Below are positions 1 to 64,000 of a stretch of DNA of 64,000 bases, piece after piece. Made by a program: the position numbers and the translations under genes. The notes beneath the pieces were generated by a model. The model saw only the letters and a list, made by a program, of their open reading frames with translations. It searched no databases and was not told the DNA's origin. This DNA comes from a virus. Each line of letters opens with the position of its first letter. Position 1 is the stretch's first letter. Where the stretch lies: the IMG/VR virus record IMGVR_UViG_3300044695_003432, positions 1-64,000 of that record. One strand, 5' to 3'.

Positions 1-247
1 CGCTCGTGGGCGTGCGCGGCGTTGGCCCGTGCCTGCGCATCCACCACGGGAACAACGTCACGAAAACAAGATTTCTCGTCGTTCTTGTTTTCTTGCGGGG
101 CGGGCTTAGGCAACTCCGCTTTACCACTGTTTGCGGTAGGAAAATCTGGGGGCGTTTCCTTTACTAGCCGCGCGTTCCCAGACGCCTCTGCTGTCAAAAC
201 CGGCGATGTTGCCTTTGGCTGACACTTCTCCCCTTCGACGGGGGTGA
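1..247. repeat. Long direct repeat, copy 1 (partner 43820-44072)
   Basis: Bases 1-127 are identical to 43820-43946. The next 120 bases match with five substitutions and one 6-base indel. After base 247 the two copies diverge, then share a 21-base block again at the gene start (450-470 versus 44089-44109). The exact identity begins at the very first base of the window, which suggests a sequence-overlap boundary rather than a natural terminal repeat. Confidence 0.95.
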
Positions 248-452
248 GGTGGTAGCCCCAGGCCTTCAGCAGCTCCTCCGCGAGATGCCCCGGAATGTCC
301 TGTTCTTCCGTGTGGCGGTGAACCTCGCTCGGAACCCAATGATCGCGTTCGCCGACGACATGGAAGTTGATCCCGCGGCGGTACTGGAACAGCCACGCAT
401 GACCGGGCTTACTCGTCCACCCGTCGCCAACCATCACGTCGATCGTCTTCAT
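1..452 (-). CDS. Hypothetical protein, long allele, cut by the window edge
   Basis: An open frame runs leftward from ATG 452-450 off the window edge with no stop. The start overlaps the stop of the upstream gene (ATGA). The first 70 or so residues (MKTIDVMVGDGWTSK...) are specific to this copy. From about residue 72 the protein matches the gene at 43573-44091 (SPVLTAEASGNARLVKETPP). In that other copy the C-terminus is a predicted coiled coil. Function is unknown. Its position downstream of DnaB and the DnaA-like gene, and by homology upstream of the RNA polymerase gene, makes it an early/middle boundary gene. Confidence 0.8.
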   Translation of the reverse strand, partial: MKTIDVMVGDGWTSKPGHAWLFQYRRGINFHVVGERDHWVPSEVHRHTEEQDIPGHLAEELLKAWGYHLTPVEGEKCQPKATSPVLTAEASGNARLVKETPPDFPTANSGKAELPKPAPQENKNDEKSCFRDVVPVVDAQARANAAHAHE

Positions 453-793
453 GCTGCCACCGTCCTTTCCGTTGCCGCCCGAATCTGTGCCTTCGCCCAC
501 ACGCGGGCCGCTGCTTCCTGCAATGAGCCAGCGAACCACACGCCGCCCAATCCGATTCCCTTGTCGCCGTCCGCTATTGCTTCCGCCACCGACGCGACGG
601 CCTTGATAACGCTGCGGTAGCCGCTGTATCCCACAACGCTAGCGACCTGTTCCAGTGTCGCGCTCGTGTAGTGACGCAGCGTGTACGACGCCAGTTGCTT
701 CGCGTACACCGCGCGGGGTGTGCCGTGGGTTTCTTCCCGCACCTTGACTTCCTCGCGTGCCGCTTCCATGACGTACCTGAATGGAATCACCAT
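449..793 (-). CDS. DnaA domain IV-like DNA-binding protein
   Basis: The start ATG at 793 follows GGAGGG and overlaps the end of dnaB; 114 residues. The central stretch (AKQLASYTLRHYTSATL, then a GYSGYRSVIKAV segment) follows the pattern of the DnaA C-terminal double-stranded DNA-binding domain: a helix like QIAMYL, a T-SL-IG element, then a G-x-RDHSTV-like recognition helix. There is no AAA+ domain. Encoded directly after DnaB and overlapping it by a few bases, it could recognise the phage origin or host DnaA boxes and direct helicase loading. The family call is by pattern only. Confidence 0.55.
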   Translation of the reverse strand: MVIPFRYVMEAAREEVKVREETHGTPRAVYAKQLASYTLRHYTSATLEQVASVVGYSGYRSVIKAVASVAEAIADGDKGIGLGGVWFAGSLQEAAARVWAKAQIRAATERTVAA

Positions 794-2202
794 GCCTGCC
801 CTCCGCTTTCGTCGATGTTCTCGAACCGCGTGCGTTCCGCGTTCCAACGCAGATCAACAACGCCCGTCGGCCCGTTTCGCTGTTTCGCCACGATCAACTC
901 GGCCTTGCCAACCTTGTTGGGGTTCGCGGCCAACCACTCGGGATCGCTGATGTGGTAGTAGTCCTCGCGGTGCAGAAGCAGCACCACGTCGGCATCCTGT
1001 TCGATCGAGCCTGACTCGCGTAGGTCGCTCATGCGGGGCTTATTGCCCTCGCGCGACTCAGCCCCGCGATTGAGCTGTGACAGGCAAATGACCGGCACGT
1101 CCAGTTCGCGGGCCAGGGACTTGATGCCACGGCTGATCGCCGAGACTTCCACCTGTCGGCTCTCGCGTGCCTGTGCGGGGCTGGTCAACAACTGCATGTA
1201 GTCGATGACGATGGCACACACCGGGACGCCCTCACGCTTGCGGGCGAGAACGCGGCGGCGCGCCATTGTGCGGAGTTGGGTCACGGTCAACCCCGCCTTG
1301 TCGATGATGTCGATCGGCATCTTGGCAACCGCGTCGGCGGCACCGAGAACGCGGCGGTACTGGTCGCTGCCCATTGTGCCGTTGCGGAGAACGGGCAGGT
1401 CCACGCCCGCGCGGGCGGACGCGATGCGGTCCCACAGGGCTTCGGCGGACATTTCCAAAGAGAACAGCAGGATCGCCCCCGCCTCGGTTTCGCAGATGCC
1501 CTCGGCCATGTTCACGGCCAGGGCGGTCTTACCCATGCTCGGGCGGGCGGCGACGATGACCAACTCGCCGGGTTGGAAGCCGCTGGTCATGGCGTCGAGC
1601 CGGAAGAATCCCACCTTGACGCCCCGGTTGCCCTTCGGGGAGTCCAGTGCCGCGAGCCGCGCGGTCGTCAGTTCCTTCATGGTGCGAACCACGGCCTGCG
1701 ACTTGGCCTCGGTCAACTCGATAGCCCCGCTCTGGTACTGGTCGAGAACCACAACCACGGCGTCGGAGTTGGTCGGGTCCACTTGGTACGCATTGTGGAC
1801 AGCCGAGGCCGCATTGGTCACGAGGCGGCGAAGGGATGCGGACTGGCCGACGATCTTGGCGTAGTTCAACGCCGTTGCCGCCGAGGGCACACTGTCGGCG
1901 AGTTGCTGTAGGTACTCGACGCCACCAACGGCCTCGAACAGATTGCCGTTCTTGATCGCCTCGACCAATAGCACGAGGTCGATGCGGCCCGTGCGGTCGA
2001 TGATGTCGCACGCCACCCGGTAGATCGCCGAGTGCCGCTCGTCATAAAAGTCCTCAGGGCTGGCGATGTAGGTCTGGACTTCGGCGAGGACGTTCGGGTC
2101 AAGCAGGATGGACCCGAGCAGGCTCATCTCGGCATGGACCGCCGTGGGCACGGGGCGATTGAACAGGGCTTCGAGCTGGACGACGGGTGCGTTACGCTGC
2201 AT
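787..2202 (-). CDS. dnaB: Replicative DNA helicase DnaB
   Basis: 471 residues, the usual DnaB length. The N-terminal helical domain (about 22-115) includes the HAEMSLLGSILLD motif. Walker A is ARPSMGKT near 219-226, Walker B VIDYMQLL near 332, followed by the QLNRG and DLRESGSIEQDADVV motifs of the RecA-like core. ATG 2202 is chosen over the longer frame because GGAGGG precedes it and it overlaps the stop of the upstream replisome organiser. It should unwind DNA 5' to 3' at the phage fork. No phage primase or polymerase is seen, so host replisome proteins are probably recruited. Confidence 0.95.
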   Translation of the reverse strand: MQRNAPVVQLEALFNRPVPTAVHAEMSLLGSILLDPNVLAEVQTYIASPEDFYDERHSAIYRVACDIIDRTGRIDLVLLVEAIKNGNLFEAVGGVEYLQQLADSVPSAATALNYAKIVGQSASLRRLVTNAASAVHNAYQVDPTNSDAVVVVLDQYQSGAIELTEAKSQAVVRTMKELTTARLAALDSPKGNRGVKVGFFRLDAMTSGFQPGELVIVAARPSMGKTALAVNMAEGICETEAGAILLFSLEMSAEALWDRIASARAGVDLPVLRNGTMGSDQYRRVLGAADAVAKMPIDIIDKAGLTVTQLRTMARRRVLARKREGVPVCAIVIDYMQLLTSPAQARESRQVEVSAISRGIKSLARELDVPVICLSQLNRGAESREGNKPRMSDLRESGSIEQDADVVLLLHREDYYHISDPEWLAANPNKVGKAELIVAKQRNGPTGVVDLRWNAERTRFENIDESGGQAW

Positions 2203-3097
2203 GGTGGCCCTCCTTGACCATCGCCACGAACTCGGGCGGGGGTGTATTGATGAACTGAGACTTGGGCCAATTGGCATACTTGGCGTGCTTGGCCTTCACA
2301 GCCGCTACGATTCGTTCTACGGCGTCCGAAGGCAGTTGACGGACCATCAGGGCATCCGACTCTCGGGCGTCTCTAATCGAATCTAATGGCGTTGTAGCCT
2401 TGAGCCAGGGTTCACCCGCGAGCCAACGGTCGATGCGCGGGGCAAACCGATCCGCCCATCCGGGATTGCTCTTGGCCTTCGCAAGTGCGGCCATGATCGC
2501 CGGTGCATGTTGGTCAAGGTTCTTGCGATACCAGTGCAACCGGGCGTGTCCGGGGTCGGGCCGCTTGTTCTCGGGGTAGGCGTGGAAGAACACCTCAAAC
2601 GGCTCGACGGCGTTAGAACCAGAAGACAGAATACATTCTTCTTCTTCATCTTCTACGAAACGGTTATCCGTTTTTGCCGAGGGGGGGATAAGGGGGGGGT
2701 TATCCGAACTTCCAACCCCCCGGTTATCCGAACCCCTTTTCAGGGCAGGATTGCCACCTTTGGCCCCGTTCTCCTTGTTCTTCTCAGACAGTGCAGCGTC
2801 CCGAACCATGCGGCGGCAGAAGATAACGCCGTCCTCAATCGAGTAGACGCCAGCGTGTTCAAGTTCGGCGAGCAACGCCCGGACCTCGGCGGCGTCGGCT
2901 CCCACGTTCCGCGCCAGTTCCTCCGGCGTCGGCGGTCTATTGCGGACCAACAGATACCCGCGCCGTTCGGATTCGTACATGATGCAGATCATCTCCCACC
3001 AAAGCCCTCTCGCCGCGAGCGAACACGCCCGGACCTCGGGGTCTTTCTTCCAGTCCCCGATATAGAACTGCATTGCTGGGCGTTTGTCCTTGGCCAT
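2192..3097 (-). CDS. Replisome organiser / helicase-loader-like protein
   Basis: 301 residues. The N-terminus (PAMQFYIGDWKKDPEVRACS, then GLWWEMICIMYESERRGYL) is the winged-helix start typical of phage replication initiators of the DUF1376/O-like type. It is followed by a helical segment (PPTPEELARNVGADAAEVRALLAEL), a low-complexity linker with a poly-Glu run, and a C-terminal helical domain. It lies immediately upstream of dnaB and overlaps it by 11 bases, the usual organiser-helicase arrangement. An origin inside or near this gene is plausible but not demonstrated. Confidence 0.7.
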   Translation of the reverse strand: MAKDKRPAMQFYIGDWKKDPEVRACSLAARGLWWEMICIMYESERRGYLLVRNRPPTPEELARNVGADAAEVRALLAELEHAGVYSIEDGVIFCRRMVRDAALSEKNKENGAKGGNPALKRGSDNRGVGSSDNPPLIPPSAKTDNRFVEDEEEECILSSGSNAVEPFEVFFHAYPENKRPDPGHARLHWYRKNLDQHAPAIMAALAKAKSNPGWADRFAPRIDRWLAGEPWLKATTPLDSIRDARESDALMVRQLPSDAVERIVAAVKAKHAKYANWPKSQFINTPPPEFVAMVKEGHHAA

Positions 3098-3121
3098 CTT
3101 CTTCGCATCCTTGCGTTCAAT

Positions 3122-3310
3122 TCACTTCCACCACGTCTGTCCCGTCGTCTTCCCGTTCCGTCGCGTGTAGTCCCGTTGTCTCAGCTTGGACTCGTGAACC
3201 GCTTGCATGTGCGTGTGTTCGCCGGTGCTGCGTATAGCGTCGGCTATACAGGTGACGCAGAGCTTGCGGGTCGGACTGTCAAGCGGGGCTTGACACTTGG
3301 GGCATCTCAT
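3122..3310 (-). CDS. Small zinc-ribbon protein
   Basis: 62 residues with two CxxC-type pairs (MRCPKCQAP and LCVTCI) that could bind one zinc, and a basic C-terminus (RQRDYTRRNGK). The start overlaps the end of the RusA gene by four bases, so the two are probably translationally coupled. Function is unknown; it may bind nucleic acid. Confidence 0.7.
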   Translation of the reverse strand: MRCPKCQAPLDSPTRKLCVTCIADAIRSTGEHTHMQAVHESKLRQRDYTRRNGKTTGQTWWK

Positions 3311-3669
3311 TCGGTCCTCCTTACGGTCATCACTAACTTCGCATCGTCACCCTTGCTCACCGTCATTGGAAGGTGCGTTAGGCCCGAGTCGTCGTCGATC
3401 AACCCCGCGTCCCTCAGCCCGTCGAAGTACGCCTTGCACCGGGCGAGCAGGTTGTCGTGGTCGCGCTTGCGGGCGTCCTCGAAGGTCCAGGCGAGTTGGA
3501 CCGATGCCCGTTCCCATCGCGGCTCGTCGCGGTTGAGGGCACCCATCGCCACCAACTTCGCGGCCTGCCGGTGCTGCTTCGTGACCTTCGCCTTTGCCAT
3601 GTAGTGCGGGCGTGCGTTCGGCGACAGCATGGGGCTTGGTACGGGGAGCGTGAGTACGACGTGGTTCAT
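3307..3669 (-). CDS. rusA: RusA-type Holliday junction resolvase
   Basis: 120 residues from ATG 3669, preceded by AAAGGA. The RusA signature is clear: an N-terminal PSPMLSPNARPHYMAK segment and the acidic active site in KRDHDNLLARCKAYFDGL, followed by GLIDDDSGL. The enzyme cuts four-way DNA junctions made during recombination and replication. It fits with the ERF annealing protein and SSB encoded upstream in the same leftward operon. Confidence 0.9.
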   Translation of the reverse strand: MNHVVLTLPVPSPMLSPNARPHYMAKAKVTKQHRQAAKLVAMGALNRDEPRWERASVQLAWTFEDARKRDHDNLLARCKAYFDGLRDAGLIDDDSGLTHLPMTVSKGDDAKLVMTVRRTE

Positions 3670-3682
3670 GGAGTCCTTTCCG

Positions 3683-3871
3683 TTATCCCTCGTTGATTTC
3701 CGCCTGTTCATCGCGCCGCTTGCGGTCGGTGAAGTCCTTTTCGAGTGCGGCGCGAATCTTGGCGAGGGCGCGGTCGTGCGCTTCCTGGGCGGATTCCTTC
3801 GTGATGCCCGTGATGCGGGCGATCTGGGCGAAGGTGCGGATGGGAGCGGTAAGCGGGTCGTGGTTAGTCAA
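3683..3871 (-). CDS. Sigma region 4-like helix-turn-helix protein
   Basis: 62 residues starting at TTG 3871, which overlaps the stop of the upstream small gene. The core IRTFAQIARITGITKESAQ then RALAKIRAAL looks like the -35-binding helix-turn-helix of sigma region 4 (ERIRQIE-ALRKLR pattern). It lines up with the phage B protein at 44088-44363. It could redirect host RNA polymerase or act as a small regulator. The call rests on pattern only. Confidence 0.5.
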   Translation of the reverse strand: MTNHDPLTAPIRTFAQIARITGITKESAQEAHDRALAKIRAALEKDFTDRKRRDEQAEINEG

Positions 3872-3996
3872 GTGCCACCGCCGATCTTCCGCTTGGCCTC
3901 GCGCGCTTCGAGGAAGCGATTGGGCCTCAAGGGCGGTGTTTCCGAACGGCGTGTATTTTCCTTGAGTTTTACGGCCAATAGCGGTCGAGTTTTCAC
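3868..3996 (-). CDS. Small basic protein, unknown
   Basis: 42 residues, start GTG 3996-3994 overlapping the previous stop (GTGA) and ending in a TTGA overlap with the next start. Both joints match the tight coupling seen throughout this operon. The product is rich in Lys and Arg (VKLKENTRRS, EAREAKRKIGGG). No family recognised. Confidence 0.55.
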   Translation of the reverse strand: MKTRPLLAVKLKENTRRSETPPLRPNRFLEAREAKRKIGGGT

Positions 3997-4466
3997 GGCT
4001 TCACCCCCGCGTCGGTGGTGGTCTGGGCGGCGAGGGCGGAGGTGGCGGCTTGCCTAGTGGAGTAGCAACTAGCGACTGGAACTAGGGCCGCCCCGCCGTA
4101 GACCTTTGCTGCAACATTCAGTCCATCGGGAACCGGATAGCAAGCGCCGTTCGTGGGGTGCCACACCACACTGTCTTGGCAAGCGATGTACCCATCCGCC
4201 GTCACCGGCAGCGTCCCCAGCACCTTCCTCGGCTCGCCCTTCTCGTCCGCAAACGCTGCCCACTTCTCCCGCTCTGCTGCGACGGCGGCGAGGGCGGTGG
4301 CGTGGTCGTTCTGCCTCGCCCTGTCGCGCTCGACGATCTGATACGCGATGCACGCTCTGATGCGAGTCCGCAAGTCGGCGTAGTGCTCGCCGGTTTCGGC
4401 GAACTCCAATCCGTGGGTGCAGTTGGCCGTCAATGAATCGGCTTCTTTCCATGCCTGGTCGCTCAC
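3993..4466 (-). CDS. Hypothetical protein
   Basis: 157 residues from GTG 4466, which overlaps the upstream stop (GTGA) and follows AAGGAG. The N-terminal half is helical with several Cys and His residues. The C-terminal half has VTADGYIACQDSVVWHP and an Ala/Thr-rich end. No known domain recognised. Confidence 0.65.
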   Translation of the reverse strand: MSDQAWKEADSLTANCTHGLEFAETGEHYADLRTRIRACIAYQIVERDRARQNDHATALAAVAAEREKWAAFADEKGEPRKVLGTLPVTADGYIACQDSVVWHPTNGACYPVPDGLNVAAKVYGGAALVPVASCYSTRQAATSALAAQTTTDAGVKP

Positions 4467-4834
4467 GTTCCGCTCCTTTCGTCCTTCTTCTTCTCCCGCT
4501 TCTCCCGGCGATGCTCGTGCAGTTCCTTCGCCGCGTCGATCATCGCGCGGACAAGCCGCTTCGCCGTGTGGTCGCAGGCTCGCAGGTCGTCGTCGTCGTC
4601 CAGTTCCAGCGACGCCAGCGCGTCGGCAAGGTCCAGTGCGATGTACTGGTCGTCGCCGTTTCGCAGGGCATCCAGCGCCCACCGGATGCACCAGCCGACG
4701 CCCGCGATGTTGTCGCCGGGTTGGTCGTCGGAGTCCTCGAACTCGACGCGACGGACGGCATCGCTCGGCCATGACGTGTGTTCGATTCGTACCAGCGTGC
4801 GTTGGCCTTCGCCGGGTTCGTGCTTGATGCTCAC
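4463..4834 (-). CDS. Hypothetical acidic/helical protein
   Basis: 123 residues, GTG start at 4834 sharing a base with the stop of the upstream gene. A central acidic run (ASLELDDDDDLRA) is followed by a charged helical C-terminus (HEHRREKREKKKDERSG). Unknown function. Confidence 0.65.
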   Translation of the reverse strand: MSIKHEPGEGQRTLVRIEHTSWPSDAVRRVEFEDSDDQPGDNIAGVGWCIRWALDALRNGDDQYIALDLADALASLELDDDDDLRACDHTAKRLVRAMIDAAKELHEHRREKREKKKDERSGT

Positions 4835-5163
4835 TACTGGTTCTCCATCTTCGTGTTGTCGCTCAGGGTTTGACGCGACCGGGATATGCGCTCCTGCGCA
4901 TACTTCTCGTGCAGGGTTTCCAGCCGCTCAATCGCGTGCATCGCGTCAATGAGCAATGCTTCCAAGTCGTACTCTCCCCACTCGGCGGCAAGGACAGACC
5001 GATCCCGCAGCCGACGCCACACCTTTGTTGTTTCCAGTTTCGCGGCATTTTCCGACGCTGGAAAACGCTTTGTAGCAGGAGCGACATTGGCGGCGCACTT
5101 GGCACACAGCCGGTCGTCGTCTTCCTCGTGGTACGTTCCGCATCCGTGGCAATGTCCGCTCAT
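4834..5163 (-). CDS. Zinc-ribbon hypothetical protein
   Basis: 109 residues from ATG 5163, preceded by AAGGAGC. The N-terminus has CHGCGTYHEEDDDRLCAKC, two CxxC knuckles of a zinc ribbon, followed by a helical region (EYDLEALLIDAMHAIERLETL). Coupled to the neighbouring small genes. Role unknown. Confidence 0.7.
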   Translation of the reverse strand: MSGHCHGCGTYHEEDDDRLCAKCAANVAPATKRFPASENAAKLETTKVWRRLRDRSVLAAEWGEYDLEALLIDAMHAIERLETLHEKYAQERISRSRQTLSDNTKMENQ

Positions 5164-5333
5164 GGCTTGCTCCTTAGAATGGCCCATCGAAACCAATGGC
5201 GAGGCGTCGCAATCTCGATCCGGACTCCACGCCTAGCCCGCTCGATAACCAACGCGGTGCATCCGATCTGCAACCAGAGCAGGCACCCGTAGGCTTGGCT
5301 GTACTCCACGTTTCGTTCAATGCTGATCTTCAC
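5160..5333 (-). CDS. Small hypothetical protein
   Basis: 57 residues from GTG 5333-5331, overlapping the upstream stop, and ending in an ATGA overlap with the next gene. It has a hydrophobic middle (CLLWLQIGCTALVIERA) and a basic tail. Overlaps at both ends support it as a real gene. No family recognised. Confidence 0.55.
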   Translation of the reverse strand: MKISIERNVEYSQAYGCLLWLQIGCTALVIERARRGVRIEIATPRHWFRWAILRSKP

Positions 5334-5659
5334 AGTTCGGCCTCCGCTTTCGTTTGGCGGTTGACGGTGTTACGAGAACGCTCGAAGTCGCGGAGTGTCA
5401 TCGCTTCGGCCTCCGCCCGCAACGCTCGCTCTTTCCACTCGCGGGTTCTTTCCCGCTCTGCTGCGACGGCGGCGGTGAGGGCGTCTTCGATGTCGTGTTC
5501 CAACTGCTCAAACTGCCGGTCCACGATGACCATGCCGTCGTCACGGTTGCGGATCGCGTCGGCGATTCGCTTCGCTGTCTTCTCATACTCGCTCACGTCG
5601 AACTCCTTTGGCTTCGCTGCCATCGCCGCGTACCGGCCTGCTCCCATTCCTCCGAACAT
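5330..5659 (-). CDS. Coiled-coil hypothetical protein
   Basis: 109 residues from ATG 5659 after AGGAG (a GTG three bases upstream is also possible). Gly-rich start, then long charged helices (FDVSEYEKTAKRIADAIRNR, ERTREWKERALRAEAEAM) suggesting a coiled coil. Function unknown. Confidence 0.6.
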   Translation of the reverse strand: MFGGMGAGRYAAMAAKPKEFDVSEYEKTAKRIADAIRNRDDGMVIVDRQFEQLEHDIEDALTAAVAAERERTREWKERALRAEAEAMTLRDFERSRNTVNRQTKAEAEL

Positions 5660-5693
5660 CACTTGCTCCTTTCGCTCACGATCGCGCGTGCGA

Positions 5694-6110
5694 TCAACTG
5701 CCCAAACTCTCCACGCCTGCGGGCGTGCTGCCCCTGAAAATCACGAGGCAAGATGGGAACGGCGCGCCGGTCTTTGCCGTTCCGAACTTGAGCCGCCCGC
5801 GAATGAAACGGATCTCGCTTGCCTTCAACGCGAAGCCGTGCCACCAACGGGTGCAGGTGCGGGCCGGAACTAGAAGCACGACCGTTTTCCCAGCCGACGA
5901 TTCCAGAGCCGCTTTTTCCATCCACGGGTAGATGTCGCTGTACGGCGGATTCACGAAGCAAGGCGACTTCCACTCGCGGAGCAAGCCGTTCTCGGTTCCA
6001 CCAAGCGGGCACGGGTCGTCCGCGAACTGGAACTCGGCATTGAGGGCGTCGTAGACTGCTGCCGGTGTCGCCCACTCATCGCTCGCGCTGGAGAAGAGGA
6101 CGCGGTTCAC
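5694..6110 (-). CDS. Phage DNA N-6-adenine methyltransferase
   Basis: 138 residues. It begins with the SSASDEWATPAAVYDAL segment typical of phage Dam-like enzymes (PF05869 type). It has FADDPCP and the catalytic FVNPPYSDIYPWMEKA (NPPY, motif IV), then KTVVLLVPARTCTRWWH and an IRFIRGRLKFG end. It should transfer a methyl group to adenine N6 in DNA, for protection from restriction or for regulation. The start overlaps the winged-helix gene by four bases. Confidence 0.88.
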   Translation of the reverse strand: MNRVLFSSASDEWATPAAVYDALNAEFQFADDPCPLGGTENGLLREWKSPCFVNPPYSDIYPWMEKAALESSAGKTVVLLVPARTCTRWWHGFALKASEIRFIRGRLKFGTAKTGAPFPSCLVIFRGSTPAGVESLGS

Positions 6111-6472
6111 CGTCCCCCTCCAATCGCTTCCACGCCTGCGGGGGTGATCGCGTACACGTTCGCGGTGCGGCCCGTGCTGATCTTGCGGGTGCCGATCGCT
6201 TTCAGGTGCCCAAGTTCGTGAACCAACTCGTTCACGCGCGGGTTACAGGTGCTGGTCTGAATGTCCAGCAGTTCGCAAATGTCTTCCTGCGTCATGCCAT
6301 GCTCGCGCCAGTGCGGGGCATTGCACAGTCGAAGGATGCGGGTGCGAATCGTTATGCCGCGCCCGCTGCGGTCGGTCGCCCGTGCAGCCGCGATGCTGGT
6401 CGCGGTTCGATTGTGCGGTGCCGAAAACCTTTCGGTGCTGGCGGCGAAAAGGCTGGGGGTGGCGTCGTCCAT
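6107..6472 (-). CDS. Winged-helix DNA-binding protein
   Basis: 121 residues. The C-terminal two thirds reads as a winged helix: LRLCNAPHWREHGMTQEDI, CELLDIQTSTCNPRVNEL (recognition helix), then a wing ending GRTANVYAITPAGVEAI. The N-terminus is a disordered Ser/Ala-rich tail. Likely a small transcription or replication regulator; target unknown. Confidence 0.7.
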   Translation of the reverse strand: MDDATPSLFAASTERFSAPHNRTATSIAAARATDRSGRGITIRTRILRLCNAPHWREHGMTQEDICELLDIQTSTCNPRVNELVHELGHLKAIGTRKISTGRTANVYAITPAGVEAIGGGR

Positions 6473-6482
6473 GACGGGCTCC

Positions 6483-6695
6483 TTACTTGGCCTTGCTCAC
6501 GCGATCGAGGGCGAAGCAGCCCGAGATTCCAGCGAGCCACGCGACCGGCGTGTGCCCGCCCAGAACCGATGCGGGATTCGAAACCGTTGTGGTCTTGATG
6601 TCGCCGTTGTCCATTCGCACGTTCACCCGAGTACCGATCGGGCACGCCGCGTTGAACGAGTCCACCTTGTTTTGCAGTGTCGTTTGCTTGTTCAT
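6483..6695 (-). CDS. Hypothetical protein
   Basis: 70 residues (MNKQTTLQNKVDSFN...). Rich in Thr and Val, with a possible small beta fold (GTRVNVRMDNGDIKTTTV) and a hydrophobic segment. It lies just downstream of the tRNA-like RNA on the same strand. Unknown function. Confidence 0.6.
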   Translation of the reverse strand: MNKQTTLQNKVDSFNAACPIGTRVNVRMDNGDIKTTTVSNPASVLGGHTPVAWLAGISGCFALDRVSKAK

Positions 6696-6723
6696 ACTTC
6701 ACTCCTGCGGCGTTGCCGCGTAA

Positions 6724-6849
6724 TGGGACGGGTGGGAGTCGAACCCACGTTTCCGCACGCCGGGCAGGATCAGTGCCCGCATGTGCGTTGCGTCTCCTAC
6801 GAGCGGTGCAGTGCCTAGGTATCACTGCACTTCGCCACGCCGCCGTCCC
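6724..6849 (-). tRNA. tRNA-like RNA with hairpin insertions
   Basis: Four canonical tRNA stems can be drawn in the 126-nt minus transcript. The acceptor is GGGACGG/CCGTCCC (6843-6849 with 6725-6731). The D stem is GCGT/ACGC (6837-6840 with 6790-6793). The anticodon stem is CGCAC/GTGCG (6783-6787 with 6754-6758), followed by a 5-nt variable loop. The T arm is GTGGG-TTCGACT-CCCAC. The D loop carries an extra 8-bp hairpin (6806-6830) and the anticodon loop a hairpin with a CTGATCC loop. Removing 17 nt from the latter would leave a loop with U33 and anticodon GCG (Arg); this is speculative. CCA is not encoded. Confidence 0.6.
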
Positions 6850-7040
6850 GAAAAACCCGGCGTCCGCTTTCGCTTGACCGGATTCGCGCACACCAACACG
6901 GTGCCCAGATGCGCGGCCCCACGCGGGGCTTGAATCAGCCGCGCCCCCTTTCGAGAACGCGGATGAGGCTCAGAGAAACCCGCCCCGCGCGTGGCTGACG
7001 TGGGGCGAGTGAGAGTCGCGGTCGGAATGACCGCTTCGGA
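6850..7040 (-). other. Non-coding spacer with GC-rich hairpins
   Basis: No gene is seen between ssb and the tRNA-like RNA. It holds nested GC-rich inverted repeats (for example GCCCC-GCGT-GGGGC near 6920-6935) and a GAAACCCGCCCCGCGC...GGGGCGAG hairpin near 6976-7010. The latter resembles those between other early genes of phage A. It probably acts in RNA processing or termination; function unproven. Confidence 0.5.
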
Positions 7041-7451
7041 CTAAAAGGGCAAATCGTCGTCGGGAAGTGCGTTGGCGGTCGCCGCTCGCGTGGCGGGCTG
7101 CTGCTGCTCGCCCCCGCCCTTGCTGTCAACGAAGTGGAACGTGTCAACGACAACCTTCAACTTGGACTGCTTCTTGCCCGTGTCCTTGTCGTCCCACTGG
7201 TCGAGCTTCAACCGGCCCTCGATGAGAACGGGGCGACCTTTGCTCAGGTACTTCGCCATCACCTCGGCGGTCTTGCCCCAGGCTTCGCAATCAACGAACG
7301 TGACTTCTTCGCGCTTCTCGCCGCCCTGCGTGGTGTAGTTGCGGTTGAGGGCGAGGCCGATGCGGGCGATCTGTTGACTACCCCCGACCGCTTTCAGTTC
7401 AATGTCACGGGTGAGGTTGCCCATCAGCGTGACCCTATTCAGACTCGACAT
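7041..7451 (-). CDS. ssb: Single-stranded DNA-binding protein
   Basis: 136 residues from ATG 7451. A classic OB-fold SSB: MSSLNRVTLMGNLTRDIELK, then VDCEAWGKTAEVMAKYLSKG and RPVLIEGRLKLDQWDD. After a Gln/Ala-rich linker it ends in the acidic tip ALPDDDLPF used to bind partner proteins. It coats single-stranded DNA in replication and recombination, next to the ERF annealing gene. Confidence 0.95.
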   Translation of the reverse strand: MSSLNRVTLMGNLTRDIELKAVGGSQQIARIGLALNRNYTTQGGEKREEVTFVDCEAWGKTAEVMAKYLSKGRPVLIEGRLKLDQWDDKDTGKKQSKLKVVVDTFHFVDSKGGGEQQQPATRAATANALPDDDLPF

Positions 7452-7884
7452 CTTCACTGTCCTTTCCGCCCGCGAACACGCGGGCACGCTTCACTACCAA
7501 CTCGTCCTTCGTCTCGATCTTGAACCACTCGCGGGGCATGTCGGGGTGCGCCTCCATGACGCTCGACGCCTTGTAAGCCGTCTTTGTCTGGAACCGAAAC
7601 AACTCGTCCGGCCCACCCTTTTCCAACAGCCGTTGGCCAACCAGTACGGGTTCAACAACCTTCTTGGTCGTCTTGCGCCCGACGTAGTACCGGATGTCGC
7701 CGTTCACAATCTCCCGCGTGCCCAAGTACGCAATTGCCGCATTGCTGACGTTGGCCTTGAGTTCCCGCACGCGGGCGTTGAGCGTGTCAATCGCGTCGTA
7801 CATGCGGATCAGGTCGTGGTCGTTACCCATGCCGGACTCGATAATCACGGCGGCATCTTCAACCTGTTCAATGAGTCCCTTCAC
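7435..7884 (-). CDS. Hypothetical protein between ERF and SSB
   Basis: 149 residues, overlapping both neighbours. Helical N-terminus (EQVEDAAVIIESGMGNDHDLIRMYDAIDTLNARV), then a mixed C-terminal part (DIRYYVGRKTTKKVVEPVL, MPREWFKIETKDELVVKRA). Position suggests a recombination accessory. No family recognised. Confidence 0.65.
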   Translation of the reverse strand: MKGLIEQVEDAAVIIESGMGNDHDLIRMYDAIDTLNARVRELKANVSNAAIAYLGTREIVNGDIRYYVGRKTTKKVVEPVLVGQRLLEKGGPDELFRFQTKTAYKASSVMEAHPDMPREWFKIETKDELVVKRARVFAGGKDSEDVESE

Positions 7885-8513
7885 GCGGCCTCCGTTTCGA
7901 GAATGAACAGGACGGAACCGGCTTCTTCATCCGTCATCTTCGCGCTGACCTTCACGCCAGTAGCCGCGATGATCGGCTTCCACTTGTCCGAGTTGTCGGC
8001 GGAAATCTTCTCGCCGATGCGCCCCTCGATGAGCTTGAACAGCTTTTCCTTCGCGGTCATCTGCTTTGGCGTCTCGGCCACAGCCTTGCGTGCAACCTCG
8101 GCGGCGGCAGGCTTGTCGCCGCGTCCGCTGGCGTGGTTCCCGTCGTCGTCGTCCGTGACGACTCCCACCACGGCAGCAAGGGCGTAGCGGCGGGCGTAGG
8201 TGATCGCGGAACCGAACGCCTGCGGGTCGTTCTTGACCGGCTTCATCGCCAGGGTTGACGACATCCATTGGCCGGATGAATGGATGAGGACGGTTTCAAC
8301 CTCGACGTTGCCGTTGGCGTCCGTGGTCGGGTGCTGGCTGATCGCAAGCCCATTGGCGGCGAGTTCACCCTTGCACGCATCCCACACGGAAGACAGGTCT
8401 GCGTATGACGACTTGAAGAAGGGGTTGGCCCGGTCCTTGATCGCAGACTTCATCTTCGTCTGCGCCTTGCACAGTGCCGCCGCCAGTTCGCCGATGCTTT
8501 CGCTCTTGTTCAT
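7881..8513 (-). CDS. ERF family single-strand annealing recombinase
   Basis: 210 residues. The ERF core is recognisable: ALCKAQTKMKSAIKDRANPF, FKSSYADLSSVWDACKGEL, the NGLAISQHP strand, and QAFGSAITYARRYALAAVVGV, followed by an acidic linker (DDDDGNHASG). It anneals complementary single strands, working with SSB and RusA for recombination and probably genome circularisation or concatemer formation. Confidence 0.92.
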   Translation of the reverse strand: MNKSESIGELAAALCKAQTKMKSAIKDRANPFFKSSYADLSSVWDACKGELAANGLAISQHPTTDANGNVEVETVLIHSSGQWMSSTLAMKPVKNDPQAFGSAITYARRYALAAVVGVVTDDDDGNHASGRGDKPAAAEVARKAVAETPKQMTAKEKLFKLIEGRIGEKISADNSDKWKPIIAATGVKVSAKMTDEEAGSVLFILETEAA

Positions 8514-8571
8514 GGTGTCTCCTGTAACCCCACCCGCGCCCGTTTCCAGACGCGGATGAGTTGGGGTGGTG

Positions 8572-8685
8572 TCAATCGTTCTTGTCGCCGTACAAATCGA
8601 GCATGTCGCTGACCAGTACCGCGACGATCGGAAGGGCCATCACAGCGCAGAGGCCGAGGATGACGGAGAGGGCGTAGAGGGTCAT
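8572..8685 (-). CDS. Small single-pass membrane protein
   Basis: 37 residues from ATG 8685, after GGAGGT, coupled by an ATGA overlap to the gene upstream. One hydrophobic segment (YALSVILGLCAVMALPIVAVLV) and a charged tail (DMLDLYGDKND). Function unknown. The 8514-8571 spacer after it has a GC hairpin. Confidence 0.6.
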   Translation of the reverse strand: MTLYALSVILGLCAVMALPIVAVLVSDMLDLYGDKND

Positions 8686-8891
8686 GCCGGCACCTCCGGT
8701 CGCGTCTCGCCCAACGCGCGGCACTGGCTAAAACCATCGGACTTCCCCGCCGCATACGCGGCTTCGAGGATCGCCTCGAGGATGTACGTCCCGCCCGTCA
8801 TCGCGCCAAAGTCGAGTTTGTGAACCGCTCCCGTCTCGGTCACGACAACCTCGCACTTGCCCGGCCCGGTATAAATGCACTGGTACTTCAT
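8682..8891 (-). CDS. Hypothetical protein
   Basis: 69 residues (MKYQCIYTGPGKCEVVV...). Short beta-like N-terminus and an Ala-rich helix (GTYILEAILEAAYAAGK). Overlaps both neighbours by four bases. No family recognised. Confidence 0.65.
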   Translation of the reverse strand: MKYQCIYTGPGKCEVVVTETGAVHKLDFGAMTGGTYILEAILEAAYAAGKSDGFSQCRALGETRPEVPA

Positions 8892-9211
8892 TCGTCGTCC
8901 CCTTCGTCGCAGTAGCGATCAAACGAGTCGCGGCCTTCGCGCCCGTCGCTCATGTATTCGCGGTTGCGGTCCCGAGCCTCACGCTCGCGGCCACACTTCA
9001 CACACACGCCGTCCGTGGCGTACACCGACTCGGTATCGCGTGGGCCGAGCTTGTTGCACTCGGGGCAACGCACGATGTCGGTTGCCATGCGGGACGCGAA
9101 ACGCATCTCCATCGCAACCAGTTCCGCCGCCTGACCGGGCGTTCCAGGCACGGGCTTGCCGGTCTGAATCGCACGCATGAGTCGGTCGTCGCCTAACCTA
9201 TTGCTGTCCAT
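8888..9211 (-). CDS. Zinc-finger hypothetical protein
   Basis: 107 residues from ATG 9211. CPECNKLG and CVKCGRE form a four-Cys zinc site in the middle, after a helix (AAELVAMEMRFASRMATDI). The C-terminus is acidic (DRYCDEGDDE). The longer upstream frame is not supported by a ribosome site. Confidence 0.65.
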   Translation of the reverse strand: MDSNRLGDDRLMRAIQTGKPVPGTPGQAAELVAMEMRFASRMATDIVRCPECNKLGPRDTESVYATDGVCVKCGREREARDRNREYMSDGREGRDSFDRYCDEGDDE

Positions 9212-9362
9212 TGGAATCGCACTCCATTTGGGCTTTGCGGCACGCGGTAACGACGTGTGCCGCGACTTTGGAAACCCCCGCGACACTGGAAAGCGACGCG
9301 GGGGGAAGAGAAGAGGGAGAACACCCGCCGCCGCATCTCTGCAAACGGCGGATGATGGAGTG
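9212..9362 (-). other. Spacer with GC hairpin
   Basis: No gene. It contains a stem pairing CCCCCGCG with CGCGGGGG near 9276-9305, preceded by GGAAAC on the plus strand. This is the same style of hairpin as at 12.2 kb and 13.07 kb. Confidence 0.5.
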
Positions 9363-9686
9363 CTACGAACGCCTCGCTGCTCGATGCAAAGTGCGGTGAT
9401 TGCTCGCCAGTTCTTCAACGGCAACGCGGGTGTCCAAGAGAGGGCGGTCCATCGCCCTTGCGAGCATCGCTGTTGACTCGCCGAAAAACTCGTCCGTGAC
9501 AAACAACATCCGTGCGATCGCGTCGGCAATCTCGATTGAACTGCCTTCGCTGTAGATGCGTGCCGACGCCGCGCTGTTGGAGTCGAAGGGAATCACGATG
9601 ACCAGTGCGCGGGTGTCAACGAGGTCGTCGGCAAGCCGCTCGCGCGTCTCTTCAACCTCGGGCGACTGGTATCGGGGCTGGCTCAC
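9363..9686 (-). CDS. Hypothetical protein
   Basis: 107 residues (MSQPRYQSPEVEETRERLADDLV...). Mixed alpha/beta with VIVIPFDSNSAASAR and a helical C-terminus. Coupled by ATGA overlap to the first gene of this leftward operon. Unknown. Confidence 0.65.
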   Translation of the reverse strand: MSQPRYQSPEVEETRERLADDLVDTRALVIVIPFDSNSAASARIYSEGSSIEIADAIARMLFVTDEFFGESTAMLARAMDRPLLDTRVAVEELASNHRTLHRAARRS

Positions 9687-9898
9687 GCCGCCACCTCACT
9701 CTCGACGGGTGCGGCCTGCTCGTTCGCCCTTGAGAGGTCGAACGCCTGAGCCTGCACGGTCGGTGAGGCGTTACGGAACCCACGAACGATCGCGGCGAGA
9801 ACCGCTGGCATTCGCAAGCCGTGTTCCTCGGCCAAAGCCCGTATATAGTTGTGGTCGGGTCCGAAAACCTGAACGGTGGTGATCTTCTTTGCGGCCAT
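9683..9898 (-). CDS. Putative small DNA-binding regulator, first gene of the leftward operon
   Basis: 71 residues. A beta strand (KITTVQVFGPDHNYI) followed by helices (RALAEEHGLRMPAVLAAIVRGF) resembles a ribbon-helix-helix fold. It sits where a Cro-type regulator would be, divergent from the repressor, and its mRNA seems to start at or next to the ATG. The DNA-binding call is tentative. Confidence 0.5.
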   Translation of the reverse strand: MAAKKITTVQVFGPDHNYIRALAEEHGLRMPAVLAAIVRGFRNASPTVQAQAFDLSRANEQAAPVESEVAA

Positions 9899-9904
9899 GT
9901 CAAT

Positions 9905-9942
9905 ATATTATCGGGAACCGGCTTCACTGCAAGTCCTAGAAC
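9905..9942 (-). promoter_or_regulatory. Leftward promoter with operator-like palindrome
   Basis: On the minus strand, TTGCAG (9927-9932) and TAATAT (9905-9910) are 16 bases apart. The expected start point falls on the ATG at 9898, so the transcript may be leaderless. The imperfect palindrome GTTCTAGGAC (9933-9942) lies just upstream of the -35 and resembles the TTCTAGAA units at 15597-15614. Confidence 0.5.
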
Positions 9943-9973
9943 GGTAAAATCGGGGACTTTTCCCGTAAATCCA

Positions 9974-10001
9974 TTGACCGCATAGGCTTATTGACTATCG
10001 T
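9974..10001 (+). promoter_or_regulatory. Repressor promoter
   Basis: TTGACC (9974-9979) and TATCGT (9996-10001) with a 16-base spacer on the plus strand. The predicted start lies at about 10008, the A of the repressor ATG, which suggests a leaderless repressor mRNA as for lambda PRM. Confidence 0.5.
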
Positions 10002-10007
10002 GTATTC

Positions 10008-10670
10008 ATGTCCCTAGTGTTGGACATGGCAATGCTGACGCCCATCGCGCGTTTTCTCGCCAATCGGCGCGAGGAACTTGGCTTGACTTTGGAGCAAGTC
10101 GGCGCGCTTGTGGGCAAGTCGAAACAGTCCGTGTGGCAGCGCGAGCAGGGCGAGGCGAGGGTAAAACTACGCGAGGCCGAGGCGTGGTCAAAGGCCCTTC
10201 GTGTCCCGAAGGAAACGATTGCGCGTCTCATAAAGAGCGACAGCGGAAATCAGATTCCCGTCATCAACCGCACCGCAGCAGGCCGCGTAGTTGATACCCT
10301 CGAATGGGGTACCACTAGCGTGGAGGGCTTCATGTACGTTGACAGGGATGTCCAGACGGATGAAGACAATTTGTTTGCGGTCGTGGTTGACGGGTCGAGC
10401 ATGGCCCCGACACTGGAAAACAAAGACATTGCGGTTGTGAAGTCGGTTCCGATGGATGCCGACTCCATGCCCGCACCTGGCACCGTCGCCTATGTGCGGC
10501 TCGGGCCTGACTCCAAGACTCCGGGCGGGATGTTGTGCCGCTGGCACCCGCAGCGTGACGGAACGTACCGACTCGACAAGGACAACCCGGCGTTTGCGTC
10601 GGTCGTTGTCCCGCGTGAGCATGTCGAGCAGTTCGGCATCGTGATCCAGCGGCGCACAACCGTGAGGTGA
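10008..10670 (+). CDS. CI/LexA-type phage repressor (HTH plus S24 domain)
   Basis: 220 residues, one of very few plus-strand genes. The N-terminal helix-turn-helix (FLANRREELGLTLEQVGAL, GKSKQSVWQREQG) covers roughly residues 14-50. The C-terminal peptidase S24 fold has a plausible Ala91-Gly92 cleavage site (RTAAGR) and the nucleophile in VVVDGSSMAPT (Ser131). The place where LexA and CI have the catalytic Lys reads MLCRW, apparently Cys176; Lys170 is nearby. It should hold the lysogenic state by blocking the leftward promoters. Internal ATGs at 10026 and 10032 are alternative starts. Confidence 0.88.
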   Translation: MSLVLDMAMLTPIARFLANRREELGLTLEQVGALVGKSKQSVWQREQGEARVKLREAEAWSKALRVPKETIARLIKSDSGNQIPVINRTAAGRVVDTLEWGTTSVEGFMYVDRDVQTDEDNLFAVVVDGSSMAPTLENKDIAVVKSVPMDADSMPAPGTVAYVRLGPDSKTPGGMLCRWHPQRDGTYRLDKDNPAFASVVVPREHVEQFGIVIQRRTTVR

Positions 10671-10673
10671 GGG

Positions 10674-10898
10674 ATGGGCTACAGCAAGTGGGAGATGCTG
10701 GCGGACTTCAACGTGATCCTCGTTGGTCCGGCGATCGTGCTGGTCATCAGCATGAACTACGGCGCGCCGTGGTGGGCGGGGTTGATCCTCGGCATCTTCA
10801 TCGGCGGGCCGCTCGGCAAGTTCCTTCACATGGGGATTGTCGCCGGGTACGAGACGTGGGAAACGGCGTTCGGGAAGGCCCGCACGCCGCACCACTGA
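10674..10898 (+). CDS. Membrane protein of the lysogeny operon
   Basis: 74 residues starting four bases after the repressor stop, behind GAGGTGAGGG. Two hydrophobic segments (FNVILVGPAIVLVISM and WWAGLILGIFIGGPLGKFL). Cotranscription with the repressor fits a superinfection-exclusion or other lysogenic-conversion role. That role is inferred from position only. Confidence 0.6.
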   Translation: MGYSKWEMLADFNVILVGPAIVLVISMNYGAPWWAGLILGIFIGGPLGKFLHMGIVAGYETWETAFGKARTPHH

Positions 10899-10929
10899 AA
10901 GTGTGTTTTGGAATGTGTCGCTATAGTCT

Positions 10930-10963
10930 ACGCTAAGTCGTTGTTTGGATAACGATTAGCGTA
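10930..10963. repeat. Inverted repeat beside the attachment site
   Basis: ACGCTA..CGTT pairs with AACG..TAGCGT around an 8-base centre. It lies between the lysogeny operon and the tRNA-derived attachment core. It could be an integrase or excisionase arm site, or a terminator. Confidence 0.4.
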
Positions 10964-11019
10964 TCCTATTGCCACCATTGCGAGAAATCGCCCTTTTTAT
11001 CGCGCCGTGAAGGGGTTTC

Positions 11020-11066
11020 ATGCTTTCGTAAAGCATAGGTCCAGGGTTCAAATCCCTGAGGTGGCT
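11020..11066 (+). other. Phage attachment site: 3' half of tRNA-Thr(CGT)
   Basis: The sequence folds as an anticodon arm (ATGCT-TTCGTAA-AGCAT, anticodon CGT, U33 present), a 5-nt variable loop, a T arm (CAGGG-TTCAAAT-CCCTG) and the 3' acceptor strand AGGTGGC. No matching D arm or 5' half precedes it. A 3'-half tRNA directly beside an integrase gene is the usual attachment core. The integrase stop codon lies inside it (11048-11050). Confidence 0.75.
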
Positions 11067-12142
11067 TTCGTTTGTGTGTCGATTGTGTGTTGATTCGTTC
11101 CGGCCACCGGCCCTGTCACTCCCGCCATGAACTGGCCCGACTGGAAGTAGTGCCGAGCCGCCACGTCCGCCCGATGCCCGAGCCATTCACACACAGCGTA
11201 GTGCGGGTGCTGCCCGTTCCAATCGGTTTCCAGACTCGCCCGCAGCCCGTGGAAGGGCTTGCCGGGCCATGTCACTCCCGCTTTCTTGCGGATGGACGTA
11301 GCCGCCCGAAGGTAGGAACCCTTCGGCACCGCCCAGCACAGTTCTGCCACGCCGTCCGGCAGGGAATCCCGAGCCTCTTCCAGAAGGGCGTAGAGCCTCG
11401 GAGAGACGGGCACCGTCCGCTTGGCCTGCTTGGTCGTCTCTACCCCGTCACGCGGCCACACGGCAATCGTGCGGGCTTCCCAATCGACGTGTCCCAACTC
11501 CAGCGTCATCGCCTCCATGATCCGCAGGCCGGCGTACCGGGTGAGGCCGAACACCAGCCGCCACGATGCGTTCGGGCAGGCGGCTATCACCTTCTCGACG
11601 TCATCGACCGAGACGTAGGGGTGATCCTCGGACTTCTTGGGCATGGGATTCTTGACCGAATCGAACGGGTTACGGCTGACCACGCCCTGAATCCGCGCGG
11701 CCTCGAACCATGACCGGAGAAACGACACGATCCCCCACACGGTAGAGGGTGAGAGAATGTCGCCGTCCTTGACGTTCCCGCGCCGCTGCTTCCGCAACCA
11801 CGCGATGAAGTCGATCGCCTGGGTGGGCTGGATCGTGTCGAGAACCGCGTCCTTGCGGAAGTAGCGTTCGGCCCATTGCATCGCGGCCTTGTACCGCGTC
11901 ACGGTCGCCTCGTTGAGTTGTTCGTTCTGCGCGAGGTACTTGGTCCGCCAGTCGTCCAGCGTCTTGGCGTCGGACTTGACCGCTTGCGGCGACATGTCCG
12001 CGCAGATGGCGAGGGCATCGCGCCGTGTCACTTCGGAGCGTGCCCCGATGATCTTTCGCTGGAGTGCGTTGTTACCGTCACGCCATGCCGCTACCCAATA
12101 CTTGTTGTTCGTCCACAATCGAACGGGTTTGCGCCGTGTCAC
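11048..12142 (-). CDS. int: Tyrosine recombinase (integrase)
   Basis: 364 residues from GTG 12142. It has an N-terminal DNA-binding part and a SAM-like core-binding region (about 60-160). The catalytic domain shows Arg in TRYAGLRIMEA, HGLRAS, LGHRADVAARHYFQ with His323 and the nucleophile Tyr332. It should integrate and excise the phage at the adjacent tRNA-Thr site. Its last residues (KATSGI and the stop) are encoded by the tRNA-derived core, so the attachment identity preserves the C-terminus after integration. Confidence 0.93.
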   Translation of the reverse strand: MTRRKPVRLWTNNKYWVAAWRDGNNALQRKIIGARSEVTRRDALAICADMSPQAVKSDAKTLDDWRTKYLAQNEQLNEATVTRYKAAMQWAERYFRKDAVLDTIQPTQAIDFIAWLRKQRRGNVKDGDILSPSTVWGIVSFLRSWFEAARIQGVVSRNPFDSVKNPMPKKSEDHPYVSVDDVEKVIAACPNASWRLVFGLTRYAGLRIMEAMTLELGHVDWEARTIAVWPRDGVETTKQAKRTVPVSPRLYALLEEARDSLPDGVAELCWAVPKGSYLRAATSIRKKAGVTWPGKPFHGLRASLETDWNGQHPHYAVCEWLGHRADVAARHYFQSGQFMAGVTGPVAGTNQHTIDTQTKATSGI

Positions 12143-12279
12143 TCAAGGCTCCTTTCGCTAGGTGAAACCCCCGCCGCGTGTCTCCACGCTGGCGAGGGGA
12201 CTTGTGAGAAACCCCTGGCCGTCGCCTTTCAGCGGCGGCAGGGGAGCGGTGGCGCGCGAGGGCCACGCCACCGCAGGAA
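12143..12279. repeat. Two GC-rich intergenic hairpins
   Basis: Stems 12168-12178/12187-12199 and 12212-12225/12232-12244, each a CCCC...GGGG hairpin introduced on the plus strand by GAAAC. Similar hairpins occur near 9290, 13060-13087 and 6976-7010. They separate leftward early genes and may be processing or weak termination signals. Confidence 0.6.
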
Positions 12280-12627
12280 TCAACCTTGCGGCAGGTCTTT
12301 CGCGTGGACCATCGTTGCCATCAGTGCGGCGGCGGTAGCCCTTGCCTTGCGATCGGCGTACTCGTTGCGCTCGCCAGCGACCATGTACGCGAACGTCGGA
12401 TGAAAGTACGCCTCGGGCTTGTCGCCGTCCTTCGCAACGTGCCCGAGTTCGCCCCGCTTCACCGCGTCGCCGAGTGCCTTTCGCACGTCGCGGGGAACAG
12501 AGTTTGTGATAAGCCGCACCCGTTCGGCTAGAACCATTTGCACGTTGGCCTGCGCCAGCGTGATTCGACGGGCGTGCAAATCGTCCTTGATCTTGTCGAG
12601 CGTACTGCCTTGAAGTTCCATCGTCAT
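12280..12627 (-). CDS. Hypothetical protein
   Basis: 115 residues, helical and charged (LDKIKDDLHARRITLAQANVQ, RDVRKALGDAVKRGELGHV), ending FHPTFAYMVAGERNEYADRK. The GELGHV..G...AYFHP segment is winged-helix-like. A small early regulator is possible. No firm family. Confidence 0.6.
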   Translation of the reverse strand: MTMELQGSTLDKIKDDLHARRITLAQANVQMVLAERVRLITNSVPRDVRKALGDAVKRGELGHVAKDGDKPEAYFHPTFAYMVAGERNEYADRKARATAAALMATMVHAKDLPQG

Positions 12628-12727
12628 ACTCCTTGTTATCCCCGCCCTGGTCGCCGGGCGCGCGCCGTGTCACTCACGGGAAACCACGCCGAACCCGGTA
12701 TGGTGCGGCGCGGGGTGGGTTAGTCGG

Positions 12728-12985
12728 CTAGCGGCTATTCTGCGACAGTGTGATGCGGGCAATGTTTCGCATGGCAAGCACCTGGTCGGCACTCGAAACC
12801 GACGAATCAAACTGCCCGCTGGCGATTAGCCTGAGCGCGCGCAGCAGAAGCGGGTACGCCTCTGCCCGCCGCAAGCGTTCCGCGTCCAGCCGTTCGCATG
12901 CGTCGGCGTTGGCCCGCATCATCGAACGGTGAGCGGCGAGACAATCGCTCAGGGTTGCGGGGCTGTTGTCTGTGTTCTGTTCCAT
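12728..12985 (-). CDS. Hypothetical helical protein
   Basis: 85 residues (MEQNTDNSPATLSDCLAAHR...), all-helical by inspection, preceded by GGGCAGGAG. It lies between two hairpin-containing spacers. Unknown function. Confidence 0.6.
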   Translation of the reverse strand: MEQNTDNSPATLSDCLAAHRSMMRANADACERLDAERLRRAEAYPLLLRALRLIASGQFDSSVSSADQVLAMRNIARITLSQNSR

Positions 12986-13093
12986 CGTTCACTCCTGCCC
13001 TTCCGGGCTTCCCCAACCGTGCGCCGGTTGATGCGGGCTGTCACTCAGCCGAAACCCCTACCTGCCGTGTCCGGCGCGGTGGGGTGAGGATTC

Positions 13094-13732
13094 CTAGACC
13101 AGTGCGGGCATCGACTCCAGCCGTTGCAATGCGGCGCGGGCATTGTTCTTGACATCCCGCATGATCTTGAGCGCGTCCGCTTCCGCGAGTTCAACGCCGA
13201 TCGTTCGCGCGATGTCACTCAGGCGGGATGCGAACGCTGCGGCGAATCCCTGATTCGTCAGCGGGATCGGGATGCAACGGGAAAGGACTTGCTGCGCCGT
13301 AGTGCGCTCGAAGAGTTCTTCCTGATCCTCAGCCGTGGTAGTGAAGAACCACGCGGCATGGTGCGGGATGCGTTCGAGGATGCCGCGCAGTTGGCCGAAC
13401 ACTTGGGGCTTGAGCGCGTGCGCCTCATTGACGATGACGACGCGCCCGCCCTTGCCCCAGCCGGGGCAGCGGAGCATATCGGCGAGCCTTTCCAAGTCTG
13501 AGACGCCCAACTCGGACCCGTCGCCGATTTCCTCGGTGGAGAAATCATCGGCGATCGCGCCGCCCATTATCCGGGCGAGTGTGGTTTTCCCTGTCCCGCT
13601 CGGGCCTGTGATCCAGAACGCGCGCCCGCCGATGATGTTGCGGTCGATGTAACTGCGGGCGATGCCGTGCGCTTTGGGCTGGCCGACAAACTCAGAGAGA
13701 GATCGCGGGCGGAAGGTTTCGTAGATGTTCAC
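13094..13732 (-). CDS. AAA+ clamp-loader-like ATPase
   Basis: 212 residues. Starts YETFRPRSLSEFVGQPKAHG as in clamp-loader and RuvB/RarA ATPases. Walker A is GPSGTGKTTLARI (about 43-55); the Walker B position reads VVIVNEAHALKPQ (Asn-Glu in place of Asp-Glu), then a sensor-like AAWFFTTT and LSRCIPIPLTNQGF. It is short, lacking a separate collar domain. It may load the host sliding clamp or remodel a host replication complex. No polymerase or clamp gene accompanies it. Confidence 0.82.
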   Translation of the reverse strand: MNIYETFRPRSLSEFVGQPKAHGIARSYIDRNIIGGRAFWITGPSGTGKTTLARIMGGAIADDFSTEEIGDGSELGVSDLERLADMLRCPGWGKGGRVVIVNEAHALKPQVFGQLRGILERIPHHAAWFFTTTAEDQEELFERTTAQQVLSRCIPIPLTNQGFAAAFASRLSDIARTIGVELAEADALKIMRDVKNNARAALQRLESMPALV

Positions 13733-14025
13733 GCCGCACCCCCGATCGTCTCAGGCTTGGGGCTTGCCAGTTCCAACTTGTGAACACAGATCGGCGCGCC
13801 GTTGGGATGCTTCGGGTGTGATTCGTCCCACACCCAAGCGACACAACGCCCGAGCGAATGGAACGCCGCGCGGCCCGGATGCCCGAGCGGGGCGAGACGG
13901 AACGCGAGCAACGCCGCGTCCCGGTGGGTAGTCGATTCGACTTCGCGGGCCGACTTCCAATCAAGAGCCGCGTTCGGATCGTCTGAGGGAGCAACGAGAA
14001 CCACGCTGTAGGCTCGGGTTTTCAC
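13729..14025 (-). CDS. Hypothetical protein
   Basis: 98 residues (MKTRAYSVVLVAPSDDPNAAL...), overlapping both neighbours by four bases. Mixed fold with HRDAALLAFRLAPLGHPG and CVAWVWDESHPKHP. Unknown. Confidence 0.65.
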   Translation of the reverse strand: MKTRAYSVVLVAPSDDPNAALDWKSAREVESTTHRDAALLAFRLAPLGHPGRAAFHSLGRCVAWVWDESHPKHPNGAPICVHKLELASPKPETIGGAA

Positions 14026-14429
14026 TTGACCCCCCCTTCGGCGCGGGCGATCGCGGCGCGGGCGATGGTTCGGATTTCACCGATCGCAAGGCTTACGTCC
14101 GTGGCGTTTCCCTGACAGCCCGCAAGCCGATCACAGCTCCGCAGCACTTCCAACAACTCCGGCGCGGAAGTCTTGCGGTCGATCAGGTCTGCGATTCCGT
14201 ACACGGTCTTTTCGCCGTACTCGGTCTTGATCCGATCGCGCCCGTTCATGATGACGCGAGCCGCGGCAAGCGCGCCGGGCGTGTAGTCGTCGTCCATCGT
14301 GCGCGGCCGCGCCGTGTCACTCAGGGCATCGGCAAGCCTGGCATGGCCCGGATCGTCGGGCGAACGCTCGGGAAAACACTTCGCCAACTCACGCCGAAGC
14401 GCGGATGCGGCCTTATCATTCAGTGACAT
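14022..14429 (-). CDS. Hypothetical protein
   Basis: 135 residues, helical, with SLNDKAASALRRELAKCFP and a C-terminal helix ARAAIARAEGG. One copy of the AGTGACACGGCG motif is inside the gene. No family recognised. Confidence 0.65.
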   Translation of the reverse strand: MSLNDKAASALRRELAKCFPERSPDDPGHARLADALSDTARPRTMDDDYTPGALAAARVIMNGRDRIKTEYGEKTVYGIADLIDRKTSAPELLEVLRSCDRLAGCQGNATDVSLAIGEIRTIARAAIARAEGGVK

Positions 14430-14554
14430 AGGGATACTCCATGTTCCTTGTCCACGCCCCCGGTGCTTGCGGCACGCGGGGGCAACTTATGCGCCGTGTC
14501 ACTTTGACGCGGTGCGGAATCAGGACGCGCACCGTTAGGCGCGCGCCGTGTCAC

Positions 14555-14815
14555 TTAGCGGGACTTCACAAACTCAATCGCACGCCCAGCGGCATCCAGT
14601 GTTCTTGGCATGACAGCGCATCCGGCCCGGTAGACGACAGCGCGGGCGCGGTTCTCATCGTCACAAACCCTCATCGTGTCGGCGTCCGCATCGGGCGGGT
14701 AGTCCAGCACGTCGGCGGAATGTCCGTGGAGATAGTCCAGCACGTCACGCACCGACCAACCGACAATTACGCGCGCGTCGTCCAACATGTTCCCGGCGAC
14801 AGTATTTACGCTCAT
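14555..14815 (-). CDS. Hypothetical protein
   Basis: 86 residues (MSVNTVAGNMLDDARVIVGWS...), with an acidic middle (DYPPDADADTMRVCDDEN). Flanked by spacers; the downstream spacer 14430-14554 holds two AGTGACACGGCG copies. Unknown. Confidence 0.6.
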   Translation of the reverse strand: MSVNTVAGNMLDDARVIVGWSVRDVLDYLHGHSADVLDYPPDADADTMRVCDDENRARAVVYRAGCAVMPRTLDAAGRAIEFVKSR

Positions 14816-14898
14816 CGTTTACACTCCATTCGTTGCGGCGAACGTGCTCCGGCGGAGCACAAGCGACGCGCGGGCCTTTCGACCGGCGCGGCGGAGGG

Positions 14899-15228
14899 TT
14901 ACTGCCCGTGTCGGCACCCGATCTGCCCACACTCTGAGCAGTAGTCGCCGCGCTTGATAGCCTTCAACTCATCGCGGTCGCAAGCCTCTAGGTGATCGTC
15001 TCCGACCATGCAGACGACCACGCGACCAGTGGGCGCGAAGTCCACGCCCAACGATTCTCCGTCGTCGTCGAAGGATTCGGTCTGTTCGATTTCATCCCCG
15101 CAGACATACCACGCGACAGACAGAGAACCTCGCCGGTATCGTCCGTCGTCGTCGTTCTCGACGTACAGACCATCGCGCCCAAAGGTGTAAGCCTCAGTAC
15201 CGTCGTCCAGTGTGATCGCGCGTCCCAT
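14899..15228 (-). CDS. Hypothetical protein with C-terminal Cys/His cluster
   Basis: 109 residues from ATG 15228. Beta-rich, acidic (TLDDGTEAYTFGRDGLYVENDDD), ending in YCSECGQIGCRHGQ, a likely zinc site. The small phage B protein at 47688-47945 also combines acidic stretches with a CxxC motif. Unknown function. Confidence 0.65.
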   Translation of the reverse strand: MGRAITLDDGTEAYTFGRDGLYVENDDDGRYRRGSLSVAWYVCGDEIEQTESFDDDGESLGVDFAPTGRVVVCMVGDDHLEACDRDELKAIKRGDYCSECGQIGCRHGQ

Positions 15229-15308
15229 GTTCGATTCTCCATTCCCTCTTGCGGAGGGGTCGCGGTATTGCGAAGCGTTCCGCGCCGGGTTAGCGGGGCG
15301 GAACGGGT

Positions 15309-15521
15309 TTATCGTTCGATAGACTGCAAACACCGCATCGCGGCTTGGCGCGTCGCGTTCGATTTGAGGTACTCGGCGCGAGTGAACTCGACGTTTCGGA
15401 ACTTACCCGACGGCGTTCGCTCGGCGGTGCATATCTCCGCACCATCGCTCGGGCGAACCACAATGACGTACTCGGCGTCGGCCACGTTTCCCGATCGGAT
15501 AGTAAATCCAGCGTTTGCCAT
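15309..15521 (-). CDS. First early gene, hypothetical
   Basis: 70 residues from ATG 15521 behind GGAGGAT. Short beta strands (AEYVIVVRPSDGAEICTAER) then a helix (TRAEYLKSNATRQAAMRCL). First gene after the early promoter at 15.57 kb. Unknown function, perhaps host takeover. Confidence 0.65.
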   Translation of the reverse strand: MANAGFTIRSGNVADAEYVIVVRPSDGAEICTAERTPSGKFRNVEFTRAEYLKSNATRQAAMRCLQSIER

Positions 15522-15562
15522 GCGCGATCCTCCATGCGTCGAGCGACATGCCCGACACAATG

Positions 15563-15614
15563 ATTATCGCGTGCACCGATGCTATTGCAACACTTGTTCT
15601 AGAATATTCTAGAA
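15563..15614 (-). promoter_or_regulatory. Early leftward promoter with double-palindrome operator
   Basis: TTGCAA (15585-15590) and GATAAT (15563-15568) with a 16-base spacer on the minus strand. Just upstream is the perfect 18-bp palindrome TTCTAGAATATTCTAGAA (15597-15614), two self-complementary TTCTAGAA units. A related GTTCTAGGAC lies by the promoter next to the repressor gene, so this is probably an operator for that repressor. Confidence 0.65.
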
Positions 15615-16598
15615 GATCGCTGACAAGTCGTGAAATGGCAAGGGTTATCGGTTCGGGTATCGAACCGCTTTCGACGCGGTTTCGTCGTCGCTCACCCGAA
15701 CGCCAGCACGCGCGACCACTCGCAAGCCTGAGCAAGCGCGACCAACGGGCACGCACCAGCGACACGCACGCGGCCTACCGACGCGACGTAGCACGCACCC
15801 ACCTGGACTACGCCCACACTCTCAGGATGCTTTGGGAGCGGTTTACGCTCGCTCTCAGGCATCCGGCACGGCAGCACCCACGGCACGGGCACCCGATCAG
15901 CAGCCACGCCCCATATGGCATCCTGTGACGTGAGAGAAAAACACTGAGAGAGGGTCGTTTGGTCAGTGGTAGAAAAACACTGGTGAGAGGTCGAACCACT
16001 CACGCACTCGCCCACCATCGCACGCCGGCCCGTCGCTTTCATGTCGCTTTCATCCCTGTCTAGGCACGCTCTCACGCTGTCCGGTAGCGATCAACACACT
16101 CACGCACACATTCGCACGCCAAGTCCAGCATTCGCCGACACTTGCACATGCTTGGTGGAAGCATTGCATCGTCGTCCAGCGTCGTCGCACGTTACGCAAC
16201 ACGTTACGCAACCGCACACGACCAGGCCACTGGGGGGCTGCCCGCGCGTCTCAACTCAACCTTCCCCTCACGTTTTCCGCCATCACTTTTCGGGGGGCAT
16301 CTGCAACCCCGGTGGCTTCCGCGTCCACGGCTCTCGGTGCGGTTTCTGCGTGGGGACGTGGTAATGGGCGTCGCGGTCCTTGTCGTTGCGGTCGCGTTGC
16401 TGTTGGACGTTGAGTTCACGTCGCAACTGGAGTGCGCGCGCTACTGCTCGGTCGTGGGCGTTCATTTCCATCTGGGCGCAACAAAAGAGATACATGATTG
16501 TACGTAGGCAACTTAACGGTTAGCAACAACTAACCGACCAATCTGGACGAGATTCTTTGGGTGCCTGTACGGGTTGAAAAGGGTTGACGGGCTACAAG
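15615..16598. other. Non-coding region between late and early genes
   Basis: About 1 kb without a convincing gene on either strand; the frames here have no ribosome sites or family resemblance. It holds a CGGTTCG-GGTAT-CGAACCG hairpin (about 15644-15665), a 12-base direct repeat AGAAAAACACTG (15935-15946 and 15971-15982) and a tandem 12-mer ACGTTACGCAAC (16189-16200, 16201-16212). It lies after terminase and before the first early promoter, where T7-like genomes have their ends, so the packaging or terminal site is probably here. Confidence 0.6.
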
Positions 16599-18356
16599 TT
16601 AGTGAGCGGTAAACCTGCTGACGTTCTTGGCGTACTTCCGCTGGATGCGTTCCCGCCATTCCCTCATCTCGTCGGATTCGACGCTGCTCGGGTCTTTGGG
16701 GGCGGCGGCGTAGGTGTACTTCCACGCTGAGAGGCACCCGGCGAGGGCGTCCACGATGTCGTCGTGTTCGAGGCAACCACGGTCGCTGGAGAGGCGGGAC
16801 ACTTGGGTCTGGAACTCGGGGTTCCCCGCGATGGTGGTGGGGATGACAATGCGGCGCATGGACAGAATCGGTTCGATCGTGTCGATGATGCGGCGTTCCT
16901 TGTGGCCCTGGGCGGACGTGACGGGGATGGTGGTGACGAGGCAGGCGAAACCCCGTGGTTTGTCCGGGCGTTCGTTGGGGCGGCAGAGGAGGCGGTTGAC
17001 GTGGATTTCGAGGGCAGCGCGGTAGGCGTCGCCACCGAAGTTGCGTTCGATGGTGATTTCGCTGGTATTCGTCTCGTAAGCGATCCTGGCGAGCGTGGAG
17101 AGGTTCTCTGACGTGGCACCACCTTGGAGGCCACCCAGACGCCGGAGCCAGTAGAAGCCATTCAGGTGGCTTACAACGGCATAGCCGGTCTTGTCCTTGC
17201 CGGTGCCTGCCGGGTCAATGTGCATTTTCGTCCCGGTAAAGGGGGCGAACTGCGTGGCGGTGACGTGGATGGGGGCGTAGAAGCGGTCTTGGCCGAAGCC
17301 TGCACACTCGATCCCCTCGACGGCGGTGCTGCCGAGGTTGTTGCGGGTGCCCCACGAGAGGCTGATGGGGGCTTCGTCGCCGTCACAGTCGTAGACGATG
17401 AAGTTGGAGAGCTTGAGGGGGTAGCGGTCGGCGTCGCCAAGGGTGCGGACAAGCTGGCACTCGCGGAGCCAATCGGACCGGAGGCGACGGCGGATCGCCA
17501 CGTCCTCGGGCTTGAAGCGTTTGGGGAAGAGGCAATCGCCGGGCTTGTAGACGCCCTCGTCAATCCGCTTGCTGACTAGGGGGGCAAGGCGGAAAGTCTG
17601 CTCGTCGGGCAGGGGGGCGCAGAGGGGATAGGCGTAGATCGGGTGCCCCTCCTTCTCCATCTTGCGGGCGATGGTTTCTTCATGCTTGGGGGTCAGCGTG
17701 AAGATAATTTCTGTCGGGTCACGGGAGCCGCCGTCAGCCTCGGGGATGGACGGGTACAGCCAGTGGATGAACTCGGCACACTGGTTATGCAGACGTTCGC
17801 GGGCCTCGAAGGTGATGGTGTTGGCCTTCGTCTCCACGTCGTCGGCGATGACGGTGTGGGCGCGGTTGTTCTCAAGGTTGCCGCCCACGCCGATCGCGGT
17901 GATGGACGCCTGACGGTCGTGGGTGGATGGGCCAACGTCGAAGGACCGCACGTTGTCACGCCGTCCGGGGGTGGGGCGTAGGTGGCGAAGGAACCAAACG
18001 GTGTCGAGCCAACTGCGGATGAGTAGGGAGGTCTTGAGTGCGGTCGTCTCGGACTTACAGGCGATGACGATCTTGCGGCAGGGGTCGCGGAGTAGACGCC
18101 ACACGGCAACGGCGGCGATGAGGTAGGTCTTGCCAAGGCCGCGCGTGCCGAGAATGACCTTGATGGTTTCGGCGGCGTTGGTGGCGTTGGCGACTAGGTC
18201 CAACTCGAACTCGGACAGCGGGGCGCGGCCCGTGCCGTCCTCTTGCTCGGAGCCGATTTCCAACCACAACTCGCGGACGAAGAACTGGATGTCCTCGTCG
18301 AGTTTGAGGAAGTAGACCTGCTGCTCGTCAGTCAGGCCGGGCGGGATGAATGGCAT
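16599..18356 (-). CDS. Terminase large subunit (phage A)
   Basis: 585 residues, T7 gp19-like. ATPase Walker A GTRGLGKT near residues 70-77, a Walker B-like ADDVETK, and the RNase H-like nuclease start MHIDPAGTGKDKTGYAVV near residue 390, ending with a late catalytic Asp in EHDDIVDALAGC. It cuts and pumps concatemeric DNA into proheads. Last gene of the late operon. Confidence 0.93.
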   Translation of the reverse strand: MPFIPPGLTDEQQVYFLKLDEDIQFFVRELWLEIGSEQEDGTGRAPLSEFELDLVANATNAAETIKVILGTRGLGKTYLIAAVAVWRLLRDPCRKIVIACKSETTALKTSLLIRSWLDTVWFLRHLRPTPGRRDNVRSFDVGPSTHDRQASITAIGVGGNLENNRAHTVIADDVETKANTITFEARERLHNQCAEFIHWLYPSIPEADGGSRDPTEIIFTLTPKHEETIARKMEKEGHPIYAYPLCAPLPDEQTFRLAPLVSKRIDEGVYKPGDCLFPKRFKPEDVAIRRRLRSDWLRECQLVRTLGDADRYPLKLSNFIVYDCDGDEAPISLSWGTRNNLGSTAVEGIECAGFGQDRFYAPIHVTATQFAPFTGTKMHIDPAGTGKDKTGYAVVSHLNGFYWLRRLGGLQGGATSENLSTLARIAYETNTSEITIERNFGGDAYRAALEIHVNRLLCRPNERPDKPRGFACLVTTIPVTSAQGHKERRIIDTIEPILSMRRIVIPTTIAGNPEFQTQVSRLSSDRGCLEHDDIVDALAGCLSAWKYTYAAAPKDPSSVESDEMREWRERIQRKYAKNVSRFTAH

Positions 18357-18362
18357 GGTTCG

Positions 18363-18455
18363 TTACGGGGTGCCTAGCAGGAGCATGTCAGCGGCCCACG
18401 GGAATGGGTTGTCCTTAGCAATGTCAGCAATCTCGTCGTCGGGCGTTTCATGCAC
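18363..18455 (-). CDS. Possible 30-residue peptide
   Basis: A GTG start after GGGGGTAA gives HETPDDEIADIAKDNPFPWA then ADMLLLGTP. It fills the gap between the phosphoesterase and terminase. Short and without homologue in view, so weakly supported. Confidence 0.3.
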   Translation of the reverse strand: MHETPDDEIADIAKDNPFPWAADMLLLGTP

Positions 18456-18469
18456 GCTTACCCCCACGG

Positions 18470-19240
18470 CTAGCGGATGATTTCGTACTGAACGCGAGGC
18501 AGTTCGTTCCCCCACTGGCGGATCAGGCTCAACGCCGTCCCCCATGTCGAGGTGTTGTCTTTCGTGGCGTACCGGGGCTTGGCAGGTCCAAGGTGGCCGG
18601 GGTTGAACATCCACTGCGTGCCGCGTGTGGCGGCGGTGATTTCGACGGGCTGGGGCACAACGACGGTGTGGGTGTGGCCCCGCACGGTGAGAAGGTTGCG
18701 GGGACCGCCCAGGAGCGACCACATCCGCAAGCCTTCAAGACGGTCGGAACCGCGCCCGCTGCCTGCCCCGTGGAAGAAGGCGGCGTTTCCGATTCGGAGG
18801 ATGCCGCGTCGGTCGAGCAAGTAGGGTCGGCGTCGCCAGCGTGCGAATGAAGCGTGCCATTCGGTGTTCTCCGGTCGGATGACTAGATCGCGGGCGATCG
18901 CCTTCGGGTTGGTTGGGTCGATGCGGTACTCGTGGTTGCCGTCCATCCAGTGCCACTGGACGCGGCTGGACCGCTTGCCAAGGGCTTTCTGCAACTGGTC
19001 CGACTGACGGGCCATGCAGCGGTACTCGCTGTAGGCGTCAGCCGCTTCGCTGCGTGGATGCTCCGACGCCCACGAGTAGTCGCCCCAGTCGCCGATGTTG
19101 ACGACGTGGGTGATGTCGTTTCGGTGGCGTCCGGCAAGGTCGAGAACCTTCGACCAGTGCGTATCGCTCGTGAAATGGGCGTGAACGTCTGTGATGGGCA
19201 GGATGCAAATACCCGCCCGTCCGCGTGGCGTGAGGATCAA
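18470..19240 (-). CDS. Calcineurin-like metallophosphoesterase
   Basis: 256 residues with all metal motifs in order: DVHAH (18-22), GDWGD (about 49-53), GNHEYR (about 98), and GHTHTVVV (about 192). The fold uses two metal ions to cleave phosphoesters; the substrate cannot be told. Encoded between the TIM-barrel protein and TerL; phage B has no counterpart at this spot. It may process DNA or a nucleotide during late infection. Confidence 0.85.
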   Translation of the reverse strand: MILTPRGRAGICILPITDVHAHFTSDTHWSKVLDLAGRHRNDITHVVNIGDWGDYSWASEHPRSEAADAYSEYRCMARQSDQLQKALGKRSSRVQWHWMDGNHEYRIDPTNPKAIARDLVIRPENTEWHASFARWRRRPYLLDRRGILRIGNAAFFHGAGSGRGSDRLEGLRMWSLLGGPRNLLTVRGHTHTVVVPQPVEITAATRGTQWMFNPGHLGPAKPRYATKDNTSTWGTALSLIRQWGNELPRVQYEIIR

Positions 19241-20043
19241 TCGTTGCTTCCCTTACCCACCCGCGATGCAATGTCCATGTACGGCTGGAGCGTGCGGACC
19301 TTCTCAGGCCCGGAGTACCACGCGACCACGCCGTCGCAGCCTTGCGCCTGCAACCAAAGGAACTGGTTCTTCCAGAACGTCGGGCTGATCTGGCCGTAGC
19401 CAGCCGACGGGTGAATCTGAGGACAGACGAACGGGATGATCGGGATGCCGATGCCGTAGGCGTGCGCCAGTCGGCGACACTCCCGAATCTGCCACGAGGC
19501 GAAGTCTTTCCAGTGCTGCTCGTTGGTCGAGTTGACGTAGAGGCTGGGCGCAAGGAAGTCGAGCGATTCAAGAAGTTCCAGCGCGAGGTAGTCGTTGGCG
19601 ATGCGGATGCGACGCAGTTCCATCTGGTCGTTGAGGATGACCGCGTTGAAGGCGTTGTAGCCTGTCGGCAAAATGCCGTACAAGCCCACGGGGGCGTTGT
19701 TGGCACCGGAGCGAACGTCGTTGATCGCGTCGCGGGTGAACGCCAGGTCCGGCGTGATGTCGCGTGCGGTGTCAAGGCGAATGTCAGAACGGAGCGGGCG
19801 GTGAGGCTCGCCGAGGCGGTCGGACTTGCTTTCGATGTTGACGACAACCAACGCGCCGGGCGACAGTGACGGCCACTTGCGGGCCTCTGCCGAGTCGTAG
19901 CGGGAGAGGTCGCGCGCCCCGCCCGTGTTGGGCTTCTCGGCGTAGAACCGCTGCCCGTCCACCAGAACGTCGTGGCACCCGTCGATGGGCTTCCGGGGGA
20001 GGAAGGGACGATCGACGGGGTAGAGGCAGTCGTAGATTTTCAT
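19237..20043 (-). CDS. TIM-barrel hydrolase-like late protein
   Basis: 268 residues. Repeating strand-helix pattern with LVVVNIESKSD, ANDYLALELLESLDFLAPS, GIPIIPFVCPQIHPS and DGVVAWYS, resembling glycoside-hydrolase barrels. It lines up in position and motifs (ANDY, NEQW, FVCPQ/LLSPQYHP) with the phage B protein at 50775-51728. Both sit next to small terminase in the lysis/packaging module, so a cell-wall or capsule glycosidase (endolysin) is a fair guess. No catalytic pair is proven. Confidence 0.5.
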   Translation of the reverse strand: MKIYDCLYPVDRPFLPRKPIDGCHDVLVDGQRFYAEKPNTGGARDLSRYDSAEARKWPSLSPGALVVVNIESKSDRLGEPHRPLRSDIRLDTARDITPDLAFTRDAINDVRSGANNAPVGLYGILPTGYNAFNAVILNDQMELRRIRIANDYLALELLESLDFLAPSLYVNSTNEQHWKDFASWQIRECRRLAHAYGIGIPIIPFVCPQIHPSAGYGQISPTFWKNQFLWLQAQGCDGVVAWYSGPEKVRTLQPYMDIASRVGKGSND

Positions 20044-20330
20044 TCGGCGAAGTCCTCGATGGGCTTGGACAGCGCGCCGTCCGTGCCGGTGAGTTTGAGG
20101 TGCTTGTTGACACGCTCGGTCAACTTCCCGGCAGGGGTGTTGTGGACCGGAACGTCGGACACCCCCAGCCGCTTGGCCTCCTCAAGGATGACCTTGAGCA
20201 TCGCGGGGGTAGGGCAGACGCGGATAATCTCGCCGGTCTTCTGGTCGAGCATCTGCTGCCCGTTGTCCAGCACGTCGAGCATCCACTTGTGCGCGCCATC
20301 GGCGAGCTTTTGGCGGGTGTCGTTGCTCAT
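20040..20330 (-). CDS. Terminase small subunit-like protein (phage A)
   Basis: 96 residues, helical, with WMLDVLDNGQQMLDQKTGEI and a PTPAMLKVILEEAKRLG segment seen in T7-type small terminases (gp18). It should recognise the packaging site and regulate TerL. Four-base overlaps with both neighbours. Confidence 0.7.
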   Translation of the reverse strand: MSNDTRQKLADGAHKWMLDVLDNGQQMLDQKTGEIIRVCPTPAMLKVILEEAKRLGVSDVPVHNTPAGKLTERVNKHLKLTGTDGALSKPIEDFAE

Positions 20331-23300
20331 TCCTTGGGCTTCTCCGGCAAGTTGAGAACATTGCGGGCGAAATACTCGACGCCCTTGGTCAGCGGCTCGT
20401 ACTGGAAGAAGAAGGGGACGCCGCGCGTTGCGGCCATCACGTCCTGTACCGAAATGTCCTCGTCCTCAACGAACGGGCGGCGGATGAGTTTGCCCATTGC
20501 GGGGATTGAGCGGTTGGCAAAGTCCATAACGGGAACCGAGCCAAGTCCGCCGCCTTGGATGCCTGACGCGCGGCCCGGCGCGAACACCGGATCGGCACCA
20601 ACGAAACCAGCCGCACCGTCAACCACCATCGGAATCACTGACGAATAGGACGTGCGACCAATCGCCATCGTCCACGCCTTGCCGTTGCCAAGACGTTCCT
20701 CGCGGTATTCCTCGGCGTCGGGGCGACCGAGCGACTTGAGGTACACCATCATGTTGTAGAGGACGTATGAGTAGATCGTGCCCGCCACAAAGCGTTGAGT
20801 AAGGCGAGCGGCGGCAACCGCCTTGTCGCCCTCCATGAACGAGAACGCGGCACGGCCCCACTTGGCGTCGCCCGCGAACAGCATGAAGTCGCGGAACTGG
20901 AACAGGAACCGCCCGAGTTCGTTGTTGGACAACCACGAACGAGCCTCGCCCGTTGGGTTGGTAAAGCCCGCGTCAAGGGCGGACCACATGCCAGCCTCGA
21001 ACGTAGAGAACGCCTCGGCAGACCATTTGTCTTGATTGAGAACGAGGTACTTGCGGCCATTGCTGCCGGTGATCGACTCGACGTGCGGGCGTCCCGCAGA
21101 TGCAATCGTGTCCCACTGCGCGTCTGTCCAACCAAACTCGCGGAGCAGGGCAGCGTTGGGCTTCTTTCCGCTCAGAATCCACTCGCCGACGCGGTGCTGC
21201 ATCTCGTCGCCCATGACGCGATAGAAATAGTCCTGCGTCTGCTGCGCACCCGTGACGCGAGAGCCGAATCGACCAATAGAGGCAACGGCGTTCTCGGCTT
21301 TGCCAAGGGCGGCGTCAATGCCGCTGATCGGCGTTTCCATGACGTGCGTGCGTTCGGAAATCCACGACGCGCCACGGCCCGTCATAAACTCGAACATCCG
21401 CGCGTTCTTGTTCGAGAGCGTGCCGTCCGCGATGCGGTCGGTCAGCTCTGACACGGCGGGAACAACAGACTTTGCCGCCGTGCTGATGTCGGTTACGAGG
21501 TGGGTGATCGGCTCGCCCGCGTTGGTCATGGTGTAGTAGTGCGAAGAAAGCAGCGTGCTTCGGAGCGCGCTACGGGCCATGCGGCCCACGCGAACGAGGT
21601 AGTGGTACTTCGGATCGGTCACGCGAGGGATGCCCACGGCCATGCGGTACATGTCCTCGATGCGGGCGATTTCCCATTCAATCTGCGTGCTGGTCTGGCC
21701 CTGCTGCTTGCCGGTGTATTGCAGATACGCCTTGAGGTCGTCGAAGGTCTTGAGTTGGACCCCGTTCTCCTTCGACAGACGCCGCATGAGTTCCTTGTGA
21801 ACAACGCTGCCGTGGGCACGCCGAATCTGCTTCTTGCCAAGGGCGGCAATGTCGTTCTCTAGCAAGTCCTCGATGGCAAGTTTCTCGCCTCGCGCGGTGA
21901 CGTGGACGTAGGTTTCGTCGATGTCGATGCGGTCGCGGAGAGCGGTGGGCTTGCCCTTGTTCGCACGCCGAGCCTCAACGCGCTCGCGGAACAACTTGAC
22001 CAACGCTTCCTTCTCGCCCTGATCCGTCATCGTCTTGAGGACGACTTCGAGTTCGCCGTCCAGCATGTCAAGGCCAGGGTGCCGGTACTCGTGGCTTCCG
22101 CCGTTCTTGCGAATGTAACTGGCAACCATCGCGGCAATCTCGGGCGGATCGTCGGGGTTGGCGTTTTTGTACGCCTGTGCCAGAGCCTTGAGAACTTCGG
22201 CAGGGCCAATGTCCTTGTCGGCCTGACGCATCTTCCACTGAATCCACTCGCGTAGAACGTGGTTCTGCGTCTTGGTCGTGTCGGCACCTTCGAGGCCGTG
22301 CTTGAACATGACCGCCGCGCTCGGGTCGCTGGCACCCTTGCTGTACGCCTCGACGCCCTCCTTCATGCCGGGGATGTTCTCGTATTCGGCGTACTTGGGC
22401 GTTCCAAACCGACGCTTGGCCTTGGCAACCGCTTCCTTGAAATCGGTTTCGCTGAGTTGCCCGCCCTGCTTCTTGTGAATCTCGAAGGCGTTGAGCAACC
22501 GCGTCTGATACACGTTGTCCATGCCAGCCGAGTGATACTCGGCCCACTTGATACCAGCGGTCTTGACGCCGACCAGCTCGCCGGTGCGGGCGTTGACGCG
22601 GGCGAAGTCGAAGCCAAGCACGTTGGCGGCGATGCGGGCGATTGGATTTCTGCTCGCGCTCGCCACGACGTTCATCGCGCGGGCGGTCGTCCACTTGCGA
22701 AGGCCAGCCGCCCACGGCACTTCGTCGCCGATGTTGTGGACGATGAACATGCCCGCTTCGAGGTTGGGCAGTTTGGTCGTAGTGCCGGGATCGCCGACAA
22801 ACGCCGGGTCGTTGGCCGAAGCCGCACCCATCGCCGGAGCGGGCGGGTTGGCTGCATCGGCGAGAGCGTCGGTCGCGGCGGTCAGGCGGGCGTCGAATCG
22901 AGCGTTCTGATTTTGGGCGACAATCTCATCCGATGTCAACGCCTCCACGTCTGGCGGCAGGTCGTCGTCCACCGACTCGACCATCTCCAGCACGCCAGCA
23001 CGCTTGGCCTCCATCCGCTTGCGGGAGAAGGTGTAGCCGAACTCATTGGCAAACTTACGGGTGAAGTTGGCTTCGAGCGTGGCCTTCAACTCGTCCACAG
23101 TCAGGCCGAGCGTGTCGGCGAACAGTGGGTCAAGGTCGTCGGCATCCACAATGTCAACGCGGCGACCGTCCGTGACGGCCCGCTTGTTGGCAACGCGGGC
23201 GTCGCTCGCGTCAATCGCCTGTGCCTGCAACTCGGACGCACCGGGGAACAGGCGGTCGAGCGCGTCGATGCGGGCCTGCTCCTGCGCGTCGAGCTTCTGC

Positions 23301-24664
23301 AAGCCCGTGATAGCCGACTGGCGGCGAGTAACTTGCGGGGCATCTGGCTGCTTGATCGGCGCGAACTTGAGCGGATTGGGCGATGTGTCGGGGACGTTGA
23401 GTGTCCCGCCGAACGCGGCCAGGCGTTCCGTTGCCGCCGAGCGTCCTGCGAACGTCGTGTCGAGGACTTCGCCAAACTGTGCGTATCGGCCCTGTGCGGC
23501 ACGCTGCAACGCCGGAGCGTCTTCGATGTCCGCAAACACCATCGCTTCGGCGGCGTCTCGCGGGGCGATCGTGGGGCCAAACTCCGCAAGCCGTCCACGG
23601 GCGAGAGCGGCGCGGGGATCGGGCGGGGCGGTGTAGTAGTCCTTGAGTGACGCAAACCCGCCCGGAGAAGTAATGTCGTCAAGCGTGGTGTACGTCATGG
23701 ACACCATCGGCTTGTCCATGAGGCCCGTAGCGGGTGCGGGCTTGCGATTGAGAACGCCAAGGATGGCGTCCACAACCGTTGCCCGGTCGTGAATCTCCCG
23801 CATCGCGGCTTCGGCGAGTTGCTGAACCTTGGGGTCCGGCGTGGGTGCGCCGGGCGGACGCAAACGCGCCTCGGCCAGTCCGCCAAGTCCGCCGAACGTA
23901 CCGCCGAACAACAGGGCCGCGCTGCTCCCGAGAATGATTTCGTTGCGGTCCATGCCGCTCAAGCCGCCAACGACGGGGAAGGGCAGGGCCGAACCGATGC
24001 CGACGCCCGCGCCGACGCGAACGAATCCGCCGCCAGCACGCGAACCAATGGCACCGCCGACCGTTCCGCCGAACGCCGACAAGCCCGCAAGGGCCACGTC
24101 CGCGCCGCGAATGTCGGGGTTGACCGACGCACGGAACGCCTCCATGCCCACGGCAGGAACGCCCGCCATGAATCCGGCTCTGGCGTAACTCGCCATGCGA
24201 GCCGCACGGGTTGCGCCAACCGCGCTACCAAGTCCGCCCGACAGCGCGCCGATGATGGCCTGCTCGGGAAGTTCCGCCACCACGCGGGCGAACACGCCGC
24301 TCCAACCAGCCTGCTCAAGCGTCCGCCGCCGATCCATCTTCGAGAGGTTGTCAACGTAGAGGCTGTAGAGGTGGTCCGCGCTGACGGCGTTCTCGTACTT
24401 GTACCAGAGGTCTTCGTCGATGCCATCGGTCACGGCGTCGATGTCCGTCCGCTTGGGCGACCAGTTGGGGTCGGCAGGGAACGACGGAACAAGCGCGGCG
24501 TTCGCGGCTTCGCTCAGGAAGTTCTCTCGCCATCCAGCCGGGAACGCGCCAAAGAAGCCAACGGACTCGGCCTGTTCCGACGCCGGACGCGGTGCGGCGG
24601 GGTCGGTCGTAACGAGGTCGATCGGATTGACGCGATCGTACCCGAGAAGGTTTGTGCGGCTCAT
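20327..24664 (-). CDS. Large internal virion protein, gp16 position (phage A)
   Basis: 1445 residues from ATG 24664, which shares one base with the stop of the gp15-like gene; the longer frame is rejected. The N-terminus (about 105-275) has several Gly/Ala-rich hydrophobic segments (IIGALSGGLGSAVGATRAAR, GLSAFGGTVGGAIGSR). A long central region is charged and Ala-rich. The C-terminal third (SALRSTLLSSHYYTMTNAG onward) parallels the phage B protein at 52261. T7 gp16-type proteins are ejected and form the trans-envelope channel. No transglycosylase motif was found. Confidence 0.8.
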   Translation of the reverse strand: MSRTNLLGYDRVNPIDLVTTDPAAPRPASEQAESVGFFGAFPAGWRENFLSEAANAALVPSFPADPNWSPKRTDIDAVTDGIDEDLWYKYENAVSADHLYSLYVDNLSKMDRRRTLEQAGWSGVFARVVAELPEQAIIGALSGGLGSAVGATRAARMASYARAGFMAGVPAVGMEAFRASVNPDIRGADVALAGLSAFGGTVGGAIGSRAGGGFVRVGAGVGIGSALPFPVVGGLSGMDRNEIILGSSAALLFGGTFGGLGGLAEARLRPPGAPTPDPKVQQLAEAAMREIHDRATVVDAILGVLNRKPAPATGLMDKPMVSMTYTTLDDITSPGGFASLKDYYTAPPDPRAALARGRLAEFGPTIAPRDAAEAMVFADIEDAPALQRAAQGRYAQFGEVLDTTFAGRSAATERLAAFGGTLNVPDTSPNPLKFAPIKQPDAPQVTRRQSAITGLQKLDAQEQARIDALDRLFPGASELQAQAIDASDARVANKRAVTDGRRVDIVDADDLDPLFADTLGLTVDELKATLEANFTRKFANEFGYTFSRKRMEAKRAGVLEMVESVDDDLPPDVEALTSDEIVAQNQNARFDARLTAATDALADAANPPAPAMGAASANDPAFVGDPGTTTKLPNLEAGMFIVHNIGDEVPWAAGLRKWTTARAMNVVASASRNPIARIAANVLGFDFARVNARTGELVGVKTAGIKWAEYHSAGMDNVYQTRLLNAFEIHKKQGGQLSETDFKEAVAKAKRRFGTPKYAEYENIPGMKEGVEAYSKGASDPSAAVMFKHGLEGADTTKTQNHVLREWIQWKMRQADKDIGPAEVLKALAQAYKNANPDDPPEIAAMVASYIRKNGGSHEYRHPGLDMLDGELEVVLKTMTDQGEKEALVKLFRERVEARRANKGKPTALRDRIDIDETYVHVTARGEKLAIEDLLENDIAALGKKQIRRAHGSVVHKELMRRLSKENGVQLKTFDDLKAYLQYTGKQQGQTSTQIEWEIARIEDMYRMAVGIPRVTDPKYHYLVRVGRMARSALRSTLLSSHYYTMTNAGEPITHLVTDISTAAKSVVPAVSELTDRIADGTLSNKNARMFEFMTGRGASWISERTHVMETPISGIDAALGKAENAVASIGRFGSRVTGAQQTQDYFYRVMGDEMQHRVGEWILSGKKPNAALLREFGWTDAQWDTIASAGRPHVESITGSNGRKYLVLNQDKWSAEAFSTFEAGMWSALDAGFTNPTGEARSWLSNNELGRFLFQFRDFMLFAGDAKWGRAAFSFMEGDKAVAAARLTQRFVAGTIYSYVLYNMMVYLKSLGRPDAEEYREERLGNGKAWTMAIGRTSYSSVIPMVVDGAAGFVGADPVFAPGRASGIQGGGLGSVPVMDFANRSIPAMGKLIRRPFVEDEDISVQDVMAATRGVPFFFQYEPLTKGVEYFARNVLNLPEKPKE

Positions 24665-26817
24665 TAGTATGGGTTGATAACGCTGCGCTCGTACTCGATC
24701 AGGGCGTTGTCGGCAGTGCGGGTTTCCCGCGACTTGATGCCGGAGTCGATGCGGTCCTTGCCAGCATCTTGACGACGCTTCTTGTCTTCCTCGAAGCGGG
24801 CAATCAGGCCCGCCGAGGTGTAAGTAAACCGACGATCCGGGTCCGCCGCCGGGAGGCCACGCTTGCGGACGGACCACAGATCGTCGCGTCCGGGCACCAA
24901 CTCGAACGCGAAGTCGTCCGTGTCGGCACCGCTCTCGCCGACGTATTCGTTGATGATCGACATGGACAACTGCTCGAAGTTGTCGCGGAGCGGGGGCGTC
25001 AAGCCCTTGGCGTCCATGTTGACGTACGCGCCGTTGATGAGCTTGGTAGACGCCTTGATTTCCTCTGCGGCTTCGGACACCGCAAGGTCAGCGGGCATCC
25101 CAAAATCCGCCTTGGCTTCGGCGATGGCGCGGAGGCGTTCCAAGACCTGATGGCTGTTGCGGCTGGAAGTGTCAAGGCCGAGAGTGTTGCGTCCAGCCCT
25201 CTCCACAACCTTGTCGAACACCTGCTTGCGACGGAACGCCTGCACGTCCTCGGACACCGAAGCACCCTCGACCGCAAGCCGGATGGCAACGGCGGGGTCG
25301 CCACCGGCCACCTTCATGTTGTCAAGTGCCGCGTCAAGGAAACGCCGCGTCTTCGGGTCGGTCACGCCGCGTGCCCAATTCGGATCGCGTTCCCGAATCT
25401 CTTTCCATGTGTTGAGCGCGTTCATCGTCGCCGGGGAAGGCTGACCGCCCGTGGCGACTCGCCCCGCCTGACTCACACCGATCTTGAGTTCGCGGTCAAA
25501 CTCCGGCGGATACACGCCGTTCTCACGGGACCAGTCAATCACGCGCGGGAGCCGCGTCATCATGTCGCTGGTTGCGTCGATGCGGCTGAGTTCCGCTTCC
25601 ATCACCCGCTTCTGCGTTTCCTCGCCGGAAACCTTGACCGTACCGCCAGAGGGCAGTTCGAGTTCTTCGTCAACGATCGACGCAAGGGGAACGCCCGCCT
25701 GCACGCGAGACTGCACGCCTTCGATGTAGCCCCTAGTGACGTACTCCTTCTCGGCACGCTGGACGTGCGGGAGGATGCGGTCGTACACGTCAGGGTCGGA
25801 CGTGGCGAGCGACGCAAGGCTGTCGGTGTACGGGGTGCCGGACTGTGCGGCTGCGATGATCGACGCGCCCTGCTGCATAGCCGCGTCCTTGCGAACGGCA
25901 TCGGCGCGGTTGTCGATGATGTCTCGCCACTGGTCGGCCCGACCGGGTGCCAACTGCTGATTTTCGTTGAGAGCGTCCACTGCCGATCGCACGGCGTCAA
26001 GCGGCATCCCGTTATCCAACATGCCGAGGATCATGGCGTTAGCCTGCTCGTACTGGTCGGACTGACGGGAGAGTTTCGCCGCTTCCAGCCGCGCGCGAAG
26101 CGGGTCAACGTCCGTGGCAAACGTGCCTTCGGGAAGTGCGGACGCCAGCCGGGCAAACACTTTTTCGTTCCCCGTCGCCGCCGCCGTCTTCAACCCCGGC
26201 AGAATCACGCCCGCGTAGACCTGCTGCTCGGTGATTCCGGGCAACGCACGCGCGCCCGCAAGAGCCTCGTCAACATCTCCGTTGTACGCCATCTCGCCAA
26301 AGCCATTCATCGCCTCGGCGTTCTTGACGTTCTGACGCTGGCCGAGCTTGACGCGAGCCATGTCAGCAATCTTGTCGGTCGCGTTCTTGCGGTACGCCTG
26401 CTTCCACGCTTCGCTCTTGCTGGCGTACTGCGTCTCGATCTGGGCTTCTACAAGGCTGCTCGCGTACTCGGACGGCTTCACGCCATCGGGAATGACGTTG
26501 GGGTCTTCGTCGAAACTCCGGGCCACGTCGATGTTGTCGAGACTGGACCGATTGAACGCCTCGCCCTTGTCGGATACTTCCTGCCGCGACCGTTCCTCGG
26601 CACTGACCTGCCCCGCCGCCTGCGTGACCTGACCGACAAGCCCGAACGCCTGCCGGAGTTCCGCAAGGTCGTTGCCCTGGTCAATCGCACCGACAGCCGG
26701 GACGTTGAACACCTGCAACGAATCGGTCTGGATCGCGTTCTGCAACTGCTGGCCGTTGAGGAACGCGCCTCCGGGCCGTGCGCCGCGAAGGAGGGGAGCC
26801 GGGGAGAACTGTGTCAT
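24664..26817 (-). CDS. Internal virion protein, gp15-like (phage A)
   Basis: 717 residues, predominantly helical, with many Gln/Ala-rich segments, as in T7 gp15. Its place between the gp14-like and gp16-like genes matches the T7 order. It should form part of the ejected core tube. Confidence 0.78.
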   Translation of the reverse strand: MTQFSPAPLLRGARPGGAFLNGQQLQNAIQTDSLQVFNVPAVGAIDQGNDLAELRQAFGLVGQVTQAAGQVSAEERSRQEVSDKGEAFNRSSLDNIDVARSFDEDPNVIPDGVKPSEYASSLVEAQIETQYASKSEAWKQAYRKNATDKIADMARVKLGQRQNVKNAEAMNGFGEMAYNGDVDEALAGARALPGITEQQVYAGVILPGLKTAAATGNEKVFARLASALPEGTFATDVDPLRARLEAAKLSRQSDQYEQANAMILGMLDNGMPLDAVRSAVDALNENQQLAPGRADQWRDIIDNRADAVRKDAAMQQGASIIAAAQSGTPYTDSLASLATSDPDVYDRILPHVQRAEKEYVTRGYIEGVQSRVQAGVPLASIVDEELELPSGGTVKVSGEETQKRVMEAELSRIDATSDMMTRLPRVIDWSRENGVYPPEFDRELKIGVSQAGRVATGGQPSPATMNALNTWKEIRERDPNWARGVTDPKTRRFLDAALDNMKVAGGDPAVAIRLAVEGASVSEDVQAFRRKQVFDKVVERAGRNTLGLDTSSRNSHQVLERLRAIAEAKADFGMPADLAVSEAAEEIKASTKLINGAYVNMDAKGLTPPLRDNFEQLSMSIINEYVGESGADTDDFAFELVPGRDDLWSVRKRGLPAADPDRRFTYTSAGLIARFEEDKKRRQDAGKDRIDSGIKSRETRTADNALIEYERSVINPY

Positions 26818-26820
26818 GTG

Positions 26821-27339
26821 TTATGAGCCGTAGGGGAACCGATCGACCTTGGGCTTGTCGGGGAACAGTTGGTTGTAACCCTGACCGATCTGCAAGCCCG
26901 TACTCGCCCCACCCAACGCACCTTTCAGGCCCGCCAGCACGGGACTCTGGTAGTTGGCGAACAACTGGTCGATGCTGCTCTGCGTGCCGAGCCGGACCTG
27001 CTGCAAGGCGTTGCTGTAGTTCGTCTCGGTCGAGCGGTTGGCACGGGCGAAACTGCCGTCAATGCTGAACCCGAGGGCGTCGGTAGACGTGCCAACGCCA
27101 CTCGCGCCACGATCAGCCGCCGACGCGAGAAGGCGACCACGAAGGGCTGCGGCTTCTCGGCGGTTCTGGTCTAACTGTTGCGACCGGCGTTCGGCCAACT
27201 GCTGCGCCTGCAAGCGGGCCGCGTCCTGCGTGTTATCCGCTTGCTTGCGGATTGAGCGATTCCGAGACTCGGCCTCGCCAGCCGCGAGGATTCCGCCAAG
27301 CAGCGCGCCGCCGCCAGCAATAGCCGCCACAGCACCCAT
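26821..27339 (-). CDS. Internal virion protein, gp14-like (phage A)
   Basis: 172 residues from ATG 27339 (TAATG overlap). A hydrophobic Gly/Ala N-terminus (MGAVAAIAGGGALLGGILAA) is followed by Gln/Arg-rich helices (LQAQQLAERRSQQLDQNRRE). It corresponds to phage B 58923-59531 and T7 gp14, which forms the outer-membrane part of the ejection channel. Confidence 0.78.
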   Translation of the reverse strand: MGAVAAIAGGGALLGGILAAGEAESRNRSIRKQADNTQDAARLQAQQLAERRSQQLDQNRREAAALRGRLLASAADRGASGVGTSTDALGFSIDGSFARANRSTETNYSNALQQVRLGTQSSIDQLFANYQSPVLAGLKGALGGASTGLQIGQGYNQLFPDKPKVDRFPYGS

Positions 27340-27911
27340 TAGCCATCCCTCCCGGTATTGAGGTCCGTCAAGAACTCGATGCTTGGAACGACAACCCGCT
27401 TTGGTGTCGATGAGCGAACCGACCATGCCGCGTCAACGGTGTTGCCGTTGAGGTTGGCGCGGTACAGACCCTTCGCCGTCACGGTGCCGTCTGAGTTGCC
27501 ACCGAACACGCGATCTGAGTTGGCACGCCCGGTCATAGCTCGCCGCACGGTAAAGCCGGAACTCATGTAGTACGCCACGTCCAGATAGCGAACGCACATC
27601 TTGCTCGTGAAGTCAGGGGAGCCGTCCGCCCGCATACGAACCGGATTAGTCGGGATGATGTACCACTCGTAGGTAATGCCCACGCACGCGGTCAAGCCGT
27701 TGTAGTTTCCGGTAACGGACACGGTGTAGGGATACGTCGATGTGTTGAGCGTCGGGTTGGAAATGACCGTGCCCACGCTCGCGCCGGACCCAACAATCAG
27801 ACAGTTGATGTTGATGTCCGCGTAGAGCAGCGTCCATGTCGTTGTGCCAGCCGAGTGCGTGCCGGTTGACAACTCCTGCCGACGATCCATGTGGGGCGTG
27901 AACTCAGGCAT
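27339..27911 (-). CDS. Tail tubular protein B, C-terminal part (split gene)
   Basis: 190 residues from ATG 27911, after GGAGG and overlapping the upstream stop by eight bases. Starts PEFTPHMDRRQELS, matching the LLDRRVSVTPAGG segment of the single phage B nozzle protein. The later part (SKMCVRYLDVAYYMSSGFTV) matches GRLQIHRLRINYSDAVGFSF there. So it is the C-terminal domain of a gp12-like nozzle made as a separate chain. Confidence 0.7.
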   Translation of the reverse strand: MPEFTPHMDRRQELSTGTHSAGTTTWTLLYADININCLIVGSGASVGTVISNPTLNTSTYPYTVSVTGNYNGLTACVGITYEWYIIPTNPVRMRADGSPDFTSKMCVRYLDVAYYMSSGFTVRRAMTGRANSDRVFGGNSDGTVTAKGLYRANLNGNTVDAAWSVRSSTPKRVVVPSIEFLTDLNTGRDG

Positions 27912-29538
27912 CCGCGCCTCCGCTCTCGCCCGATGCGGACACGCTGGCACCAGTCATAATCAGGGTGCTGCTGGTAGTCATTGGCGAGCCAAGGGGCATT
28001 CCCTCAATCACAAACGAACCCTCGTTTTCCAAGAGGACATACAGCACGCCGTTGATGATCGCGGCGTCAAGCAGCACGTCGTTGGGACCAGAGAACTGCC
28101 ACACGCTCCACGCTGTCTGCACCAGACGCCCGCCCTCGTAACCCCACCGCATGACATAGAAGTTGCGGTACTGATCGCTGGTGATGACGCCAATGAACCC
28201 CGAGTTGGTGTCGGCCACAACGCGTGTCGCGTTGGGCGGGATCAGCCCCTCGACATGCGACGACACCGGCATTGACGTGTAGGCAATCTGCGCGTCGTCG
28301 TAGACGTAGTAGTGAACCGCGCCAGTGTTGCGGTTTTTGACAAAGAACAGGATGCCCGTCTGGAACGGGGCGAGGGCCACGCCGTTCGTCGCGTTGAGCG
28401 AGGTGGACGGGGTAAACGAGACAGACGACGGCGAGAACGTATCGCCCGTCGTGGTCAACTCGAACTGACGCGCGCCGACAGCGGACGCAATGATCGACCG
28501 GCGAAGGGGGCATAGGCGGTCCAGGAACGTCACGGACGGTCCCGGAGTCTTGACGACAACGGGATCGCTATCAACGACTGCCGGAGACGATCCGGCCAAG
28601 TCGTACCAATAGTCATTTAGCGAAGCTGTTTGGGTAGTGACGATGTACGGGCCAGCACCGATGACAAGCCGGTCCTGAAACAAGCACATATCCGCTACCT
28701 TGTTGCCGACTCCGCTATTGGGCGGGCCTCCAAACACCGGCAAAAGTGGGTTTGTCGTAGAGGTGCCACGCGATCCGCGCTGCTCCAAAGTCTCGTTTGC
28801 AAACTCAAACGTCAGCGGCGAGGTGCTGGTCCGCTTGATCGTGTACGGATACTTGGCTTGGTCAATCGCGCCAGTCGTGTTGTTGCCCTCCATCGCAACC
28901 GTGCCGTTGGCGATGTAGGTGTAATCAAGGACCGAGCAGTATCGAAAATCTGCTGCTATTGGATTGTTGAGGGCGAAGTAAGTGGCCGGGGTTCCGCTTC
29001 CAGCCGCAAGCTCAGCCTCTTTCGCAAGTACGTTTCCAACGGGGACAATGCGGGGGTACGGGCTTGCGCTTGTTGCCGGACCCTGCACAAGCAGGTACAC
29101 CTCGTCCTTGTCGCGGAAGATCGGGTGAAGCCGGAGTTTGGTGCCAAGTGCCCACTGTGCCCAAATGGTTGCAATCGTGCCGGTGCCGCCACCGCTCGTT
29201 GTCACGCCCGTAGCGGTGAACGTGCCGGACGTGACCTTGACGGTGATGTGGTTGCCGCCGTCCGAAATGGAGACGATGACGCCAGAGAACGCGGGCGAAC
29301 CAGTAGTGCGGCTAACAGTCTGTCCAACGGACCACGATCCAGACTTGCCGGTGATCGAGAATCGCAGCGTGCCGAGATTGGCAACCAGCTTCGTGCCAGA
29401 GCGGGTAAACGCCCCATACGCCGGGCTGAAATCTGAGTTGAGCGCGTCTTCGACCTGCGACGGATGCCGCAAGTGAGCCGGTTGCTTGGAGATTCCCCCG
29501 TACAGCGACGGCTTCGAGACGATTGTTTGTTCTGGCAT
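27904..29538 (-). CDS. Tail tubular protein B, N-terminal part (nozzle)
   Basis: 544 residues. N-terminus YGGISKQPAHLRHPSQVEDA is the T7 gp12 signature (compare GGVSQQTAPLRAPSQFASQ in phage B). It contains VADMCLFQDRLVIGAG and VKNRNTGAVHYYVYDD, typical of the beta-propeller nozzle. It is about half the length of the phage B protein and stops near the start of that protein's C-terminal domain. Confidence 0.85.
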   Translation of the reverse strand: MPEQTIVSKPSLYGGISKQPAHLRHPSQVEDALNSDFSPAYGAFTRSGTKLVANLGTLRFSITGKSGSWSVGQTVSRTTGSPAFSGVIVSISDGGNHITVKVTSGTFTATGVTTSGGGTGTIATIWAQWALGTKLRLHPIFRDKDEVYLLVQGPATSASPYPRIVPVGNVLAKEAELAAGSGTPATYFALNNPIAADFRYCSVLDYTYIANGTVAMEGNNTTGAIDQAKYPYTIKRTSTSPLTFEFANETLEQRGSRGTSTTNPLLPVFGGPPNSGVGNKVADMCLFQDRLVIGAGPYIVTTQTASLNDYWYDLAGSSPAVVDSDPVVVKTPGPSVTFLDRLCPLRRSIIASAVGARQFELTTTGDTFSPSSVSFTPSTSLNATNGVALAPFQTGILFFVKNRNTGAVHYYVYDDAQIAYTSMPVSSHVEGLIPPNATRVVADTNSGFIGVITSDQYRNFYVMRWGYEGGRLVQTAWSVWQFSGPNDVLLDAAIINGVLYVLLENEGSFVIEGMPLGSPMTTSSTLIMTGASVSASGESGGADA

Positions 29539-29539
29539 A

Positions 29540-30331
29540 TCAGGGCATCACGGGAACCCACTCGCTCAACTTGATCGACCGCTCAAGGACGTTCGTGCCC
29601 TTGAGCATGTTGTCCATCCGCTCGAAGTCGAGTTGGGCAAGAGCCTCACGTTGTCCAAGTTTCTGGTCGTCGGTCACGCCGCGCTTCTTGTCCCACTGGA
29701 ACTCACGCGCCGCCTTGCGAGCGACGTACTCCTGAATCCACTCAGGCGTTTCATCCCACGTCCGCACCGTGATCGCGTCGATATAGATGCTGCCGGTGAA
29801 GGTCTGGGTATCCTGGTCCTCGTCGAACAGGAAGCCGTTGTAGACGCCAAGCCGTTTCCACTCGCGGCGAGCGGGGCGGATGAACATGAACGCCGTCTCG
29901 GGGACGGCGTGGAAGGCTGACGTGATCGCGGCGGTAGCGGTGACAGTGGCGCGGGTAGCACCAGACGTGCCGCCAGTCAGGGCACCCGAGGCGTTCCACG
30001 TCCCCGACACGGTATCGACGTACACCTTGCCGCCAGTCTCGTACCGGAACTTGCCGGTGGCACCAGACACAGCCTGCGTGATCGTCTCGTCGTAGGTGAA
30101 CGTGCCCGAACCGCCCGACGCGGTGACGGTGGTATCCGGCAGCGTGAGTTCCACTTCCTCGCGCGTGTTCGCCGCCGTGCCGTAGCCACGCCCGCGTAGG
30201 ACAATCTTCAACTGCCGGTCAATCTCGCTCTCGGCCTCGCCCGCGTCGGACGTTCCGCCCGTGTCCAAAGCGGTCACAGCCGGGTCGCCAAGTGCCCGGA
30301 TGCAGATGTTCACGGCGTCAAGTTTCAGCAT
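29540..30331 (-). CDS. Tail tubular protein A (phage A)
   Basis: 263 residues, gp11-like: MLKLDAVNICIRALGDPAVTAL, REIDRQ-type helices, then RPARREWKRLGVYNGFLFDEDQDTQ and EYVARKAAREFQWDKK. A Gly/Thr-rich insertion (TASGGSGTFTYDETITQAVSG, about 68-115) is absent from the phage B protein. Gatekeeper of the tail between portal and nozzle. Confidence 0.9.
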   Translation of the reverse strand: MLKLDAVNICIRALGDPAVTALDTGGTSDAGEAESEIDRQLKIVLRGRGYGTAANTREEVELTLPDTTVTASGGSGTFTYDETITQAVSGATGKFRYETGGKVYVDTVSGTWNASGALTGGTSGATRATVTATAAITSAFHAVPETAFMFIRPARREWKRLGVYNGFLFDEDQDTQTFTGSIYIDAITVRTWDETPEWIQEYVARKAAREFQWDKKRGVTDDQKLGQREALAQLDFERMDNMLKGTNVLERSIKLSEWVPVMP

Positions 30332-30333
30332 GG

Positions 30334-31521
30334 TTATCCACGGAAGGAAGCGATGCGACCATCGGGGGTCAGCATCTGCGTGCGACGGACCTTGACAACA
30401 GTGGTTCCGCCGCCGCCAGTCTCGATCTGGTCAATGACGGGGATCAACAGCGGGAACTTGGTATCCACGTCCGTCCAAGTCGTGCCGTCAGACGACGACG
30501 TGTACTGGAACACGTTGGCGGCGGTGCCGAAGAAGGTGTTGCGCTCGCTGGAGGCCGCCCATTCGACGTTTGCAAACTGGAGGATCGCGTTTGCCGTTGC
30601 GTCGGGCTTGAGGAAGATTCGCACCACGTCGCCAGCCTCAACCTCCTGCGGCGGAATCGGAATCTGCGTAAGGATGATGCCGGGGTTGGACGAAATGGCC
30701 GAGTAGAAGTTGTACGTCGCCGTGCCCGTGGTCTTGAGCGTGGTGCCGTCGCTCTCGTAGACGTTGATAACGAACTCGGGATTTGAGTTGGCGGCGGGAC
30801 GCCACGCCACCCAGAACGACGACACGCGGCAACCAAACTGCGCGTCCCAACGAAGCCCGCGACGGTTGGGGCTGCTCGCCGAGTTCCAGTTGGTTTCATT
30901 CGTGTAGGTCGGAGCGTTCGATGCGTTGACCGTGACCTTGCCAGTCTGGTCAACCGTCCACGCGGTCGGGCAGTTGCCCGTGTGTGCCCACGAACCGCTG
31001 ACAAGCGTGCTGTAGTGGGGCAGCGTGAAGTTGGTCAGCCACGTCTGGTAGCCAGCGCGAATCGTGATCGTGTTGGTGGCGTTCAGGCCCGATCCGGTCG
31101 TGCCCGTGCGGACGGTGATAGCCACCAGCCGAGGGCCGGGGCCGGGATTGGTGTAGGTGTCAACGAACTCGTGGCTAACCACGGTGCCGCTTGTGAGTGC
31201 CGAGCCAGGGCTGTCCTCGACCACCATCGGGGCCGAGCCGCCGCCCGTGCTGGTCAACGGCGTGCCGTCAGGACGGCCACCGTAACCCGCACCGCTGTTG
31301 GTAACGCCCTCGATCGAGACGTTGTACGTCGGGGTGCCAACCGGCGCACCGCCGCCAATCAACTTCGCCGCCGAAATGGTCTGGCCGGGCTGGAGAACGA
31401 CGATCGCCGCAAAGACGTTGTTCGCCGGAGTCGCGCTGTTGAGCGTGATCGTCGCGTGAGTGGCGAAAGGAAGCCGCCCCAGCCCGATCTGCGGGGCAGG
31501 GTTGATGTTGGTAAGTGCCAT
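30334..31521 (-). CDS. Beta-rich structural protein, possible tail fibre
   Basis: 395 residues from ATG 31521. Low in charged residues, rich in Thr, Gly, Asn and Val; reads as stacked beta sandwiches (ATHATITLNSATPANNVFAA, FWVAWRPAANSNPEFVINVY). Encoded immediately before tail tubular A. A tail or head surface protein is likely; no family recognised. Confidence 0.5.
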   Translation of the reverse strand: MALTNINPAPQIGLGRLPFATHATITLNSATPANNVFAAIVVLQPGQTISAAKLIGGGAPVGTPTYNVSIEGVTNSGAGYGGRPDGTPLTSTGGGSAPMVVEDSPGSALTSGTVVSHEFVDTYTNPGPGPRLVAITVRTGTTGSGLNATNTITIRAGYQTWLTNFTLPHYSTLVSGSWAHTGNCPTAWTVDQTGKVTVNASNAPTYTNETNWNSASSPNRRGLRWDAQFGCRVSSFWVAWRPAANSNPEFVINVYESDGTTLKTTGTATYNFYSAISSNPGIILTQIPIPPQEVEAGDVVRIFLKPDATANAILQFANVEWAASSERNTFFGTAANVFQYTSSSDGTTWTDVDTKFPLLIPVIDQIETGGGGTTVVKVRRTQMLTPDGRIASFRG

Positions 31522-31523
31522 AG

Positions 31524-31781
31524 TTATCCCTTGAGCCACGCGCCAATGGCGGCAATGGCCGCACCCGCCGCCGTGGTAATCGCGGTCTTCGACCACGCCT
31601 CGCGGCGTTTCTCGCTCTGTTCCAGACGGTCTACGCGCATGATGACGCCCTTCTCGGGCGAGCCGTTGCCGGTCAGCATGTGCGTGAGCGACTGCTGCGC
31701 GTGCTGGACTTGCTCAAGCCGCTCGTCCAGCCGGGCCATCCACACGGACAGGTCGCGGTCAGTCGGGCCGTTGTTGGGCAT
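31524..31781 (-). CDS. Putative holin, XhlA-like
   Basis: 85 residues starting PNNGPTDRDLSVWMARLDER. A coiled-coil N-terminus (RLEQVQHAQQSLTHML) and one C-terminal membrane segment (ITTAAGAAIAAIGAWLKG). The same architecture as the phage B protein 51927-52205. Probably a membrane partner in lysis. Confidence 0.6.
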   Translation of the reverse strand: MPNNGPTDRDLSVWMARLDERLEQVQHAQQSLTHMLTGNGSPEKGVIMRVDRLEQSEKRREAWSKTAITTAAGAAIAAIGAWLKG

Positions 31782-31783
31782 CG

Positions 31784-32389
31784 TCACGCTTTGTCTCCGA
31801 GTTTCACCTTGCGCTCGGCACGCCTCCAAGCAGCGTCGTAATACGGGTTCATCCGCGACGCCAAGATGCGATCGCGTTGGGCGTCTCGGTTGTGTTCGTC
31901 GGCCTCGCGGTAAAGCTCGTAGTCACGCTCGGCAGCGATGCGGGTGGGCTTGGGGATCAGCCACTCCAACCACTTCACGCCCGCGAGGAACACGGCCAGC
32001 ACCGGCCAGAACTTGATGGCGAGGATCGCGGCGGCGGCGATAAGTGCCAACAGTGTCAAGTTGCTCAGCAACGTGGCCCACCAAGGTGTCACATCTTTCA
32101 CCTTGGGTAGAGCGTTCTGGACCTTGCCCGCCTCAATCTGAATGTCGCGTGCGTTCTGTCCAATCGCCTTGACGTGGCCGGTCGCCTCGGCGTTCTCAGC
32201 CACCAGCGGGGCAAGGGCTTCGGCGTGAGCAACGATGCCAGCCGCAAGCGTCTGGGTGTTGCCAGCGGCGCGGGCGATGTCCTTGGTGCCGGACGTACAG
32301 CCGGAAAGGACCACCAAAGCGATCAGGAACCCCGCCGCAAGGAGGCCGATGCCCACGCGGATCAAGGCTTGGCGAATGTTCTTGGTCAT
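31784..32389 (-). CDS. Lipoprotein with a second membrane segment, spanin-like
   Basis: 201 residues from ATG 32389. A lipoprotein signal (IGLLAAGFLIALVVLSGC) ends in an LSGC lipobox. Then comes a helical stretch, a second hydrophobic region (LLSNLTLLALIAAAAILAIK), and a charged C-terminus. The lipid anchor plus membrane span suggests a fusion-type spanin for outer-membrane lysis, next to the holin-like gene. A signal/membrane protein of other role is possible. Confidence 0.5.
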   Translation of the reverse strand: MTKNIRQALIRVGIGLLAAGFLIALVVLSGCTSGTKDIARAAGNTQTLAAGIVAHAEALAPLVAENAEATGHVKAIGQNARDIQIEAGKVQNALPKVKDVTPWWATLLSNLTLLALIAAAAILAIKFWPVLAVFLAGVKWLEWLIPKPTRIAAERDYELYREADEHNRDAQRDRILASRMNPYYDAAWRRAERKVKLGDKA

Positions 32390-32420
32390 AAAAAGACGGC
32401 ACCGTGTTTCCACGATGCCG
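32388..32420 (-). terminator. Intrinsic terminator
   Basis: Stem CGGCATCGTG/CACGGTGCCG with loop GAAA (32397-32420), followed on the minus strand by a T run. Placed after the gene at 32449-33018. Confidence 0.75.
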
Positions 32421-32448
32421 CCCGCGAAAGGAGGGAAGGGAACGATGG

Positions 32449-33018
32449 TCAGGTGATAACGGCGGTCAGGTCGCCGCCGTGCGCCCACGTCACAAGCAAC
32501 CAGCCGGTCACGGCCAGAGCCTTGTTGCCAACCGGGTCGTTGGCCGTGGCGACGTTGAGGAACATGTCGGTGGCGGTGCCGGTGCCATTCAGGATTGCCA
32601 TAGTGCCGAGCCGGGGCGCGAACGTCGCCGTGACGTTCATCGCTGTCGCGGTCGATGCGATTACGTCCGCCTCGGTGGATGTCAGCGTTGCGTCAGCCGC
32701 AGCGGTCGCCGTGCCGATGGATGACACGAGGCCCGCGTTTACAAACGCGGCAAGGGTGTAGGTGAGGTTTCCGACCACGTTGAACAGGTTGATGTTGCCC
32801 TTGGGAAAGTCAAGAAGTTGGATGCTTCCGCTTCCGTTGGCCCCGTTGTCGGTCAGGGTGAGGACCGTGCTGTTGAACACCAAGAGCGTTTGCCGCATTA
32901 CGTCGCTGGCATCGCCGATTGGGTGAACGGTGACAAGCGCGGTTGGACACGTCACCCGCGCGTCGGCGACGGTTGGGCGTCCCCGAACAATGGCGGGGAG
33001 AACACGGGTTGCTGGCAT
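32449..33018 (-). CDS. Beta-rich structural protein, paralogue 2
   Basis: 189 residues. RQTLLVFNSTVLTLTDNGANG and QLLDFPKGNINLFNVVGNLT match RQTVFTFNNAVIPFTDYGAGG and QLLDLPEGHIGFYGAVTDFT in the gene at 34704-35282, so the two are clear paralogues. Low in charge, rich in Thr/Ala. Probably a head decoration or fibre subunit. Confidence 0.65.
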   Translation of the reverse strand: MPATRVLPAIVRGRPTVADARVTCPTALVTVHPIGDASDVMRQTLLVFNSTVLTLTDNGANGSGSIQLLDFPKGNINLFNVVGNLTYTLAAFVNAGLVSSIGTATAAADATLTSTEADVIASTATAMNVTATFAPRLGTMAILNGTGTATDMFLNVATANDPVGNKALAVTGWLLVTWAHGGDLTAVIT

Positions 33019-33027
33019 GGATTTTCC

Positions 33028-34656
33028 TTAGTTTGCGATGCCAGGGGCCGAACCGGACACGGCCTCCGCGAGCGTGACGCACCGATACGTCCCGTCTTTG
33101 AGTCTTGGAACAACAGCGTCCGTGACGACCTTCATAAAGGCTTGCTCTTGCGATCGGTTGGCGTGCCCGTAGAACACCGCCAGCCCGCCGTGGTCGTCCA
33201 AAGCGTCCAGAAGACCCTGCGAAACCGTTGTGTTGTACCCGGTCGCGTGCTGGACTTCGAGGAAGTCGATGTGGTTGGTGGTCGTTGCGTCCTCGGAAGC
33301 CGTCGAGGTGTGGGAAATCACGTCAAGCCCGGCCTCCAACAAATACTCAGACTGCTCCGGCGTCATGTTTCCCTGATGGGTCGCGTAGATGCGGGAACCC
33401 TGCTCAAAGCCGTTGTCCTGTAGCCACCACGCAGCGGGTCGGATGTAGTCGGTCCAGAACTTTTCGGCAGTCAGGGTGCGGCTGTTGATGTAGACGACGC
33501 CGCTGTTGATGTCGCCCTCGTATTTCGACCATCCGTGATTGCCGATCATGTGCCCCGCCCTCTGCATGGCGAGAAGGTCGGCTTTTGACGCATAGCCGGA
33601 CGTGCCGACCAGTTGGGGGTGGACGTGGAAGTTGCCACGGATTCCCCATTTGTCGAACTCCATCGCCGTGTAGATGCAGCCCGCGTAGCCGTCGTCGTCG
33701 CGGAAGGCGACGAGTTTGGTGGAGGGCGTCGGCGTAATGAACTGGAGGCTGTCGAACGTCACGGTACAGGACGTGCCGGTCTTGGAGTTGAGGTAGATGC
33801 GAATGAAGTGGACATCGGCGGGGTTGACGGTGCCAACGGTCGTCGGGTGCAGAACAAGCGTGTTCCAGCCCGGCCCGCACACGGCGGACGAATCGAACTG
33901 CTGGAAGTTCGCCATCGTTTTGGTGGCGGTTGCAAGCGTCGTGTCGTGGAACCCGATGCTGATGTTTTGCACGTTGCCGGACTGCGCCGATTGCTGAGAC
34001 GGATCAACGTACACACGCAAGATGATGAACGGCCATTTGCCCGTTCCACCACTCAGGTCAACGGGTCCAGCACCGCCGTTCGACACGCGGTAGTCGTAGC
34101 GAATTTCTGCTGTGACGCCGCTCGTGGCAGTCAATGCGATAGAGAACGGGGCTGTCTCGCCGCTCTGGACCTCGCCTGAGCGACAGTTGACATAATCCTT
34201 CACGGCGGTTCCGGTTTCAACCTTGAACCGATCCGCCGTGATCGTGGTGCCGTTGGTGGCACCGTAGGTTTCAAACGGGCAGACGTGCGACGTGCGAAGC
34301 CCGCCTTTGCGAAGCCCGCGCGGGGTGACGCGGCCTCGATTCTGGAGAAGCGGGGACACGCGAACGTCGTAGTCGTCTTGCAGGCGGACAGACGCGCGCT
34401 CGGCAAGGGTCAACGCCCCGCCCGTGTTGAGATTCGTAACGTACACGCGATACTGGTTGAACCGGGGCACAACAAGGATGCCGCTGTTGTAGGCGTAGCC
34501 AAGGTTCACGGGCGTGTCGGAATCGTTGTTCCTTCCGTCAACGCGAACCGTGCCACCTCCGGGGAACACAAAGCGGAGCGGGACCGTTGGCGAGGAATCG
34601 GTGTTCTGATACCAGCCGCCGCCGCCAACAGCCGTGATGTTTTGTGCAAGTATCAT
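33028..34656 (-). CDS. Tail protein with NodB polysaccharide deacetylase domain
   Basis: 542 residues from ATG 34656 behind GGGGGA. The N-terminal 300 residues are beta-rich and fibre-like (VSPLLQNRGRVTPRGLRKGGL). The C-terminal domain has the NodB metal motifs: FRDDDGYAG near residue 320 and GHMIGNHGWSKYEGD near 373, then FYGHANRSQEQ. These enzymes remove acetyl groups from cell-surface polysaccharide; on a phage particle this would modify capsule or exopolysaccharide during adsorption. Confidence 0.78.
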   Translation of the reverse strand: MILAQNITAVGGGGWYQNTDSSPTVPLRFVFPGGGTVRVDGRNNDSDTPVNLGYAYNSGILVVPRFNQYRVYVTNLNTGGALTLAERASVRLQDDYDVRVSPLLQNRGRVTPRGLRKGGLRTSHVCPFETYGATNGTTITADRFKVETGTAVKDYVNCRSGEVQSGETAPFSIALTATSGVTAEIRYDYRVSNGGAGPVDLSGGTGKWPFIILRVYVDPSQQSAQSGNVQNISIGFHDTTLATATKTMANFQQFDSSAVCGPGWNTLVLHPTTVGTVNPADVHFIRIYLNSKTGTSCTVTFDSLQFITPTPSTKLVAFRDDDGYAGCIYTAMEFDKWGIRGNFHVHPQLVGTSGYASKADLLAMQRAGHMIGNHGWSKYEGDINSGVVYINSRTLTAEKFWTDYIRPAAWWLQDNGFEQGSRIYATHQGNMTPEQSEYLLEAGLDVISHTSTASEDATTTNHIDFLEVQHATGYNTTVSQGLLDALDDHGGLAVFYGHANRSQEQAFMKVVTDAVVPRLKDGTYRCVTLAEAVSGSAPGIAN

Positions 34657-34667
34657 GTGTCCCCCAT

Positions 34668-34697
34668 AAAAAACCGCCCCCCGTTTCCGGGAGGCGG
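34668..34697 (-). terminator. Intrinsic terminator
   Basis: Minus-strand stem CCGCCtCCCGG/CCGGGgGGCGG-type (34674-34697) followed by TTTTTT. It ends the transcript after the first structural paralogue, downstream of the capsid gene. Confidence 0.8.
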
Positions 34698-34703
34698 ATT
34701 GGA

Positions 34704-35282
34704 TTAGTTGTTGCCGAGCAACGCCCACGTCACGGTAATGGTGCCCGTGACAGTGATGGTGGTGTTGGCCGTCGCTGCGGTTGCGTCCGCCGCGAAGTTG
34801 AGGAACAGGTCTGCTGCGGTAGCGGTGCCGTCCACAAACGCAACGGCCGTATTCACGCCACCGACCGCACCGGCAGATGCAACGAGGGTCAGCGACGTAG
34901 AGGGAAGGACGTTTGCCTGCGTGGAATCAAGCGTGGTGCCAGTCGTCTCGGCAGCGGTGCCGAGAGAGTGAACAACCGCGCTGGTTGCGCCGATGCCAGC
35001 ACCAGCCGTCAACGCCGTAAAGTCGGTCACGGCTCCATAGAACCCAATGTGACCTTCGGGAAGATCGAGAAGCTGGAGTGCGGCAGCACCGCCGCCCGCG
35101 CCGTAATCCGTAAACGGAATGACGGCGTTGTTGAAAGTGAACACCGTCTGACGCAGAACGCCGTTGCCGTACTCCTTCTTGGAGACGCCAAGAGCCTGCG
35201 TAGCGGTGGGGATGGTGCCAACGTCGTTCTGACCCGGAGGACGAGACGACGCGATGGTGGGGGTTGCAGTTGCAATTGACAT
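34704..35282 (-). CDS. Beta-rich structural protein, paralogue 1
   Basis: 192 residues. Paralogue of 32449-33018. Position directly after the capsid gene and before a strong terminator implies high expression, as for a capsid decoration protein. Confidence 0.65.
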   Translation of the reverse strand: MSIATATPTIASSRPPGQNDVGTIPTATQALGVSKKEYGNGVLRQTVFTFNNAVIPFTDYGAGGGAAALQLLDLPEGHIGFYGAVTDFTALTAGAGIGATSAVVHSLGTAAETTGTTLDSTQANVLPSTSLTLVASAGAVGGVNTAVAFVDGTATAADLFLNFAADATAATANTTITVTGTITVTWALLGNN

Positions 35283-35306
35283 GTGTGTTGCTCCTTGTGG
35301 GTTGAA

Positions 35307-36347
35307 TTAGGCGTCGGAGTCGTTGACCTCAATAACGCCAGCGCACCACGGATGCAACTGACCGGCACCCATGAGAACCTGCGACTTGACGAACACGGTG
35401 TTGCGACGCTCATCGGGCTGCATGACCGACTCGACGCCGCCATGCTGCACGATGCCGACCGGGGCCATGCCGTACTGACCACCAGCCGCGACGATCGCCA
35501 CGGGGCGACCAACGGCGATGTTGCTGTCAGTGACCTCAAACGTGCCCTGGTACTTGCTCGGGCCGGTCGTCACGTTGGCGGACGGGATGCGGTTCTTGGC
35601 GACCATCACCTCAAAGCCCGCGATCTTGCCAATCAGACGGCTCTGGAGGTTGTTGCCGCTGGCGTTCTGGGCGTACTGCACGTCCCAGATGCCAGTGTCC
35701 TTCGCCAGAACGCGACGGATGTACGGGTCGATCCACATGTAGCGACCGGCCTCGGGCACGTTGTCGTTGTCCATCGACTCGGCGAGCGTCTGTGCGTCGT
35801 CGAGGAAGTTGGCCGCGCCGGTCGAGGACACGGGGTAAGCCGCCGCAACCGTCTCTTCGTCGCGGGTGACGCGATTGCCGCCGCTGTGAACGGTCAGGCC
35901 GTTCTTGCTGACAGCCGCACCGCGAGCCGTGAGAACAAGCAGGCGGGCGAGGCGGTTGTCGTAGAAGCGGGCGATACGCTCGCCGGTCTTGCGGGCAAGC
36001 GGGCCGAGGATGTCGAAGTTGGCAATCCGCATCTGGTCGAGCGGAACGTCGTGGTGAGCCACAACGATGCCGTCGATCGTGATGTTGCCCTCGTCAATCT
36101 CGAACTGCTGGCCGAGCAGTTCATCGCCGGGAGTGTGTTCCTCGGGATCGGGCGTATCGGCCATCAGGTAGAACTGGTGGCTGTTGCCCTGGCTGATGAT
36201 CTTGCGCTGAATGGCGGGGCTGTCGGCGAAGATAACCTCATCGCGGAAAGCCTCGACAACGCCCATCTGAAACATTTCCTCGGGCGACAGGGCATACTCG
36301 GTGCCTGCCGCGTTGTTGAGGAAACGACTCGGGTTACTGGAAGACAT
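35307..36347 (-). CDS. Major capsid protein (phage A)
   Basis: 346 residues from ATG 36347 behind GAGGTG. T7 gp10-like features: LSPEEMFQMGVVEAFRDEVI, GIVVAHHDVPLDQMRI, ARKTGERIARFYDNRLARL, and a C-terminus QVLMGAGQLHPWCAGVIEV that parallels the partial phage B capsid end. Forms the icosahedral HK97-fold shell. Confidence 0.92.
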   Translation of the reverse strand: MSSSNPSRFLNNAAGTEYALSPEEMFQMGVVEAFRDEVIFADSPAIQRKIISQGNSHQFYLMADTPDPEEHTPGDELLGQQFEIDEGNITIDGIVVAHHDVPLDQMRIANFDILGPLARKTGERIARFYDNRLARLLVLTARGAAVSKNGLTVHSGGNRVTRDEETVAAAYPVSSTGAANFLDDAQTLAESMDNDNVPEAGRYMWIDPYIRRVLAKDTGIWDVQYAQNASGNNLQSRLIGKIAGFEVMVAKNRIPSANVTTGPSKYQGTFEVTDSNIAVGRPVAIVAAGGQYGMAPVGIVQHGGVESVMQPDERRNTVFVKSQVLMGAGQLHPWCAGVIEVNDSDA

Positions 36348-36553
36348 GGATTCACCTCGGGGGTGGAAAGTGGTGGAACGTGCAAACACGCTTCCGGCAC
36401 TTGCCGCGCGCGAGGTGTCCGTGGGCCTCTTGCGAGGGTGTCCACAGGCTCGTCTGCTGGCTAACTGTGACCGTGGCGGCGTGACGCTCGCGGCCTATGG
36501 CTGTGCGTCACGCGACCTGAAAACACGCGGGCGGCTTTCACCGCCCACGGGTG
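36348..36553 (-). other. Capsid gene leader with hairpin and terminator
   Basis: Contains a 9-bp stem GCGTGACGC/GCGTCACGC around 36479-36514 and a GGGCGG-TGAAAG-CCGCCC hairpin (about 36529-36547) that can end transcription from the gene at 36554. A phage RNA polymerase promoter for the capsid gene is expected here, but its consensus cannot be derived by eye. Confidence 0.5.
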
Positions 36554-36955
36554 CTACTTCTTGAGACGGGCGGACGCGGCCTGTGCCACGCTCAGCCCGG
36601 ACGGACCTTCAATCTCGTCCTCGTCGGACTTGGCCGGAGCCTTGACCGACTTCTTTTCCAACTCAGCGATGCGGGCCTTCGCCTCCGCAAGCTGCGCGGC
36701 GAGCGCGACGGCTGCGGCGTCGTTCTCGTGGAGCGGGCGCGGAGTGTCCTTGGTCTTGGCAATGGCCGCTTCGATCGCCGCGTTGAGTTCTGCGGCGTGC
36801 CCGGTCGTCCACTTGAGGCCGGTCTTGCTGTCAAAGACGATCGCGTACTTACCAGAAACGACGTTGTTCGCCTTGTTCTTGTAAGCACATCCGCCAGAGT
36901 GGATTGACGCCGAGTTTTCGGTCATCCACCTTGCGTACTTGGTCATGGTTGCCAT
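36554..36955 (-). CDS. Hypothetical head-region protein
   Basis: 133 residues between scaffold and capsid genes. N-terminal beta part (GKYAIVFDSKTGLKWTTGHA), then a coiled coil (AAQLAEAKARIAELEKKSV) and a C-terminal tail. Unknown; may assist head assembly. Confidence 0.6.
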   Translation of the reverse strand: MATMTKYARWMTENSASIHSGGCAYKNKANNVVSGKYAIVFDSKTGLKWTTGHAAELNAAIEAAIAKTKDTPRPLHENDAAAVALAAQLAEAKARIAELEKKSVKAPAKSDEDEIEGPSGLSVAQAASARLKK

Positions 36956-36964
36956 CGAGATTCC

Positions 36965-37822
36965 TTACGAGAAGCGGCGGGTGATTTCCGCCATGTTTGC
37001 CTTGAGCGTGCGCTGTGCGAGAATGTCGCCAGCCATCGCACGCTTGTTGAGTTCCTTGAGTTCCGCCAAGTCCTTCGGTGGCGCGGTGGAGTGCGACGGC
37101 ATGGTCCCGATGACGGGCGAACCGCCCACGTTCTTCTCGTCGTACCGGGCCTTGATGACGCGAACGGCGTCAAGTGCCACCTGCGGGTTGGTGTCGTTGA
37201 GTTTCGCGGCGTAGACCGACAACTCGCCCTCGGGCACGTTGGACTTCGCCCACGTCATAAGGCGGTCGTAGTTCTCCTGCGAGCCGCCCGCGATCTTGAA
37301 CGCCGCCTGCTTGGTCTGCTCTTGGACCTCACGGGCACGCTCGGCCTTGATCTGTGCCGACTCCACCCGCCCAACAAAGATGTCGTTGAGAGCATCCTTG
37401 TTGAGCTTGTAGACCTTTCCGTCCTTGCCCTTGACTTCGATGCTGCCAAAGGCTTTCAGCGAGTCGTCGTCGATGCTCTTGTTCTTGACAAGGTTCTCGC
37501 CGAACTTCGCGGTGTCGAGGCCGATCGCCTTGAACAACCCGTCAATGTCGGTGTCGGCGTACTCGGTCGGCTGCGGGGCGGGAGCGTTACCCGCCAGAGC
37601 CTTGTAGAACGTGACCGCCGCGTCCTTGCTGGCGAAGTAGCCGCCGTCGCCGTAGACGGGTGCGTTGTCCGCCACCTGAACGCCACGGTGCTTGAACAAC
37701 TCGCGTGCGCCCTGCTGGAACGCCGCCTCGTCCTTGAACTTCCCCGCGATCAACTCGGGCTGCGGTGGTGCCGCTCCCGGCGTCGGTGCGGCTTGCACCG
37801 GCGCGGTTCCTGTCTCTGACAT
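36965..37822 (-). CDS. Scaffolding protein
   Basis: 285 residues, acidic Pro/Ala-rich N-terminus and a highly charged helical body, ending in the basic helix ELKELNKRAMAGDILAQRTL. Position between portal and capsid genes matches T7 gp9. Guides shell assembly and then leaves. Confidence 0.85.
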   Translation of the reverse strand: MSETGTAPVQAAPTPGAAPPQPELIAGKFKDEAAFQQGARELFKHRGVQVADNAPVYGDGGYFASKDAAVTFYKALAGNAPAPQPTEYADTDIDGLFKAIGLDTAKFGENLVKNKSIDDDSLKAFGSIEVKGKDGKVYKLNKDALNDIFVGRVESAQIKAERAREVQEQTKQAAFKIAGGSQENYDRLMTWAKSNVPEGELSVYAAKLNDTNPQVALDAVRVIKARYDEKNVGGSPVIGTMPSHSTAPPKDLAELKELNKRAMAGDILAQRTLKANMAEITRRFS

Positions 37823-37832
37823 TCAATTCCTT

Positions 37833-39395
37833 TCAGGCTTGGGGTGCGGCTTGCTGCTGCGCAATGCCACCAGCGGCGCGTGCCGCTTCCTGAATGACTG
37901 CCGTTGCCCCGTCCGCCTTCACTTGGTCCGCCATCGCTTTGCGAGCCTCTTGCTCCAACTGCGCTGGCGTCTTGATAAGCCCAGGCTCGGCCACCCCCAA
38001 TGAACGAGCCGCGAGACTGAGAAGCACGTTCTGATCCAACTGCTTGACCGCCTGCTCGCCCATCGCACCCGCGAGTTGTGCCAACTGCATCGCACCCTCG
38101 GCGCGACGCTTCTGGTTGATCGCGGCGATACCCGTGGTCGATACCACGTCGGCGAACTTCATCTTCTTGGCGTCGAGCAACCCGCTCCGCGTGCCCATGT
38201 CGATCGCGGCCCACAGGAGCGGCTTCTGCTGCTGGTCGTGGATGGTCGAGAACAGGTCGCCAAGCCAACCCTGCAACTGCTCGGCGGTCTGCTTCCATGC
38301 CGTGCTGTGACGGCCAGCCTCGCCCTTGGGAGCGGCGTCGGCGTCAAGGAGCATGGTCTTGGATAGGTCGTCTTGGCACCGCATCCAAACCTGCTGAACA
38401 ACTTGGAAGTCGGCAAGTTTCTCGACGCCGAGCATGGCAACGTCTTGCAAGCGACCGCCCTCGACGCGGCCACCGACGATGATCTTGCCCGACTCGATAG
38501 CCAAGTCCTCGGGACGGAGCGTGCTGCCGGTGCCGATGACGGGGTTGAACTTGCTGGCGTGTTCCGCCCAATCCTTCATGCGACCGGCGAAGAACTCGTT
38601 GGACTCGAAATCGCCGCCGTGCAGTTCAATCAGGCCGCGCCCGTAGTGGTCGTTGCCCGCCCGCTTGAAGTCGGTTTGGAAGATGCGGGCCGTTTCGTGC
38701 TGAGCCTCGAACACCTGCTTGTCTTGGATTTCCTGCGTCAGCACCCACGAGTCGTCAGACTGACGCTTGTAGAGCGTGAATACGTCAACGTCCTCGCCTT
38801 CCTTGACCTCGATTTGGGCCTGAATGTCAGCGGGCAGGCGTGCGGGGTTGACGCATTCCTTGATGACGTGGTAGTCAACCTCGCCGTAGGCGTCGCGGCG
38901 GGTGCGGTACTGGTCGCGGGAGAACACGCGCTTGGCGAAGTCCTCATTCCCGCGAAGGCCGATGCCCTCAAGCGTGCTGCCGGTGATAAGCAACTGCGTG
39001 AGCGAAATACCTGTCTGGGCGTAGAAGCCGGGAACGACTTTCCGCTTGCTCTTGACGTGGCTGCTCTCGATCGCCGCCTGAATCTTCACGCCCTCGACGT
39101 ACAGGGCGTTGACGATAACCGTGTATTCCTCGGGGCTGATGGAATACTTGCTCTCAGGCTCCACGTCCAACTCGAACCAGCCGTCGCCGGGGAACAGGAC
39201 GGAGCGGAGTTTGCCGACGCAGTTGGCGATGCCACGGGCGGCAAGCGAGTTGTTGGGGTTGCGGAGCCGGTCGCCAGCCTGATAGCCCTGCTCCGGCATC
39301 ACGAACGGCATGGAAATCGACGCCGCCCAACGCGCCCGATCCAAGACCTCCGACGCATCGCCGGTGCCTTGGTCGAACAGTTTTTGGATGCTCAT
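37833..39395 (-). CDS. Portal (head-tail connector) protein
   Basis: 520 residues, T7 gp8-like: LDRARWAASISMPFVMPEQGY, AARGIANCVGKLRSVLFPG, YFR-like ARIFQTDFKRAGNDHYGRG, and a Gln/Ala-rich C-terminal helix. Forms the dodecameric portal through which DNA is packaged. Confidence 0.93.
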   Translation of the reverse strand: MSIQKLFDQGTGDASEVLDRARWAASISMPFVMPEQGYQAGDRLRNPNNSLAARGIANCVGKLRSVLFPGDGWFELDVEPESKYSISPEEYTVIVNALYVEGVKIQAAIESSHVKSKRKVVPGFYAQTGISLTQLLITGSTLEGIGLRGNEDFAKRVFSRDQYRTRRDAYGEVDYHVIKECVNPARLPADIQAQIEVKEGEDVDVFTLYKRQSDDSWVLTQEIQDKQVFEAQHETARIFQTDFKRAGNDHYGRGLIELHGGDFESNEFFAGRMKDWAEHASKFNPVIGTGSTLRPEDLAIESGKIIVGGRVEGGRLQDVAMLGVEKLADFQVVQQVWMRCQDDLSKTMLLDADAAPKGEAGRHSTAWKQTAEQLQGWLGDLFSTIHDQQQKPLLWAAIDMGTRSGLLDAKKMKFADVVSTTGIAAINQKRRAEGAMQLAQLAGAMGEQAVKQLDQNVLLSLAARSLGVAEPGLIKTPAQLEQEARKAMADQVKADGATAVIQEAARAAGGIAQQQAAPQA

Positions 39396-39613
39396 GGGAT
39401 GTACAAGCCGCTACCAGCCGGGGGCACGCCGGTCGTCGGGATCAGATACGAGTCGATGTTGCGGCGACGGGCGCGGCGTGCAGCGGCCTCGGCCTCGGCC
39501 TGCATGTTGGCCTGAGACGATGCGGGGTCCGCTGACGCCGCGTAGTCCGGCACGTTGGCCTGCGGTGCGTTGACGCCGAATACGCCGTCAACGAGACTTC
39601 CAACGGCACTCAT
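39392..39613 (-). CDS. Small structural-region protein
   Basis: 73 residues, four-base overlaps with both neighbours. Ala-rich helix (ASSQANMQAEAEAAARRARR) then SYLIPTTGVPPAGSG. Similar small proteins precede portals in T7-like phages; role unknown. Confidence 0.6.
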   Translation of the reverse strand: MSAVGSLVDGVFGVNAPQANVPDYAASADPASSQANMQAEAEAAARRARRRNIDSYLIPTTGVPPAGSGLYIP

Positions 39614-39786
39614 CGGGGTTTGTTGTCCTTGGCGGCGATGATCTCGATGTCCTCAATGACAGAGGAAACACCAAGGTTCATCGCCAGTTTGTGAGAGTCG
39701 CGGCAGGCGTCAAGGCTCTGCGGCGGGGCAAGGCGATCCCGGTAGTGGTTCCGTAACCACTTACACAAGTCGGCGGCTTGCTGCAT
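39610..39786 (-). CDS. Small hypothetical protein
   Basis: 58 residues from ATG 39786 (MQQAADLCKWLRNHYRDRLA...). Overlaps the end of the gene upstream. The start has only a weak ribosome site; an earlier start is possible. Confidence 0.45.
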   Translation of the reverse strand: MQQAADLCKWLRNHYRDRLAPPQSLDACRDSHKLAMNLGVSSVIEDIEIIAAKDNKPR

Positions 39787-40252
39787 ATTGAGCGGGATGG
39801 GATTCGTCGATGACGACTTCGGTTGCGCCTCGGGCACGAAGGTACTCGTATAAGAGGATGGGCGACAACAAGTTATCGGGCGTGGCGTACCCGCACAGAG
39901 CAAGGTACTCCCGACAACGCGACACGCAGTTGGAGTGACGGACCCGCCCGCCTGACCAGAGGTACGCCAGTCCACGGGCAACGCTTATCGGGCGTTTGTC
40001 CAGACTGACATGCTCGGGGTTGAACGATCGCTCAACGGCAATAGACAGAACGGTCTGTATCATCGGCTGACGGATTGCAGCCTTGAAGGGGATAAGTCGC
40101 TCCCCTTTCTCAACCGTGCGTTCGACGATGGTTTCGTGGTCGCCATAGGCGACGTGAACCAAGTGGCTTCGCGTGGCGAGCGCGGCGATCGCGTTGGCCG
40201 GGTGCCATATGGCCCCGGACGCGAAGATAACCCACGCCTGTTGAACGGTCAC
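39761..40252 (-). CDS. Hypothetical protein downstream of RNA polymerase
   Basis: 163 residues from GTG 40252. Alpha/beta mix with HLVHVAYGDHETIVER and CVSRCREYLALCGYA. Unknown function. Confidence 0.55.
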   Translation of the reverse strand: MTVQQAWVIFASGAIWHPANAIAALATRSHLVHVAYGDHETIVERTVEKGERLIPFKAAIRQPMIQTVLSIAVERSFNPEHVSLDKRPISVARGLAYLWSGGRVRHSNCVSRCREYLALCGYATPDNLLSPILLYEYLRARGATEVVIDESHPAQYAASRRLV

Positions 40253-40276
40253 TCAATACACGTTTGGTTTATCGGA

Positions 40277-42676
40277 CTAGCACATTGCATAAGCGGCGTT
40301 TATGACGCTGCTTGGGTCATAGTCGCCGTTGATGGGCGGTGCTGGCAACTCAATGTCAGGGTGCTGCTCGCGCCACTGGAACCACAAGTCCGTAAGCAGC
40401 GGCGTCTGGTGGATCGCCGCGAACTGCTCGCGTGCGATCAACCCGACTTCCTCGGCAGTCTCCGCGTGTGACCAGAACGAGTCATGCACGGCAAGGAACG
40501 AAATGCCCTGGTTGCGGCAAGTGATCGCCGCCTTCATCATCGCGGCAGCATCGACGCCATGCACGAAGTTGGGAGCCGAGCCGGACACCTGCTTGCGGGC
40601 GTTGACAGACCGCTCATTGTCCATTTGCATCCAAAGAACGCCAAAGCACGTTTCAACTTGCACTGCGTTCTTTGCGTAGTACGGCTGCACGCACCGCCAG
40701 CCGATCGGCGTCCGCCACATCACCGGGCGGTTGGACTCTGCGATCTGACCGGCGCACGTCCGCACCCAATCCATCGCCGCCGTCACAAGCGGGAACACCT
40801 CACGCACCGACTTCAACACCGACTTCGCCAGAATCGACGCGGCCTCCTTCGCGTGTTCGCTCTCTAGCCCGAGCTTCTTGAACTTGCCCATGATCTGATC
40901 GCGTGCCCCGTACTCCGTCACGCCGTAGGGCGTCGTCATCACGGGCTGCTTGCACACTTCTTTGCCGTACTTCCTGACCGCGTGCAGGGCCATTGCCACA
41001 GCCTCGGGCGTGCCCTCCCCGTCTCCCGCCAAGTACGTCAGCACCCGCTTGGCAATCTCGGCGTACAGCGCACTCGGCTTGTCGTTCTCGACCAAGTTCA
41101 CGAACGGTGCCGCCGTCGCGTCTCGCGTCATGGCAACGAAGTGCTGGAACCCGCTCGCCGTCGCGTCCCGCTGGATGGGCAGGTGTACCGCGTGGTCACG
41201 CGACTGCAACGCCTTGCACGCGGCGAGGAACTGCAACGGGTTCTCGGCCTGCCGCCAGAAGTCGGTGTTGAACGGGTCGCGGGCGGACATGAACACGTCC
41301 CGCATGTTGGACTTCACCCATTCAACCCGGTCGTCGAATGAAATCTTGTCGTGGCCGTACATCGTCGCGGCCTGGATTGCCACCTGCCGCATCACCCCGT
41401 CGCCGTCGCGGGCCTCGGCGAACTGGAACAGCGACCGCTCCATGTCCCCGCCGTAGTGGTTGAAGTAGTGGGGGCGTGCGTACATCCGGCCCCGGAAGTC
41501 GCCCTGGTGCGGGACGTAGAAGCGCGGCTCGTTCTCGAACTCGCGGGCGACCTGCCGACACTGGAACGCGGCATAGAACGCGGACTCGTTCTTGATGTTC
41601 TTGCGGTGAATCTCGACACATTCACCGCGCCACTTGCGGAGAATGTCCGCGTCCTCGGTCTGCGGCTTGGGCGGGTTGTTGAACGCCGTGGACGCGGGCA
41701 ACCCTGCCACGTCGCCGCCTTCCTCGATGAGCCGGTCAATCACGCCCAGCATCCAACCGTTCACCTTGAGCGGGGTGTTGCCCAACGCCTCCATGCCGTC
41801 GATGAACTCGCCCAACTCCCCGATGCCGTCGCGGATCAACTGCCGCTGCGCCTTCGTGGACTTCGTGAGCATCCCCATGCGGATCGTGACGTAACTACCG
41901 TGGGTGCTGTCCGCGTGCTTGTACGGGGGAATCACCATCGGCGGGTAGACCGGCGAGACTGCCGCCAACGCCTGATGGTCGTGCATGATCGTCGCACGAA
42001 TCTTCGGGTCGATGGTGAACATCGAACGCATCTTCTTCCCGGTGCCGACGTTCTTGCGGTGGAAAGCCAGCGCAAAGGGCTGCGATTCATCGTTGCAAGA
42101 GCAAGCCCCGACAGCATCCCACACGAACGCCGCCCCGACCTTGACGCACAGAACGCTGTCGTAGATCGCCTCGGGGTCCAGAATCTTGGCGTACCGATTC
42201 ACGTCCATCGCGGCAATCGCGTTCTTTCGCCGCTTCTTGAACATGGCTTTGAGAAGGTCTTTCTTCTTCTCCTTCTGCCAGCGGTCGAGTTGGGCCTGCG
42301 CCAGAATCGCACGGCCAACCGCGATGTAGAGTTTCTGCTGCGTCACACCTTCGGGTTCGCGGAGCAGGCAGTTGAGCATCTGCGTCAGCGTGATCGCCGC
42401 CGCCTTGTTGGGCGACACCAGCGAGTAGATGCCGACGTACTCGGTGGGGGTTTTCTTGTTCTCGCCCACCAGTGATCGCCGCTTCTGGCGGATGGCGAGG
42501 GTCATCGCCACCGCCCAATGAGCGAGCCAGCGACGGCCCGGCGCGGTGGATGCGTAGCGGCCCTTGTCGTGGGCCTTGTCGCGGTCGCGGAAGTAGCGGA
42601 GTCGTCCTGCCTCCTGCGCCTTCTTCTCGATGAGTATTTGCCGGTCGAAGTCCGTTCCGTACAGCAATCCGCTCAT
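40277..42676 (-). CDS. T7-type single-subunit RNA polymerase
   Basis: 799 residues. All polymerase motifs present: DFRGRMYARPHYFNHYGGD (393-411), motif A QRDATASGFQHF with Asp504, motif B RKYGKEVCKQPVMTTPYG (Lys576, Tyr584), and motif C with HGVD (706-709) and AVHDSF (His731, Asp732). C-terminus is AYAMC instead of the T7 FAFA. It transcribes the late genes from phage-specific promoters. It is encoded just before the portal cluster and after the replication genes if the phage A circle is closed. Confidence 0.96.
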   Translation of the reverse strand: MSGLLYGTDFDRQILIEKKAQEAGRLRYFRDRDKAHDKGRYASTAPGRRWLAHWAVAMTLAIRQKRRSLVGENKKTPTEYVGIYSLVSPNKAAAITLTQMLNCLLREPEGVTQQKLYIAVGRAILAQAQLDRWQKEKKKDLLKAMFKKRRKNAIAAMDVNRYAKILDPEAIYDSVLCVKVGAAFVWDAVGACSCNDESQPFALAFHRKNVGTGKKMRSMFTIDPKIRATIMHDHQALAAVSPVYPPMVIPPYKHADSTHGSYVTIRMGMLTKSTKAQRQLIRDGIGELGEFIDGMEALGNTPLKVNGWMLGVIDRLIEEGGDVAGLPASTAFNNPPKPQTEDADILRKWRGECVEIHRKNIKNESAFYAAFQCRQVAREFENEPRFYVPHQGDFRGRMYARPHYFNHYGGDMERSLFQFAEARDGDGVMRQVAIQAATMYGHDKISFDDRVEWVKSNMRDVFMSARDPFNTDFWRQAENPLQFLAACKALQSRDHAVHLPIQRDATASGFQHFVAMTRDATAAPFVNLVENDKPSALYAEIAKRVLTYLAGDGEGTPEAVAMALHAVRKYGKEVCKQPVMTTPYGVTEYGARDQIMGKFKKLGLESEHAKEAASILAKSVLKSVREVFPLVTAAMDWVRTCAGQIAESNRPVMWRTPIGWRCVQPYYAKNAVQVETCFGVLWMQMDNERSVNARKQVSGSAPNFVHGVDAAAMMKAAITCRNQGISFLAVHDSFWSHAETAEEVGLIAREQFAAIHQTPLLTDLWFQWREQHPDIELPAPPINGDYDPSSVINAAYAMC

Positions 42677-43009
42677 TCAGCCTCCTTTGTCCAAAGCCTC
42701 CACCGCCGCCGCGAGTGCGAGGAAGCGGGTGTTTCCACCGACGCCATTCTCGTACTCCCAATAGGCACAGTCCCCTACCGCGTCGTCGCACAAGTTGATC
42801 GTTCCCAACCTCTCCACCATCGCCCACGCGATCGCGGAGAGGGCGTGAAGCGGGTGGCACCATCCGTCAAACTCGGAACCGTCGTGCCAGTGTTCCGCGT
42901 CGAGTCCGTCGTGGTGGCGGCGTTGCACCGTCTTCGGCCACCACTCCGCGTCCTTGTACGTTTTGTACAACTCCACCGCCTTCGCGTGGTCTGCTTCGGT
43001 GAATGTCAT
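42677..43009 (-). CDS. Hypothetical protein
   Basis: 110 residues from ATG 43009. Trp/His-rich (AEWWPKTVQRRHHDGLDAEH), with ALSAIAWAMVERLGTINLCDD. Directly upstream of the RNA polymerase gene. Unknown. Confidence 0.6.
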   Translation of the reverse strand: MTFTEADHAKAVELYKTYKDAEWWPKTVQRRHHDGLDAEHWHDGSEFDGWCHPLHALSAIAWAMVERLGTINLCDDAVGDCAYWEYENGVGGNTRFLALAAAVEALDKGG

Positions 43010-43260
43010 GGCTTCCCTTTCCGCTCGGTGCCGTTGAGGATGGCGAGGATGTCGCGCTTGTGGATGTACCAGCGGTCGGGTGCCGCCTGCTCGCACAGTT
43101 CCCTCACCCTGCGGAGTTTCTCGCGGTCGTTCGTCCACTCGCGGGTGAGGACGGTCACGATGTCGCGATCCGTGTCGCGATCGCCATTTGCGGGCTTCTT
43201 TTCGCCCCGAATCGCGTCACTTTGTCGCGATTTCTGTCGCGATTCACGCTTCTTCGCCAT
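43006..43260 (-). CDS. Small charged protein
   Basis: 84 residues from ATG 43260, strongly basic N-terminus (AKKRESRQKSRQSDAIRGEK) then REKLRRVRELCEQAAPDRWY. Possibly nucleic-acid binding. Confidence 0.55.
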   Translation of the reverse strand: MAKKRESRQKSRQSDAIRGEKKPANGDRDTDRDIVTVLTREWTNDREKLRRVRELCEQAAPDRWYIHKRDILAILNGTERKGKP

Positions 43261-43462
43261 CGCTCGCCTCCTTGATCGTCTTCTCCACTTCCTGCCGAAT
43301 GACGTACCCGAGTGCGGGCAGGTCCACGCCGAACAGCCGACGATACTCACGGGCACGGTTGACGATGCGGTTGGCACACTCGTTGGCGGCGATCTGGTCG
43401 TCGGTCCAGCCGCCGAGGTAGAGCGTGAGCGACTGCGTGTTTTGGTCAAGTGGAAGGGGCAT
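43244..43462 (-). CDS. Small hypothetical protein
   Basis: 72 residues from ATG 43462 (MPLPLDQNTQSLTLYLGGWTD...), helical with REYRRLFGVDLPALGYVIRQ. Overlaps both neighbours. Unknown. Confidence 0.6.
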   Translation of the reverse strand: MPLPLDQNTQSLTLYLGGWTDDQIAANECANRIVNRAREYRRLFGVDLPALGYVIRQEVEKTIKEASDGEEA

Positions 43463-43538
43463 CGCTCGCCTCCTTCTTCGAGTTGTCAAGTGCGGCTTGA
43501 CTGCTGGGGGAACTATTCGATGTTGTCGAAAGGTTCAC
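43446..43538 (-). CDS. 30-residue peptide
   Basis: GTG 43538 behind AAAAGGAGAAGC begins NLSTTSNSSPSSQAALDNSK. It ends in an overlap with the next gene. The good ribosome site is the main support. Confidence 0.4.
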   Translation of the reverse strand: MNLSTTSNSSPSSQAALDNSKKEASDAPST

Positions 43539-43572
43539 TTGCTTCTCCTTTTCCACTTTCCACCCCGAAACG

Positions 43573-44091
43573 CTAATTTGCGGGGCGTGATTTAGTGCTG
43601 GGTTGAATTTCGTCGGCGATGGTGATGCCCGCTTCGGCAAGAGCAGCGCGCCACGCATGATCGCGGGCATGGATCATCCGCATCTCGGCGTCGGTGAACA
43701 GGCCGGGCGTTTTCGCAACGGTCGGTGCCTTCACCACCATCGCGGCGGGCTTGGGTGCGGGCTCAACTGCGGCGAGGCGGGATTCGAGGGCGGTGATGCG
43801 CTTCCATGCCTCGTGTAGCCGCTCGTGGGCGTGCGCGGCGTTGGCCCGTGCCTGCGCATCCACCACGGGAACAACGTCACGAAAACAAGATTTCTCGTCG
43901 TTCTTGTTTTCTTGCGGGGCGGGCTTAGGCAACTCCGCTTTACCACCGTTCGCGGTAGGAAAATCTGGGGGCGTTTCCTTTACTAGCCGCGCGTTCCCAG
44001 ACGCCTCTGCTGTCAAAACCGGCGATGTTGTCTTTTGCTGACACTCGGGCTTCTCCCCTTCGCCGGGGGTGATCGTGTTCTCGCTACTCAT
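43573..44091 (-). CDS. Hypothetical coiled-coil protein, short allele
   Basis: 172 residues from ATG 44091 (ATGA overlap with the sigma-like gene). The N-terminus (SSENTITPGEGEKPECQQ) replaces the 70-residue domain found in the copy at 1-452. The middle is the shared repeat. The C-terminus has HERLHEAWKRITALESRLAAV (coiled coil) and a helix MRMIHARDHAWRAALAEAG. It marks the exact joint between phage A-type and phage B-type sequence. Function unknown. Confidence 0.75.
   Translation of the reverse strand: MSSENTITPGEGEKPECQQKTTSPVLTAEASGNARLVKETPPDFPTANGGKAELPKPAPQENKNDEKSCFRDVVPVVDAQARANAAHAHERLHEAWKRITALESRLAAVEPAPKPAAMVVKAPTVAKTPGLFTDAEMRMIHARDHAWRAALAEAGITIADEIQPSTKSRPAN
43820..44072. repeat. 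Long direct repeat, copy 2 (partner 1-247)
   Basis: Bases 43820-43946 equal 1-127 exactly. The remainder differs by five substitutions and a 6-base insertion. It lies inside the hypothetical gene 43573-44091. Spacing between copies is 43,819 bp. Confidence 0.95.
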
Positions 44092-44363
44092 GCTGCCACC
44101 GTCCTTTCCTTCCGAATCTTCTTCAGAATCTTCTTCACATCGCTCGCCGCGGTCTCGGGAACTTCCATCCCCATCCGCTCGGCGATCTCCCGGAGTACGG
44201 GATCGTTGACGAAAGCCCGATGGAGTTTACCCAGGGCTCTCTGCTCGATGGCGAAGGCATTGGCCTTTGTGCAGGGGGTTCCGCGGGCGGTGAGTATCTC
44301 GGCACACTCGCCGAGGGTGCGGATGCCGGAGTTACGCTCTTCTTTGGTGTAGCCGGTGCTCAT
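44088..44363 (-). CDS. Sigma region 4-like protein (phage B side)
   Basis: 91 residues. IRTLGECAEILTARGTPCTK then FAIEQRALGKLHRAF resembles a sigma region 4 helix-turn-helix and the phage A protein at 3683-3871. Basic C-terminus (VKKILKKIRKERTVAA). It could adjust host RNA polymerase promoter choice early in infection. Overlaps both neighbours by four bases. Confidence 0.5.
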   Translation of the reverse strand: MSTGYTKEERNSGIRTLGECAEILTARGTPCTKANAFAIEQRALGKLHRAFVNDPVLREIAERMGMEVPETAASDVKKILKKIRKERTVAA

Positions 44364-44743
44364 GCCGCCACCCCCATTCCCATATCCTCGGCAAACTCCT
44401 CGGCTTCATCCTGCGGCCATTCCTGATTCGTGTATTCACGGGGAGCGAACGCGGCGAAGATCACATCCTCTTCGTTGATCCCCTCAAGGACCGCGGGCAC
44501 GTCGATCGAGACCTCTTCGATCCCGGAATCTTCCCACTCGATTGCGTTCCGGAGGCGGAGGCAGGAGAAGAGGGACATGAGCCGGATGGGCTCCTCGTCG
44601 AGGGCATCGAGAGCCAGAGTCAGCCGGGAACCTACGGGGGCCGGTGTGAACAGAGCCCGGAGGTACTCACGGGATTCGCGGGCGATGCTCCGCGTCCATG
44701 CGTCGAGGACCAAGGTACGGTAAGACTTCTTCCGATCTGCCAT
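44360..44743 (-). CDS. Hypothetical acidic protein
   Basis: 127 residues (MADRKKSYRTLVLDAWTRSIA...). Basic N-terminus, then a strongly acidic C-terminal half (EGINEEDVIFAAF, QDEAEEFAEDMGMG). Last in the hairpin-led gene series. Acidic early proteins often inhibit host DNA-binding enzymes, but nothing specific is shown here. Confidence 0.65.
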   Translation of the reverse strand: MADRKKSYRTLVLDAWTRSIARESREYLRALFTPAPVGSRLTLALDALDEEPIRLMSLFSCLRLRNAIEWEDSGIEEVSIDVPAVLEGINEEDVIFAAFAPREYTNQEWPQDEAEEFAEDMGMGVAA

Positions 44744-44750
44744 GATGCAA

Positions 44751-44822
44751 AGACTCCAAAGGCCCCAGCGTCATTGCTAGGGGAAACGATCCGAGACCGG
44801 GTAGGGTGTCGGATCGGATGGA
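44751..44822 (-). repeat. Structured leader element 1
   Basis: Outer hairpin 44787-44816 (CGATCCGA/TCGGATCG) and inner hairpin CCCTAGC-AATGAC-GCTGGGG (44763-44782), followed by CCTTTGGAG upstream of the ATG at 44743. This is the most diverged copy; the palindromic ribosome site is partly lost. Confidence 0.75.
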
Positions 44823-45677
44823 TCAGCGAACGGGGAACCCCTCGCCGCGGTCGAAGTACCGGACGACGGTTCCGGGGTCGGTGTGGCTTCCACCGGCGTA
44901 CCGCATCGTTTTTCCGCCGGTCGGCCACCAGTCCGGGAAGCGGTGCGACTTGCTTTCAATGCCCGTGACGGTTCCGGAGCGGCTGTCAGACTTGTAGCGG
45001 ACAGTCTGCTCTACCGGGCGGTCTTCGCGGCGGAGGTAGACCCCGACGCGGACAGTGCCGATCCCGGAAACCTCAGAGAACCAGTGCGCGGAGCAAGTGC
45101 TATTTGAGTAGTGCGGGGAGTGAGCCCAGAAGGTGACAGGGGCGATCGGCGTGCGTTCCGGGTTTCCCTTCTCTGATCGGGACTCCGGACAAATGCTAGT
45201 GCATCCGTCCCGGCGAATCTCCGCGGGGATCGGAGGAAGTGCCGCAACGATCCGGAGAAGATCGGACCAGGAGAGCCCGCCTTCTTTGTGCATCGAGAAC
45301 GAATCGCCGTAGGTGAGCCAGGCGGCTTCGGTAGAGTGGTGCCCTAGCACCGTCACCAGCCGGGGCGGAAGGTCTTCGAGGGCGTGGCGGATGATGGCCT
45401 CAGTCTCGGCCTTCAGGATATCTTGTTCGGCCTTCTCGATTGCCTTTACCCAGATATCCGAAACGGGCACGGCGATTGGGTATTCTGACGTGAGATCGTT
45501 AGGGGCGAAATAGCCCTCGACGGTGGAGCCACTGAGGAACCACTCCCCCTTTTTAGGTGGGCGGCTCTCCCCCGTTGGCCGTACTTTGGTAGCCGTTCCC
45601 GCTCGGGTCCGATCCTCTTCCGCGATTGGGTAAAGGCGGCTTCCGGGAAACTCCCACTTCATGTCTCTAAGCTGCAT
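44823..45677 (-). CDS. Hypothetical protein
   Basis: 284 residues from ATG 45677, placed 7 bases after the GAAAGG ribosome site; a longer TTG start inside the leader palindrome is rejected. Mixed sequence with WEFPGSRLYPIAEEDRTRAG, a helix AIEKAEQDILKAETEAIIRH and a beta-rich C-terminus (GTVTGIESKSHRFPDWWPTG). No family recognised. Confidence 0.65.
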   Translation of the reverse strand: MQLRDMKWEFPGSRLYPIAEEDRTRAGTATKVRPTGESRPPKKGEWFLSGSTVEGYFAPNDLTSEYPIAVPVSDIWVKAIEKAEQDILKAETEAIIRHALEDLPPRLVTVLGHHSTEAAWLTYGDSFSMHKEGGLSWSDLLRIVAALPPIPAEIRRDGCTSICPESRSEKGNPERTPIAPVTFWAHSPHYSNSTCSAHWFSEVSGIGTVRVGVYLRREDRPVEQTVRYKSDSRSGTVTGIESKSHRFPDWWPTGGKTMRYAGGSHTDPGTVVRYFDRGEGFPVR

Positions 45678-45684
45678 GGCTTTA

Positions 45685-45748
45685 CCTTTCAAAGGCTCCG
45701 GCGGTATTGCCGGAGGAATCGACCCGGAACCGTTTCGGGTGCCGGATC
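45685..45748 (-). repeat. Structured leader element 2
   Basis: H1 GATCCGG/CCGGGTC (45721-45748), H2 CTCCGGC-AATACC-GCCGGAG (45696-45715), then the palindrome CCTTTGAAAGG (45685-45695) holding the ribosome site of the next gene. Confidence 0.85.
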
Positions 45749-45755
45749 GGATACT

Positions 45756-46085
45756 TCAGACAGTGCAGGCGGGTCCGTAGGGCTTGCTAGAAAGTCCCTC
45801 TCGGACCAGGATGAGACGCGAACCCGTGAAGGGGATGCGATCTCCGTCGCGGGGATAGACCCACCATTCGCCCCGCGACTGAGAGACGTAGAACCCCAGA
45901 GCGAACTGGGCCGCGGCTTGATTCATGCGGAGCTTGGTTGTCGCGGTTTTCCAGCCGCCCGTATTCAGATCGATAAGGGAGGAGTCAAACGAAACCACAT
46001 CGGTATTGTGATACCGAACGATCGTTCGCCCCCCCTCAGCGCGAATAGAGGTAGCTACGCCGGAGACTTTCAGAGTTTGGGCCAT
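45756..46085 (-). CDS. Hypothetical protein
   Basis: 109 residues from ATG 46085. Beta-rich (LKVSGVATSIRAEGGRTIVR, FYVSQSRGEWWVYPRDGDRI). Sits between leader elements 2 and 3. Unknown function. Confidence 0.65.
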   Translation of the reverse strand: MAQTLKVSGVATSIRAEGGRTIVRYHNTDVVSFDSSLIDLNTGGWKTATTKLRMNQAAAQFALGFYVSQSRGEWWVYPRDGDRIPFTGSRLILVREGLSSKPYGPACTV

Positions 46086-46092
46086 TGCTTTC

Positions 46093-46157
46093 CCTTTCAA
46101 AGGCTCCGGCGGTATTGCCGGAGGAATCGACCCGCAAGCGGTTAGGCTAGCTGGTCG
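46093..46157 (-). repeat. Structured leader element 3
   Basis: H1 CGACC/GGTCG with an inner CCGC-TT-GCGG (46128-46157), H2 CTCCGGC-AATACC-GCCGGAG (46104-46123), palindrome CCTTTGAAAGG (46093-46103). Confidence 0.85.
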
Positions 46158-46164
46158 GATGCTT

Positions 46165-46299
46165 CTACTCCGCGTCTCTGCTGCCAGGCTCCTCGGGGAA
46201 GAGGGCATCGGCGGCGGATTGGAGGAAGAGGGGTAGGAGGGTGCAGAGGAGGAGGGAGAGGAGGACCAGGGAGAAGAGGAGGAGGGAGGCATAGAACAT
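46165..46299 (-). CDS. 44-residue membrane peptide
   Basis: ATG 46299, behind GAAAGGG, encodes MFYASLLLFSLVLLSLLLCT and LLPLFLQSA, a single strongly hydrophobic helix, then an acidic tail (DALFPEEPGSRDAE). Preceded by its own hairpin (46317-46338). Could be an early membrane-acting toxin or superinfection protein; function unknown. Confidence 0.55.
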   Translation of the reverse strand: MFYASLLLFSLVLLSLLLCTLLPLFLQSAADALFPEEPGSRDAE

Positions 46300-46304
46300 C
46301 GGTT

Positions 46305-46338
46305 TCCCTTTCATCTACCGATGGCCTATTCCATCGGT
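46305..46338 (-). repeat. Structured leader element, variant (one hairpin)
   Basis: ACCGATGG-AATAGG-CCATCGGT (46317-46338) followed by AGATGAAAGGG. It has the same loop style and ribosome-site distance as H2 of the other elements, but a different stem sequence, and no full palindrome. Confidence 0.7.
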
Positions 46339-46386
46339 GAATCCGCCGATGAGACTTTCATCTAATCGGAAGGAAGGGGAGAGGAG

Positions 46387-46423
46387 AAAACCACCCAGGG
46401 CGGTTACCCGCGTCTGGGTGGCT
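46387..46423 (-). terminator. Intrinsic terminator
   Basis: Strong stem CCACCCAG/CTGGGTGG with an inner CGGG/CCG-type pairing, followed by TTTTC on the minus strand. Ends transcription after the gene 46434-46673. Confidence 0.75.
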
Positions 46424-46433
46424 GAAAGGGAAA

Positions 46434-46673
46434 CTAGTGGAGCTGTTCGGCGGAGTAGTGTACGCCGATCATCGAAGCGGATACGACGAGATCAAAGGCA
46501 AATGTACAGATGAGAGGGTCGGGACAGTCGAGACGGAACCGGATTTCTTCTATGGCCTTTGCCTTTGAAGGGGCCCTGATACCATCGAACACCAGGGATA
46601 CTTGCGGATCGCTCGGTCGGGGCTTGTCCTTTGGACCAGCGAAGTATGCGACGCGGACGGAATAGCTTTTCAT
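46434..46673 (-). CDS. Hypothetical protein
   Basis: 79 residues from ATG 46673. Beta-alpha pattern (KSYSVRVAYFAGPKDKPRPS, KAKAIEEIRFRLDCPDPLIC). Between leader element 4 and a terminator. Unknown. Confidence 0.65.
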   Translation of the reverse strand: MKSYSVRVAYFAGPKDKPRPSDPQVSLVFDGIRAPSKAKAIEEIRFRLDCPDPLICTFAFDLVVSASMIGVHYSAEQLH

Positions 46674-46680
46674 CGGGTGC

Positions 46681-46745
46681 CCTTTCAAAGGCTCCGGCAC
46701 AATCGCCGGAGGAATCGACCCGCAAGCGGTTACGCTAGCGGATCG
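46681..46745 (-). repeat. Structured leader element 4
   Basis: H1 CGATCCGC/GCGGGTCG (46716-46745), H2 CTCCGGC-GATTGT-GCCGGAG (46692-46711), palindrome CCTTTGAAAGG (46681-46691). Confidence 0.85.
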
Positions 46746-46756
46746 GGTTGATTGGT

Positions 46757-47332
46757 CTAGAACTCTTCACCCTCTTCGGTGTACCGTTCTTCGTCTTGGT
46801 CGAGATACTCCAGGATGCCTGCCTCGGAGATTCGGTACTCCAAGTCATCCTCACAGATTCGCATGATCCGATCGGCTGCCCAATCGAATCCTCGGGAAAG
46901 GGTTTCACCGGATCGGATGGCGTCTAGGACAGCTTCGATAACGTCATCATCGAAGCAGACGCCAGACAGGCCACAGATACCGGGAAACTTTCCATCCTTC
47001 AACTGGTCTGGAGTGTAACCCTTGGGACGGAGGCATTCCCAGAACCATTCTTCGACCTTCTCTCCGGTATCGGAGAGGGTATCAATCTCATCATCCCCCA
47101 AGAAGGATTGGCGGAGGCTACACCGATTCCCGCGATTGTACGGGCCGATGCTCCAATCGCTCAGGGTAACGCACAAGGCATCGGCGAGCTTCTTCAGAGA
47201 ATCAATACACTCGGAGAGGGTGAAGTTATCGTCATCCCCGCCAATGTCCTCGGCGATATCGGCGATAACCCGATCCTGAGACTTTTCTGACAGCTCAGAG
47301 AATGAATACAGCTCGGTCTCTTGCGTTCTCAT
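46757..47332 (-). CDS. Phage protein of the antitoxin-like YSFxELSE family
   Basis: 191 residues from ATG 47332. The start TELYSFSELSEKSQDRVIAD and the end LEYLDQDEERYTEEGEEF resemble a common phage family named after toxin-antitoxin antitoxins. Very acidic. Actual role unknown; no toxin partner is adjacent. Confidence 0.55.
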   Translation of the reverse strand: MRTQETELYSFSELSEKSQDRVIADIAEDIGGDDDNFTLSECIDSLKKLADALCVTLSDWSIGPYNRGNRCSLRQSFLGDDEIDTLSDTGEKVEEWFWECLRPKGYTPDQLKDGKFPGICGLSGVCFDDDVIEAVLDAIRSGETLSRGFDWAADRIMRICEDDLEYRISEAGILEYLDQDEERYTEEGEEF

Positions 47333-47339
47333 CTTTGAC

Positions 47340-47404
47340 CCTTTCAAAGGTTTCCTAGCGACATGCTAGGGAATCGATCCGGTAGCCTTTCAGCTACGGG
47401 ATCG
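47340..47404 (-). repeat. Structured leader element 5
   Basis: H1 CGATCCCGTAGC/GCTACCGGATCG (47375-47404, 11 of 12 pairs), H2 CCTAGC-ATGTC-GCTAGG (47354-47370), palindrome CCTTTGAAAGG (47340-47350). The H2 stem sequence is wholly different from element 4 yet fully paired. Confidence 0.88.
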
Positions 47405-47410
47405 GGTGAA

Positions 47411-47611
47411 TCATTCGTAATCGTGCCAGTCTCGGACTTCCCCACGCGTCTGAAGTCTCCAGTTCATATCGGGCTCGGCATCGCGGTATGCCTGCAAAGT
47501 TTTCAGTAGATACGGAAGTCTATGGGGCAGATCGGACTCGTGGACTGTCCAGCGAGAATCGACGGTGAACCAACCAGGGCCGGACGACACTAAACGGAAG
47601 TTATTCGGCAT
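47411..47611 (-). CDS. Small hypothetical protein
   Basis: 66 residues from ATG 47611 (MPNNFRLVSSGPGWFTVDSR...). Short beta sheet plus helix (PHRLPYLLKTLQAYRDAEPD). Unknown. Confidence 0.6.
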   Translation of the reverse strand: MPNNFRLVSSGPGWFTVDSRWTVHESDLPHRLPYLLKTLQAYRDAEPDMNWRLQTRGEVRDWHDYE

Positions 47612-47618
47612 TGTGTTC

Positions 47619-47681
47619 CCTTTCAAAGGTCCGGCGGTATTGCCGGAGAATCGATCCAGCATCCTTTCGGATGCCGGATCG
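47619..47681 (-). repeat. Structured leader element 6
   Basis: H1 is 13 bp (one G-T pair) closed by a GAAA tetraloop (47652-47681), H2 TCCGGC-AATACC-GCCGGA (47630-47647), palindrome CCTTTGAAAGG (47619-47629). Confidence 0.9.
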
Positions 47682-47687
47682 GATGGA

Positions 47688-47945
47688 TCATTCGTCGTCC
47701 TCTTCAAGCAGATACACAATCCCACAATGTTTGCATGTCGGCAGGGGATGCCCGATCGGAGGCACGATCCTAGGGGCGGGTTCATGTCGGCAGTTGTCGA
47801 TATCGTACAGTTGATCCTTCAGCTCTTGGGCATTGTTCTCGATCTCTTCGATCTCTTCCTGAGAGAATCGATATCTCAGGGATGCCCGATCCGAGAGGAT
47901 GGATTCGATCTCTTCGATGCGTTCGGCGAGCTGTTCGCGTGTCAT
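47688..47945 (-). CDS. First gene of the hairpin-led series, coiled-coil zinc protein
   Basis: 85 residues from ATG 47945. N-terminal acidic coiled coil (REQLAERIEEIESILSDRAS, QEEIEEIENNAQELKDQL), then a Cys/His group (NCRHEP ... TCKHCGIVYL) that could bind zinc. First gene after the candidate promoter at 48.07-48.10 kb. Confidence 0.65.
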   Translation of the reverse strand: MTREQLAERIEEIESILSDRASLRYRFSQEEIEEIENNAQELKDQLYDIDNCRHEPAPRIVPPIGHPLPTCKHCGIVYLLEEDDE

Positions 47946-47952
47946 GTGTTTC

Positions 47953-48003
47953 CCTTTCAAAGGAATGAGTGAAAACCCCGCACGCGGTTTCCCGCATGCA
48001 GGG
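47953..48003 (-). promoter_or_regulatory. Leader element 7 with terminator-like hairpin (possible attenuator)
   Basis: A 12-bp stem with two G-T pairs and a GAAA loop (47976-48003) is followed by TTTT, then by the palindrome CCTTTGAAAGG (47953-47963) and the ATG at 47945. A hairpin plus T run between promoter and first gene could pause or end early transcription. Confidence 0.65.
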
Positions 48004-48062
48004 CGTTTAGGTTTCGGTTTCACTTGTCAGAGAAGGGGATTCGGGCCGTTGCCCGTCTCCGA

Positions 48063-48098
48063 TGAGTGAAGTATCGGCTATACGAGAAGGAAAGACAA
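48063..48098 (-). promoter_or_regulatory. Candidate promoter of the small-gene cluster
   Basis: TTGTCT (48093-48098) and GATACT (48070-48075), 17 bases apart on the minus strand; 4 of 6 matches each. The leader then has a CGGGC-AACG-GCCCG hairpin (48042-48055) and element 7. Confidence 0.45.
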
Positions 48099-48204
48099 TC
48101 GGCTTGTTTGCGGATTCGGAAAGATTGTGTCTAAGGGGCTGAAAAACAGGGGCTTGCGTTTAGATGGTTTTCTGGTAGGATCGGGAGAGATTGGAGCGAT
48201 ACCG

Positions 48205-48339
48205 ATGGAATGGATGATTGAATGGGTGTTTGGGTATGGGCCGATTGTGTTTGCTGGGGTCGTGGTCGGCTGGTGGCTGAGAGACAGGGAAGAGAGACGA
48301 AAAGCCCCAGTCACGAAAACTGGGGCAAGGGTTGAATGA
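48205..48339 (+). CDS. Possible small membrane protein, opposite strand
   Basis: 44 residues from ATG 48205 (GGAG upstream): EWMIEWVFGYGPIVFAGVVV, GWWLRDREERRKAP. One membrane helix with a charged C-terminus. It is divergent from the small-gene cluster. Its 3' end overlaps the minus-strand terminator, so support is moderate. Confidence 0.4.
   Translation: MEWMIEWVFGYGPIVFAGVVVGWWLRDREERRKAPVTKTGARVE
48301..48327 (-). terminator. Terminator after the phage B late genes
   Basis: GCCCCAGT-TTTCGTG-ACTGGGGC stem followed by TTTT on the minus strand. It separates the terminase-end genes of phage B from the small-gene cluster. Confidence 0.75.
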
Positions 48340-48605
48340 TCGTTCAAGGAACAGAGGCACGATGCTCGATCGCTCCAGCGGATTGAAAGTCTGCAACGGG
48401 TGGCGTGATTCGCTGCACTATCGGCAGGGCTTGTGTCCGCACACGTGCCGATGCTCGCGGATGCGGTCGCTCGGGCGGGCTCGGGCAGGCTCGCGGCCCC
48501 ACCCCCACGGGGGGAATCCGCCTGGCCCGCTAAACGATACCCTCTGAAAAGTTTCTGCTAGAAAAGCGGACCTAGGGATTTCTCCCCAGATCGCCTATAA
48601 CGCCA
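48340..48605. other. Non-coding stretch
   Basis: No convincing gene. GC-rich, with short repeats of GGCTCGGGCAGG type near 48476-48492 and no tRNA fold that I could complete. It may hold the phage B packaging or terminal site, in analogy to 15.6-16.6 kb of phage A. Confidence 0.4.
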
Positions 48606-48842
48606 TTAGACCGCATTAGAGCCATTCCTAGACCGGGTGGACCCTTGGGTATCCCCAACCCCTAGAACGCCTCCTGAGCCATCTAATGCCCTCCCAGACC
48701 CATCCACACACGAGTTCATCTCCCCAACGGTTCCTATCCTTCTCAGAGCCTCTCTCGCAACCGTTTGAACCCCCTCGCATCCCATCCTAGCCACCCTCTG
48801 GAGGGCATCCTCGGCTATGAGCAGGCGGGATCGGTCATCCAT
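48606..48842 (-). CDS. Hypothetical protein
   Basis: 78 residues from ATG 48842, behind GGAGG and coupled to the upstream stop. Helical first half (DDRSRLLIAEDALQRVARMG, REALRRIGTV), Gly/Ser-rich second half. Unknown. Confidence 0.5.
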   Translation of the reverse strand: MDDRSRLLIAEDALQRVARMGCEGVQTVAREALRRIGTVGEMNSCVDGSGRALDGSGGVLGVGDTQGSTRSRNGSNAV

Positions 48843-49102
48843 CACTTCCTCCCTCTGCGTCTCGTCTGCGTCTTTCCTGCGTCCACCTCTGCGTCCACCT
48901 CTGCGTCCACCTCTGCGTCCACCTCTGCGTCCCCCTTCACAACCCCGTCCACCCCTCCCTCTCCATCTCCTCCTCCATCTCCGCCAACATCTCGTCCAGG
49001 TTCATCACCTCCACCCTTCACCTCCTCCCCCTTGGGGGGTTCAGCCTGAGCGACGTACATCTGCTTGATCGAGTCCCAATAGTTGATTAGCGAGTGATCC
49101 AT
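48842..49102 (-). CDS. Acidic protein with DAEV tandem repeats
   Basis: 86 residues from ATG 49102, overlapping the end of terminase. After MDHSLINYWDSIKQMYVAQA comes a Gly/Asp-rich stretch, then four to five DAEV units encoded by a 12-bp tandem repeat (about 48888-48935), and a basic end (KTQTRRRGRK). The repeat number could vary by slippage. Function unknown. Confidence 0.6.
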   Translation of the reverse strand: MDHSLINYWDSIKQMYVAQAEPPKGEEVKGGGDEPGRDVGGDGGGDGEGGVDGVVKGDAEVDAEVDAEVDAEVDAGKTQTRRRGRK

Positions 49103-50778
49103 GAGTGGTGCTTTCTGGGCTCCTTGGCCCCTACCTGAAACTTGAGGAACTTGTCCATCTCCATCTTCCACACCCGATCCTTTGCTCGGGCGTTCTCCTC
49201 CTCGGTCTTCTGACTCATCACCTCGGTCCAGGATTGAACCGCGATGGCGACGGCTTCAAGCCGGTCATCGTGAGCCAGACACCCTGCCATCTTGCGGATG
49301 TGGGTGAGCTGGTAGAAGAGCTGGTAGGTCTTAGCGACCTCTGAGGGGTAGCTGGCGGTGGACTTGTAATCCCGCTCGATGAGAGCGGCGTTGACGATCA
49401 TCTTGTGAGACTCGATGATCGGACCAAGGGTGTCGATCATGCGGGCCTCTTTGTTGCCCTTGGACCAGGGAGCATCCTCTACGGAGCAGAGTTGATTCCC
49501 TCTGACTGCCGCTTGGAGCATCTTGGTGAACATGCCTCCGCCGTAGTTAGGCTCGCAGAAGATCCGGTTCACCTTGTACCGCTTGGCGATGGAGGCAAGG
49601 CGGGTGAGGGTGGTGTCTGAGAAACCCTCAAGGAACCCCCCAGCATCGAGGAGGAACATCTGCCCATGCAGATACCCCACAACCCCGTATGCGGTCTCGT
49701 CCTTACCCCGGCCTGACGGATCTACTCCCATGTGAATCCCCACGAAGGGGAGCCTGAGAGCGTCCTTGAGAGCCACACCGCGGTACGGCCTGTCTCCCCT
49801 GAACCCCACCAGATTGACGTTCTTGATCTCCTGGTCTGGGTCGTTGTTCCAGGCCACCCGTTCCGGGATGTCCCCGGTGTCGAAGTCGTAGAAGCAGAGG
49901 TCTCTGTACCGGAAGGGGTACATCTCTGCATCCTGCATCTTCGGGTTCAGCATGAACTGAAGACCGAAGGTGGCACGGCCAATCGAGGACTCGATCTCCT
50001 GGAGCTTGGTCTCGGGGAAGCGGGTGGGCTCTGTAGGCTTGCCCTCTAGGGTGGGGTCTTTCTCCAAGTCCTTGAGCAGGTCTTCAGAGATGTCCCCATC
50101 CACCGCTTCGATGTCAGCCTTGCTGGGATACCGAGCGGTCCAGACGGTCTTCTTGTACCCTCGCTTCTCCAGCTCGGCGTACAGGGTCTCCTCGGTCTGG
50201 GGAGTACCGAGGTAGCAGATCCTCCCCGTCTCCGGCTTGGCGATCATCTCGAACTCTTTGACCTTCTCTGCGATCTTCTCTCGCATGAGGACGGTCTCTG
50301 AGTTCTCCGGGGTCTCGATGTCGTCGGGGATGATGAGATCGGCACGGAAGCCGGTAATCATGCCCGTGATCGGACGGGAGTACACAGAGGGGAACTGGCC
50401 TGACTTCACACAACCGACATCGAAGGCAATGGCGGAGTCTCGCTGACCGGGGTTCGGTCGGAGAGGCTCCAGCACATCCATCCCCTGAATCAACATCCGG
50501 GAAAACTTGGAGAACTCATCCGCTCGGCGGGCACCGCCTGAGCAGACGAGGATGTTCCACGAAGGGTTCCAGTACAGGAACCAAGGCACCGCACAGCCGG
50601 TGATGATCGACTTACCAATCCCGCGGGGGGCCTCGATGATCTGACGCTCGGGACCGTGTTGGATCTTGTGAGCGATCGAGTACTGGAGGGGGGTGGGGGA
50701 AGGGAGACCGAGATGCTTGAAGGCGAGGTAGAGGAAGTTCCGAAAGTCCCGCAGGGCGGGGTCGGGGGTGTAGTTCAT
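49087..50778 (-). CDS. Terminase large subunit (phage B)
   Basis: 563 residues, closer to T7 gp19 than the phage A protein. Walker A APRGIGKS near 50-57, DLIIPDDIETPEN as Walker B, nuclease motif GVDPSGRGKDETAYGVV near 345, and a late AHDDRLEAVAIAV. Packaging motor and nuclease. Confidence 0.95.
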   Translation of the reverse strand: MNYTPDPALRDFRNFLYLAFKHLGLPSPTPLQYSIAHKIQHGPERQIIEAPRGIGKSIITGCAVPWFLYWNPSWNILVCSGGARRADEFSKFSRMLIQGMDVLEPLRPNPGQRDSAIAFDVGCVKSGQFPSVYSRPITGMITGFRADLIIPDDIETPENSETVLMREKIAEKVKEFEMIAKPETGRICYLGTPQTEETLYAELEKRGYKKTVWTARYPSKADIEAVDGDISEDLLKDLEKDPTLEGKPTEPTRFPETKLQEIESSIGRATFGLQFMLNPKMQDAEMYPFRYRDLCFYDFDTGDIPERVAWNNDPDQEIKNVNLVGFRGDRPYRGVALKDALRLPFVGIHMGVDPSGRGKDETAYGVVGYLHGQMFLLDAGGFLEGFSDTTLTRLASIAKRYKVNRIFCEPNYGGGMFTKMLQAAVRGNQLCSVEDAPWSKGNKEARMIDTLGPIIESHKMIVNAALIERDYKSTASYPSEVAKTYQLFYQLTHIRKMAGCLAHDDRLEAVAIAVQSWTEVMSQKTEEENARAKDRVWKMEMDKFLKFQVGAKEPRKHHSWITR

Positions 50779-51728
50779 GGTTTCTTCAGAAGCAGACCGT
50801 CTCCGTAGCCTTCGGATTCACCCGCACGGATGCAGTTGAAGGACCCGGTGGCTTTGGCTTTGGCGTCTCGGAGTTTCCTCCACCAGGCCCAGGTGAAGTT
50901 GAATGGGGTGTTCAGGGTGAATCCGGGGACACCGTTGGCGACTCTCTCAGAGAGATACCCGAAGTCCCACGCCACCACTCGCTCACCCGTCTCCGCTGCG
51001 GCATCGACCATGAAGGACCACTGACGGTCATCCACAAGCCGATACTTCCAGTTGTCGTTGGTTGGGTGGTACTGAGGGCTGAGCAGGATGTACCGCTTGG
51101 CGTTGGGGTTCAACCGGCGGGACTCGTTCACCGGCCCGAGCATCCTGGTCTTCCATTGCTCGTTGGTGTGGGAGTCTGAGTAGTGGTTGTAGAACGGGTA
51201 GCACTGGATGTAGTGCGAGTCGAGGTACTGCCCCAGCCGTGCGTAGGTGTAGTCGTTCGCGGTGCGGTACTGGATCATCTCGGCCCCGCTGGCCTGGATC
51301 GGGAGCCAGTAGGGGTTGTAGAAGCAGTCGTACATCCCCAGCTCACACGATGTCGGAGCGTTGGCTCGGAACACGTCGATGAGGGTCTTGATGTACGCAC
51401 AGTCCTCGTCGATGTTGGCGTTCGAGGCGTTCTGCCCGTAGCCGTTGACGGAGGTGGGCATGGAGGACTGCTGGACGATGCGGACATTCCCGCCTCGGTT
51501 GATCTCCTCTACGTCAAGGCAGACCTTGGTGCCGGGGGGAATGGCTCGGCAGTAGGAGGCCCAGTGAGCAGCGTCATAGACACCCGTGCTGTAGTCTCCG
51601 TCCGGGGAGTTGACGGACGGCTGATACCACTGGCGGATCAGCACCACCACCGGATCGACTCCCTGCCTTACACAGTCGGGGAAGGTGGGCCGACCATCGG
51701 CGTAGCCGAAGATGTTGCAGTAGATCAT
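50775..51728 (-). CDS. TIM-barrel hydrolase-like late protein (phage B)
   Basis: 317 residues. Strands VDPVVVLIRQWYQP, TKVCLDVEEINRGG, CYPFYNHYSDS, YILLSPQYHP and RVVAWDFGYL suggest a TIM barrel like glycoside hydrolases; LDVEE offers a candidate catalytic acid. Counterpart of 19237-20043 in phage A. Endolysin or surface glycosidase is a guess from position. Confidence 0.5.
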   Translation of the reverse strand: MIYCNIFGYADGRPTFPDCVRQGVDPVVVLIRQWYQPSVNSPDGDYSTGVYDAAHWASYCRAIPPGTKVCLDVEEINRGGNVRIVQQSSMPTSVNGYGQNASNANIDEDCAYIKTLIDVFRANAPTSCELGMYDCFYNPYWLPIQASGAEMIQYRTANDYTYARLGQYLDSHYIQCYPFYNHYSDSHTNEQWKTRMLGPVNESRRLNPNAKRYILLSPQYHPTNDNWKYRLVDDRQWSFMVDAAAETGERVVAWDFGYLSERVANGVPGFTLNTPFNFTWAWWRKLRDAKAKATGSFNCIRAGESEGYGDGLLLKKP

Positions 51729-51937
51729 GCGGTCTTCTGATTCTCTTGGAAGGGGAGGTTCTCGGCGAGCTTCAGGATGGGGGAGTTCTTCTGACCGGCT
51801 TGGATGCCGTGGTCATGCAGGAGCTTCCGCATCCGCTCTTTGTCCTGCGGGGATGCCTCACCGCTCTCCAGGAGCTTGAGGTCTGACTCGATCAGAGTGG
51901 TCATCATCTGAGCGAGCATGTCTTTATCACTGGGCAT
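51725..51937 (-). CDS. Terminase small subunit (phage B)
   Basis: 70 residues from ATG 51937, matching the gp18-type pattern (TLIESDLKLLESGEASPQDK, ERMRKLLHDHGI). Overlaps holin and TIM-barrel genes. Confidence 0.7.
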   Translation of the reverse strand: MPSDKDMLAQMMTTLIESDLKLLESGEASPQDKERMRKLLHDHGIQAGQKNSPILKLAENLPFQENQKTA

Positions 51938-52205
51938 GGCCTGCACTCACAAGGGAGAGGATCTTGAGGATCGTCGCTGAGTTGAGGATGAAGGTGAGGA
52001 CGGCGAGACCCCCGAGGCCCATGTAGAGGTGCTTCTTCAGGTGGTCGATCTCGCCCCTCTGCTCTCGGGCTTGGGTCTGGATTGAATCAAGGAGTTTGCC
52101 ATTCATGGTTTCGCGTTCCTCGGCACGCTCGATGAACTGGTCGAGCTTGCCGGTCAGGAGTCCGATCTTTTCGCAAAGCTCGGCCACTACGGATTGGTCG
52201 GGCAT
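51927..52205 (-). CDS. Putative holin, XhlA-like (phage B)
   Basis: 92 residues from ATG 52205. Coiled-coil N-terminal two thirds (CEKIGLLTGKLDQFIERAEE, EQRGEIDHLKKHLY) and one C-terminal membrane helix (GGLAVLTFILNSATILKILS). Architecture of hemolysin XhlA-type holins. Confidence 0.7.
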   Translation of the reverse strand: MPDQSVVAELCEKIGLLTGKLDQFIERAEERETMNGKLLDSIQTQAREQRGEIDHLKKHLYMGLGGLAVLTFILNSATILKILSLVSAGHAQ

Positions 52206-52230
52206 GGGGGTTTCCAATGGGGTGAAGAGA

Positions 52231-52253
52231 CACCCCCGCGGTTAGGCGGGGGT
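52231..52253 (-). terminator. Strong hairpin after the gp16-position gene
   Basis: CACCCCCGC-CTAACC-GCGGGGGTG followed by a pyrimidine-rich but T-poor tail. May be a weak terminator or a processing stem. Confidence 0.5.
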
Positions 52254-52260
52254 GGCTTGA

Positions 52261-55200
52261 TTAGCGACCAGAGTTCTTGAGCAGCTTGTTCACCTCTTCG
52301 GAGGAGGTGAGCCCGCTCTCAAGCAGGGCGTCGATGTTGAGACCGCTGGAGGCAGCTTTCAGCTTGGCGGCATCGGGCATCACGGATTGGCCCGTTGTCG
52401 TTCTGAAGTGCTCCTCGGTCATGGCGAGGGCGGTGAGCTTGTACTTCTCGTAGATGGATCGGAGAGCCTGCACCCGGTAGTTGTACGAGTCGCCTCCCTT
52501 GTAGGGGAGAGCGGTGCTCTTGTACTGCGGGGTGTTGATGAGCTTCTCAAGAGCCTCATCCACGAGGGCCTTGGACCCATCCGGCATGGGGAGCTGGACT
52601 CTGCCAAGAGTCTCTCGCCAGTAGTCGAGATAGGTCTGACCGCTCTTGTCACGGTAACTGCGGAGGTTGATACCAGGGCCGTACATCTCCTCGGGGGGAG
52701 TGAGCACGGTTCCGGTGGCAACGAGTTCCTTCATCACGGGGGTCTGAGAGATGGGTCCGCTTTGGAACGGAGAGACCACATCGGCAACACGGTTATGGCC
52801 GGTGATGAGGTTCCACGGAGCCGCTCCCCGCATCCCGGTCGTCACTCGACCGAAGATGTCTCGGGCGGGGTCGGAGAACTCAGACCAACCAGGGACACGG
52901 TTGCGGATGGCACCGAGCATCCCATCGGTCTCTCGCTTCTGACCATCGAACGCAACCGCCACGTCACGGACGATGCCGGGAACGATGGAGCCTGCGTAGG
53001 AGTTCAGAGCCTTCTCCACTTGGCCGGGGGAACCCTCCAGAAGGGAGAAGAGATTGGAGAGGCCGGTGAGGAAGGTGTCGTTACTGAGCTGGCTTTGGAA
53101 GACCAGCAGCATCTTCTCGGCGATGGTCCCCCGTTCGTTCTCGTCCGTCGCCACATCGAGGGTCTCCATCATGTCTGCGATAGCCATGAGGGGACGGCTG
53201 ATGGGGGAGTAACGGTTGAGCGGGTAGACCCTTCCGTTGATGATGAGGGAGTTGGGAACCCAGCCGGTGTCCATGAGAGCCTTGCGGGTCTGAGGCTCCG
53301 TGGGACCGGAGCCAGTCAGGTTGCCCGAGGCGTACAGAGACACCGCGGGCAGAGCAAGCATCGTGGACATCACGAGCTCCCCCTTCGCATGTGCCCGCGT
53401 GAGCGGATCAGGCGAAGAGAGGCGTGCTCGGAACTGCTTACCGGCCTCAGAGGGCCGGAGGTAGTTGAAGCCCAGAGTCATGTTGGCACCGTCCGTCAAG
53501 AGGTTCGACGGGGTGCGGAGGAAGGGGACGAAGAGACGGAGGACAGGAGCCTTCTCTCGGGTCTTCTCAAGCGATCGAGCGAGGCTCCCGTTGAGAAGGT
53601 CGGAGGTCCACGTTGCCGCAGCGGCTTCGTCTACGCCGCCTTGGAACAGGAAGGTCTTTCCATCGGCGGTCTTCGAGGCCGTCCCGTCGATGCCGTAGGC
53701 AACCTTGAGGTAATACTTCTGGAACTCCTCTGCCTTGTCCCCGGAGATTCCGAGGAGGCGGGCATCGGCGTTGGCCTGCGTCTTCACCCAAGCCTGGTAC
53801 GAGACGTTCTTGAACCACTCGTCAGAGGTGTTGAGTACAATACTCGGGCCTCGGGCCAACTTGCCAAGGATGCCGGGGAGAACCGGCTCATGCTCTCCAA
53901 GGGAGTGCTGAGAGAGAATCGGCCTCTCTTTCTTCCAAGCCCGCGTGGCGTTCTGAACCGCTCGACTGTTGAGCTTGAGGGACTCGAAGGAAGTTTCAAG
54001 AAGGTTTCGGAAGTGGTTGGAGACGAGTTTTAACTGCTGAGGATCACCCTCGTTGATCGCCCCAAGGGCTTCCTTGAGGGGGCGAAGGACGAGCATGTTG
54101 AGCCCGGTACTGAGCGGGTTGTGGTTGATGGTCTTGACACTGGAGAGCAGACCGTTCTGCCACACTTCAAGAGCTGCCTTGCCCACCTTGCCCGCGATGC
54201 CCCAGAAGTTCTCAACTGCTTGGGCGGCTTCGGACGGGCCGAGGCCTGCACGGAAGACCGCTTCGGCGTACTTCGCCTGGGCTTTGAGGACTTCAGGGCT
54301 GGCCTTGACCACATCGAGATGGGCCTTGGCCTCGGCGAGGATCTCCTCGAGCTGGCGGAGCTGGGTTGCTTGGGCGGTGGTGGGGGTTCCTTTGACTTCA
54401 GCGAGGAGTGCGGCCTTGGCGGATTCAGCGGACTCGACCATATCCATTGCCCGTTGGAGAACGGGGTGGAAGGTAGTGCCCGCTTCTTGAGCAGCCTTGG
54501 CGACCTTCTCCGCAGCCGGGTCGGCTTGACCTGCGGCTTTGGTGGAGGTGATGCGATCCCGCTCGACGCCGAGGCGACGGAAGACCTCATCGAGGGCTTC
54601 TGACTCCTTGGTGAGGTGTTCGACATCGTTGATCTGGAGGGCTCGACCGACAACTCGGTTCAGAGCCTTCCGCTCAACGGTGGCGTCGATCATCCCGTTC
54701 AGGAACTCCGCACTCATCTTCATGTCGCCCTTACCTGCCATGCGGGTTGCAAGGAGGCCGTTGGCGACGACTTTGGCGTTGGCACGAGCGACCAGGGCAG
54801 GGAGCTTCTCGCCGACGCTTGCCCAGTTGTCCTGAAGGAACTTGAGCTGGGTGGGGTCGTCGATGAGTTCCACCACGTCCTTCCACGTCTGGTCGTTGGA
54901 CTGGTTGATGCCAGCGACGACGGAGGCGGCTTGGTTGGTGGTGGAGTCGATCGCCTTGTGGAGCTCGTCGATCGAGGGGGTGCCTCCGAGGGTTCGGAGG
55001 TTGGTGTGTTCAAGGGTGGCGAGGGCGATTGCGTCCGAGGGGATGGCACCTTCGGACATGAGGGCTTGGACGGTGGAGACGGCGGGGGGAGGAGTGGGGG
55101 CTGAGGCGGCGGGGGGAGGAGTGGGGGCTGGGGCGGCGGACTGACCAAGTTCCGCTGGCCCACGACGAGCTTGGCCACTGACCAAGCTCGACTGAGCGTT

Positions 55201-57168
55201 ACGGATAACAGCATCCTCGTTCAATACGATGGTTCCAATAGTGCCATCTAGGTTGAAAGAGAGCACGTCGTATCCGGCTGTTTTCGCCTTTACGACCGCA
55301 TCGTTTACCGCGTCCACGAGGGTTTCGCCCTCATTCAGCGACGAGCCGATGTAATCATTCGGGGGCCGCTCCCGACCAAGAAGCGTCCAGAACCCATCGT
55401 CGCCTTCTCGCAGAATCTTGGCTTCAGGCTTAGCGACAATCGTTTCAATGCTCGGGCCGTAACTTCTGGCGGATTCCGCCGAGCGGGCCATGAACGTCAT
55501 GCCTTTTGCGGCATTGAACGGCTCCGCGATCCGCTCGGTTCGGGACGGGTTGGTTCCTCGATAGAACACCCGAGATGGGTCTGCGGCGGCGGGGGGCCGC
55601 TCGATCATTACAATGTGCTTGACAGGCCCGTTGGGCGTGTCGTGCATGTAAGCAACGGAGTCGAATCCCATCGACTCCATCCAGTCGGCCATTGCGGAAC
55701 CGCTGAGCTTCTCCGGGGGGATTGCCTCCGCCTCGCCTTTGGGGCGTTTAGACTTCCAGACATCGTGAGTGCCCGCTTCGTTTCGGAGAACCCGCCACAC
55801 AGGCATCGGCGGATCTACGTCCCCGCCGGATACAGACATCGGCCCCCTGAGAGGCCCGTCGAGAACAGCCGAAACTTCCTTGGGCAGATCATTCCGCCTC
55901 CAGTTAGGAGGTAGCGGGGGAAATCCCATAGCGTTGTTGATGGCCTCGGTGAACTCCACAAACGTCTGCTTCGGCCCGGATTTGGTCAGATCGAGCGTCT
56001 TCTTTGGGGCAATCTCAAACTCCGCCACGGTTCCGTCTGCACGGGGCTTGTGGCCGTGGAGGATCTCGAAAGACTCCGCACCCTTACCGGGGTTCCGCTT
56101 GTCGTACCTCGCCACGGTTCGGGAGTCGGTGGATGCGTACCTTGCCGCATCCTCGGGGTCCGTGGTGTAGAACTTGAACGGGGCCGTAGGCGGGGTGTCC
56201 TGGCCGGGGCGGATTATGTTGTCGATGGACTGAACGCCGGAGAGATGCTTGCCGCCTTCGAGCGGGGCCATGTCTCCGCGGTAGACTTTGACAGCGGCGA
56301 TTGGGGCCGCATTCGCCGCATCCCCCACAACGCCATTAGACGGCACTACAGCCGTTCCAGCATTGGATGCACTCTCGGATGCACCTGAAGGTACGGACGC
56401 ATCCTGGGGCATCGTAGAGGCTTTGGGAGCCTGTAGGGCCTGGGCCTCTGCCGCCAGCTTGTCTTTCTGGGCTTGGATCTTCGCCAGCAGGGCCGCAGAC
56501 TCCTCGGCGGAGGCGGCTTTCTGGAGGCCCTTGGTCAGTTTGACAAGGGTTTCGATGGTGCCGAGGGCACCGTCCATAACCACGCCTTCGAGGGAGGCTT
56601 TGAGCTTCCGCTTGAGGATGGAATCATCCGCGTTCGTGGACAGGGCACGGGTGAAGTAGTTGTTCGCCGGGCCACCGAGGCGGACCAGGAGGTTTGAGAG
56701 GTTCTCGTTCTCTTGGTTGGCGAGGGCAAAGGAGGTGGCGGCACCCTGACCGGCCATCGTGGAGAGCTGCCGGAGGGCACCAGCACCACGGGAGGGAGTG
56801 AACCCAGCACCCAGCAGGCCGTAGCCAGCGGTGAACTCCAGAATCCCCTCGGCCACGGGACCGGCGGGGGTGGAGTATTGCAGGGCCGAGGGCATGGAAG
56901 CCTCTCGGTCCTCGGCTGAGACGGTGGAGAGGGTGCCGGGGCCGAAGGCAGCGTTCGCTACCGCGGCGACGTTGTTGGTGATGAGGTCGTCCTTGAGTGC
57001 TCCAACAGCACGGGGGACAGCCTTGGCGACATCTGCCGCCATCTTGAGGTTGTTGACGTAACCCTCTGCGGCTCCCTGAACGAAGCCTTTGCCCATTTCG
57101 GCGGCGTAGTCCAGGATGCCGGGGTCAGAGGGGACGGGCTTTGAGGAGGGGGTTTCGGGGTTGCTCAT
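52261..57168 (-). CDS. Large internal virion protein with two ADP-ribosyltransferase-like domains (phage B)
   Basis: 1635 residues at the T7 gp16 position. The N-terminus is helical with Gly/Ala hydrophobic parts. Residues about 294-525 look like an ART-PolyVal domain: VYRGDM (Arg297), FKFYTTDPEDAARYAS (331-346), GFDSVAYMHD and HIVMIERP. Residues 534-655 repeat the plan: FYRGTN (Arg537), TFMARSAESARSYG, GYDVLSFNLDG and TIVLNEDAV. A Pro/Ala linker follows (about 680-700), then long helices and a polyvalent-protein-type C-terminal region (LFVPFLRTPSNLLTDGAN). As an ejected protein it could modify host targets at infection. Confidence 0.75.
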   Translation of the reverse strand: MSNPETPSSKPVPSDPGILDYAAEMGKGFVQGAAEGYVNNLKMAADVAKAVPRAVGALKDDLITNNVAAVANAAFGPGTLSTVSAEDREASMPSALQYSTPAGPVAEGILEFTAGYGLLGAGFTPSRGAGALRQLSTMAGQGAATSFALANQENENLSNLLVRLGGPANNYFTRALSTNADDSILKRKLKASLEGVVMDGALGTIETLVKLTKGLQKAASAEESAALLAKIQAQKDKLAAEAQALQAPKASTMPQDASVPSGASESASNAGTAVVPSNGVVGDAANAAPIAAVKVYRGDMAPLEGGKHLSGVQSIDNIIRPGQDTPPTAPFKFYTTDPEDAARYASTDSRTVARYDKRNPGKGAESFEILHGHKPRADGTVAEFEIAPKKTLDLTKSGPKQTFVEFTEAINNAMGFPPLPPNWRRNDLPKEVSAVLDGPLRGPMSVSGGDVDPPMPVWRVLRNEAGTHDVWKSKRPKGEAEAIPPEKLSGSAMADWMESMGFDSVAYMHDTPNGPVKHIVMIERPPAAADPSRVFYRGTNPSRTERIAEPFNAAKGMTFMARSAESARSYGPSIETIVAKPEAKILREGDDGFWTLLGRERPPNDYIGSSLNEGETLVDAVNDAVVKAKTAGYDVLSFNLDGTIGTIVLNEDAVIRNAQSSLVSGQARRGPAELGQSAAPAPTPPPAASAPTPPPAVSTVQALMSEGAIPSDAIALATLEHTNLRTLGGTPSIDELHKAIDSTTNQAASVVAGINQSNDQTWKDVVELIDDPTQLKFLQDNWASVGEKLPALVARANAKVVANGLLATRMAGKGDMKMSAEFLNGMIDATVERKALNRVVGRALQINDVEHLTKESEALDEVFRRLGVERDRITSTKAAGQADPAAEKVAKAAQEAGTTFHPVLQRAMDMVESAESAKAALLAEVKGTPTTAQATQLRQLEEILAEAKAHLDVVKASPEVLKAQAKYAEAVFRAGLGPSEAAQAVENFWGIAGKVGKAALEVWQNGLLSSVKTINHNPLSTGLNMLVLRPLKEALGAINEGDPQQLKLVSNHFRNLLETSFESLKLNSRAVQNATRAWKKERPILSQHSLGEHEPVLPGILGKLARGPSIVLNTSDEWFKNVSYQAWVKTQANADARLLGISGDKAEEFQKYYLKVAYGIDGTASKTADGKTFLFQGGVDEAAAATWTSDLLNGSLARSLEKTREKAPVLRLFVPFLRTPSNLLTDGANMTLGFNYLRPSEAGKQFRARLSSPDPLTRAHAKGELVMSTMLALPAVSLYASGNLTGSGPTEPQTRKALMDTGWVPNSLIINGRVYPLNRYSPISRPLMAIADMMETLDVATDENERGTIAEKMLLVFQSQLSNDTFLTGLSNLFSLLEGSPGQVEKALNSYAGSIVPGIVRDVAVAFDGQKRETDGMLGAIRNRVPGWSEFSDPARDIFGRVTTGMRGAAPWNLITGHNRVADVVSPFQSGPISQTPVMKELVATGTVLTPPEEMYGPGINLRSYRDKSGQTYLDYWRETLGRVQLPMPDGSKALVDEALEKLINTPQYKSTALPYKGGDSYNYRVQALRSIYEKYKLTALAMTEEHFRTTTGQSVMPDAAKLKAASSGLNIDALLESGLTSSEEVNKLLKNSGR

Positions 57169-58922
57169 TGATCGGATTTCTTAGCGGGAGCGAGGGAGGG
57201 CGAGTCCGAGGAGGACGAGCCGGAGCGGGTGGCGTTGAAGGGGATCTCGGACTGAATCTGCTTGACGAACTCGGTGAGCTTGGACATGGCATCCTCGGGG
57301 AGGATCTTCTTGCCCCCGCGGGAGTTCATCTTGTAGGAGAACCACTTCTCAGACAGAGCGGCCTTGGCACGGACGATGCGGGCTCCGGTCTCACTGGAGG
57401 CGGAGGGCATACCAGGCATCGGGAAGGCGAAGGCGGCTGCTGCCGGATCGTTCTCGATGTATGCGGCGACGAGCTGCTGCTCGGCGACTCGGTACGCATC
57501 TTCGATCGTGGGGAACTTCTCGGCCTGCTCGGCACGGTCGATCCACTTCGAGGCCTCGTGCTCGGTGATGGCACCGTTCTTGGCGAGGTAGAAAACATAC
57601 TCAGTGCTGAGGGGATCACGAGGATCGAGTTCCTCAGACATGATGTTCGAGCGGATCAGGGCGTTCGGGGCAGAGCCGATCTCACGATCGAGCTCGTTGA
57701 CGCGATCCGTGAGTTCCTTCGCTGCCCCCATCTGGCGGAAGGCATCGAAGAAGCGGGCACGGGCTCCGGGGAGATCTCCGGTTTCCTTGACGTAGCCTTC
57801 GAGTTCGCCTCGAAGGTACTTGAGGGCCTCGGAGGAGGCTTGGCTATCGGCGGTGTGGATGTTCGAGGACAGCTTGTATCGCTCATTGAAGTAGCTCTCG
57901 AAGGCCCCCGGAGGGACGTTCTGGAGCATCTCCGGGGGGAGACGATGCGAGAGGGGATTCTCCCCCGCGGCGGTGTGGGCGTAGAGCGAGTCGCTAGCGG
58001 ACTTGCCCCAAGTGTCTGCGGCTTGCTTGACCGCTTCGGACTGCTGCTTCATCTCTTGGAGGATGAGCGAGTTGACGCGGGTGGCGGTGTTGTAGCGGAC
58101 TTCCTGAGCGGCGGCGGTGTTGCCGAGGGGAGCTCCGTCCTTGCCCTTGAGTTGAGAGAGGATGCGGGGGGCGAGGTTGGCGTCCTTGGCTTGGAGGGAG
58201 GCCTCTTCGATGGACTCGTAGAGGATCTTGTTGGCGATCGTGGGGTGCATGGTCCGAAGCATCTCGTCGAGATGGGTCTGGACCTCGGCCACGCCATCGG
58301 CTGAGTCGAACTTCGAGCCAGCGGTAAAGATGGAGGTGAGGTAGTCTCGGGCCTTCTCTTGGCGTTCCACCTGACGCTCTTGGGAGCGTTGGTTGGACCA
58401 CTGGTTCAGAACCCGAGACTTCATCGAGTCGAGTTCGGGGACCGCAGCCTCGGCAGCGAATGGCGAGAGGTTCTGAGCGAAGCCGGAGAAGTGCTCATCC
58501 CAAAGAGAAGCCACCGCGTCGGGGTTGTCTTGGAACCGAGCGGGGTCTTCTTCGAGCTTCTTATCGAACCCGAGAGCGAGCTTGCGGGCCTCGGCCTTCG
58601 CCACCTCCTGCTCGGCCTGAGCCATCGACCAGGGGTTATCCGCCCAAGGGATCTCTCCAGCATCGACCGCCTTCTTGAAGGAGGCCATGTTGTCGAGACG
58701 CTTGGTGAGGACATCCTTGGTGGCTCGGAGTTCCGAGGCACGGCGGTAGGCGGAGAACTGGCGATCGAGGACGCCTTGGAGGCGGGGATTGAACTCGCGG
58801 AGAGACGCGGCAAGCTGAAGGGCCGGGTTGGCGGGGGCAGGGGCGGCGACATCGGCCTGCCGGAACTGATCCACAGGGCGGGCCTGCGGGTCAAGGGGGA
58901 CGTACGAGTTCATCGAGGACAT
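57165..58922 (-). CDS. Internal virion protein, gp15-like (phage B)
   Basis: 585 residues, helical, Gln/Ala-rich with many charged heptads (KEEDPARF-type and ERQVERQEKARDYLTSIF). Starts at ATG 58922 one base before the gp14-like gene ends; overlaps the next gene by four bases. Corresponds to 24664-26817. Confidence 0.78.
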   Translation of the reverse strand: MSSMNSYVPLDPQARPVDQFRQADVAAPAPANPALQLAASLREFNPRLQGVLDRQFSAYRRASELRATKDVLTKRLDNMASFKKAVDAGEIPWADNPWSMAQAEQEVAKAEARKLALGFDKKLEEDPARFQDNPDAVASLWDEHFSGFAQNLSPFAAEAAVPELDSMKSRVLNQWSNQRSQERQVERQEKARDYLTSIFTAGSKFDSADGVAEVQTHLDEMLRTMHPTIANKILYESIEEASLQAKDANLAPRILSQLKGKDGAPLGNTAAAQEVRYNTATRVNSLILQEMKQQSEAVKQAADTWGKSASDSLYAHTAAGENPLSHRLPPEMLQNVPPGAFESYFNERYKLSSNIHTADSQASSEALKYLRGELEGYVKETGDLPGARARFFDAFRQMGAAKELTDRVNELDREIGSAPNALIRSNIMSEELDPRDPLSTEYVFYLAKNGAITEHEASKWIDRAEQAEKFPTIEDAYRVAEQQLVAAYIENDPAAAAFAFPMPGMPSASSETGARIVRAKAALSEKWFSYKMNSRGGKKILPEDAMSKLTEFVKQIQSEIPFNATRSGSSSSDSPSLAPAKKSDQ

Positions 58923-59531
58923 TTATGCCTTTCCGAACAGCGGGCGATAGAGCCAATCGTTCGAGGTCTTATTCGGGTCGTAGGGACCGGAGCGGGTCTG
59001 CTGCATCCCGGTGTCGTAAGCGTCGATCGCAGAGCCGCCAATGCCGAAGAGAAGGCTGAGCGGATTGCCGCCTTCAACGGGACGGGGGCGAGCGGAGACG
59101 ATGCGGTTGGCGGCATCGGTGCGGAAGCCTTCAGCATCGCGGGCATCCTGAGCACGCCGCCAGTTGTAGTTGAGGAGGAGGTTGTTCTCGGTGGCCGCGG
59201 CTTGGCGGTCGAACTCGCCGAGAAGGTTGTTCATGGTCTGAGACGAGAGACCGCGGGAGCCGAGGGCGGTGGCAGCGGCGGAGCGATCTTGGATGCTCCG
59301 GCGGGCACGCTCGGTGCCTTCATCGAGAAGGGCCTCACGCTCTTGGAGAGCACGCTCACCCTGAGCTTCGAGCTGAAGGTTGTAGTTGCTCTTGGCGTTC
59401 TTGGTGATCTCGCTGTAGACCTGGTTCTGGTATTCGTTCTCAGACTCGGCCCGCTGGTTCTCACCGACGTACTGAGCGGTGGACTGGCCGATGCCCAGAG
59501 CTAGAGGGATTGCTGCGGCGACGGTGCACAT
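58923..59531 (-). CDS. Internal virion protein, gp14-like (phage B)
   Basis: 202 residues. The start MCTVAAAIPLALGIGQ is close to that of T7 gp14. Then helical Gln/Arg-rich repeats (QLEAQGERALQEREALLDEG). Forms the outer-membrane part of the ejection apparatus. Confidence 0.85.
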   Translation of the reverse strand: MCTVAAAIPLALGIGQSTAQYVGENQRAESENEYQNQVYSEITKNAKSNYNLQLEAQGERALQEREALLDEGTERARRSIQDRSAAATALGSRGLSSQTMNNLLGEFDRQAAATENNLLLNYNWRRAQDARDAEGFRTDAANRIVSARPRPVEGGNPLSLLFGIGGSAIDAYDTGMQQTRSGPYDPNKTSNDWLYRPLFGKA

Positions 59532-59971
59532 GAGGAGTAGAACTCTCTGAAGATGACACCCTTGATGTGACGCTCACCGCTGAAGGTGAAGCCCATGTGG
59601 GTGAGCCATCGGACGTGGACGGTGTTGCGGGAATCGACAAGATTCCAGAGGTGGGGGAAATCGAGATGGAAAATGGTTTTCCAGAGCTTTGCGGTTCGCA
59701 TAAACCAGCGGACATTGAGGGCCATGCGATCGGTGCCCATGAGCCACGGGACACCCACGAGTTTGTTCTCGGGGTGGGGGCCGCATCCGAAGACACCGAC
59801 AATCCCCTCGGCATCCACACCGACCTTGCAGGTCGAGGAGAGGCGAAGGGAGTAGAGAAGTGCCTCCTCCGGGCTTTCACCGAAGGAGGCGAGGATTTCA
59901 CGATGGTCCGCGGCACGGAGGTTGGGGGCGAGGTCGAGAAGATCACGCTCCGTTGCATCACGGATTTCCAA
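59501..59971 (-). CDS. GNAT-like internal virion protein, gp13-like
   Basis: 156 residues from TTG 59971 behind AAGGAAAA. MEIRDATERDLLDLAPNLRA and VGVFGCGPHPENKLVGVPWL, then WNLVDSRNTVHVRWLTHMGF, follow the acetyltransferase-fold plan of T7 gp13-type proteins. Placed between nozzle and gp14 genes as in T7. Phage A has no such gene. Confidence 0.78.
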   Translation of the reverse strand: MEIRDATERDLLDLAPNLRAADHREILASFGESPEEALLYSLRLSSTCKVGVDAEGIVGVFGCGPHPENKLVGVPWLMGTDRMALNVRWFMRTAKLWKTIFHLDFPHLWNLVDSRNTVHVRWLTHMGFTFSGERHIKGVIFREFYSSCAPSPQQSL

Positions 59972-62900
59972 TCAGGTTTTCCTTGAGTCAGGGGACCAGT
60001 TCCCTTCCCATGAGGCCTTGGAGAACCAGGCCGGGAACATGGAGTCATTGAGAAGGGTGGCGGTGGTCTCCTCGTTGCGGCCTCCCACCCAAGCGATGAA
60101 CTCGCCGGAGGTGAGAGAGACGGTTGAGGGGGCCGATCCGTTCCCGTTGGGGAGCTGGTCCGTGAGGGCGTAGGTGGCCGTGGGGCGACCGCCTGAAGGA
60201 GTCACGAGGAACGAGAACCCAACCGCATCGGAGTAGTTGATGCGGAGGCGGTGGATCTGGAGCCGACCGTTGGTATCAGCGAGCGAGCCTCCGCCGGGGA
60301 GGGGATCACGGACGTAGAACGGGGAGAAGACAGAGGACTGTGTGTAGGACAGGCCCACCCACACAGCCTTGCTCTCCCAGTTGCCCGTGAGGCGAAGCTC
60401 GGTGGCGGAGCCTCCGACTTGCTGAGCGATGATCGAGCCGACCGTTCCGAAGGTGGGCTGAGGGGTTGCCACGATCGTTCCCACCGAGGGCTTATCCCAA
60501 GGCAGGGTGACGGTGGTGTAGTTGCCACCAGCGTTGTAGGTTCCACCCGCGGGGGTGACTGAGACGCGACGATCAAGGAGGACCGGGTACGCGAGGGTTC
60601 CATCGGTGTAGCCGATGTCGAGGTTGAAGACCTCAAGCTCGGTGCCGGTGACTCGCCGGATCACCATGTAGAGCTTCGAGTCAATGCACCCGAGGCCGTA
60701 GATCGTGTCATCGTTGGTTCCGTTCCCTGAAGGGGCGGGAGACCAGCGATGCCAACCGGCAAGGACAGTGCGATCACCCTCGGTGGCCCACTGGTGGACC
60801 CAGATCTTCTTCCGATCCCCAGAGCACAGCACGGCGAGGAACTTCTCAGGGACCACACAGCAGAGCTGGATGGGGTTGCCGGAGAGGTAGGTAGCGACGT
60901 GCTCAGTGCGGGGGTTGGAGGAGGCGATCTCGTTGTATGGGTCGATCACGAACTCTCGGATCTGAGTGAACGATCCGCTGCGGTAAGGGGCGAAGAGCCG
61001 CCTCTCCGCGTTGACCGGGCGGCAGTTGGCGTAGGTATCGTGTTCCGACTCGATCTCAAAGCGAGCCGTCTTGGCGGTATAGGAACCGTTGACGGTGAGG
61101 CGGAGCTGAGAGCGATCCCCGAAGACCATCGCACGGTTGGCGAAAGGAGAGCCAGCGTGGAGGGTGAGGACGGAGTTCGTGCCAGCCTCGAAGTCGATCG
61201 GGTCGGAGTCTTGGACGGTGAGAGCAGTTCCCCTCCAGAAGTCGTAGAAGTTACCTGCCACACTCGCTGAGGCGTTGGAGCCGGAGACGAAGTGGAGGCG
61301 ATTCTCGAAGAGGAAGAGATCCTGGATCTTCTGGCCCACGAAGGCGGGGGCCGGAGCGGTGATCTCATCGCCTGCCCCACGGGAAGCCCAGGCTCCCTTG
61401 GAGATCTGGAAGTAGATCTGGTTCGGAATACCCGTGACGGTGCCGGAGACGTTATCCACCTTGCGGGTGATGACGTGAGGCATCGAGGCGAGATCGAAGG
61501 AATCGGTGATGCAGGGCTTATCGACTTCGACCCAGAGACCTCGGCCCACCACGAAGTCCGTGGCGGGGGTGGGGGTGATCTCGAAGCGGACGTAGTAATC
61601 GTCCTGACCCGAGGAGGCACTTCCCTTCACGGTCATTACATCGCCATGCTCCGCGGTGTCGGGGAGATCGGCGAAGGAGTTGACTTGGTTGTAGGCGAGG
61701 CGGGTATAGGAGTTGCCTACGGAGTCGGTGATCTCTGCGGTGAGTGCGGCGTTATCGAAGCGAGCGATGCGGAAGACACTATCGCCGGGGCGGTAGTCAA
61801 CACCGTAGGTGCCGAGGTTGAGCTGTTGAGCGATGAGCGAGGCGAGCTGAGAGACGATGTAGCTCGTCTGGATCTTCGTGGCATCGTCCGTGGGGGTGAC
61901 GTACTCGACGGCCTTACCATCGACCTGAACGCGGTAGCGAACTCCGTAGCCGCCTTGGCGAATCCAGAAGAGAGCGACGTTCCGCTTACAGAAGAGAACA
62001 TCCGGGATGCCCGAGGCGGTGAGATCGACGGAGACACTCGCACGGGAGTTTGTGCGGTAGACCGTTCGGCCATCGACCAGGGCCTCTTGGCGGAAAGTGT
62101 CCGTTGCCCATGAGAGCTGGTACTTGGAGCAAGTGTTGACGTAGCCGGTGATGACACTCGGCTTCGCGGTGATCGGGGAGCCTTCGAGGACGGACCCACC
62201 GGGCCACCCACCGGAGTAGTAGGTAACGAAGTCGAGGGTCTGGTCAATGAACAGACGCTCATGGGCCGCGGCGACCGAGAGCATCGACTTGGTGTTATGG
62301 CCGGTGAGGTGGTAGCGGTGGGTTGTGGTGTTGGAGCCGTCGATCGTGTTGGAGCCGACCTTGACGCCGATGATCTTCATGCCGGGGGCGATGAGGAGCT
62401 TGGCGGAGGTGTAGGACCAGTTACTCGGGGGAGAGGTGTTGCTGAGATCGTTGGGATCTCGCACATCACCCTGGCCCGCGGCGGGCAGGGTACAGGTGCG
62501 GCGGTAGGTGCCAGTGACTTCCCATCGGCTGTTGCCTGCATCCCAAGTGGTTGAGCCGGTGATGATGAACTCAACGAGATCGGTGCCGAGGTACGGGGCG
62601 TCGTTGACGTTCTCTTGGAGGAAGCGGACGTTACCGGAGAAGGCCACGTTCGCTCGAACACAGTTGTAGCAGGTGGCCGAGCGTTGCTCGGGGATGTTGC
62701 CTGCGTACCAGTTCCAGAAGTTGAGGGTGACGCTCTCGGTTCCACACGAGGGGGTTGTGGAGGAGGAGACAGAGGCGAGGGCGGGAGTGACACTCCGGTT
62801 CACGAGGAGCGTGGTGTCCGCAAGCGTGAGAGCACGGAGATCGTGGCGAGGGGTAGAGCAGGCGAGGTACGCGGCGGTTCCCGAGTCGTAGATGACGGGG

Positions 62901-63208
62901 AAGGATGTGCCAGCGAGGTTGAACGCCTTGAGTTCACCCGAGCGGAACAGGAAGAGGTACTGCTCCGAGGCATCCCTTCGGATGAAGTGGACCATCGGAT
63001 CGTTCGTGGCGTTCGCGTCCCCGGTGGTCTGGGAGGAGGTGAGGAGGCGAGCGATGTACTGAGACGATGGACGCTTACCCAATCCCTTGAGCGGGGAGAG
63101 GAAGGAGTTCTCCTGCGATGCAAACTGAGACGGGGCACGGAGCGGAGCGGTCTGCTGAGAGACGCCGCCGATGAGATTGGGGATAAGCCCCGAGACAGGT
63201 ACAGGCAT
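59972..63208 (-). CDS. Tail tubular protein B (nozzle, phage B)
   Basis: 1078 residues, longer than T7 gp12 (794). N-terminus LIPNLIGGVSQQTAPLRAPS is diagnostic. Beta-rich throughout, with KIQDLFLFENRLHFVSGSNA and a C-terminal RLQIHRLRINYSDAVGFSF. In phage A the corresponding protein is encoded by two genes. Confidence 0.92.
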   Translation of the reverse strand: MPVPVSGLIPNLIGGVSQQTAPLRAPSQFASQENSFLSPLKGLGKRPSSQYIARLLTSSQTTGDANATNDPMVHFIRRDASEQYLFLFRSGELKAFNLAGTSFPVIYDSGTAAYLACSTPRHDLRALTLADTTLLVNRSVTPALASVSSSTTPSCGTESVTLNFWNWYAGNIPEQRSATCYNCVRANVAFSGNVRFLQENVNDAPYLGTDLVEFIITGSTTWDAGNSRWEVTGTYRRTCTLPAAGQGDVRDPNDLSNTSPPSNWSYTSAKLLIAPGMKIIGVKVGSNTIDGSNTTTHRYHLTGHNTKSMLSVAAAHERLFIDQTLDFVTYYSGGWPGGSVLEGSPITAKPSVITGYVNTCSKYQLSWATDTFRQEALVDGRTVYRTNSRASVSVDLTASGIPDVLFCKRNVALFWIRQGGYGVRYRVQVDGKAVEYVTPTDDATKIQTSYIVSQLASLIAQQLNLGTYGVDYRPGDSVFRIARFDNAALTAEITDSVGNSYTRLAYNQVNSFADLPDTAEHGDVMTVKGSASSGQDDYYVRFEITPTPATDFVVGRGLWVEVDKPCITDSFDLASMPHVITRKVDNVSGTVTGIPNQIYFQISKGAWASRGAGDEITAPAPAFVGQKIQDLFLFENRLHFVSGSNASASVAGNFYDFWRGTALTVQDSDPIDFEAGTNSVLTLHAGSPFANRAMVFGDRSQLRLTVNGSYTAKTARFEIESEHDTYANCRPVNAERRLFAPYRSGSFTQIREFVIDPYNEIASSNPRTEHVATYLSGNPIQLCCVVPEKFLAVLCSGDRKKIWVHQWATEGDRTVLAGWHRWSPAPSGNGTNDDTIYGLGCIDSKLYMVIRRVTGTELEVFNLDIGYTDGTLAYPVLLDRRVSVTPAGGTYNAGGNYTTVTLPWDKPSVGTIVATPQPTFGTVGSIIAQQVGGSATELRLTGNWESKAVWVGLSYTQSSVFSPFYVRDPLPGGGSLADTNGRLQIHRLRINYSDAVGFSFLVTPSGGRPTATYALTDQLPNGNGSAPSTVSLTSGEFIAWVGGRNEETTATLLNDSMFPAWFSKASWEGNWSPDSRKT

Positions 63209-63801
63209 TAGGCGTATCCATAGCGGAGGTCTCTGAGGACATCCGGGTTCTTGAAGATGTTGGCGTCACGGACTCGCGTATCGTCGCGGAGCATCTCGGC
63301 CCACGATCTCTGCTCCTGCTCTCCGATGGTTTGCTGGAGTTCACGGGAGCCGAAGATGCGGTCTTGGAAGATGCGGGAGGCTCGGTGGGTGATGTATGCC
63401 TTGGCGTTCTCAGGGAGATCGTCGAAGTCCAGGGCGAAGACGATCCGCTCTGCGGTGTAGTCTTGAGTGAGGACATCGGTTCCGGTTACGGTGTCGTAGA
63501 GGAAGCCGTTGCGGATCACGAGGAGAACGGTGGGGTACTTGAAGGTGGAGATCTCAACCCGCATGGCCCCGGTGGGGACGGCGATCTTGTTGGAGCCGTT
63601 GCGGGTGAGGGCGACTTCGGTGCGGGTGTTGAAGGCCCACCCGCGGGTCTGGACTTCCCGGCTGACTTGCCGGAGGATGTTCAGAGCCTTCCCCATGTCC
63701 GAGGAATCGCTGAGGCCGGAGATGGACGCGATGGGGGCTTCGTTGATGTCCCGAAGCATGATGTTTACGGCTTCGAGTTCAGTGGTCGCGGAGAGGGGCA
63801 T
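63208..63801 (-). CDS. Tail tubular protein A (phage B)
   Basis: 197 residues, gp11-like: ATTELEAVNIMLRDINEAPI, LRQVSREVQTRGWAFNTRTE, and AYITHRASRIFQDRIFGSRE. Gatekeeper between portal and nozzle. Compact, without the Gly/Thr insertion of phage A. Confidence 0.92.
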   Translation of the reverse strand: MPLSATTELEAVNIMLRDINEAPIASISGLSDSSDMGKALNILRQVSREVQTRGWAFNTRTEVALTRNGSNKIAVPTGAMRVEISTFKYPTVLLVIRNGFLYDTVTGTDVLTQDYTAERIVFALDFDDLPENAKAYITHRASRIFQDRIFGSRELQQTIGEQEQRSWAEMLRDDTRVRDANIFKNPDVLRDLRYGYA

Positions 63802-63815
63802 GGGGGTTCCTTATG

Positions 63816-63851
63816 GAAAAACACCCTCCAGACTTTTCAATCTGGAGGGTG
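63816..63851 (-). terminator. Terminator after the phage B capsid gene
   Basis: 11-bp stem CACCCTCCAGA/TCTGGAGGGTG (63822-63851) followed by TTTTT on the minus strand. A second hairpin, ACTGTTGA/TCAACAGT, lies at about 63863-63883. T7 also has its terminator just after the capsid gene. Confidence 0.9.
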
Positions 63852-63888
63852 CTATGACGGTCACTGTTGACCGAATCAACAGTCAGGA

Positions 63889-64000
63889 TTAGCTGAGCTC
63901 GGACTCGCCGGTGGCGATTTCGATAGCAGCCTCGGGGCGGAGGACACCGTGTCCAGCAACGTACTTGCCGACAACGATGGACGCCTGACGGGCCACCGAG
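63889..64000 (-). CDS. Major capsid protein, C-terminal end only (phage B)
   Basis: The frame enters from the right window edge and ends at 63889: SVARQASIVVGKYVAGHGVL then RPEAAIEIATGESELS. GHGVLRPEAAIEI matches the usual gp10-like capsid end and parallels GAGQLHPWCAGVIEV in phage A. The rest lies outside the window. Confidence 0.8.
   Translation of the reverse strand, partial: SVARQASIVVGKYVAGHGVLRPEAAIEIATGESELS

Follow-up and report, generated by a model that had tools for sequence, protein, structure and literature searches.

A repeated RNA hairpin leader with compensatory base changes precedes small genes in operons of temperate T7-like phages

Repeat motifs associated with gene starts, such as SAS and ESAS, have been known in phages since 2011, and their function is unsettled. 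The SAS and ESAS of cluster K mycobacteriophages are the closest known system to the leaders described here. The SAS has a 13-bp consensus, GGGATAGGAGCCC, and is found with up to two deviations at the ribosome binding site (PMC3203893). The ESAS inverted repeats are conserved in sequence, whereby departures do not support RNA pairing, so that RNA structure was argued against and DNA-binding sites were preferred (PMC3203893). Inverted repeats upstream of start codons also occur in cluster O mycobacteriophages (17 bp) and in cluster EG Microbacterium phages (18 bp) (PMC7302621). Here, we analyzed a window of 64,000 nucleotides (positions 1 to 64,000 of the IMG/VR virus record IMGVR_UViG_3300044695_003432), in which the upstream repeat is a helix kept by compensatory change that recurs in two operons of one record and in related phages, at fixed distances from the stop and start codons.

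The eight spacers in which an earlier note had seen a repeated leader are all present at their positions, and genes as well as leaders lie on the minus strand. In this operon, referred to as the 48-kb operon, a leader stands before each of eight genes from 47945 to 44360. Its core is the hairpin H1, which comprises 30 nt (13+4+13, with arms of 13 positions each) and carries NUUC directly 3' of it, usually followed by one or two more short hairpins. Leader 1 (47953..48004; gene 47688-47945) consists of H1 at 48004-47975 (13 bp, GAAA loop), TTTC and a palindrome containing the Shine-Dalgarno (SD) sequence at 47963-47953, with no second hairpin (H2). Leader 2 (47619..47681; gene 47411-47611) has H1 at 47681-47652, ATTC, H2 at 47647-47630 and the SD palindrome at 47629-47619. 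The same elements are found in leader 3 (47340..47404; gene 46757-47332), with H1 at 47404-47375, ATTC, H2 at 47370-47354 and the palindrome at 47350-47340, and in leader 4 (46681..46745; gene 46434-46673), with H1 at 46745-46716, ATTC, H2 at 46711-46692 and the palindrome at 46691-46681. Leader 5 (46300..46372; gene 46165-46299) is composed of H1 at 46372-46343 (CTTCCGATTAGAT-GAAA-GTCTCATCGGCGG-ATTC), H2 at 46338-46317 (ACCGATGG/CCATCGGT) and the SD GAAAGGG without the CCTTT half. Leader 6 (46093..46157; gene 45756-46085) contains H1 at 46157-46128, ATTC, H2 at 46123-46104 and the palindrome at 46103-46093; leader 7 (45685..45749; gene 44823-45677) contains H1 at 45749-45720, ATTC, H2 at 45715-45696 and the palindrome at 45695-45685. 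In leader 8 (44754..44816; gene 44360-44743), H1 at 44816-44787 is followed by TTTC, H2 at 44782-44763 and CCTTTGGAG, whereby the palindrome is lost and the SD is GGAG.

These data confirm the H2 stems quoted in the earlier note, which measure 6-8 bp, and modify the rest of its description. A single plan of H1, H2 and palindrome had been proposed; six copies do carry the palindrome, but the 48.0-kb copy has no H2 and the 44.7-kb copy has CCTTTGGAG in the palindrome's place. The copy at 46305-46338, regarded as partial, does have its H2 there and lacks the CCTTT half, but its full H1 had been missed. H1 stems of 8 to 13 bp had been given; H1 exists, but its plan does not vary: its size is constant and its helix sequence is variable. 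Instead of two GAAA loops there are five, the others being UAAC (two) and UACC (one). Nearly all copies of H1 have CG at both ends and NTTC behind the hairpin. The distance from the end of H1 to the start codon is 40-43 nt in seven of the eight leaders, and most H1 copies lie 3-11 nt from the stop codon of the preceding gene. Leaders 1 and 5 are exceptions with no stop codon close upstream, leader 1 being located in the 5' UTR with no cistron before it.

The pairing of H1 was assessed by comparing the copies with each other. Among the eight H1s, both sides had changed with the pair kept in 123 between-copy comparisons, compared to 26.8 when the columns are shuffled (none of 20,000 shuffles reached the observed value). 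Of the 40,320 whole-arm permutations, only 2 reach the pairing of the real set. For a set of 12 hairpins drawn from this record and from three relatives, 9/12 pairs are compensated (shuffles, 0/500). Sliding controls do not explain the covariation, neither within the operon nor across phages. Furthermore, the 48-kb operon shows eight G-U wobbles on the coding strand versus no A-C mismatches (p 0.004), and the leaders fold more stably than dinucleotide shuffles (z -3.4 to -6.9). A chance origin of the H1 pairing is excluded. The earlier note had argued from covariation for a selected RNA structure, and this holds: significant covariation as well as hairpin copies in related phages were found. 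Judged from the sequences, it is strongly supported that H1 is a selected RNA structure with compensatory changes, related phages included. Within this otherwise covarying helix, 10 of the 12 hairpins have an unpaired position 9, always pyrimidine against pyrimidine; the position is paired in leaders 2 and 3 and in the hairpins at 14550 and 52257.

The same hairpins recur in a second operon of the record, at 12.7-15.3 kb, and downstream of TerL in relatives. The relatives were identified by two-sequence alignments of RNA polymerase and TerL, the latter being 52-66% identical; searches with single proteins (RNA polymerase, gene 46757) found none, and a model scan detected no leaders in the regions around the relatives' RNA polymerase. 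In the post-terminase operon of phage Y, H1 with CTTC lies at 15272..15305 on the minus strand (CGTTCCGCCCCGC-TAAC-CCGGCGCGGAACG) and is followed by CGC-AATACC-GCG, another hairpin and the SD ATGGAG. The same H1 geometry is found at 14860..14893 (minus strand, CGCCGCGCCGGTC-GAAA-GGCCCGCGCGTCG), with two further hairpins and then the SD ATGGAG, and a multi-hairpin leader at 14432..14552 (minus strand), belonging to the gene that starts at 14429, is orthologous to leaders in the related phages L041, L042 and L043. Two minus-strand matches came from outside the building set of the model: an H1-like hairpin with TTTC at 12680..12713, upstream of gene 12280-12627 (26.1 bits), and one with CTTC in phage X at 52224..52257, between genes 52261-57168 and 51927-52217 (27.3 bits). 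A BLAST search of the 48-kb operon against phage records and an exact H2 scan gave no match. A DNA-pattern scan of viral contigs with the 48-kb version yielded a single match, which lies within an ORF of an A+T-rich 354-kb contig and was dismissed as chance. In more distant planctomycete prophages (TerL 31-37%), the stretches examined contain no leader, and over 294 genomes of the planctomycete phylum the H1 model gave six matches in five genomes at E <=0.01, with about three expected by chance, none of them leader-like. No Rfam family matched at or above its curated gathering score; the leader hairpin is a structured-RNA family not in Rfam. Its carriers constitute a lineage of little-known temperate T7-like phages that are also able to live as prophages.

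Upstream of the 48-kb operon, a promoter-like site TTGTCT-N17-GATACT is located at 48070..48098 (minus strand), with 8/12 consensus matches and below the threshold of the promoter scan. L041 and L042 carry TTGACA-N17-GATACT with the same TAGCCGATACT where their leader operons begin. The site lies about 1 kb downstream of a terminase gene ending at 49087, and the homologous operons of phage Y and relatives have the same location relative to the terminase. Thus, from its sequence context the 48-kb operon appears to be an accessory operon placed after the terminase, where two phages join, and its assignment in the earlier note to the early genes of a phage B is doubtful and not proven. The few family matches of the gene products were uninformative on function, and a homologue of gene 44823 was found in L043 only. 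A separate repeat, GTGACACGGCGC, occurs at gene junctions beside an integrase.

The 11-bp SD palindrome CCTTTGAAAGG is present in exactly six copies on the minus strand (47963, 47629, 47350, 46691, 46103 and 45695), each followed by an ATG; the 85,132-base record contains no further copy. It is invariant in these six of the eight leaders while H1 and H2 vary, which would fit a translational switch in which CCUUU masks the SD until temperature, a protein or a small RNA opens it. However, the hairpin is predicted to be weak (-1.7 to -5.7 kcal/mol), the SD has a predicted mean unpaired probability of 0.29-0.68 and is thus about half unpaired, and leaders 5 and 8 have an incomplete palindrome, whereas the relatives and phage Y's second operon have none. 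In the relatives, the SD (AAGGAG, ATGGAG, GGGAG) lies 3' of the hairpin and not within it, so that an SD stably paired and conserved as in an RNA thermometer or sequestering element was not found. By our own count, flanking changes extend the palindrome stem in 4/6 copies, no better than chance. We therefore consider a switch very unlikely, and the earlier proposal that CCTTT hides AAAGG does not stand as a common function.

The location of the hairpins allows other readings. T7 early mRNA is cut between genes by RNase III, at sites that typically span about two helical turns. With a hairpin at constant spacing in each gap of a T7-like operon, the leaders might likewise be processing sites for RNase III or another RNase that cuts the polycistronic mRNA. 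Yet the stems have at most 13 bp in most copies, are often broken at position 9 and are shorter than typical T7 sites, as is H2; leader 1 precedes the first gene; and a search of a T7 record with the H1 model gave no match over the first 10 kb, its early region. Processing is thus unlikely. Alternatively, H1 with NUUC might adjust the expression of individual genes by acting as a weak or degenerate intrinsic terminator or as a pause site. Hairpins with real U-tracts occur in other gaps of the two phages (63851, 34700, 32423), and the temperate T7-like phage LUZ100 has mapped terminators between and within genes (PMC10134795). In the leaders, by contrast, only NUUC and no U-tract follows H1, where an intrinsic terminator has a G+C-rich hairpin directly before one; none passes the terminator scan, leader 1 with UUUUC coming nearest. 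Such a role, which leaves the second hairpin and the fixed start-codon spacing unexplained, appears quite unlikely. A tRNA-like structure was searched for and not found; N4-type hairpin promoters and attC sites were also considered, and all three were dropped because their defining features are absent. The put sites of HK022 are two-hairpin antiterminators of similar plan, but they lie near promoters and not before each gene.

At the DNA level, the leaders could be cassette boundaries, i.e., recombination sites or homology linkers that move small genes, possibly in a folded single-stranded form, as in integron attC sites. One gene of the 48-kb operon has a 69% homologue in another phage's post-terminase operon, the integrase-side repeat also sits at gene junctions, and structure is kept over sequence, as attC sites do. 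The tie to stop codon, SD and ATG spacing indicates mRNA, however, and compensatory change is ill-suited to a sequence-specific site in double-stranded DNA. No attC-type core was seen on reading the sequence: the ends are CG...CG with NTTC, not RYYYAAC and GTTRRRY. We consider cassette boundaries highly improbable.

Our tentative preference is a modular RNA leader that acts in cis, recurs along accessory operons and may stabilise and insulate each cistron. One upstream promoter would give a polycistronic mRNA, in which the hairpins in each gap could form a stable block that guards the upstream cistron at its 3' end and the downstream cistron on its 5' side, precludes translational coupling and displays the SD just 3' of the last hairpin. 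Each small gene would thereby be translated as a unit of its own that can be moved; the SD of the 48-kb operon appears additionally turned into a palindrome that pairs with itself only weakly. Besides the covariation at both levels, the fold z-scores, the constant stop and start spacing and the 8-to-0 bias of G-U over A-C, the specificity of the hairpin with NTTC for the coding strand (16/40 versus 1/54) and its restriction to gaps between genes point to this reading, as does leader 1, placed in a 5' UTR. Leaderless genes farther downstream overlap their neighbours by ATGA (44363, 44091), so that leader and coupling look like alternatives. Against it count leaders 1 and 5, which are not close behind a stop codon, and the predicted partial pairing of SD and start codon.

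The main rival to this insulating leader is an RNA regulon, in which an RNA-binding protein, of either phage or host origin, would bind H1 and thereby switch or co-ordinate all operon genes. It would recognise the tetraloop together with the mismatch of two pyrimidines and the NUUC tail, and the helix sequence would be free. The position-9 mismatch, the confinement of the loops to three sequences, the exact 13-position length and the near-constant NUUC are consistent with this, and mismatch, loops and tail exceed the needs of a generic stabiliser and point to a binding factor. However, position 9 is paired in some copies, common descent may partly account for the fixed length, and no candidate protein was identified; we regard the regulon as possible but doubtful. 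Rather doubtful, too, is that a single phage or host protein reads the putative site in movable cassettes, such that any cassette arriving with a leader would at once join a common post-transcriptional control. The leaders represent a so far undescribed structured RNA in uncultivated, temperate T7-like phages, and separation, stabilisation or co-regulation of small phage genes on one mRNA becomes directly testable.

Compared to known systems, the leaders resemble intrinsic terminators in their G+C-rich hairpins between genes, some with GAAA loops, and several true terminator-like hairpins are present elsewhere in the record, but the leaders lack the U-tract and have a second hairpin and ribosome binding site at fixed distance. 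With the T7 early RNase III sites they share the position between small genes of a T7-like phage, whereas the long imperfect helix of that type is replaced by a shorter, often interrupted 13-position stem and the location is downstream of the terminase. As in clusters O and EG, dyads are repeated in short intergenic regions before start codons, theirs being conserved in sequence and ours in structure. Most similar are SAS and ESAS: in both systems an over-conserved SD motif lies a few bases before the starts of some non-structural genes whose upstream gaps are unusually long, in many cases with an inverted repeat just upstream and in a single orientation. The phage lineage differs, the leaders' motif is the 11-bp palindrome and not the 13-bp SAS consensus, which is no full palindrome, and, in contrast to the sequence-conserved ESAS repeats with their changes against RNA pairing, the H1 helix varies with its pairing kept and compensatory changes dominate.

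The leader operon extends on the minus strand from 48.1 to 44.4 kb, and each of eight genes in it (47688-47945, 47411-47611, 46757-47332, 46434-46673, 46165-46299, 45756-46085, 44823-45677, and 44360-44743, with leaders 1 to 8, respectively) has a leader of its own. An earlier note had described six to eight such spacers, built from a first hairpin (H1), a second, shorter hairpin (H2), and a palindrome containing the Shine-Dalgarno (SD) sequence. The count held at eight, but the common plan only in part, as the palindrome is complete in only six of the leaders and the copy at 48.0 kb has no H2. The H2 stems quoted in the note were correct, and the copy regarded there as partial (46305-46338) does have an H1, at 46372-46343, which had been overlooked. 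The palindrome CCTTTGAAAGG occurs exactly six times in the record, each time before an ATG. H1 has a fixed geometry of 13-position arms and a tetraloop (GAAA in five leaders, UAAC in two, and UACC in one), followed by NTTC. It begins 6, 6, 11, 7, 6, and 6 nt behind the preceding stop codon, or 61 nt in leader 5, and lies 40-43 nt from the start codon in seven leaders and 29 nt in leader 1, where 45677 and 46299 are counted as ATG starts for the two genes concerned. The leader folds are more stable than their shuffles (z of -3.4 to -6.9), whereby at most one of 200 shuffles was as stable. Between genes 4 and 5 (46383-46434) there is also a terminator-like minus-strand hairpin, CCACCCAG...CTGGGTGG followed by TTTTCTCC; the plus strand of this segment ends in GAAAGGGAAAC, the exact ribosome binding site 11-mer of leaders 1 and 5 in opposite orientation. 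Divergent from the operon, a small plus-strand ORF (48205-48339) encodes a probable membrane segment (MEWMIEWVFGYGPIVFAGVVVGWWL...).

The viral contig comprises 85,132 bases, of which the window covers bases 1-64000; its main genes are on the minus strand and belong to two T7-like phages, X and Y, placed head to tail, each with an RNA polymerase and an integrase. Phage X takes up the part between about 85 kb and 49.1 kb and encodes an integrase (83.3 kb), a single-subunit RNA polymerase (80.2-82.7 kb), DNA polymerase A, and the terminase large subunit (TerL, 49.1-50.8 kb). Phage Y occupies everything to the left of about 44 kb, with an RNA polymerase (40.3-42.7 kb), head-tail adaptor, internal virion and tail proteins, TerL (16.6-18.4 kb), an integrase (11.0 kb), an S24-type repressor on the opposite strand (10.0 kb), ERF (7.9 kb), and DnaB (0.8 kb). 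The two share 27-28% identity in TerL and RNA polymerase, and both look temperate because each has an integrase. Planctomycetota MAGs hold relatives of the RNA polymerase at 29% identity, from which a planctomycete might be guessed as the host. Window positions 1-247 are a 95.7% copy of 43820-44072, the start of gene 43573-44091; the break of the contig may therefore fall in a tandem copy or in a second phage resembling Y. Terminator-like 13-bp hairpins with GAAA loops and real U-tracts (63851, 34700, and 32423, minus strand) immediately precede structural genes in X and Y.

Related phages were found in scans by two-sequence alignments (contigs L010-L017, 59-60% RNA-polymerase identity; L040-L045, 52-68% TerL identity). 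Their regions upstream of the RNA polymerase are tightly packed and contain no such leaders. However, a covariance model from six leader copies, a check which the note had proposed, matched H1-like hairpins at other places in the records of two relatives. On inspection, an operon lies about 1 kb downstream of TerL in L041 and L042, where it begins with TTGACA-N17-GATACT and has one to three hairpins and an SD ahead of each small gene, and nearly 3 kb downstream in L043. Phage Y has an operon of the same kind between TerL and integrase, with a promoter-like TTGCAA-N17-GATAAT at about 15.58 kb and H1-type hairpins at 15305, 14893, 14550, and 12713. In the window, 0.99 kb separate the end of TerL (49087) from the start of the 48-kb operon, which opens with TTGTCT-N17-GATACT and with TAGCCGATACT, the latter present also at the start of the operons in L041 and L042. 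Its gene 44823-45677 has a 69% homologue behind a leader in the post-terminase operon of L043. By position, the 48-kb operon therefore looks like an accessory operon that follows the terminase where X and Y meet; that its genes are early, as the note had it, is not proven. The stretch of about 1 kb between TerL and the leader-operon promoter has few clear genes at the X/Y junction (49087 to 48098), in Y (16599 to 15580), and in L041 and L042. A 12-base repeat, GTGACACGGCGC, is found directly after stop codons, at the start of an integrase gene, and within ORFs, where it reads SDTAR or VTRR (window 14554, 14502, 14320, 12673, 12142, and 12031, minus strand; L042 13087, 13469, 13847, and 15069; L041 13051, 13386, 13438, and 15019; L043 14954, 15006, and 15188). 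In genes whose products begin with MSLNDKA, a conserved N-terminal part meets unrelated C-terminal parts at or near it, as though shuffling took place there.

The note's proposal of a selected RNA structure was borne out by covariation. Within the operon, 93 of 104 H1 cells are paired, and comparisons with both sides changed and both paired number 123, versus 26.8 with the 3' letters reshuffled, and none of 20,000 such shuffles reached 123; only 2 of 40,320 whole-arm permutations pair as well, and the first six copies alone give 28 compensated comparisons versus 7.4. Since copies within a single genome share an origin by duplication, these counts are not probabilities of independent events, which the comparison across phages addresses in part. 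A gap-free alignment over 34 nt was obtained for twelve H1s, of which six belong to the 48-kb operon, two to the second operon in Y, and four to L041, L042, and L043. Both-sided changes occur in 9 of 12 pairs and 89.6% of cells are paired, although pairing is favoured here, as the hairpins from Y and the relatives were found by a structure-including model or a hairpin scan. None of 500 shuffles reached any of five measures, sliding the partners lowered pairing to 26-41%, and RNAalifold, unguided, recovered the same helix. The leader of the MSLNDKA gene (orthologous in Y, L041, L042, and L043), which was located through its gene, likewise retains the SD-proximal stem despite base changes, e.g., GCCCCCG/CGGGGGC to GCCTCCG/CGGAGGC.

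Read on the coding strand, stems in the 48-kb operon include eight G-U wobbles but not a single A-C mismatch, and the counts become 13 and 1 when the other hairpins, in whose search wobbles were allowed, are included; this fits RNA of that strand. NTTC accompanies 16 of 40 13/4/13 hairpins on the coding strand versus 1 of 54 on the opposite strand (Fisher p = 1.7e-6), and follows 9 of 15 intergenic versus 0 of 17 coding hairpins (p = 1.8e-4), classed by hand and without the copies used for the models. Beyond its training set, a covariance model of H1 plus NTTC found two hairpins, one at 12713 and one in phage X at 52257 (26-27 bits). A T7 record (first 10 kb), LUZ100, which is a temperate T7-like phage, and those stretches of distant planctomycete prophages that were read gave no match, and Rfam holds no such family.

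The helix is conserved, keeps its spacing to stop and start codons, and recurs across operons and phages. We infer that the leader probably acts in the mRNA, where it would separate, stabilise, and insulate cistrons. Leaderless genes further downstream in the run (44363, 44091) overlap their neighbours by ATGA, so a gene seems to have either a leader or translational coupling. No cistron precedes leader 1, which is part of a 5' UTR; this position is more in keeping with a general 5' leader than with a site that serves processing alone. It could also be that a binding factor reads H1; this is the strongest rival, since the mismatch (position 9, unpaired in 10 of 12 H1s and always pyrimidine versus pyrimidine), the loops, and the NUUC tail are constant. 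The translational switch that the note had considered is not taken as the main function, because the SD palindrome is local, weak on its own (-1.7 to -5.7 kcal/mol), incomplete in two leaders, and absent in the relatives.

Like the RNase III sites of T7, the leaders lie between genes of a T7-like phage, but the stem length differs. The nearest description is that of the start-associated sequences (SAS) and extended SAS (ESAS) of cluster K mycobacteriophages, in which an over-conserved SD motif precedes some genes whose upstream gaps are unusually long, and about half of these have an inverted repeat further upstream (PMC3203893). Further versions occur in cluster EF and EG Microbacterium phages (PMC7302621), and according to a 2025 paper the role of SAS/ESAS still needs experimental verification (PMC12699233). 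To the ESAS authors, the case for RNA hairpins seemed weak, and they favoured DNA-binding sites (PMC3203893); for the present leaders the opposite applies.

Follow-up and report, generated by a model that had tools for sequence, protein, structure and literature searches.

What is the long segment that lies inside the gp16-position core protein of a T7-like phage, and could it give the phage an enzyme that is delivered together with its DNA? The protein is encoded in a window of 64,000 nucleotides, positions 1 to 64,000 of the IMG/VR record IMGVR_UViG_3300044695_003432, which runs to 85132 and carries two T7-like genomes in one orientation, here called phage A (window positions 1-44100) and phage B (window positions 47000-64000). 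Each genome has a terminase, a T7-type RNA polymerase and an integrase (phrog_1; window 11048-12142 and L003:8294-9337), and the integrases suggest that both T7-like phages are temperate. The left end of the record, 1-211, recurs at 43820-44030 with 127 and 79 bp of exact match, which makes phage A look terminally redundant and raises the possibility that its junction with phage B is an artefact of assembly. Phage B also encodes a DNA methyltransferase-like protein (L002:7591-8292; phrog_67, E = 8e-57), whose gene lies between those for the DNA polymerase and the connector.

The protein of interest, from phage B, has 1635 residues and is encoded on the minus strand at 52261..57168. Against PHROG it matches phrog_6651, 'internal virion protein' (E = 3.6e-41), and the homology to this T7 gp16-like family lies in a conserved C-terminal region, residues 990-1614 (52327..54201, minus strand), supported by the phrog_6651 match together with alignments. 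A tblastn search with the core protein returned matches in 63 phage records, with hits to 'internal virion protein D' of marine podoviruses of Pelagibacter, Roseobacter and cyanobacteria, at ~22-30% identity and mostly over residues ~990-1610, while a scan for close relatives of this C-terminal part found none. A second, N-terminal block (residues ~92-215; 56524..56895, minus strand) is conserved in an alignment with 10 relatives. The gene order of phage B, with tail tube, nozzle, gp14, gp15 and gp16, is that of T7: the gp14-like internal virion protein (58923..59531, minus strand) matches Pfam T7_gp14 (E = 3.2e-22), and the 585-residue protein at the gp15 position (57165..58922, minus strand), for which Pfam and PHROG gave no match with E below 0.001, sits between gp14 and gp16. 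Because the phrog_6651 and tblastn homology is joined by the T7 gene order, we assign the 1635-residue protein as the gp16-position core protein, as an earlier note on this DNA had proposed. It shares with T7 gp16 the gene order, the C-terminal homology to the internal virion protein D families and, as we infer for phage B, a role in ejection. Unlike T7 gp16, it carries an insertion and shows no N-terminal lytic transglycosylase domain in Pfam and PHROG scans, a domain likewise undetected in those of its relatives that were scanned. The nozzle (tail tubular B) protein of phage B (59972-63208) is 1078 residues long, whereas the Pfam model has 794 positions, and because its relatives cover it in two pieces, it may have an insertion of its own of roughly 200-280 residues.

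Residues ~216-720 of the core protein have no counterpart in an alignment with 10 GenBank relatives, and the distance from the N-terminal to the C-terminal block is 809 residues, compared with a median of 352 among 36 non-redundant homologues. As read from the translation, the insertion starts, where the relatives have nothing, with a helical stretch followed by an Ala/Ser/Pro-rich linker (residues 216-289; 56302..56523, minus strand; the linker itself spans residues 247-290) and is closed by an Ala/Pro-rich linker (residues 673-700; 55069..55152, minus strand). The earlier note had deduced an insertion or a loss from a phage A homologue said to lack the region. That comparison fails: between the core protein of phage A (20327-24877, phrog_342) and that of phage B no similarity could be detected, and the two cannot be aligned; the insertion is instead borne out by the GenBank relatives and the 36 homologues. 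Searches for homologues of the insert, by tblastn against phages and plasmids and in scans of IMG/VR and GTDB genomes, found none. Since two phages are joined in the 85-kb record, and since the exact repeat of 127 and 79 bp ties its left end to position 43820, the insert might be taken for a product of chimeric assembly that is no part of a real gene. We consider a chimeric join inside the core-protein gene highly improbable: the gene is a single unbroken frame of 4908 bases, the insert is close to the remaining gene in codon-position GC and in codon use, and the repeat lies ~8 kb or more away. Outside this gene, the 85-kb record may be chimeric.

Within the insertion lie two successive segments, each showing the plan of the ART-PolyVal family of ADP-ribosyltransferases (ARTs). 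Domain 1 (residues ~292-527; 55588..56295, minus strand) has VKVYRG at residues 293-298, FKFYTTDPEDAARYA at 331-345 and GFDSV at 501-505. Domain 2 (residues ~532-662; 55183..55575, minus strand) has RVFYRGT at residues 533-539, MTFMARSAESARSYG at 557-571 and GYDVL at 632-636. Both motif sets fall consecutively in one open frame; all of the strings that the earlier note had quoted were recovered there, and the ART-like block, 55183-56295, departs from the limits it had given (55204-56289) by no more than ~21 bases. A three-element ART motif pattern matches the core protein exactly twice, at these two segments, and matches none of 2000 shuffles of the protein; in other phage ORFs, 514,000 residues in all, only true ART gene fragments match. 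This result is not blind, because the pattern was composed with both segments known. Domains 1 and 2 have no detectable similarity to each other. The 380-residue insert of phage B looks like two highly diverged tandem ADP-ribosyltransferase domains.

No model recognises either ART-like segment in searches of Pfam, PHROG, NCBIfam and PDB sequences, and the curated PF18760 (ART-PolyVal) model gives no match above its gathering score to either domain or to the whole core protein. We compared the segments with an ART-PolyVal profile composed of 29 domains from PF18760 hits in 388 bacterial genomes and 8 ART-like domains from gp16-like proteins, none of them picked for likeness to the phage B segments. 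Domain 1 scored 6.8 bits (E = 6e-4 for one test), which none of the 848 scored shuffles reached, and domain 2 scored 10.2 bits (E = 6e-5; 0/996 shuffles). A variant of the profile gave 7.7 and 9.7 bits, respectively, and across profile versions 0-1 of ~1000 shuffles reached the domain scores, while slices of real control proteins did so at a rate of ~1% for domain 1 and 0.1-0.3% for domain 2. Both profile scores are above chance, and each is weak alone. A profile built from gp16 ARTs only did not detect domain 2. When aligned with MAFFT, domain 1 is 19-28% identical to the ART-like domains of L015, L021, L204, L209 and L177, with the motifs in register, and the pairwise score of domain 2 with the ART of L047 exceeds all 500 shuffles. 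The single sequence of domain 1 compared with the bacterial profile by hhalign gave a probability of 2.5%, with the aligned GFD strand in register. AlphaFold models were unusable, both for residues 285-680 from single sequence (mean pLDDT 34) and for domain 1 when fed with an alignment (mean pLDDT about 39). Foldseek searches with these two low-pLDDT models returned noise and not one significant PDB match, and are uninformative because the models are too poor.

The best support for an ART reading is context, namely the enzymes that occupy the same position in gp16-like proteins gathered by two IMG/VR scans. Between the same two conserved blocks, more recognisable ART-like domains are found in L047, L042, L068, the L015 group, and L204, L209, L177 and L185. 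The ART of L047 matches PF18760 over the cut-off (43.2 bits), that of L204 matches DUF3990 (E = 0.0012), and in the L015 group the PF18760, DUF3990 and Exotoxin-A models fall on one spot (E = 0.005-0.007); DUF3990 (PF13151) we take to be a member of the ART superfamily. At this same site, L065 has a methyltransferase (Pfam, E = 9.5e-7), and several gp16-like proteins have HExxH zincin motifs. Proteins of up to 2018 residues with the methyltransferase (L065:1963-8016) or HExxH zincin-like motifs are those of L065, L053, L050, L190, L076 and L068. The ART-like domains of the IMG/VR proteins (L015, L042, L047, L068, L204 and their kin) share the carrier, the insertion site and the motif plan with phage B. 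They keep YHG or FHG and mostly an Asp in strand 5, in which the phage B domains differ, and they occur singly, in some cases next to a zincin motif, whereas phage B has two; the sequence relation between the two sets is not close.

Some other alpha/beta region, or a low-complexity adapter, could resemble ART motifs by chance, and such an insert would accord with the absence of library and structural matches and with control proteins that sometimes equal the score of domain 1. We regard this as unlikely in view of the two motif sets that follow one another in the expected order, the register that domain 1 keeps along its length with the ART-like domains of gp16 proteins, and the occurrence at this site, in other lineages, of independent ART-like domains. 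An ART fold is the reading that we prefer for both segments: domain 1 probably has it, and for domain 2 we expect the same with somewhat less assurance.

The candidate active-site residues are R297, Y334 and E523 in domain 1 and R537, F559 and E651/D652 in domain 2. At the NAD-binding position in strand 1, Arg (R297, R537) replaces the family His in both domains, which leaves both without the His by which Tox-ART-HYD2 is recognised. L117 also has YRG in place of YHG, yet is a genuine PF18760 member, at 37.2 bits against a cut-off of 31.2. In strand 2, domain 1 has Y334 and domain 2 has F559 at the Tyr position, where the ART of L047 also has Phe. In strand 5, a Glu stands at or adjoining the Asp position (E523 in domain 1; E651, with D652 adjacent, in domain 2), in a register that is ambiguous by one residue, and Glu occurs at the strand-5 acid position of L209 as well. 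The earlier note had held that loss of the NAD-binding Arg and the catalytic Glu/Gln would speak against ARTs; the Arg is present in both domains, and a Glu lies at or next to the catalytic acid position within that one-residue ambiguity.

Polyvalent ARTs have been described as H-Y-D (PMC5512222). The phage B domains share with ART-PolyVal (PF18760)/Tox-ART-HYD2 the motif order, a virion-associated carrier, tandem copies and a predicted co-delivery with DNA (PMC5512222). They differ in falling below the family cut-off, in having Arg for His and in having a Glu that falls on the Asp position or close to it, and their carrier is a T7-like gp16 homologue instead of an N4-like RNAP or a MuF protein. 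To judge from the residues, both domains look like diverged relatives of ART-PolyVal, though not members by the curated cut-off. The replacements of His by Arg, of Asp by Glu and, in domain 2, of Tyr by Phe, together with the strong divergence and the low profile scores, would also suit pseudo-ARTs, which are of ART descent but have lost some or all of their catalysis and act as binding or structural modules, or a pair of which only one is active. This seems to us improbable, since both domains retain the strand-1 Arg as well as an acidic residue in or close to the strand-5 position, and the YRG protein L117 exceeds the PF18760 cut-off. Within the preferred reading of diverged ARTs, catalysis by at least one domain, through its R-Y-E or R-F-E residues, is conceivable at slightly less than even chances, and one domain may have no activity.

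T4 Alt, to which the earlier note had likened these domains, is an ART that is packaged in the head and injected with the DNA. It belongs to the Alt/VIP2 (R-S-E) clade and, like the phage B domains, has an Arg in strand 1. However, Alt is a stand-alone protein of another ART clade by motif, whereas the phage B domains are embedded in a core protein. On inspection, the STS and ExE/QxE motifs are absent at the aligned strands of residues 290-662, and with no Pfam ART match either, an Alt/VIP2 reading was rejected. Because the STS and ExE motifs are absent, Alt serves as an analogy for delivery and not as a relative. What endures of the earlier ART interpretation is the pair of segments with an ART-PolyVal-like plan, while kinship with T4 Alt and the phage A comparison are given up.

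From these residues, we read the phage B site as a variable effector site that holds two divergent ART-like domains of R-[YF]-E type. The explanation that we favour for the whole, with moderate confidence, combines this variable site and its two tandem, diverged ART-like domains with ejection of the carrier and an early, NAD+-dependent modification of the host. The effector site would lie between the conserved N- and C-terminal blocks, with Ala/Pro-rich linkers flanking the two domains. In T7, gp14-gp16 are housed in the internal core and are ejected when the phage infects, and by analogy the phage B core protein is probably packaged in the same manner and ejected with the DNA. Carried as cargo of the ejected protein, one or both ART-like domains would then reach the cytoplasm and, with NAD+ taken from the host, would modify one of its macromolecules at an early stage of infection; candidate targets include RNA polymerase, translation factors and defence proteins. 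Because NAD+ is cytoplasmic, the side of the inner membrane that the domains reach matters for this mechanism.

The theme of polyvalent virion proteins that contain one ART or several has been documented, and the prototype polyvalent ART resides in the RNAP protein of an N4-like podovirus (Iyer et al., 2017; PMC5512222). The phage B protein is a known polyvalent-protein strategy in a new setting, that of a T7-like gp16 carrier, and a limited search of the literature found no report of the ART theme in T7-like gp16. A wider proposal, which we offer as speculative and rather doubtful, is that the inner core protein of T7-like phages has, flanked by its two conserved blocks, a general, exchangeable cargo slot by which different lineages would bring ARTs, methyltransferases or metalloproteases into the host, with phage B filling it with two R-Y/F-E ARTs intermediate between H-Y-D and R-S-E. 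This cargo-slot idea could be tested with one purified protein. The usual view is that T7-like phages introduce hardly anything except DNA and the channel proteins. If gp16-like proteins do have a swappable enzyme slot, the host would be modified before any phage gene expression, as by T4 Alt, and delivery would be the work of the ejection machine itself.
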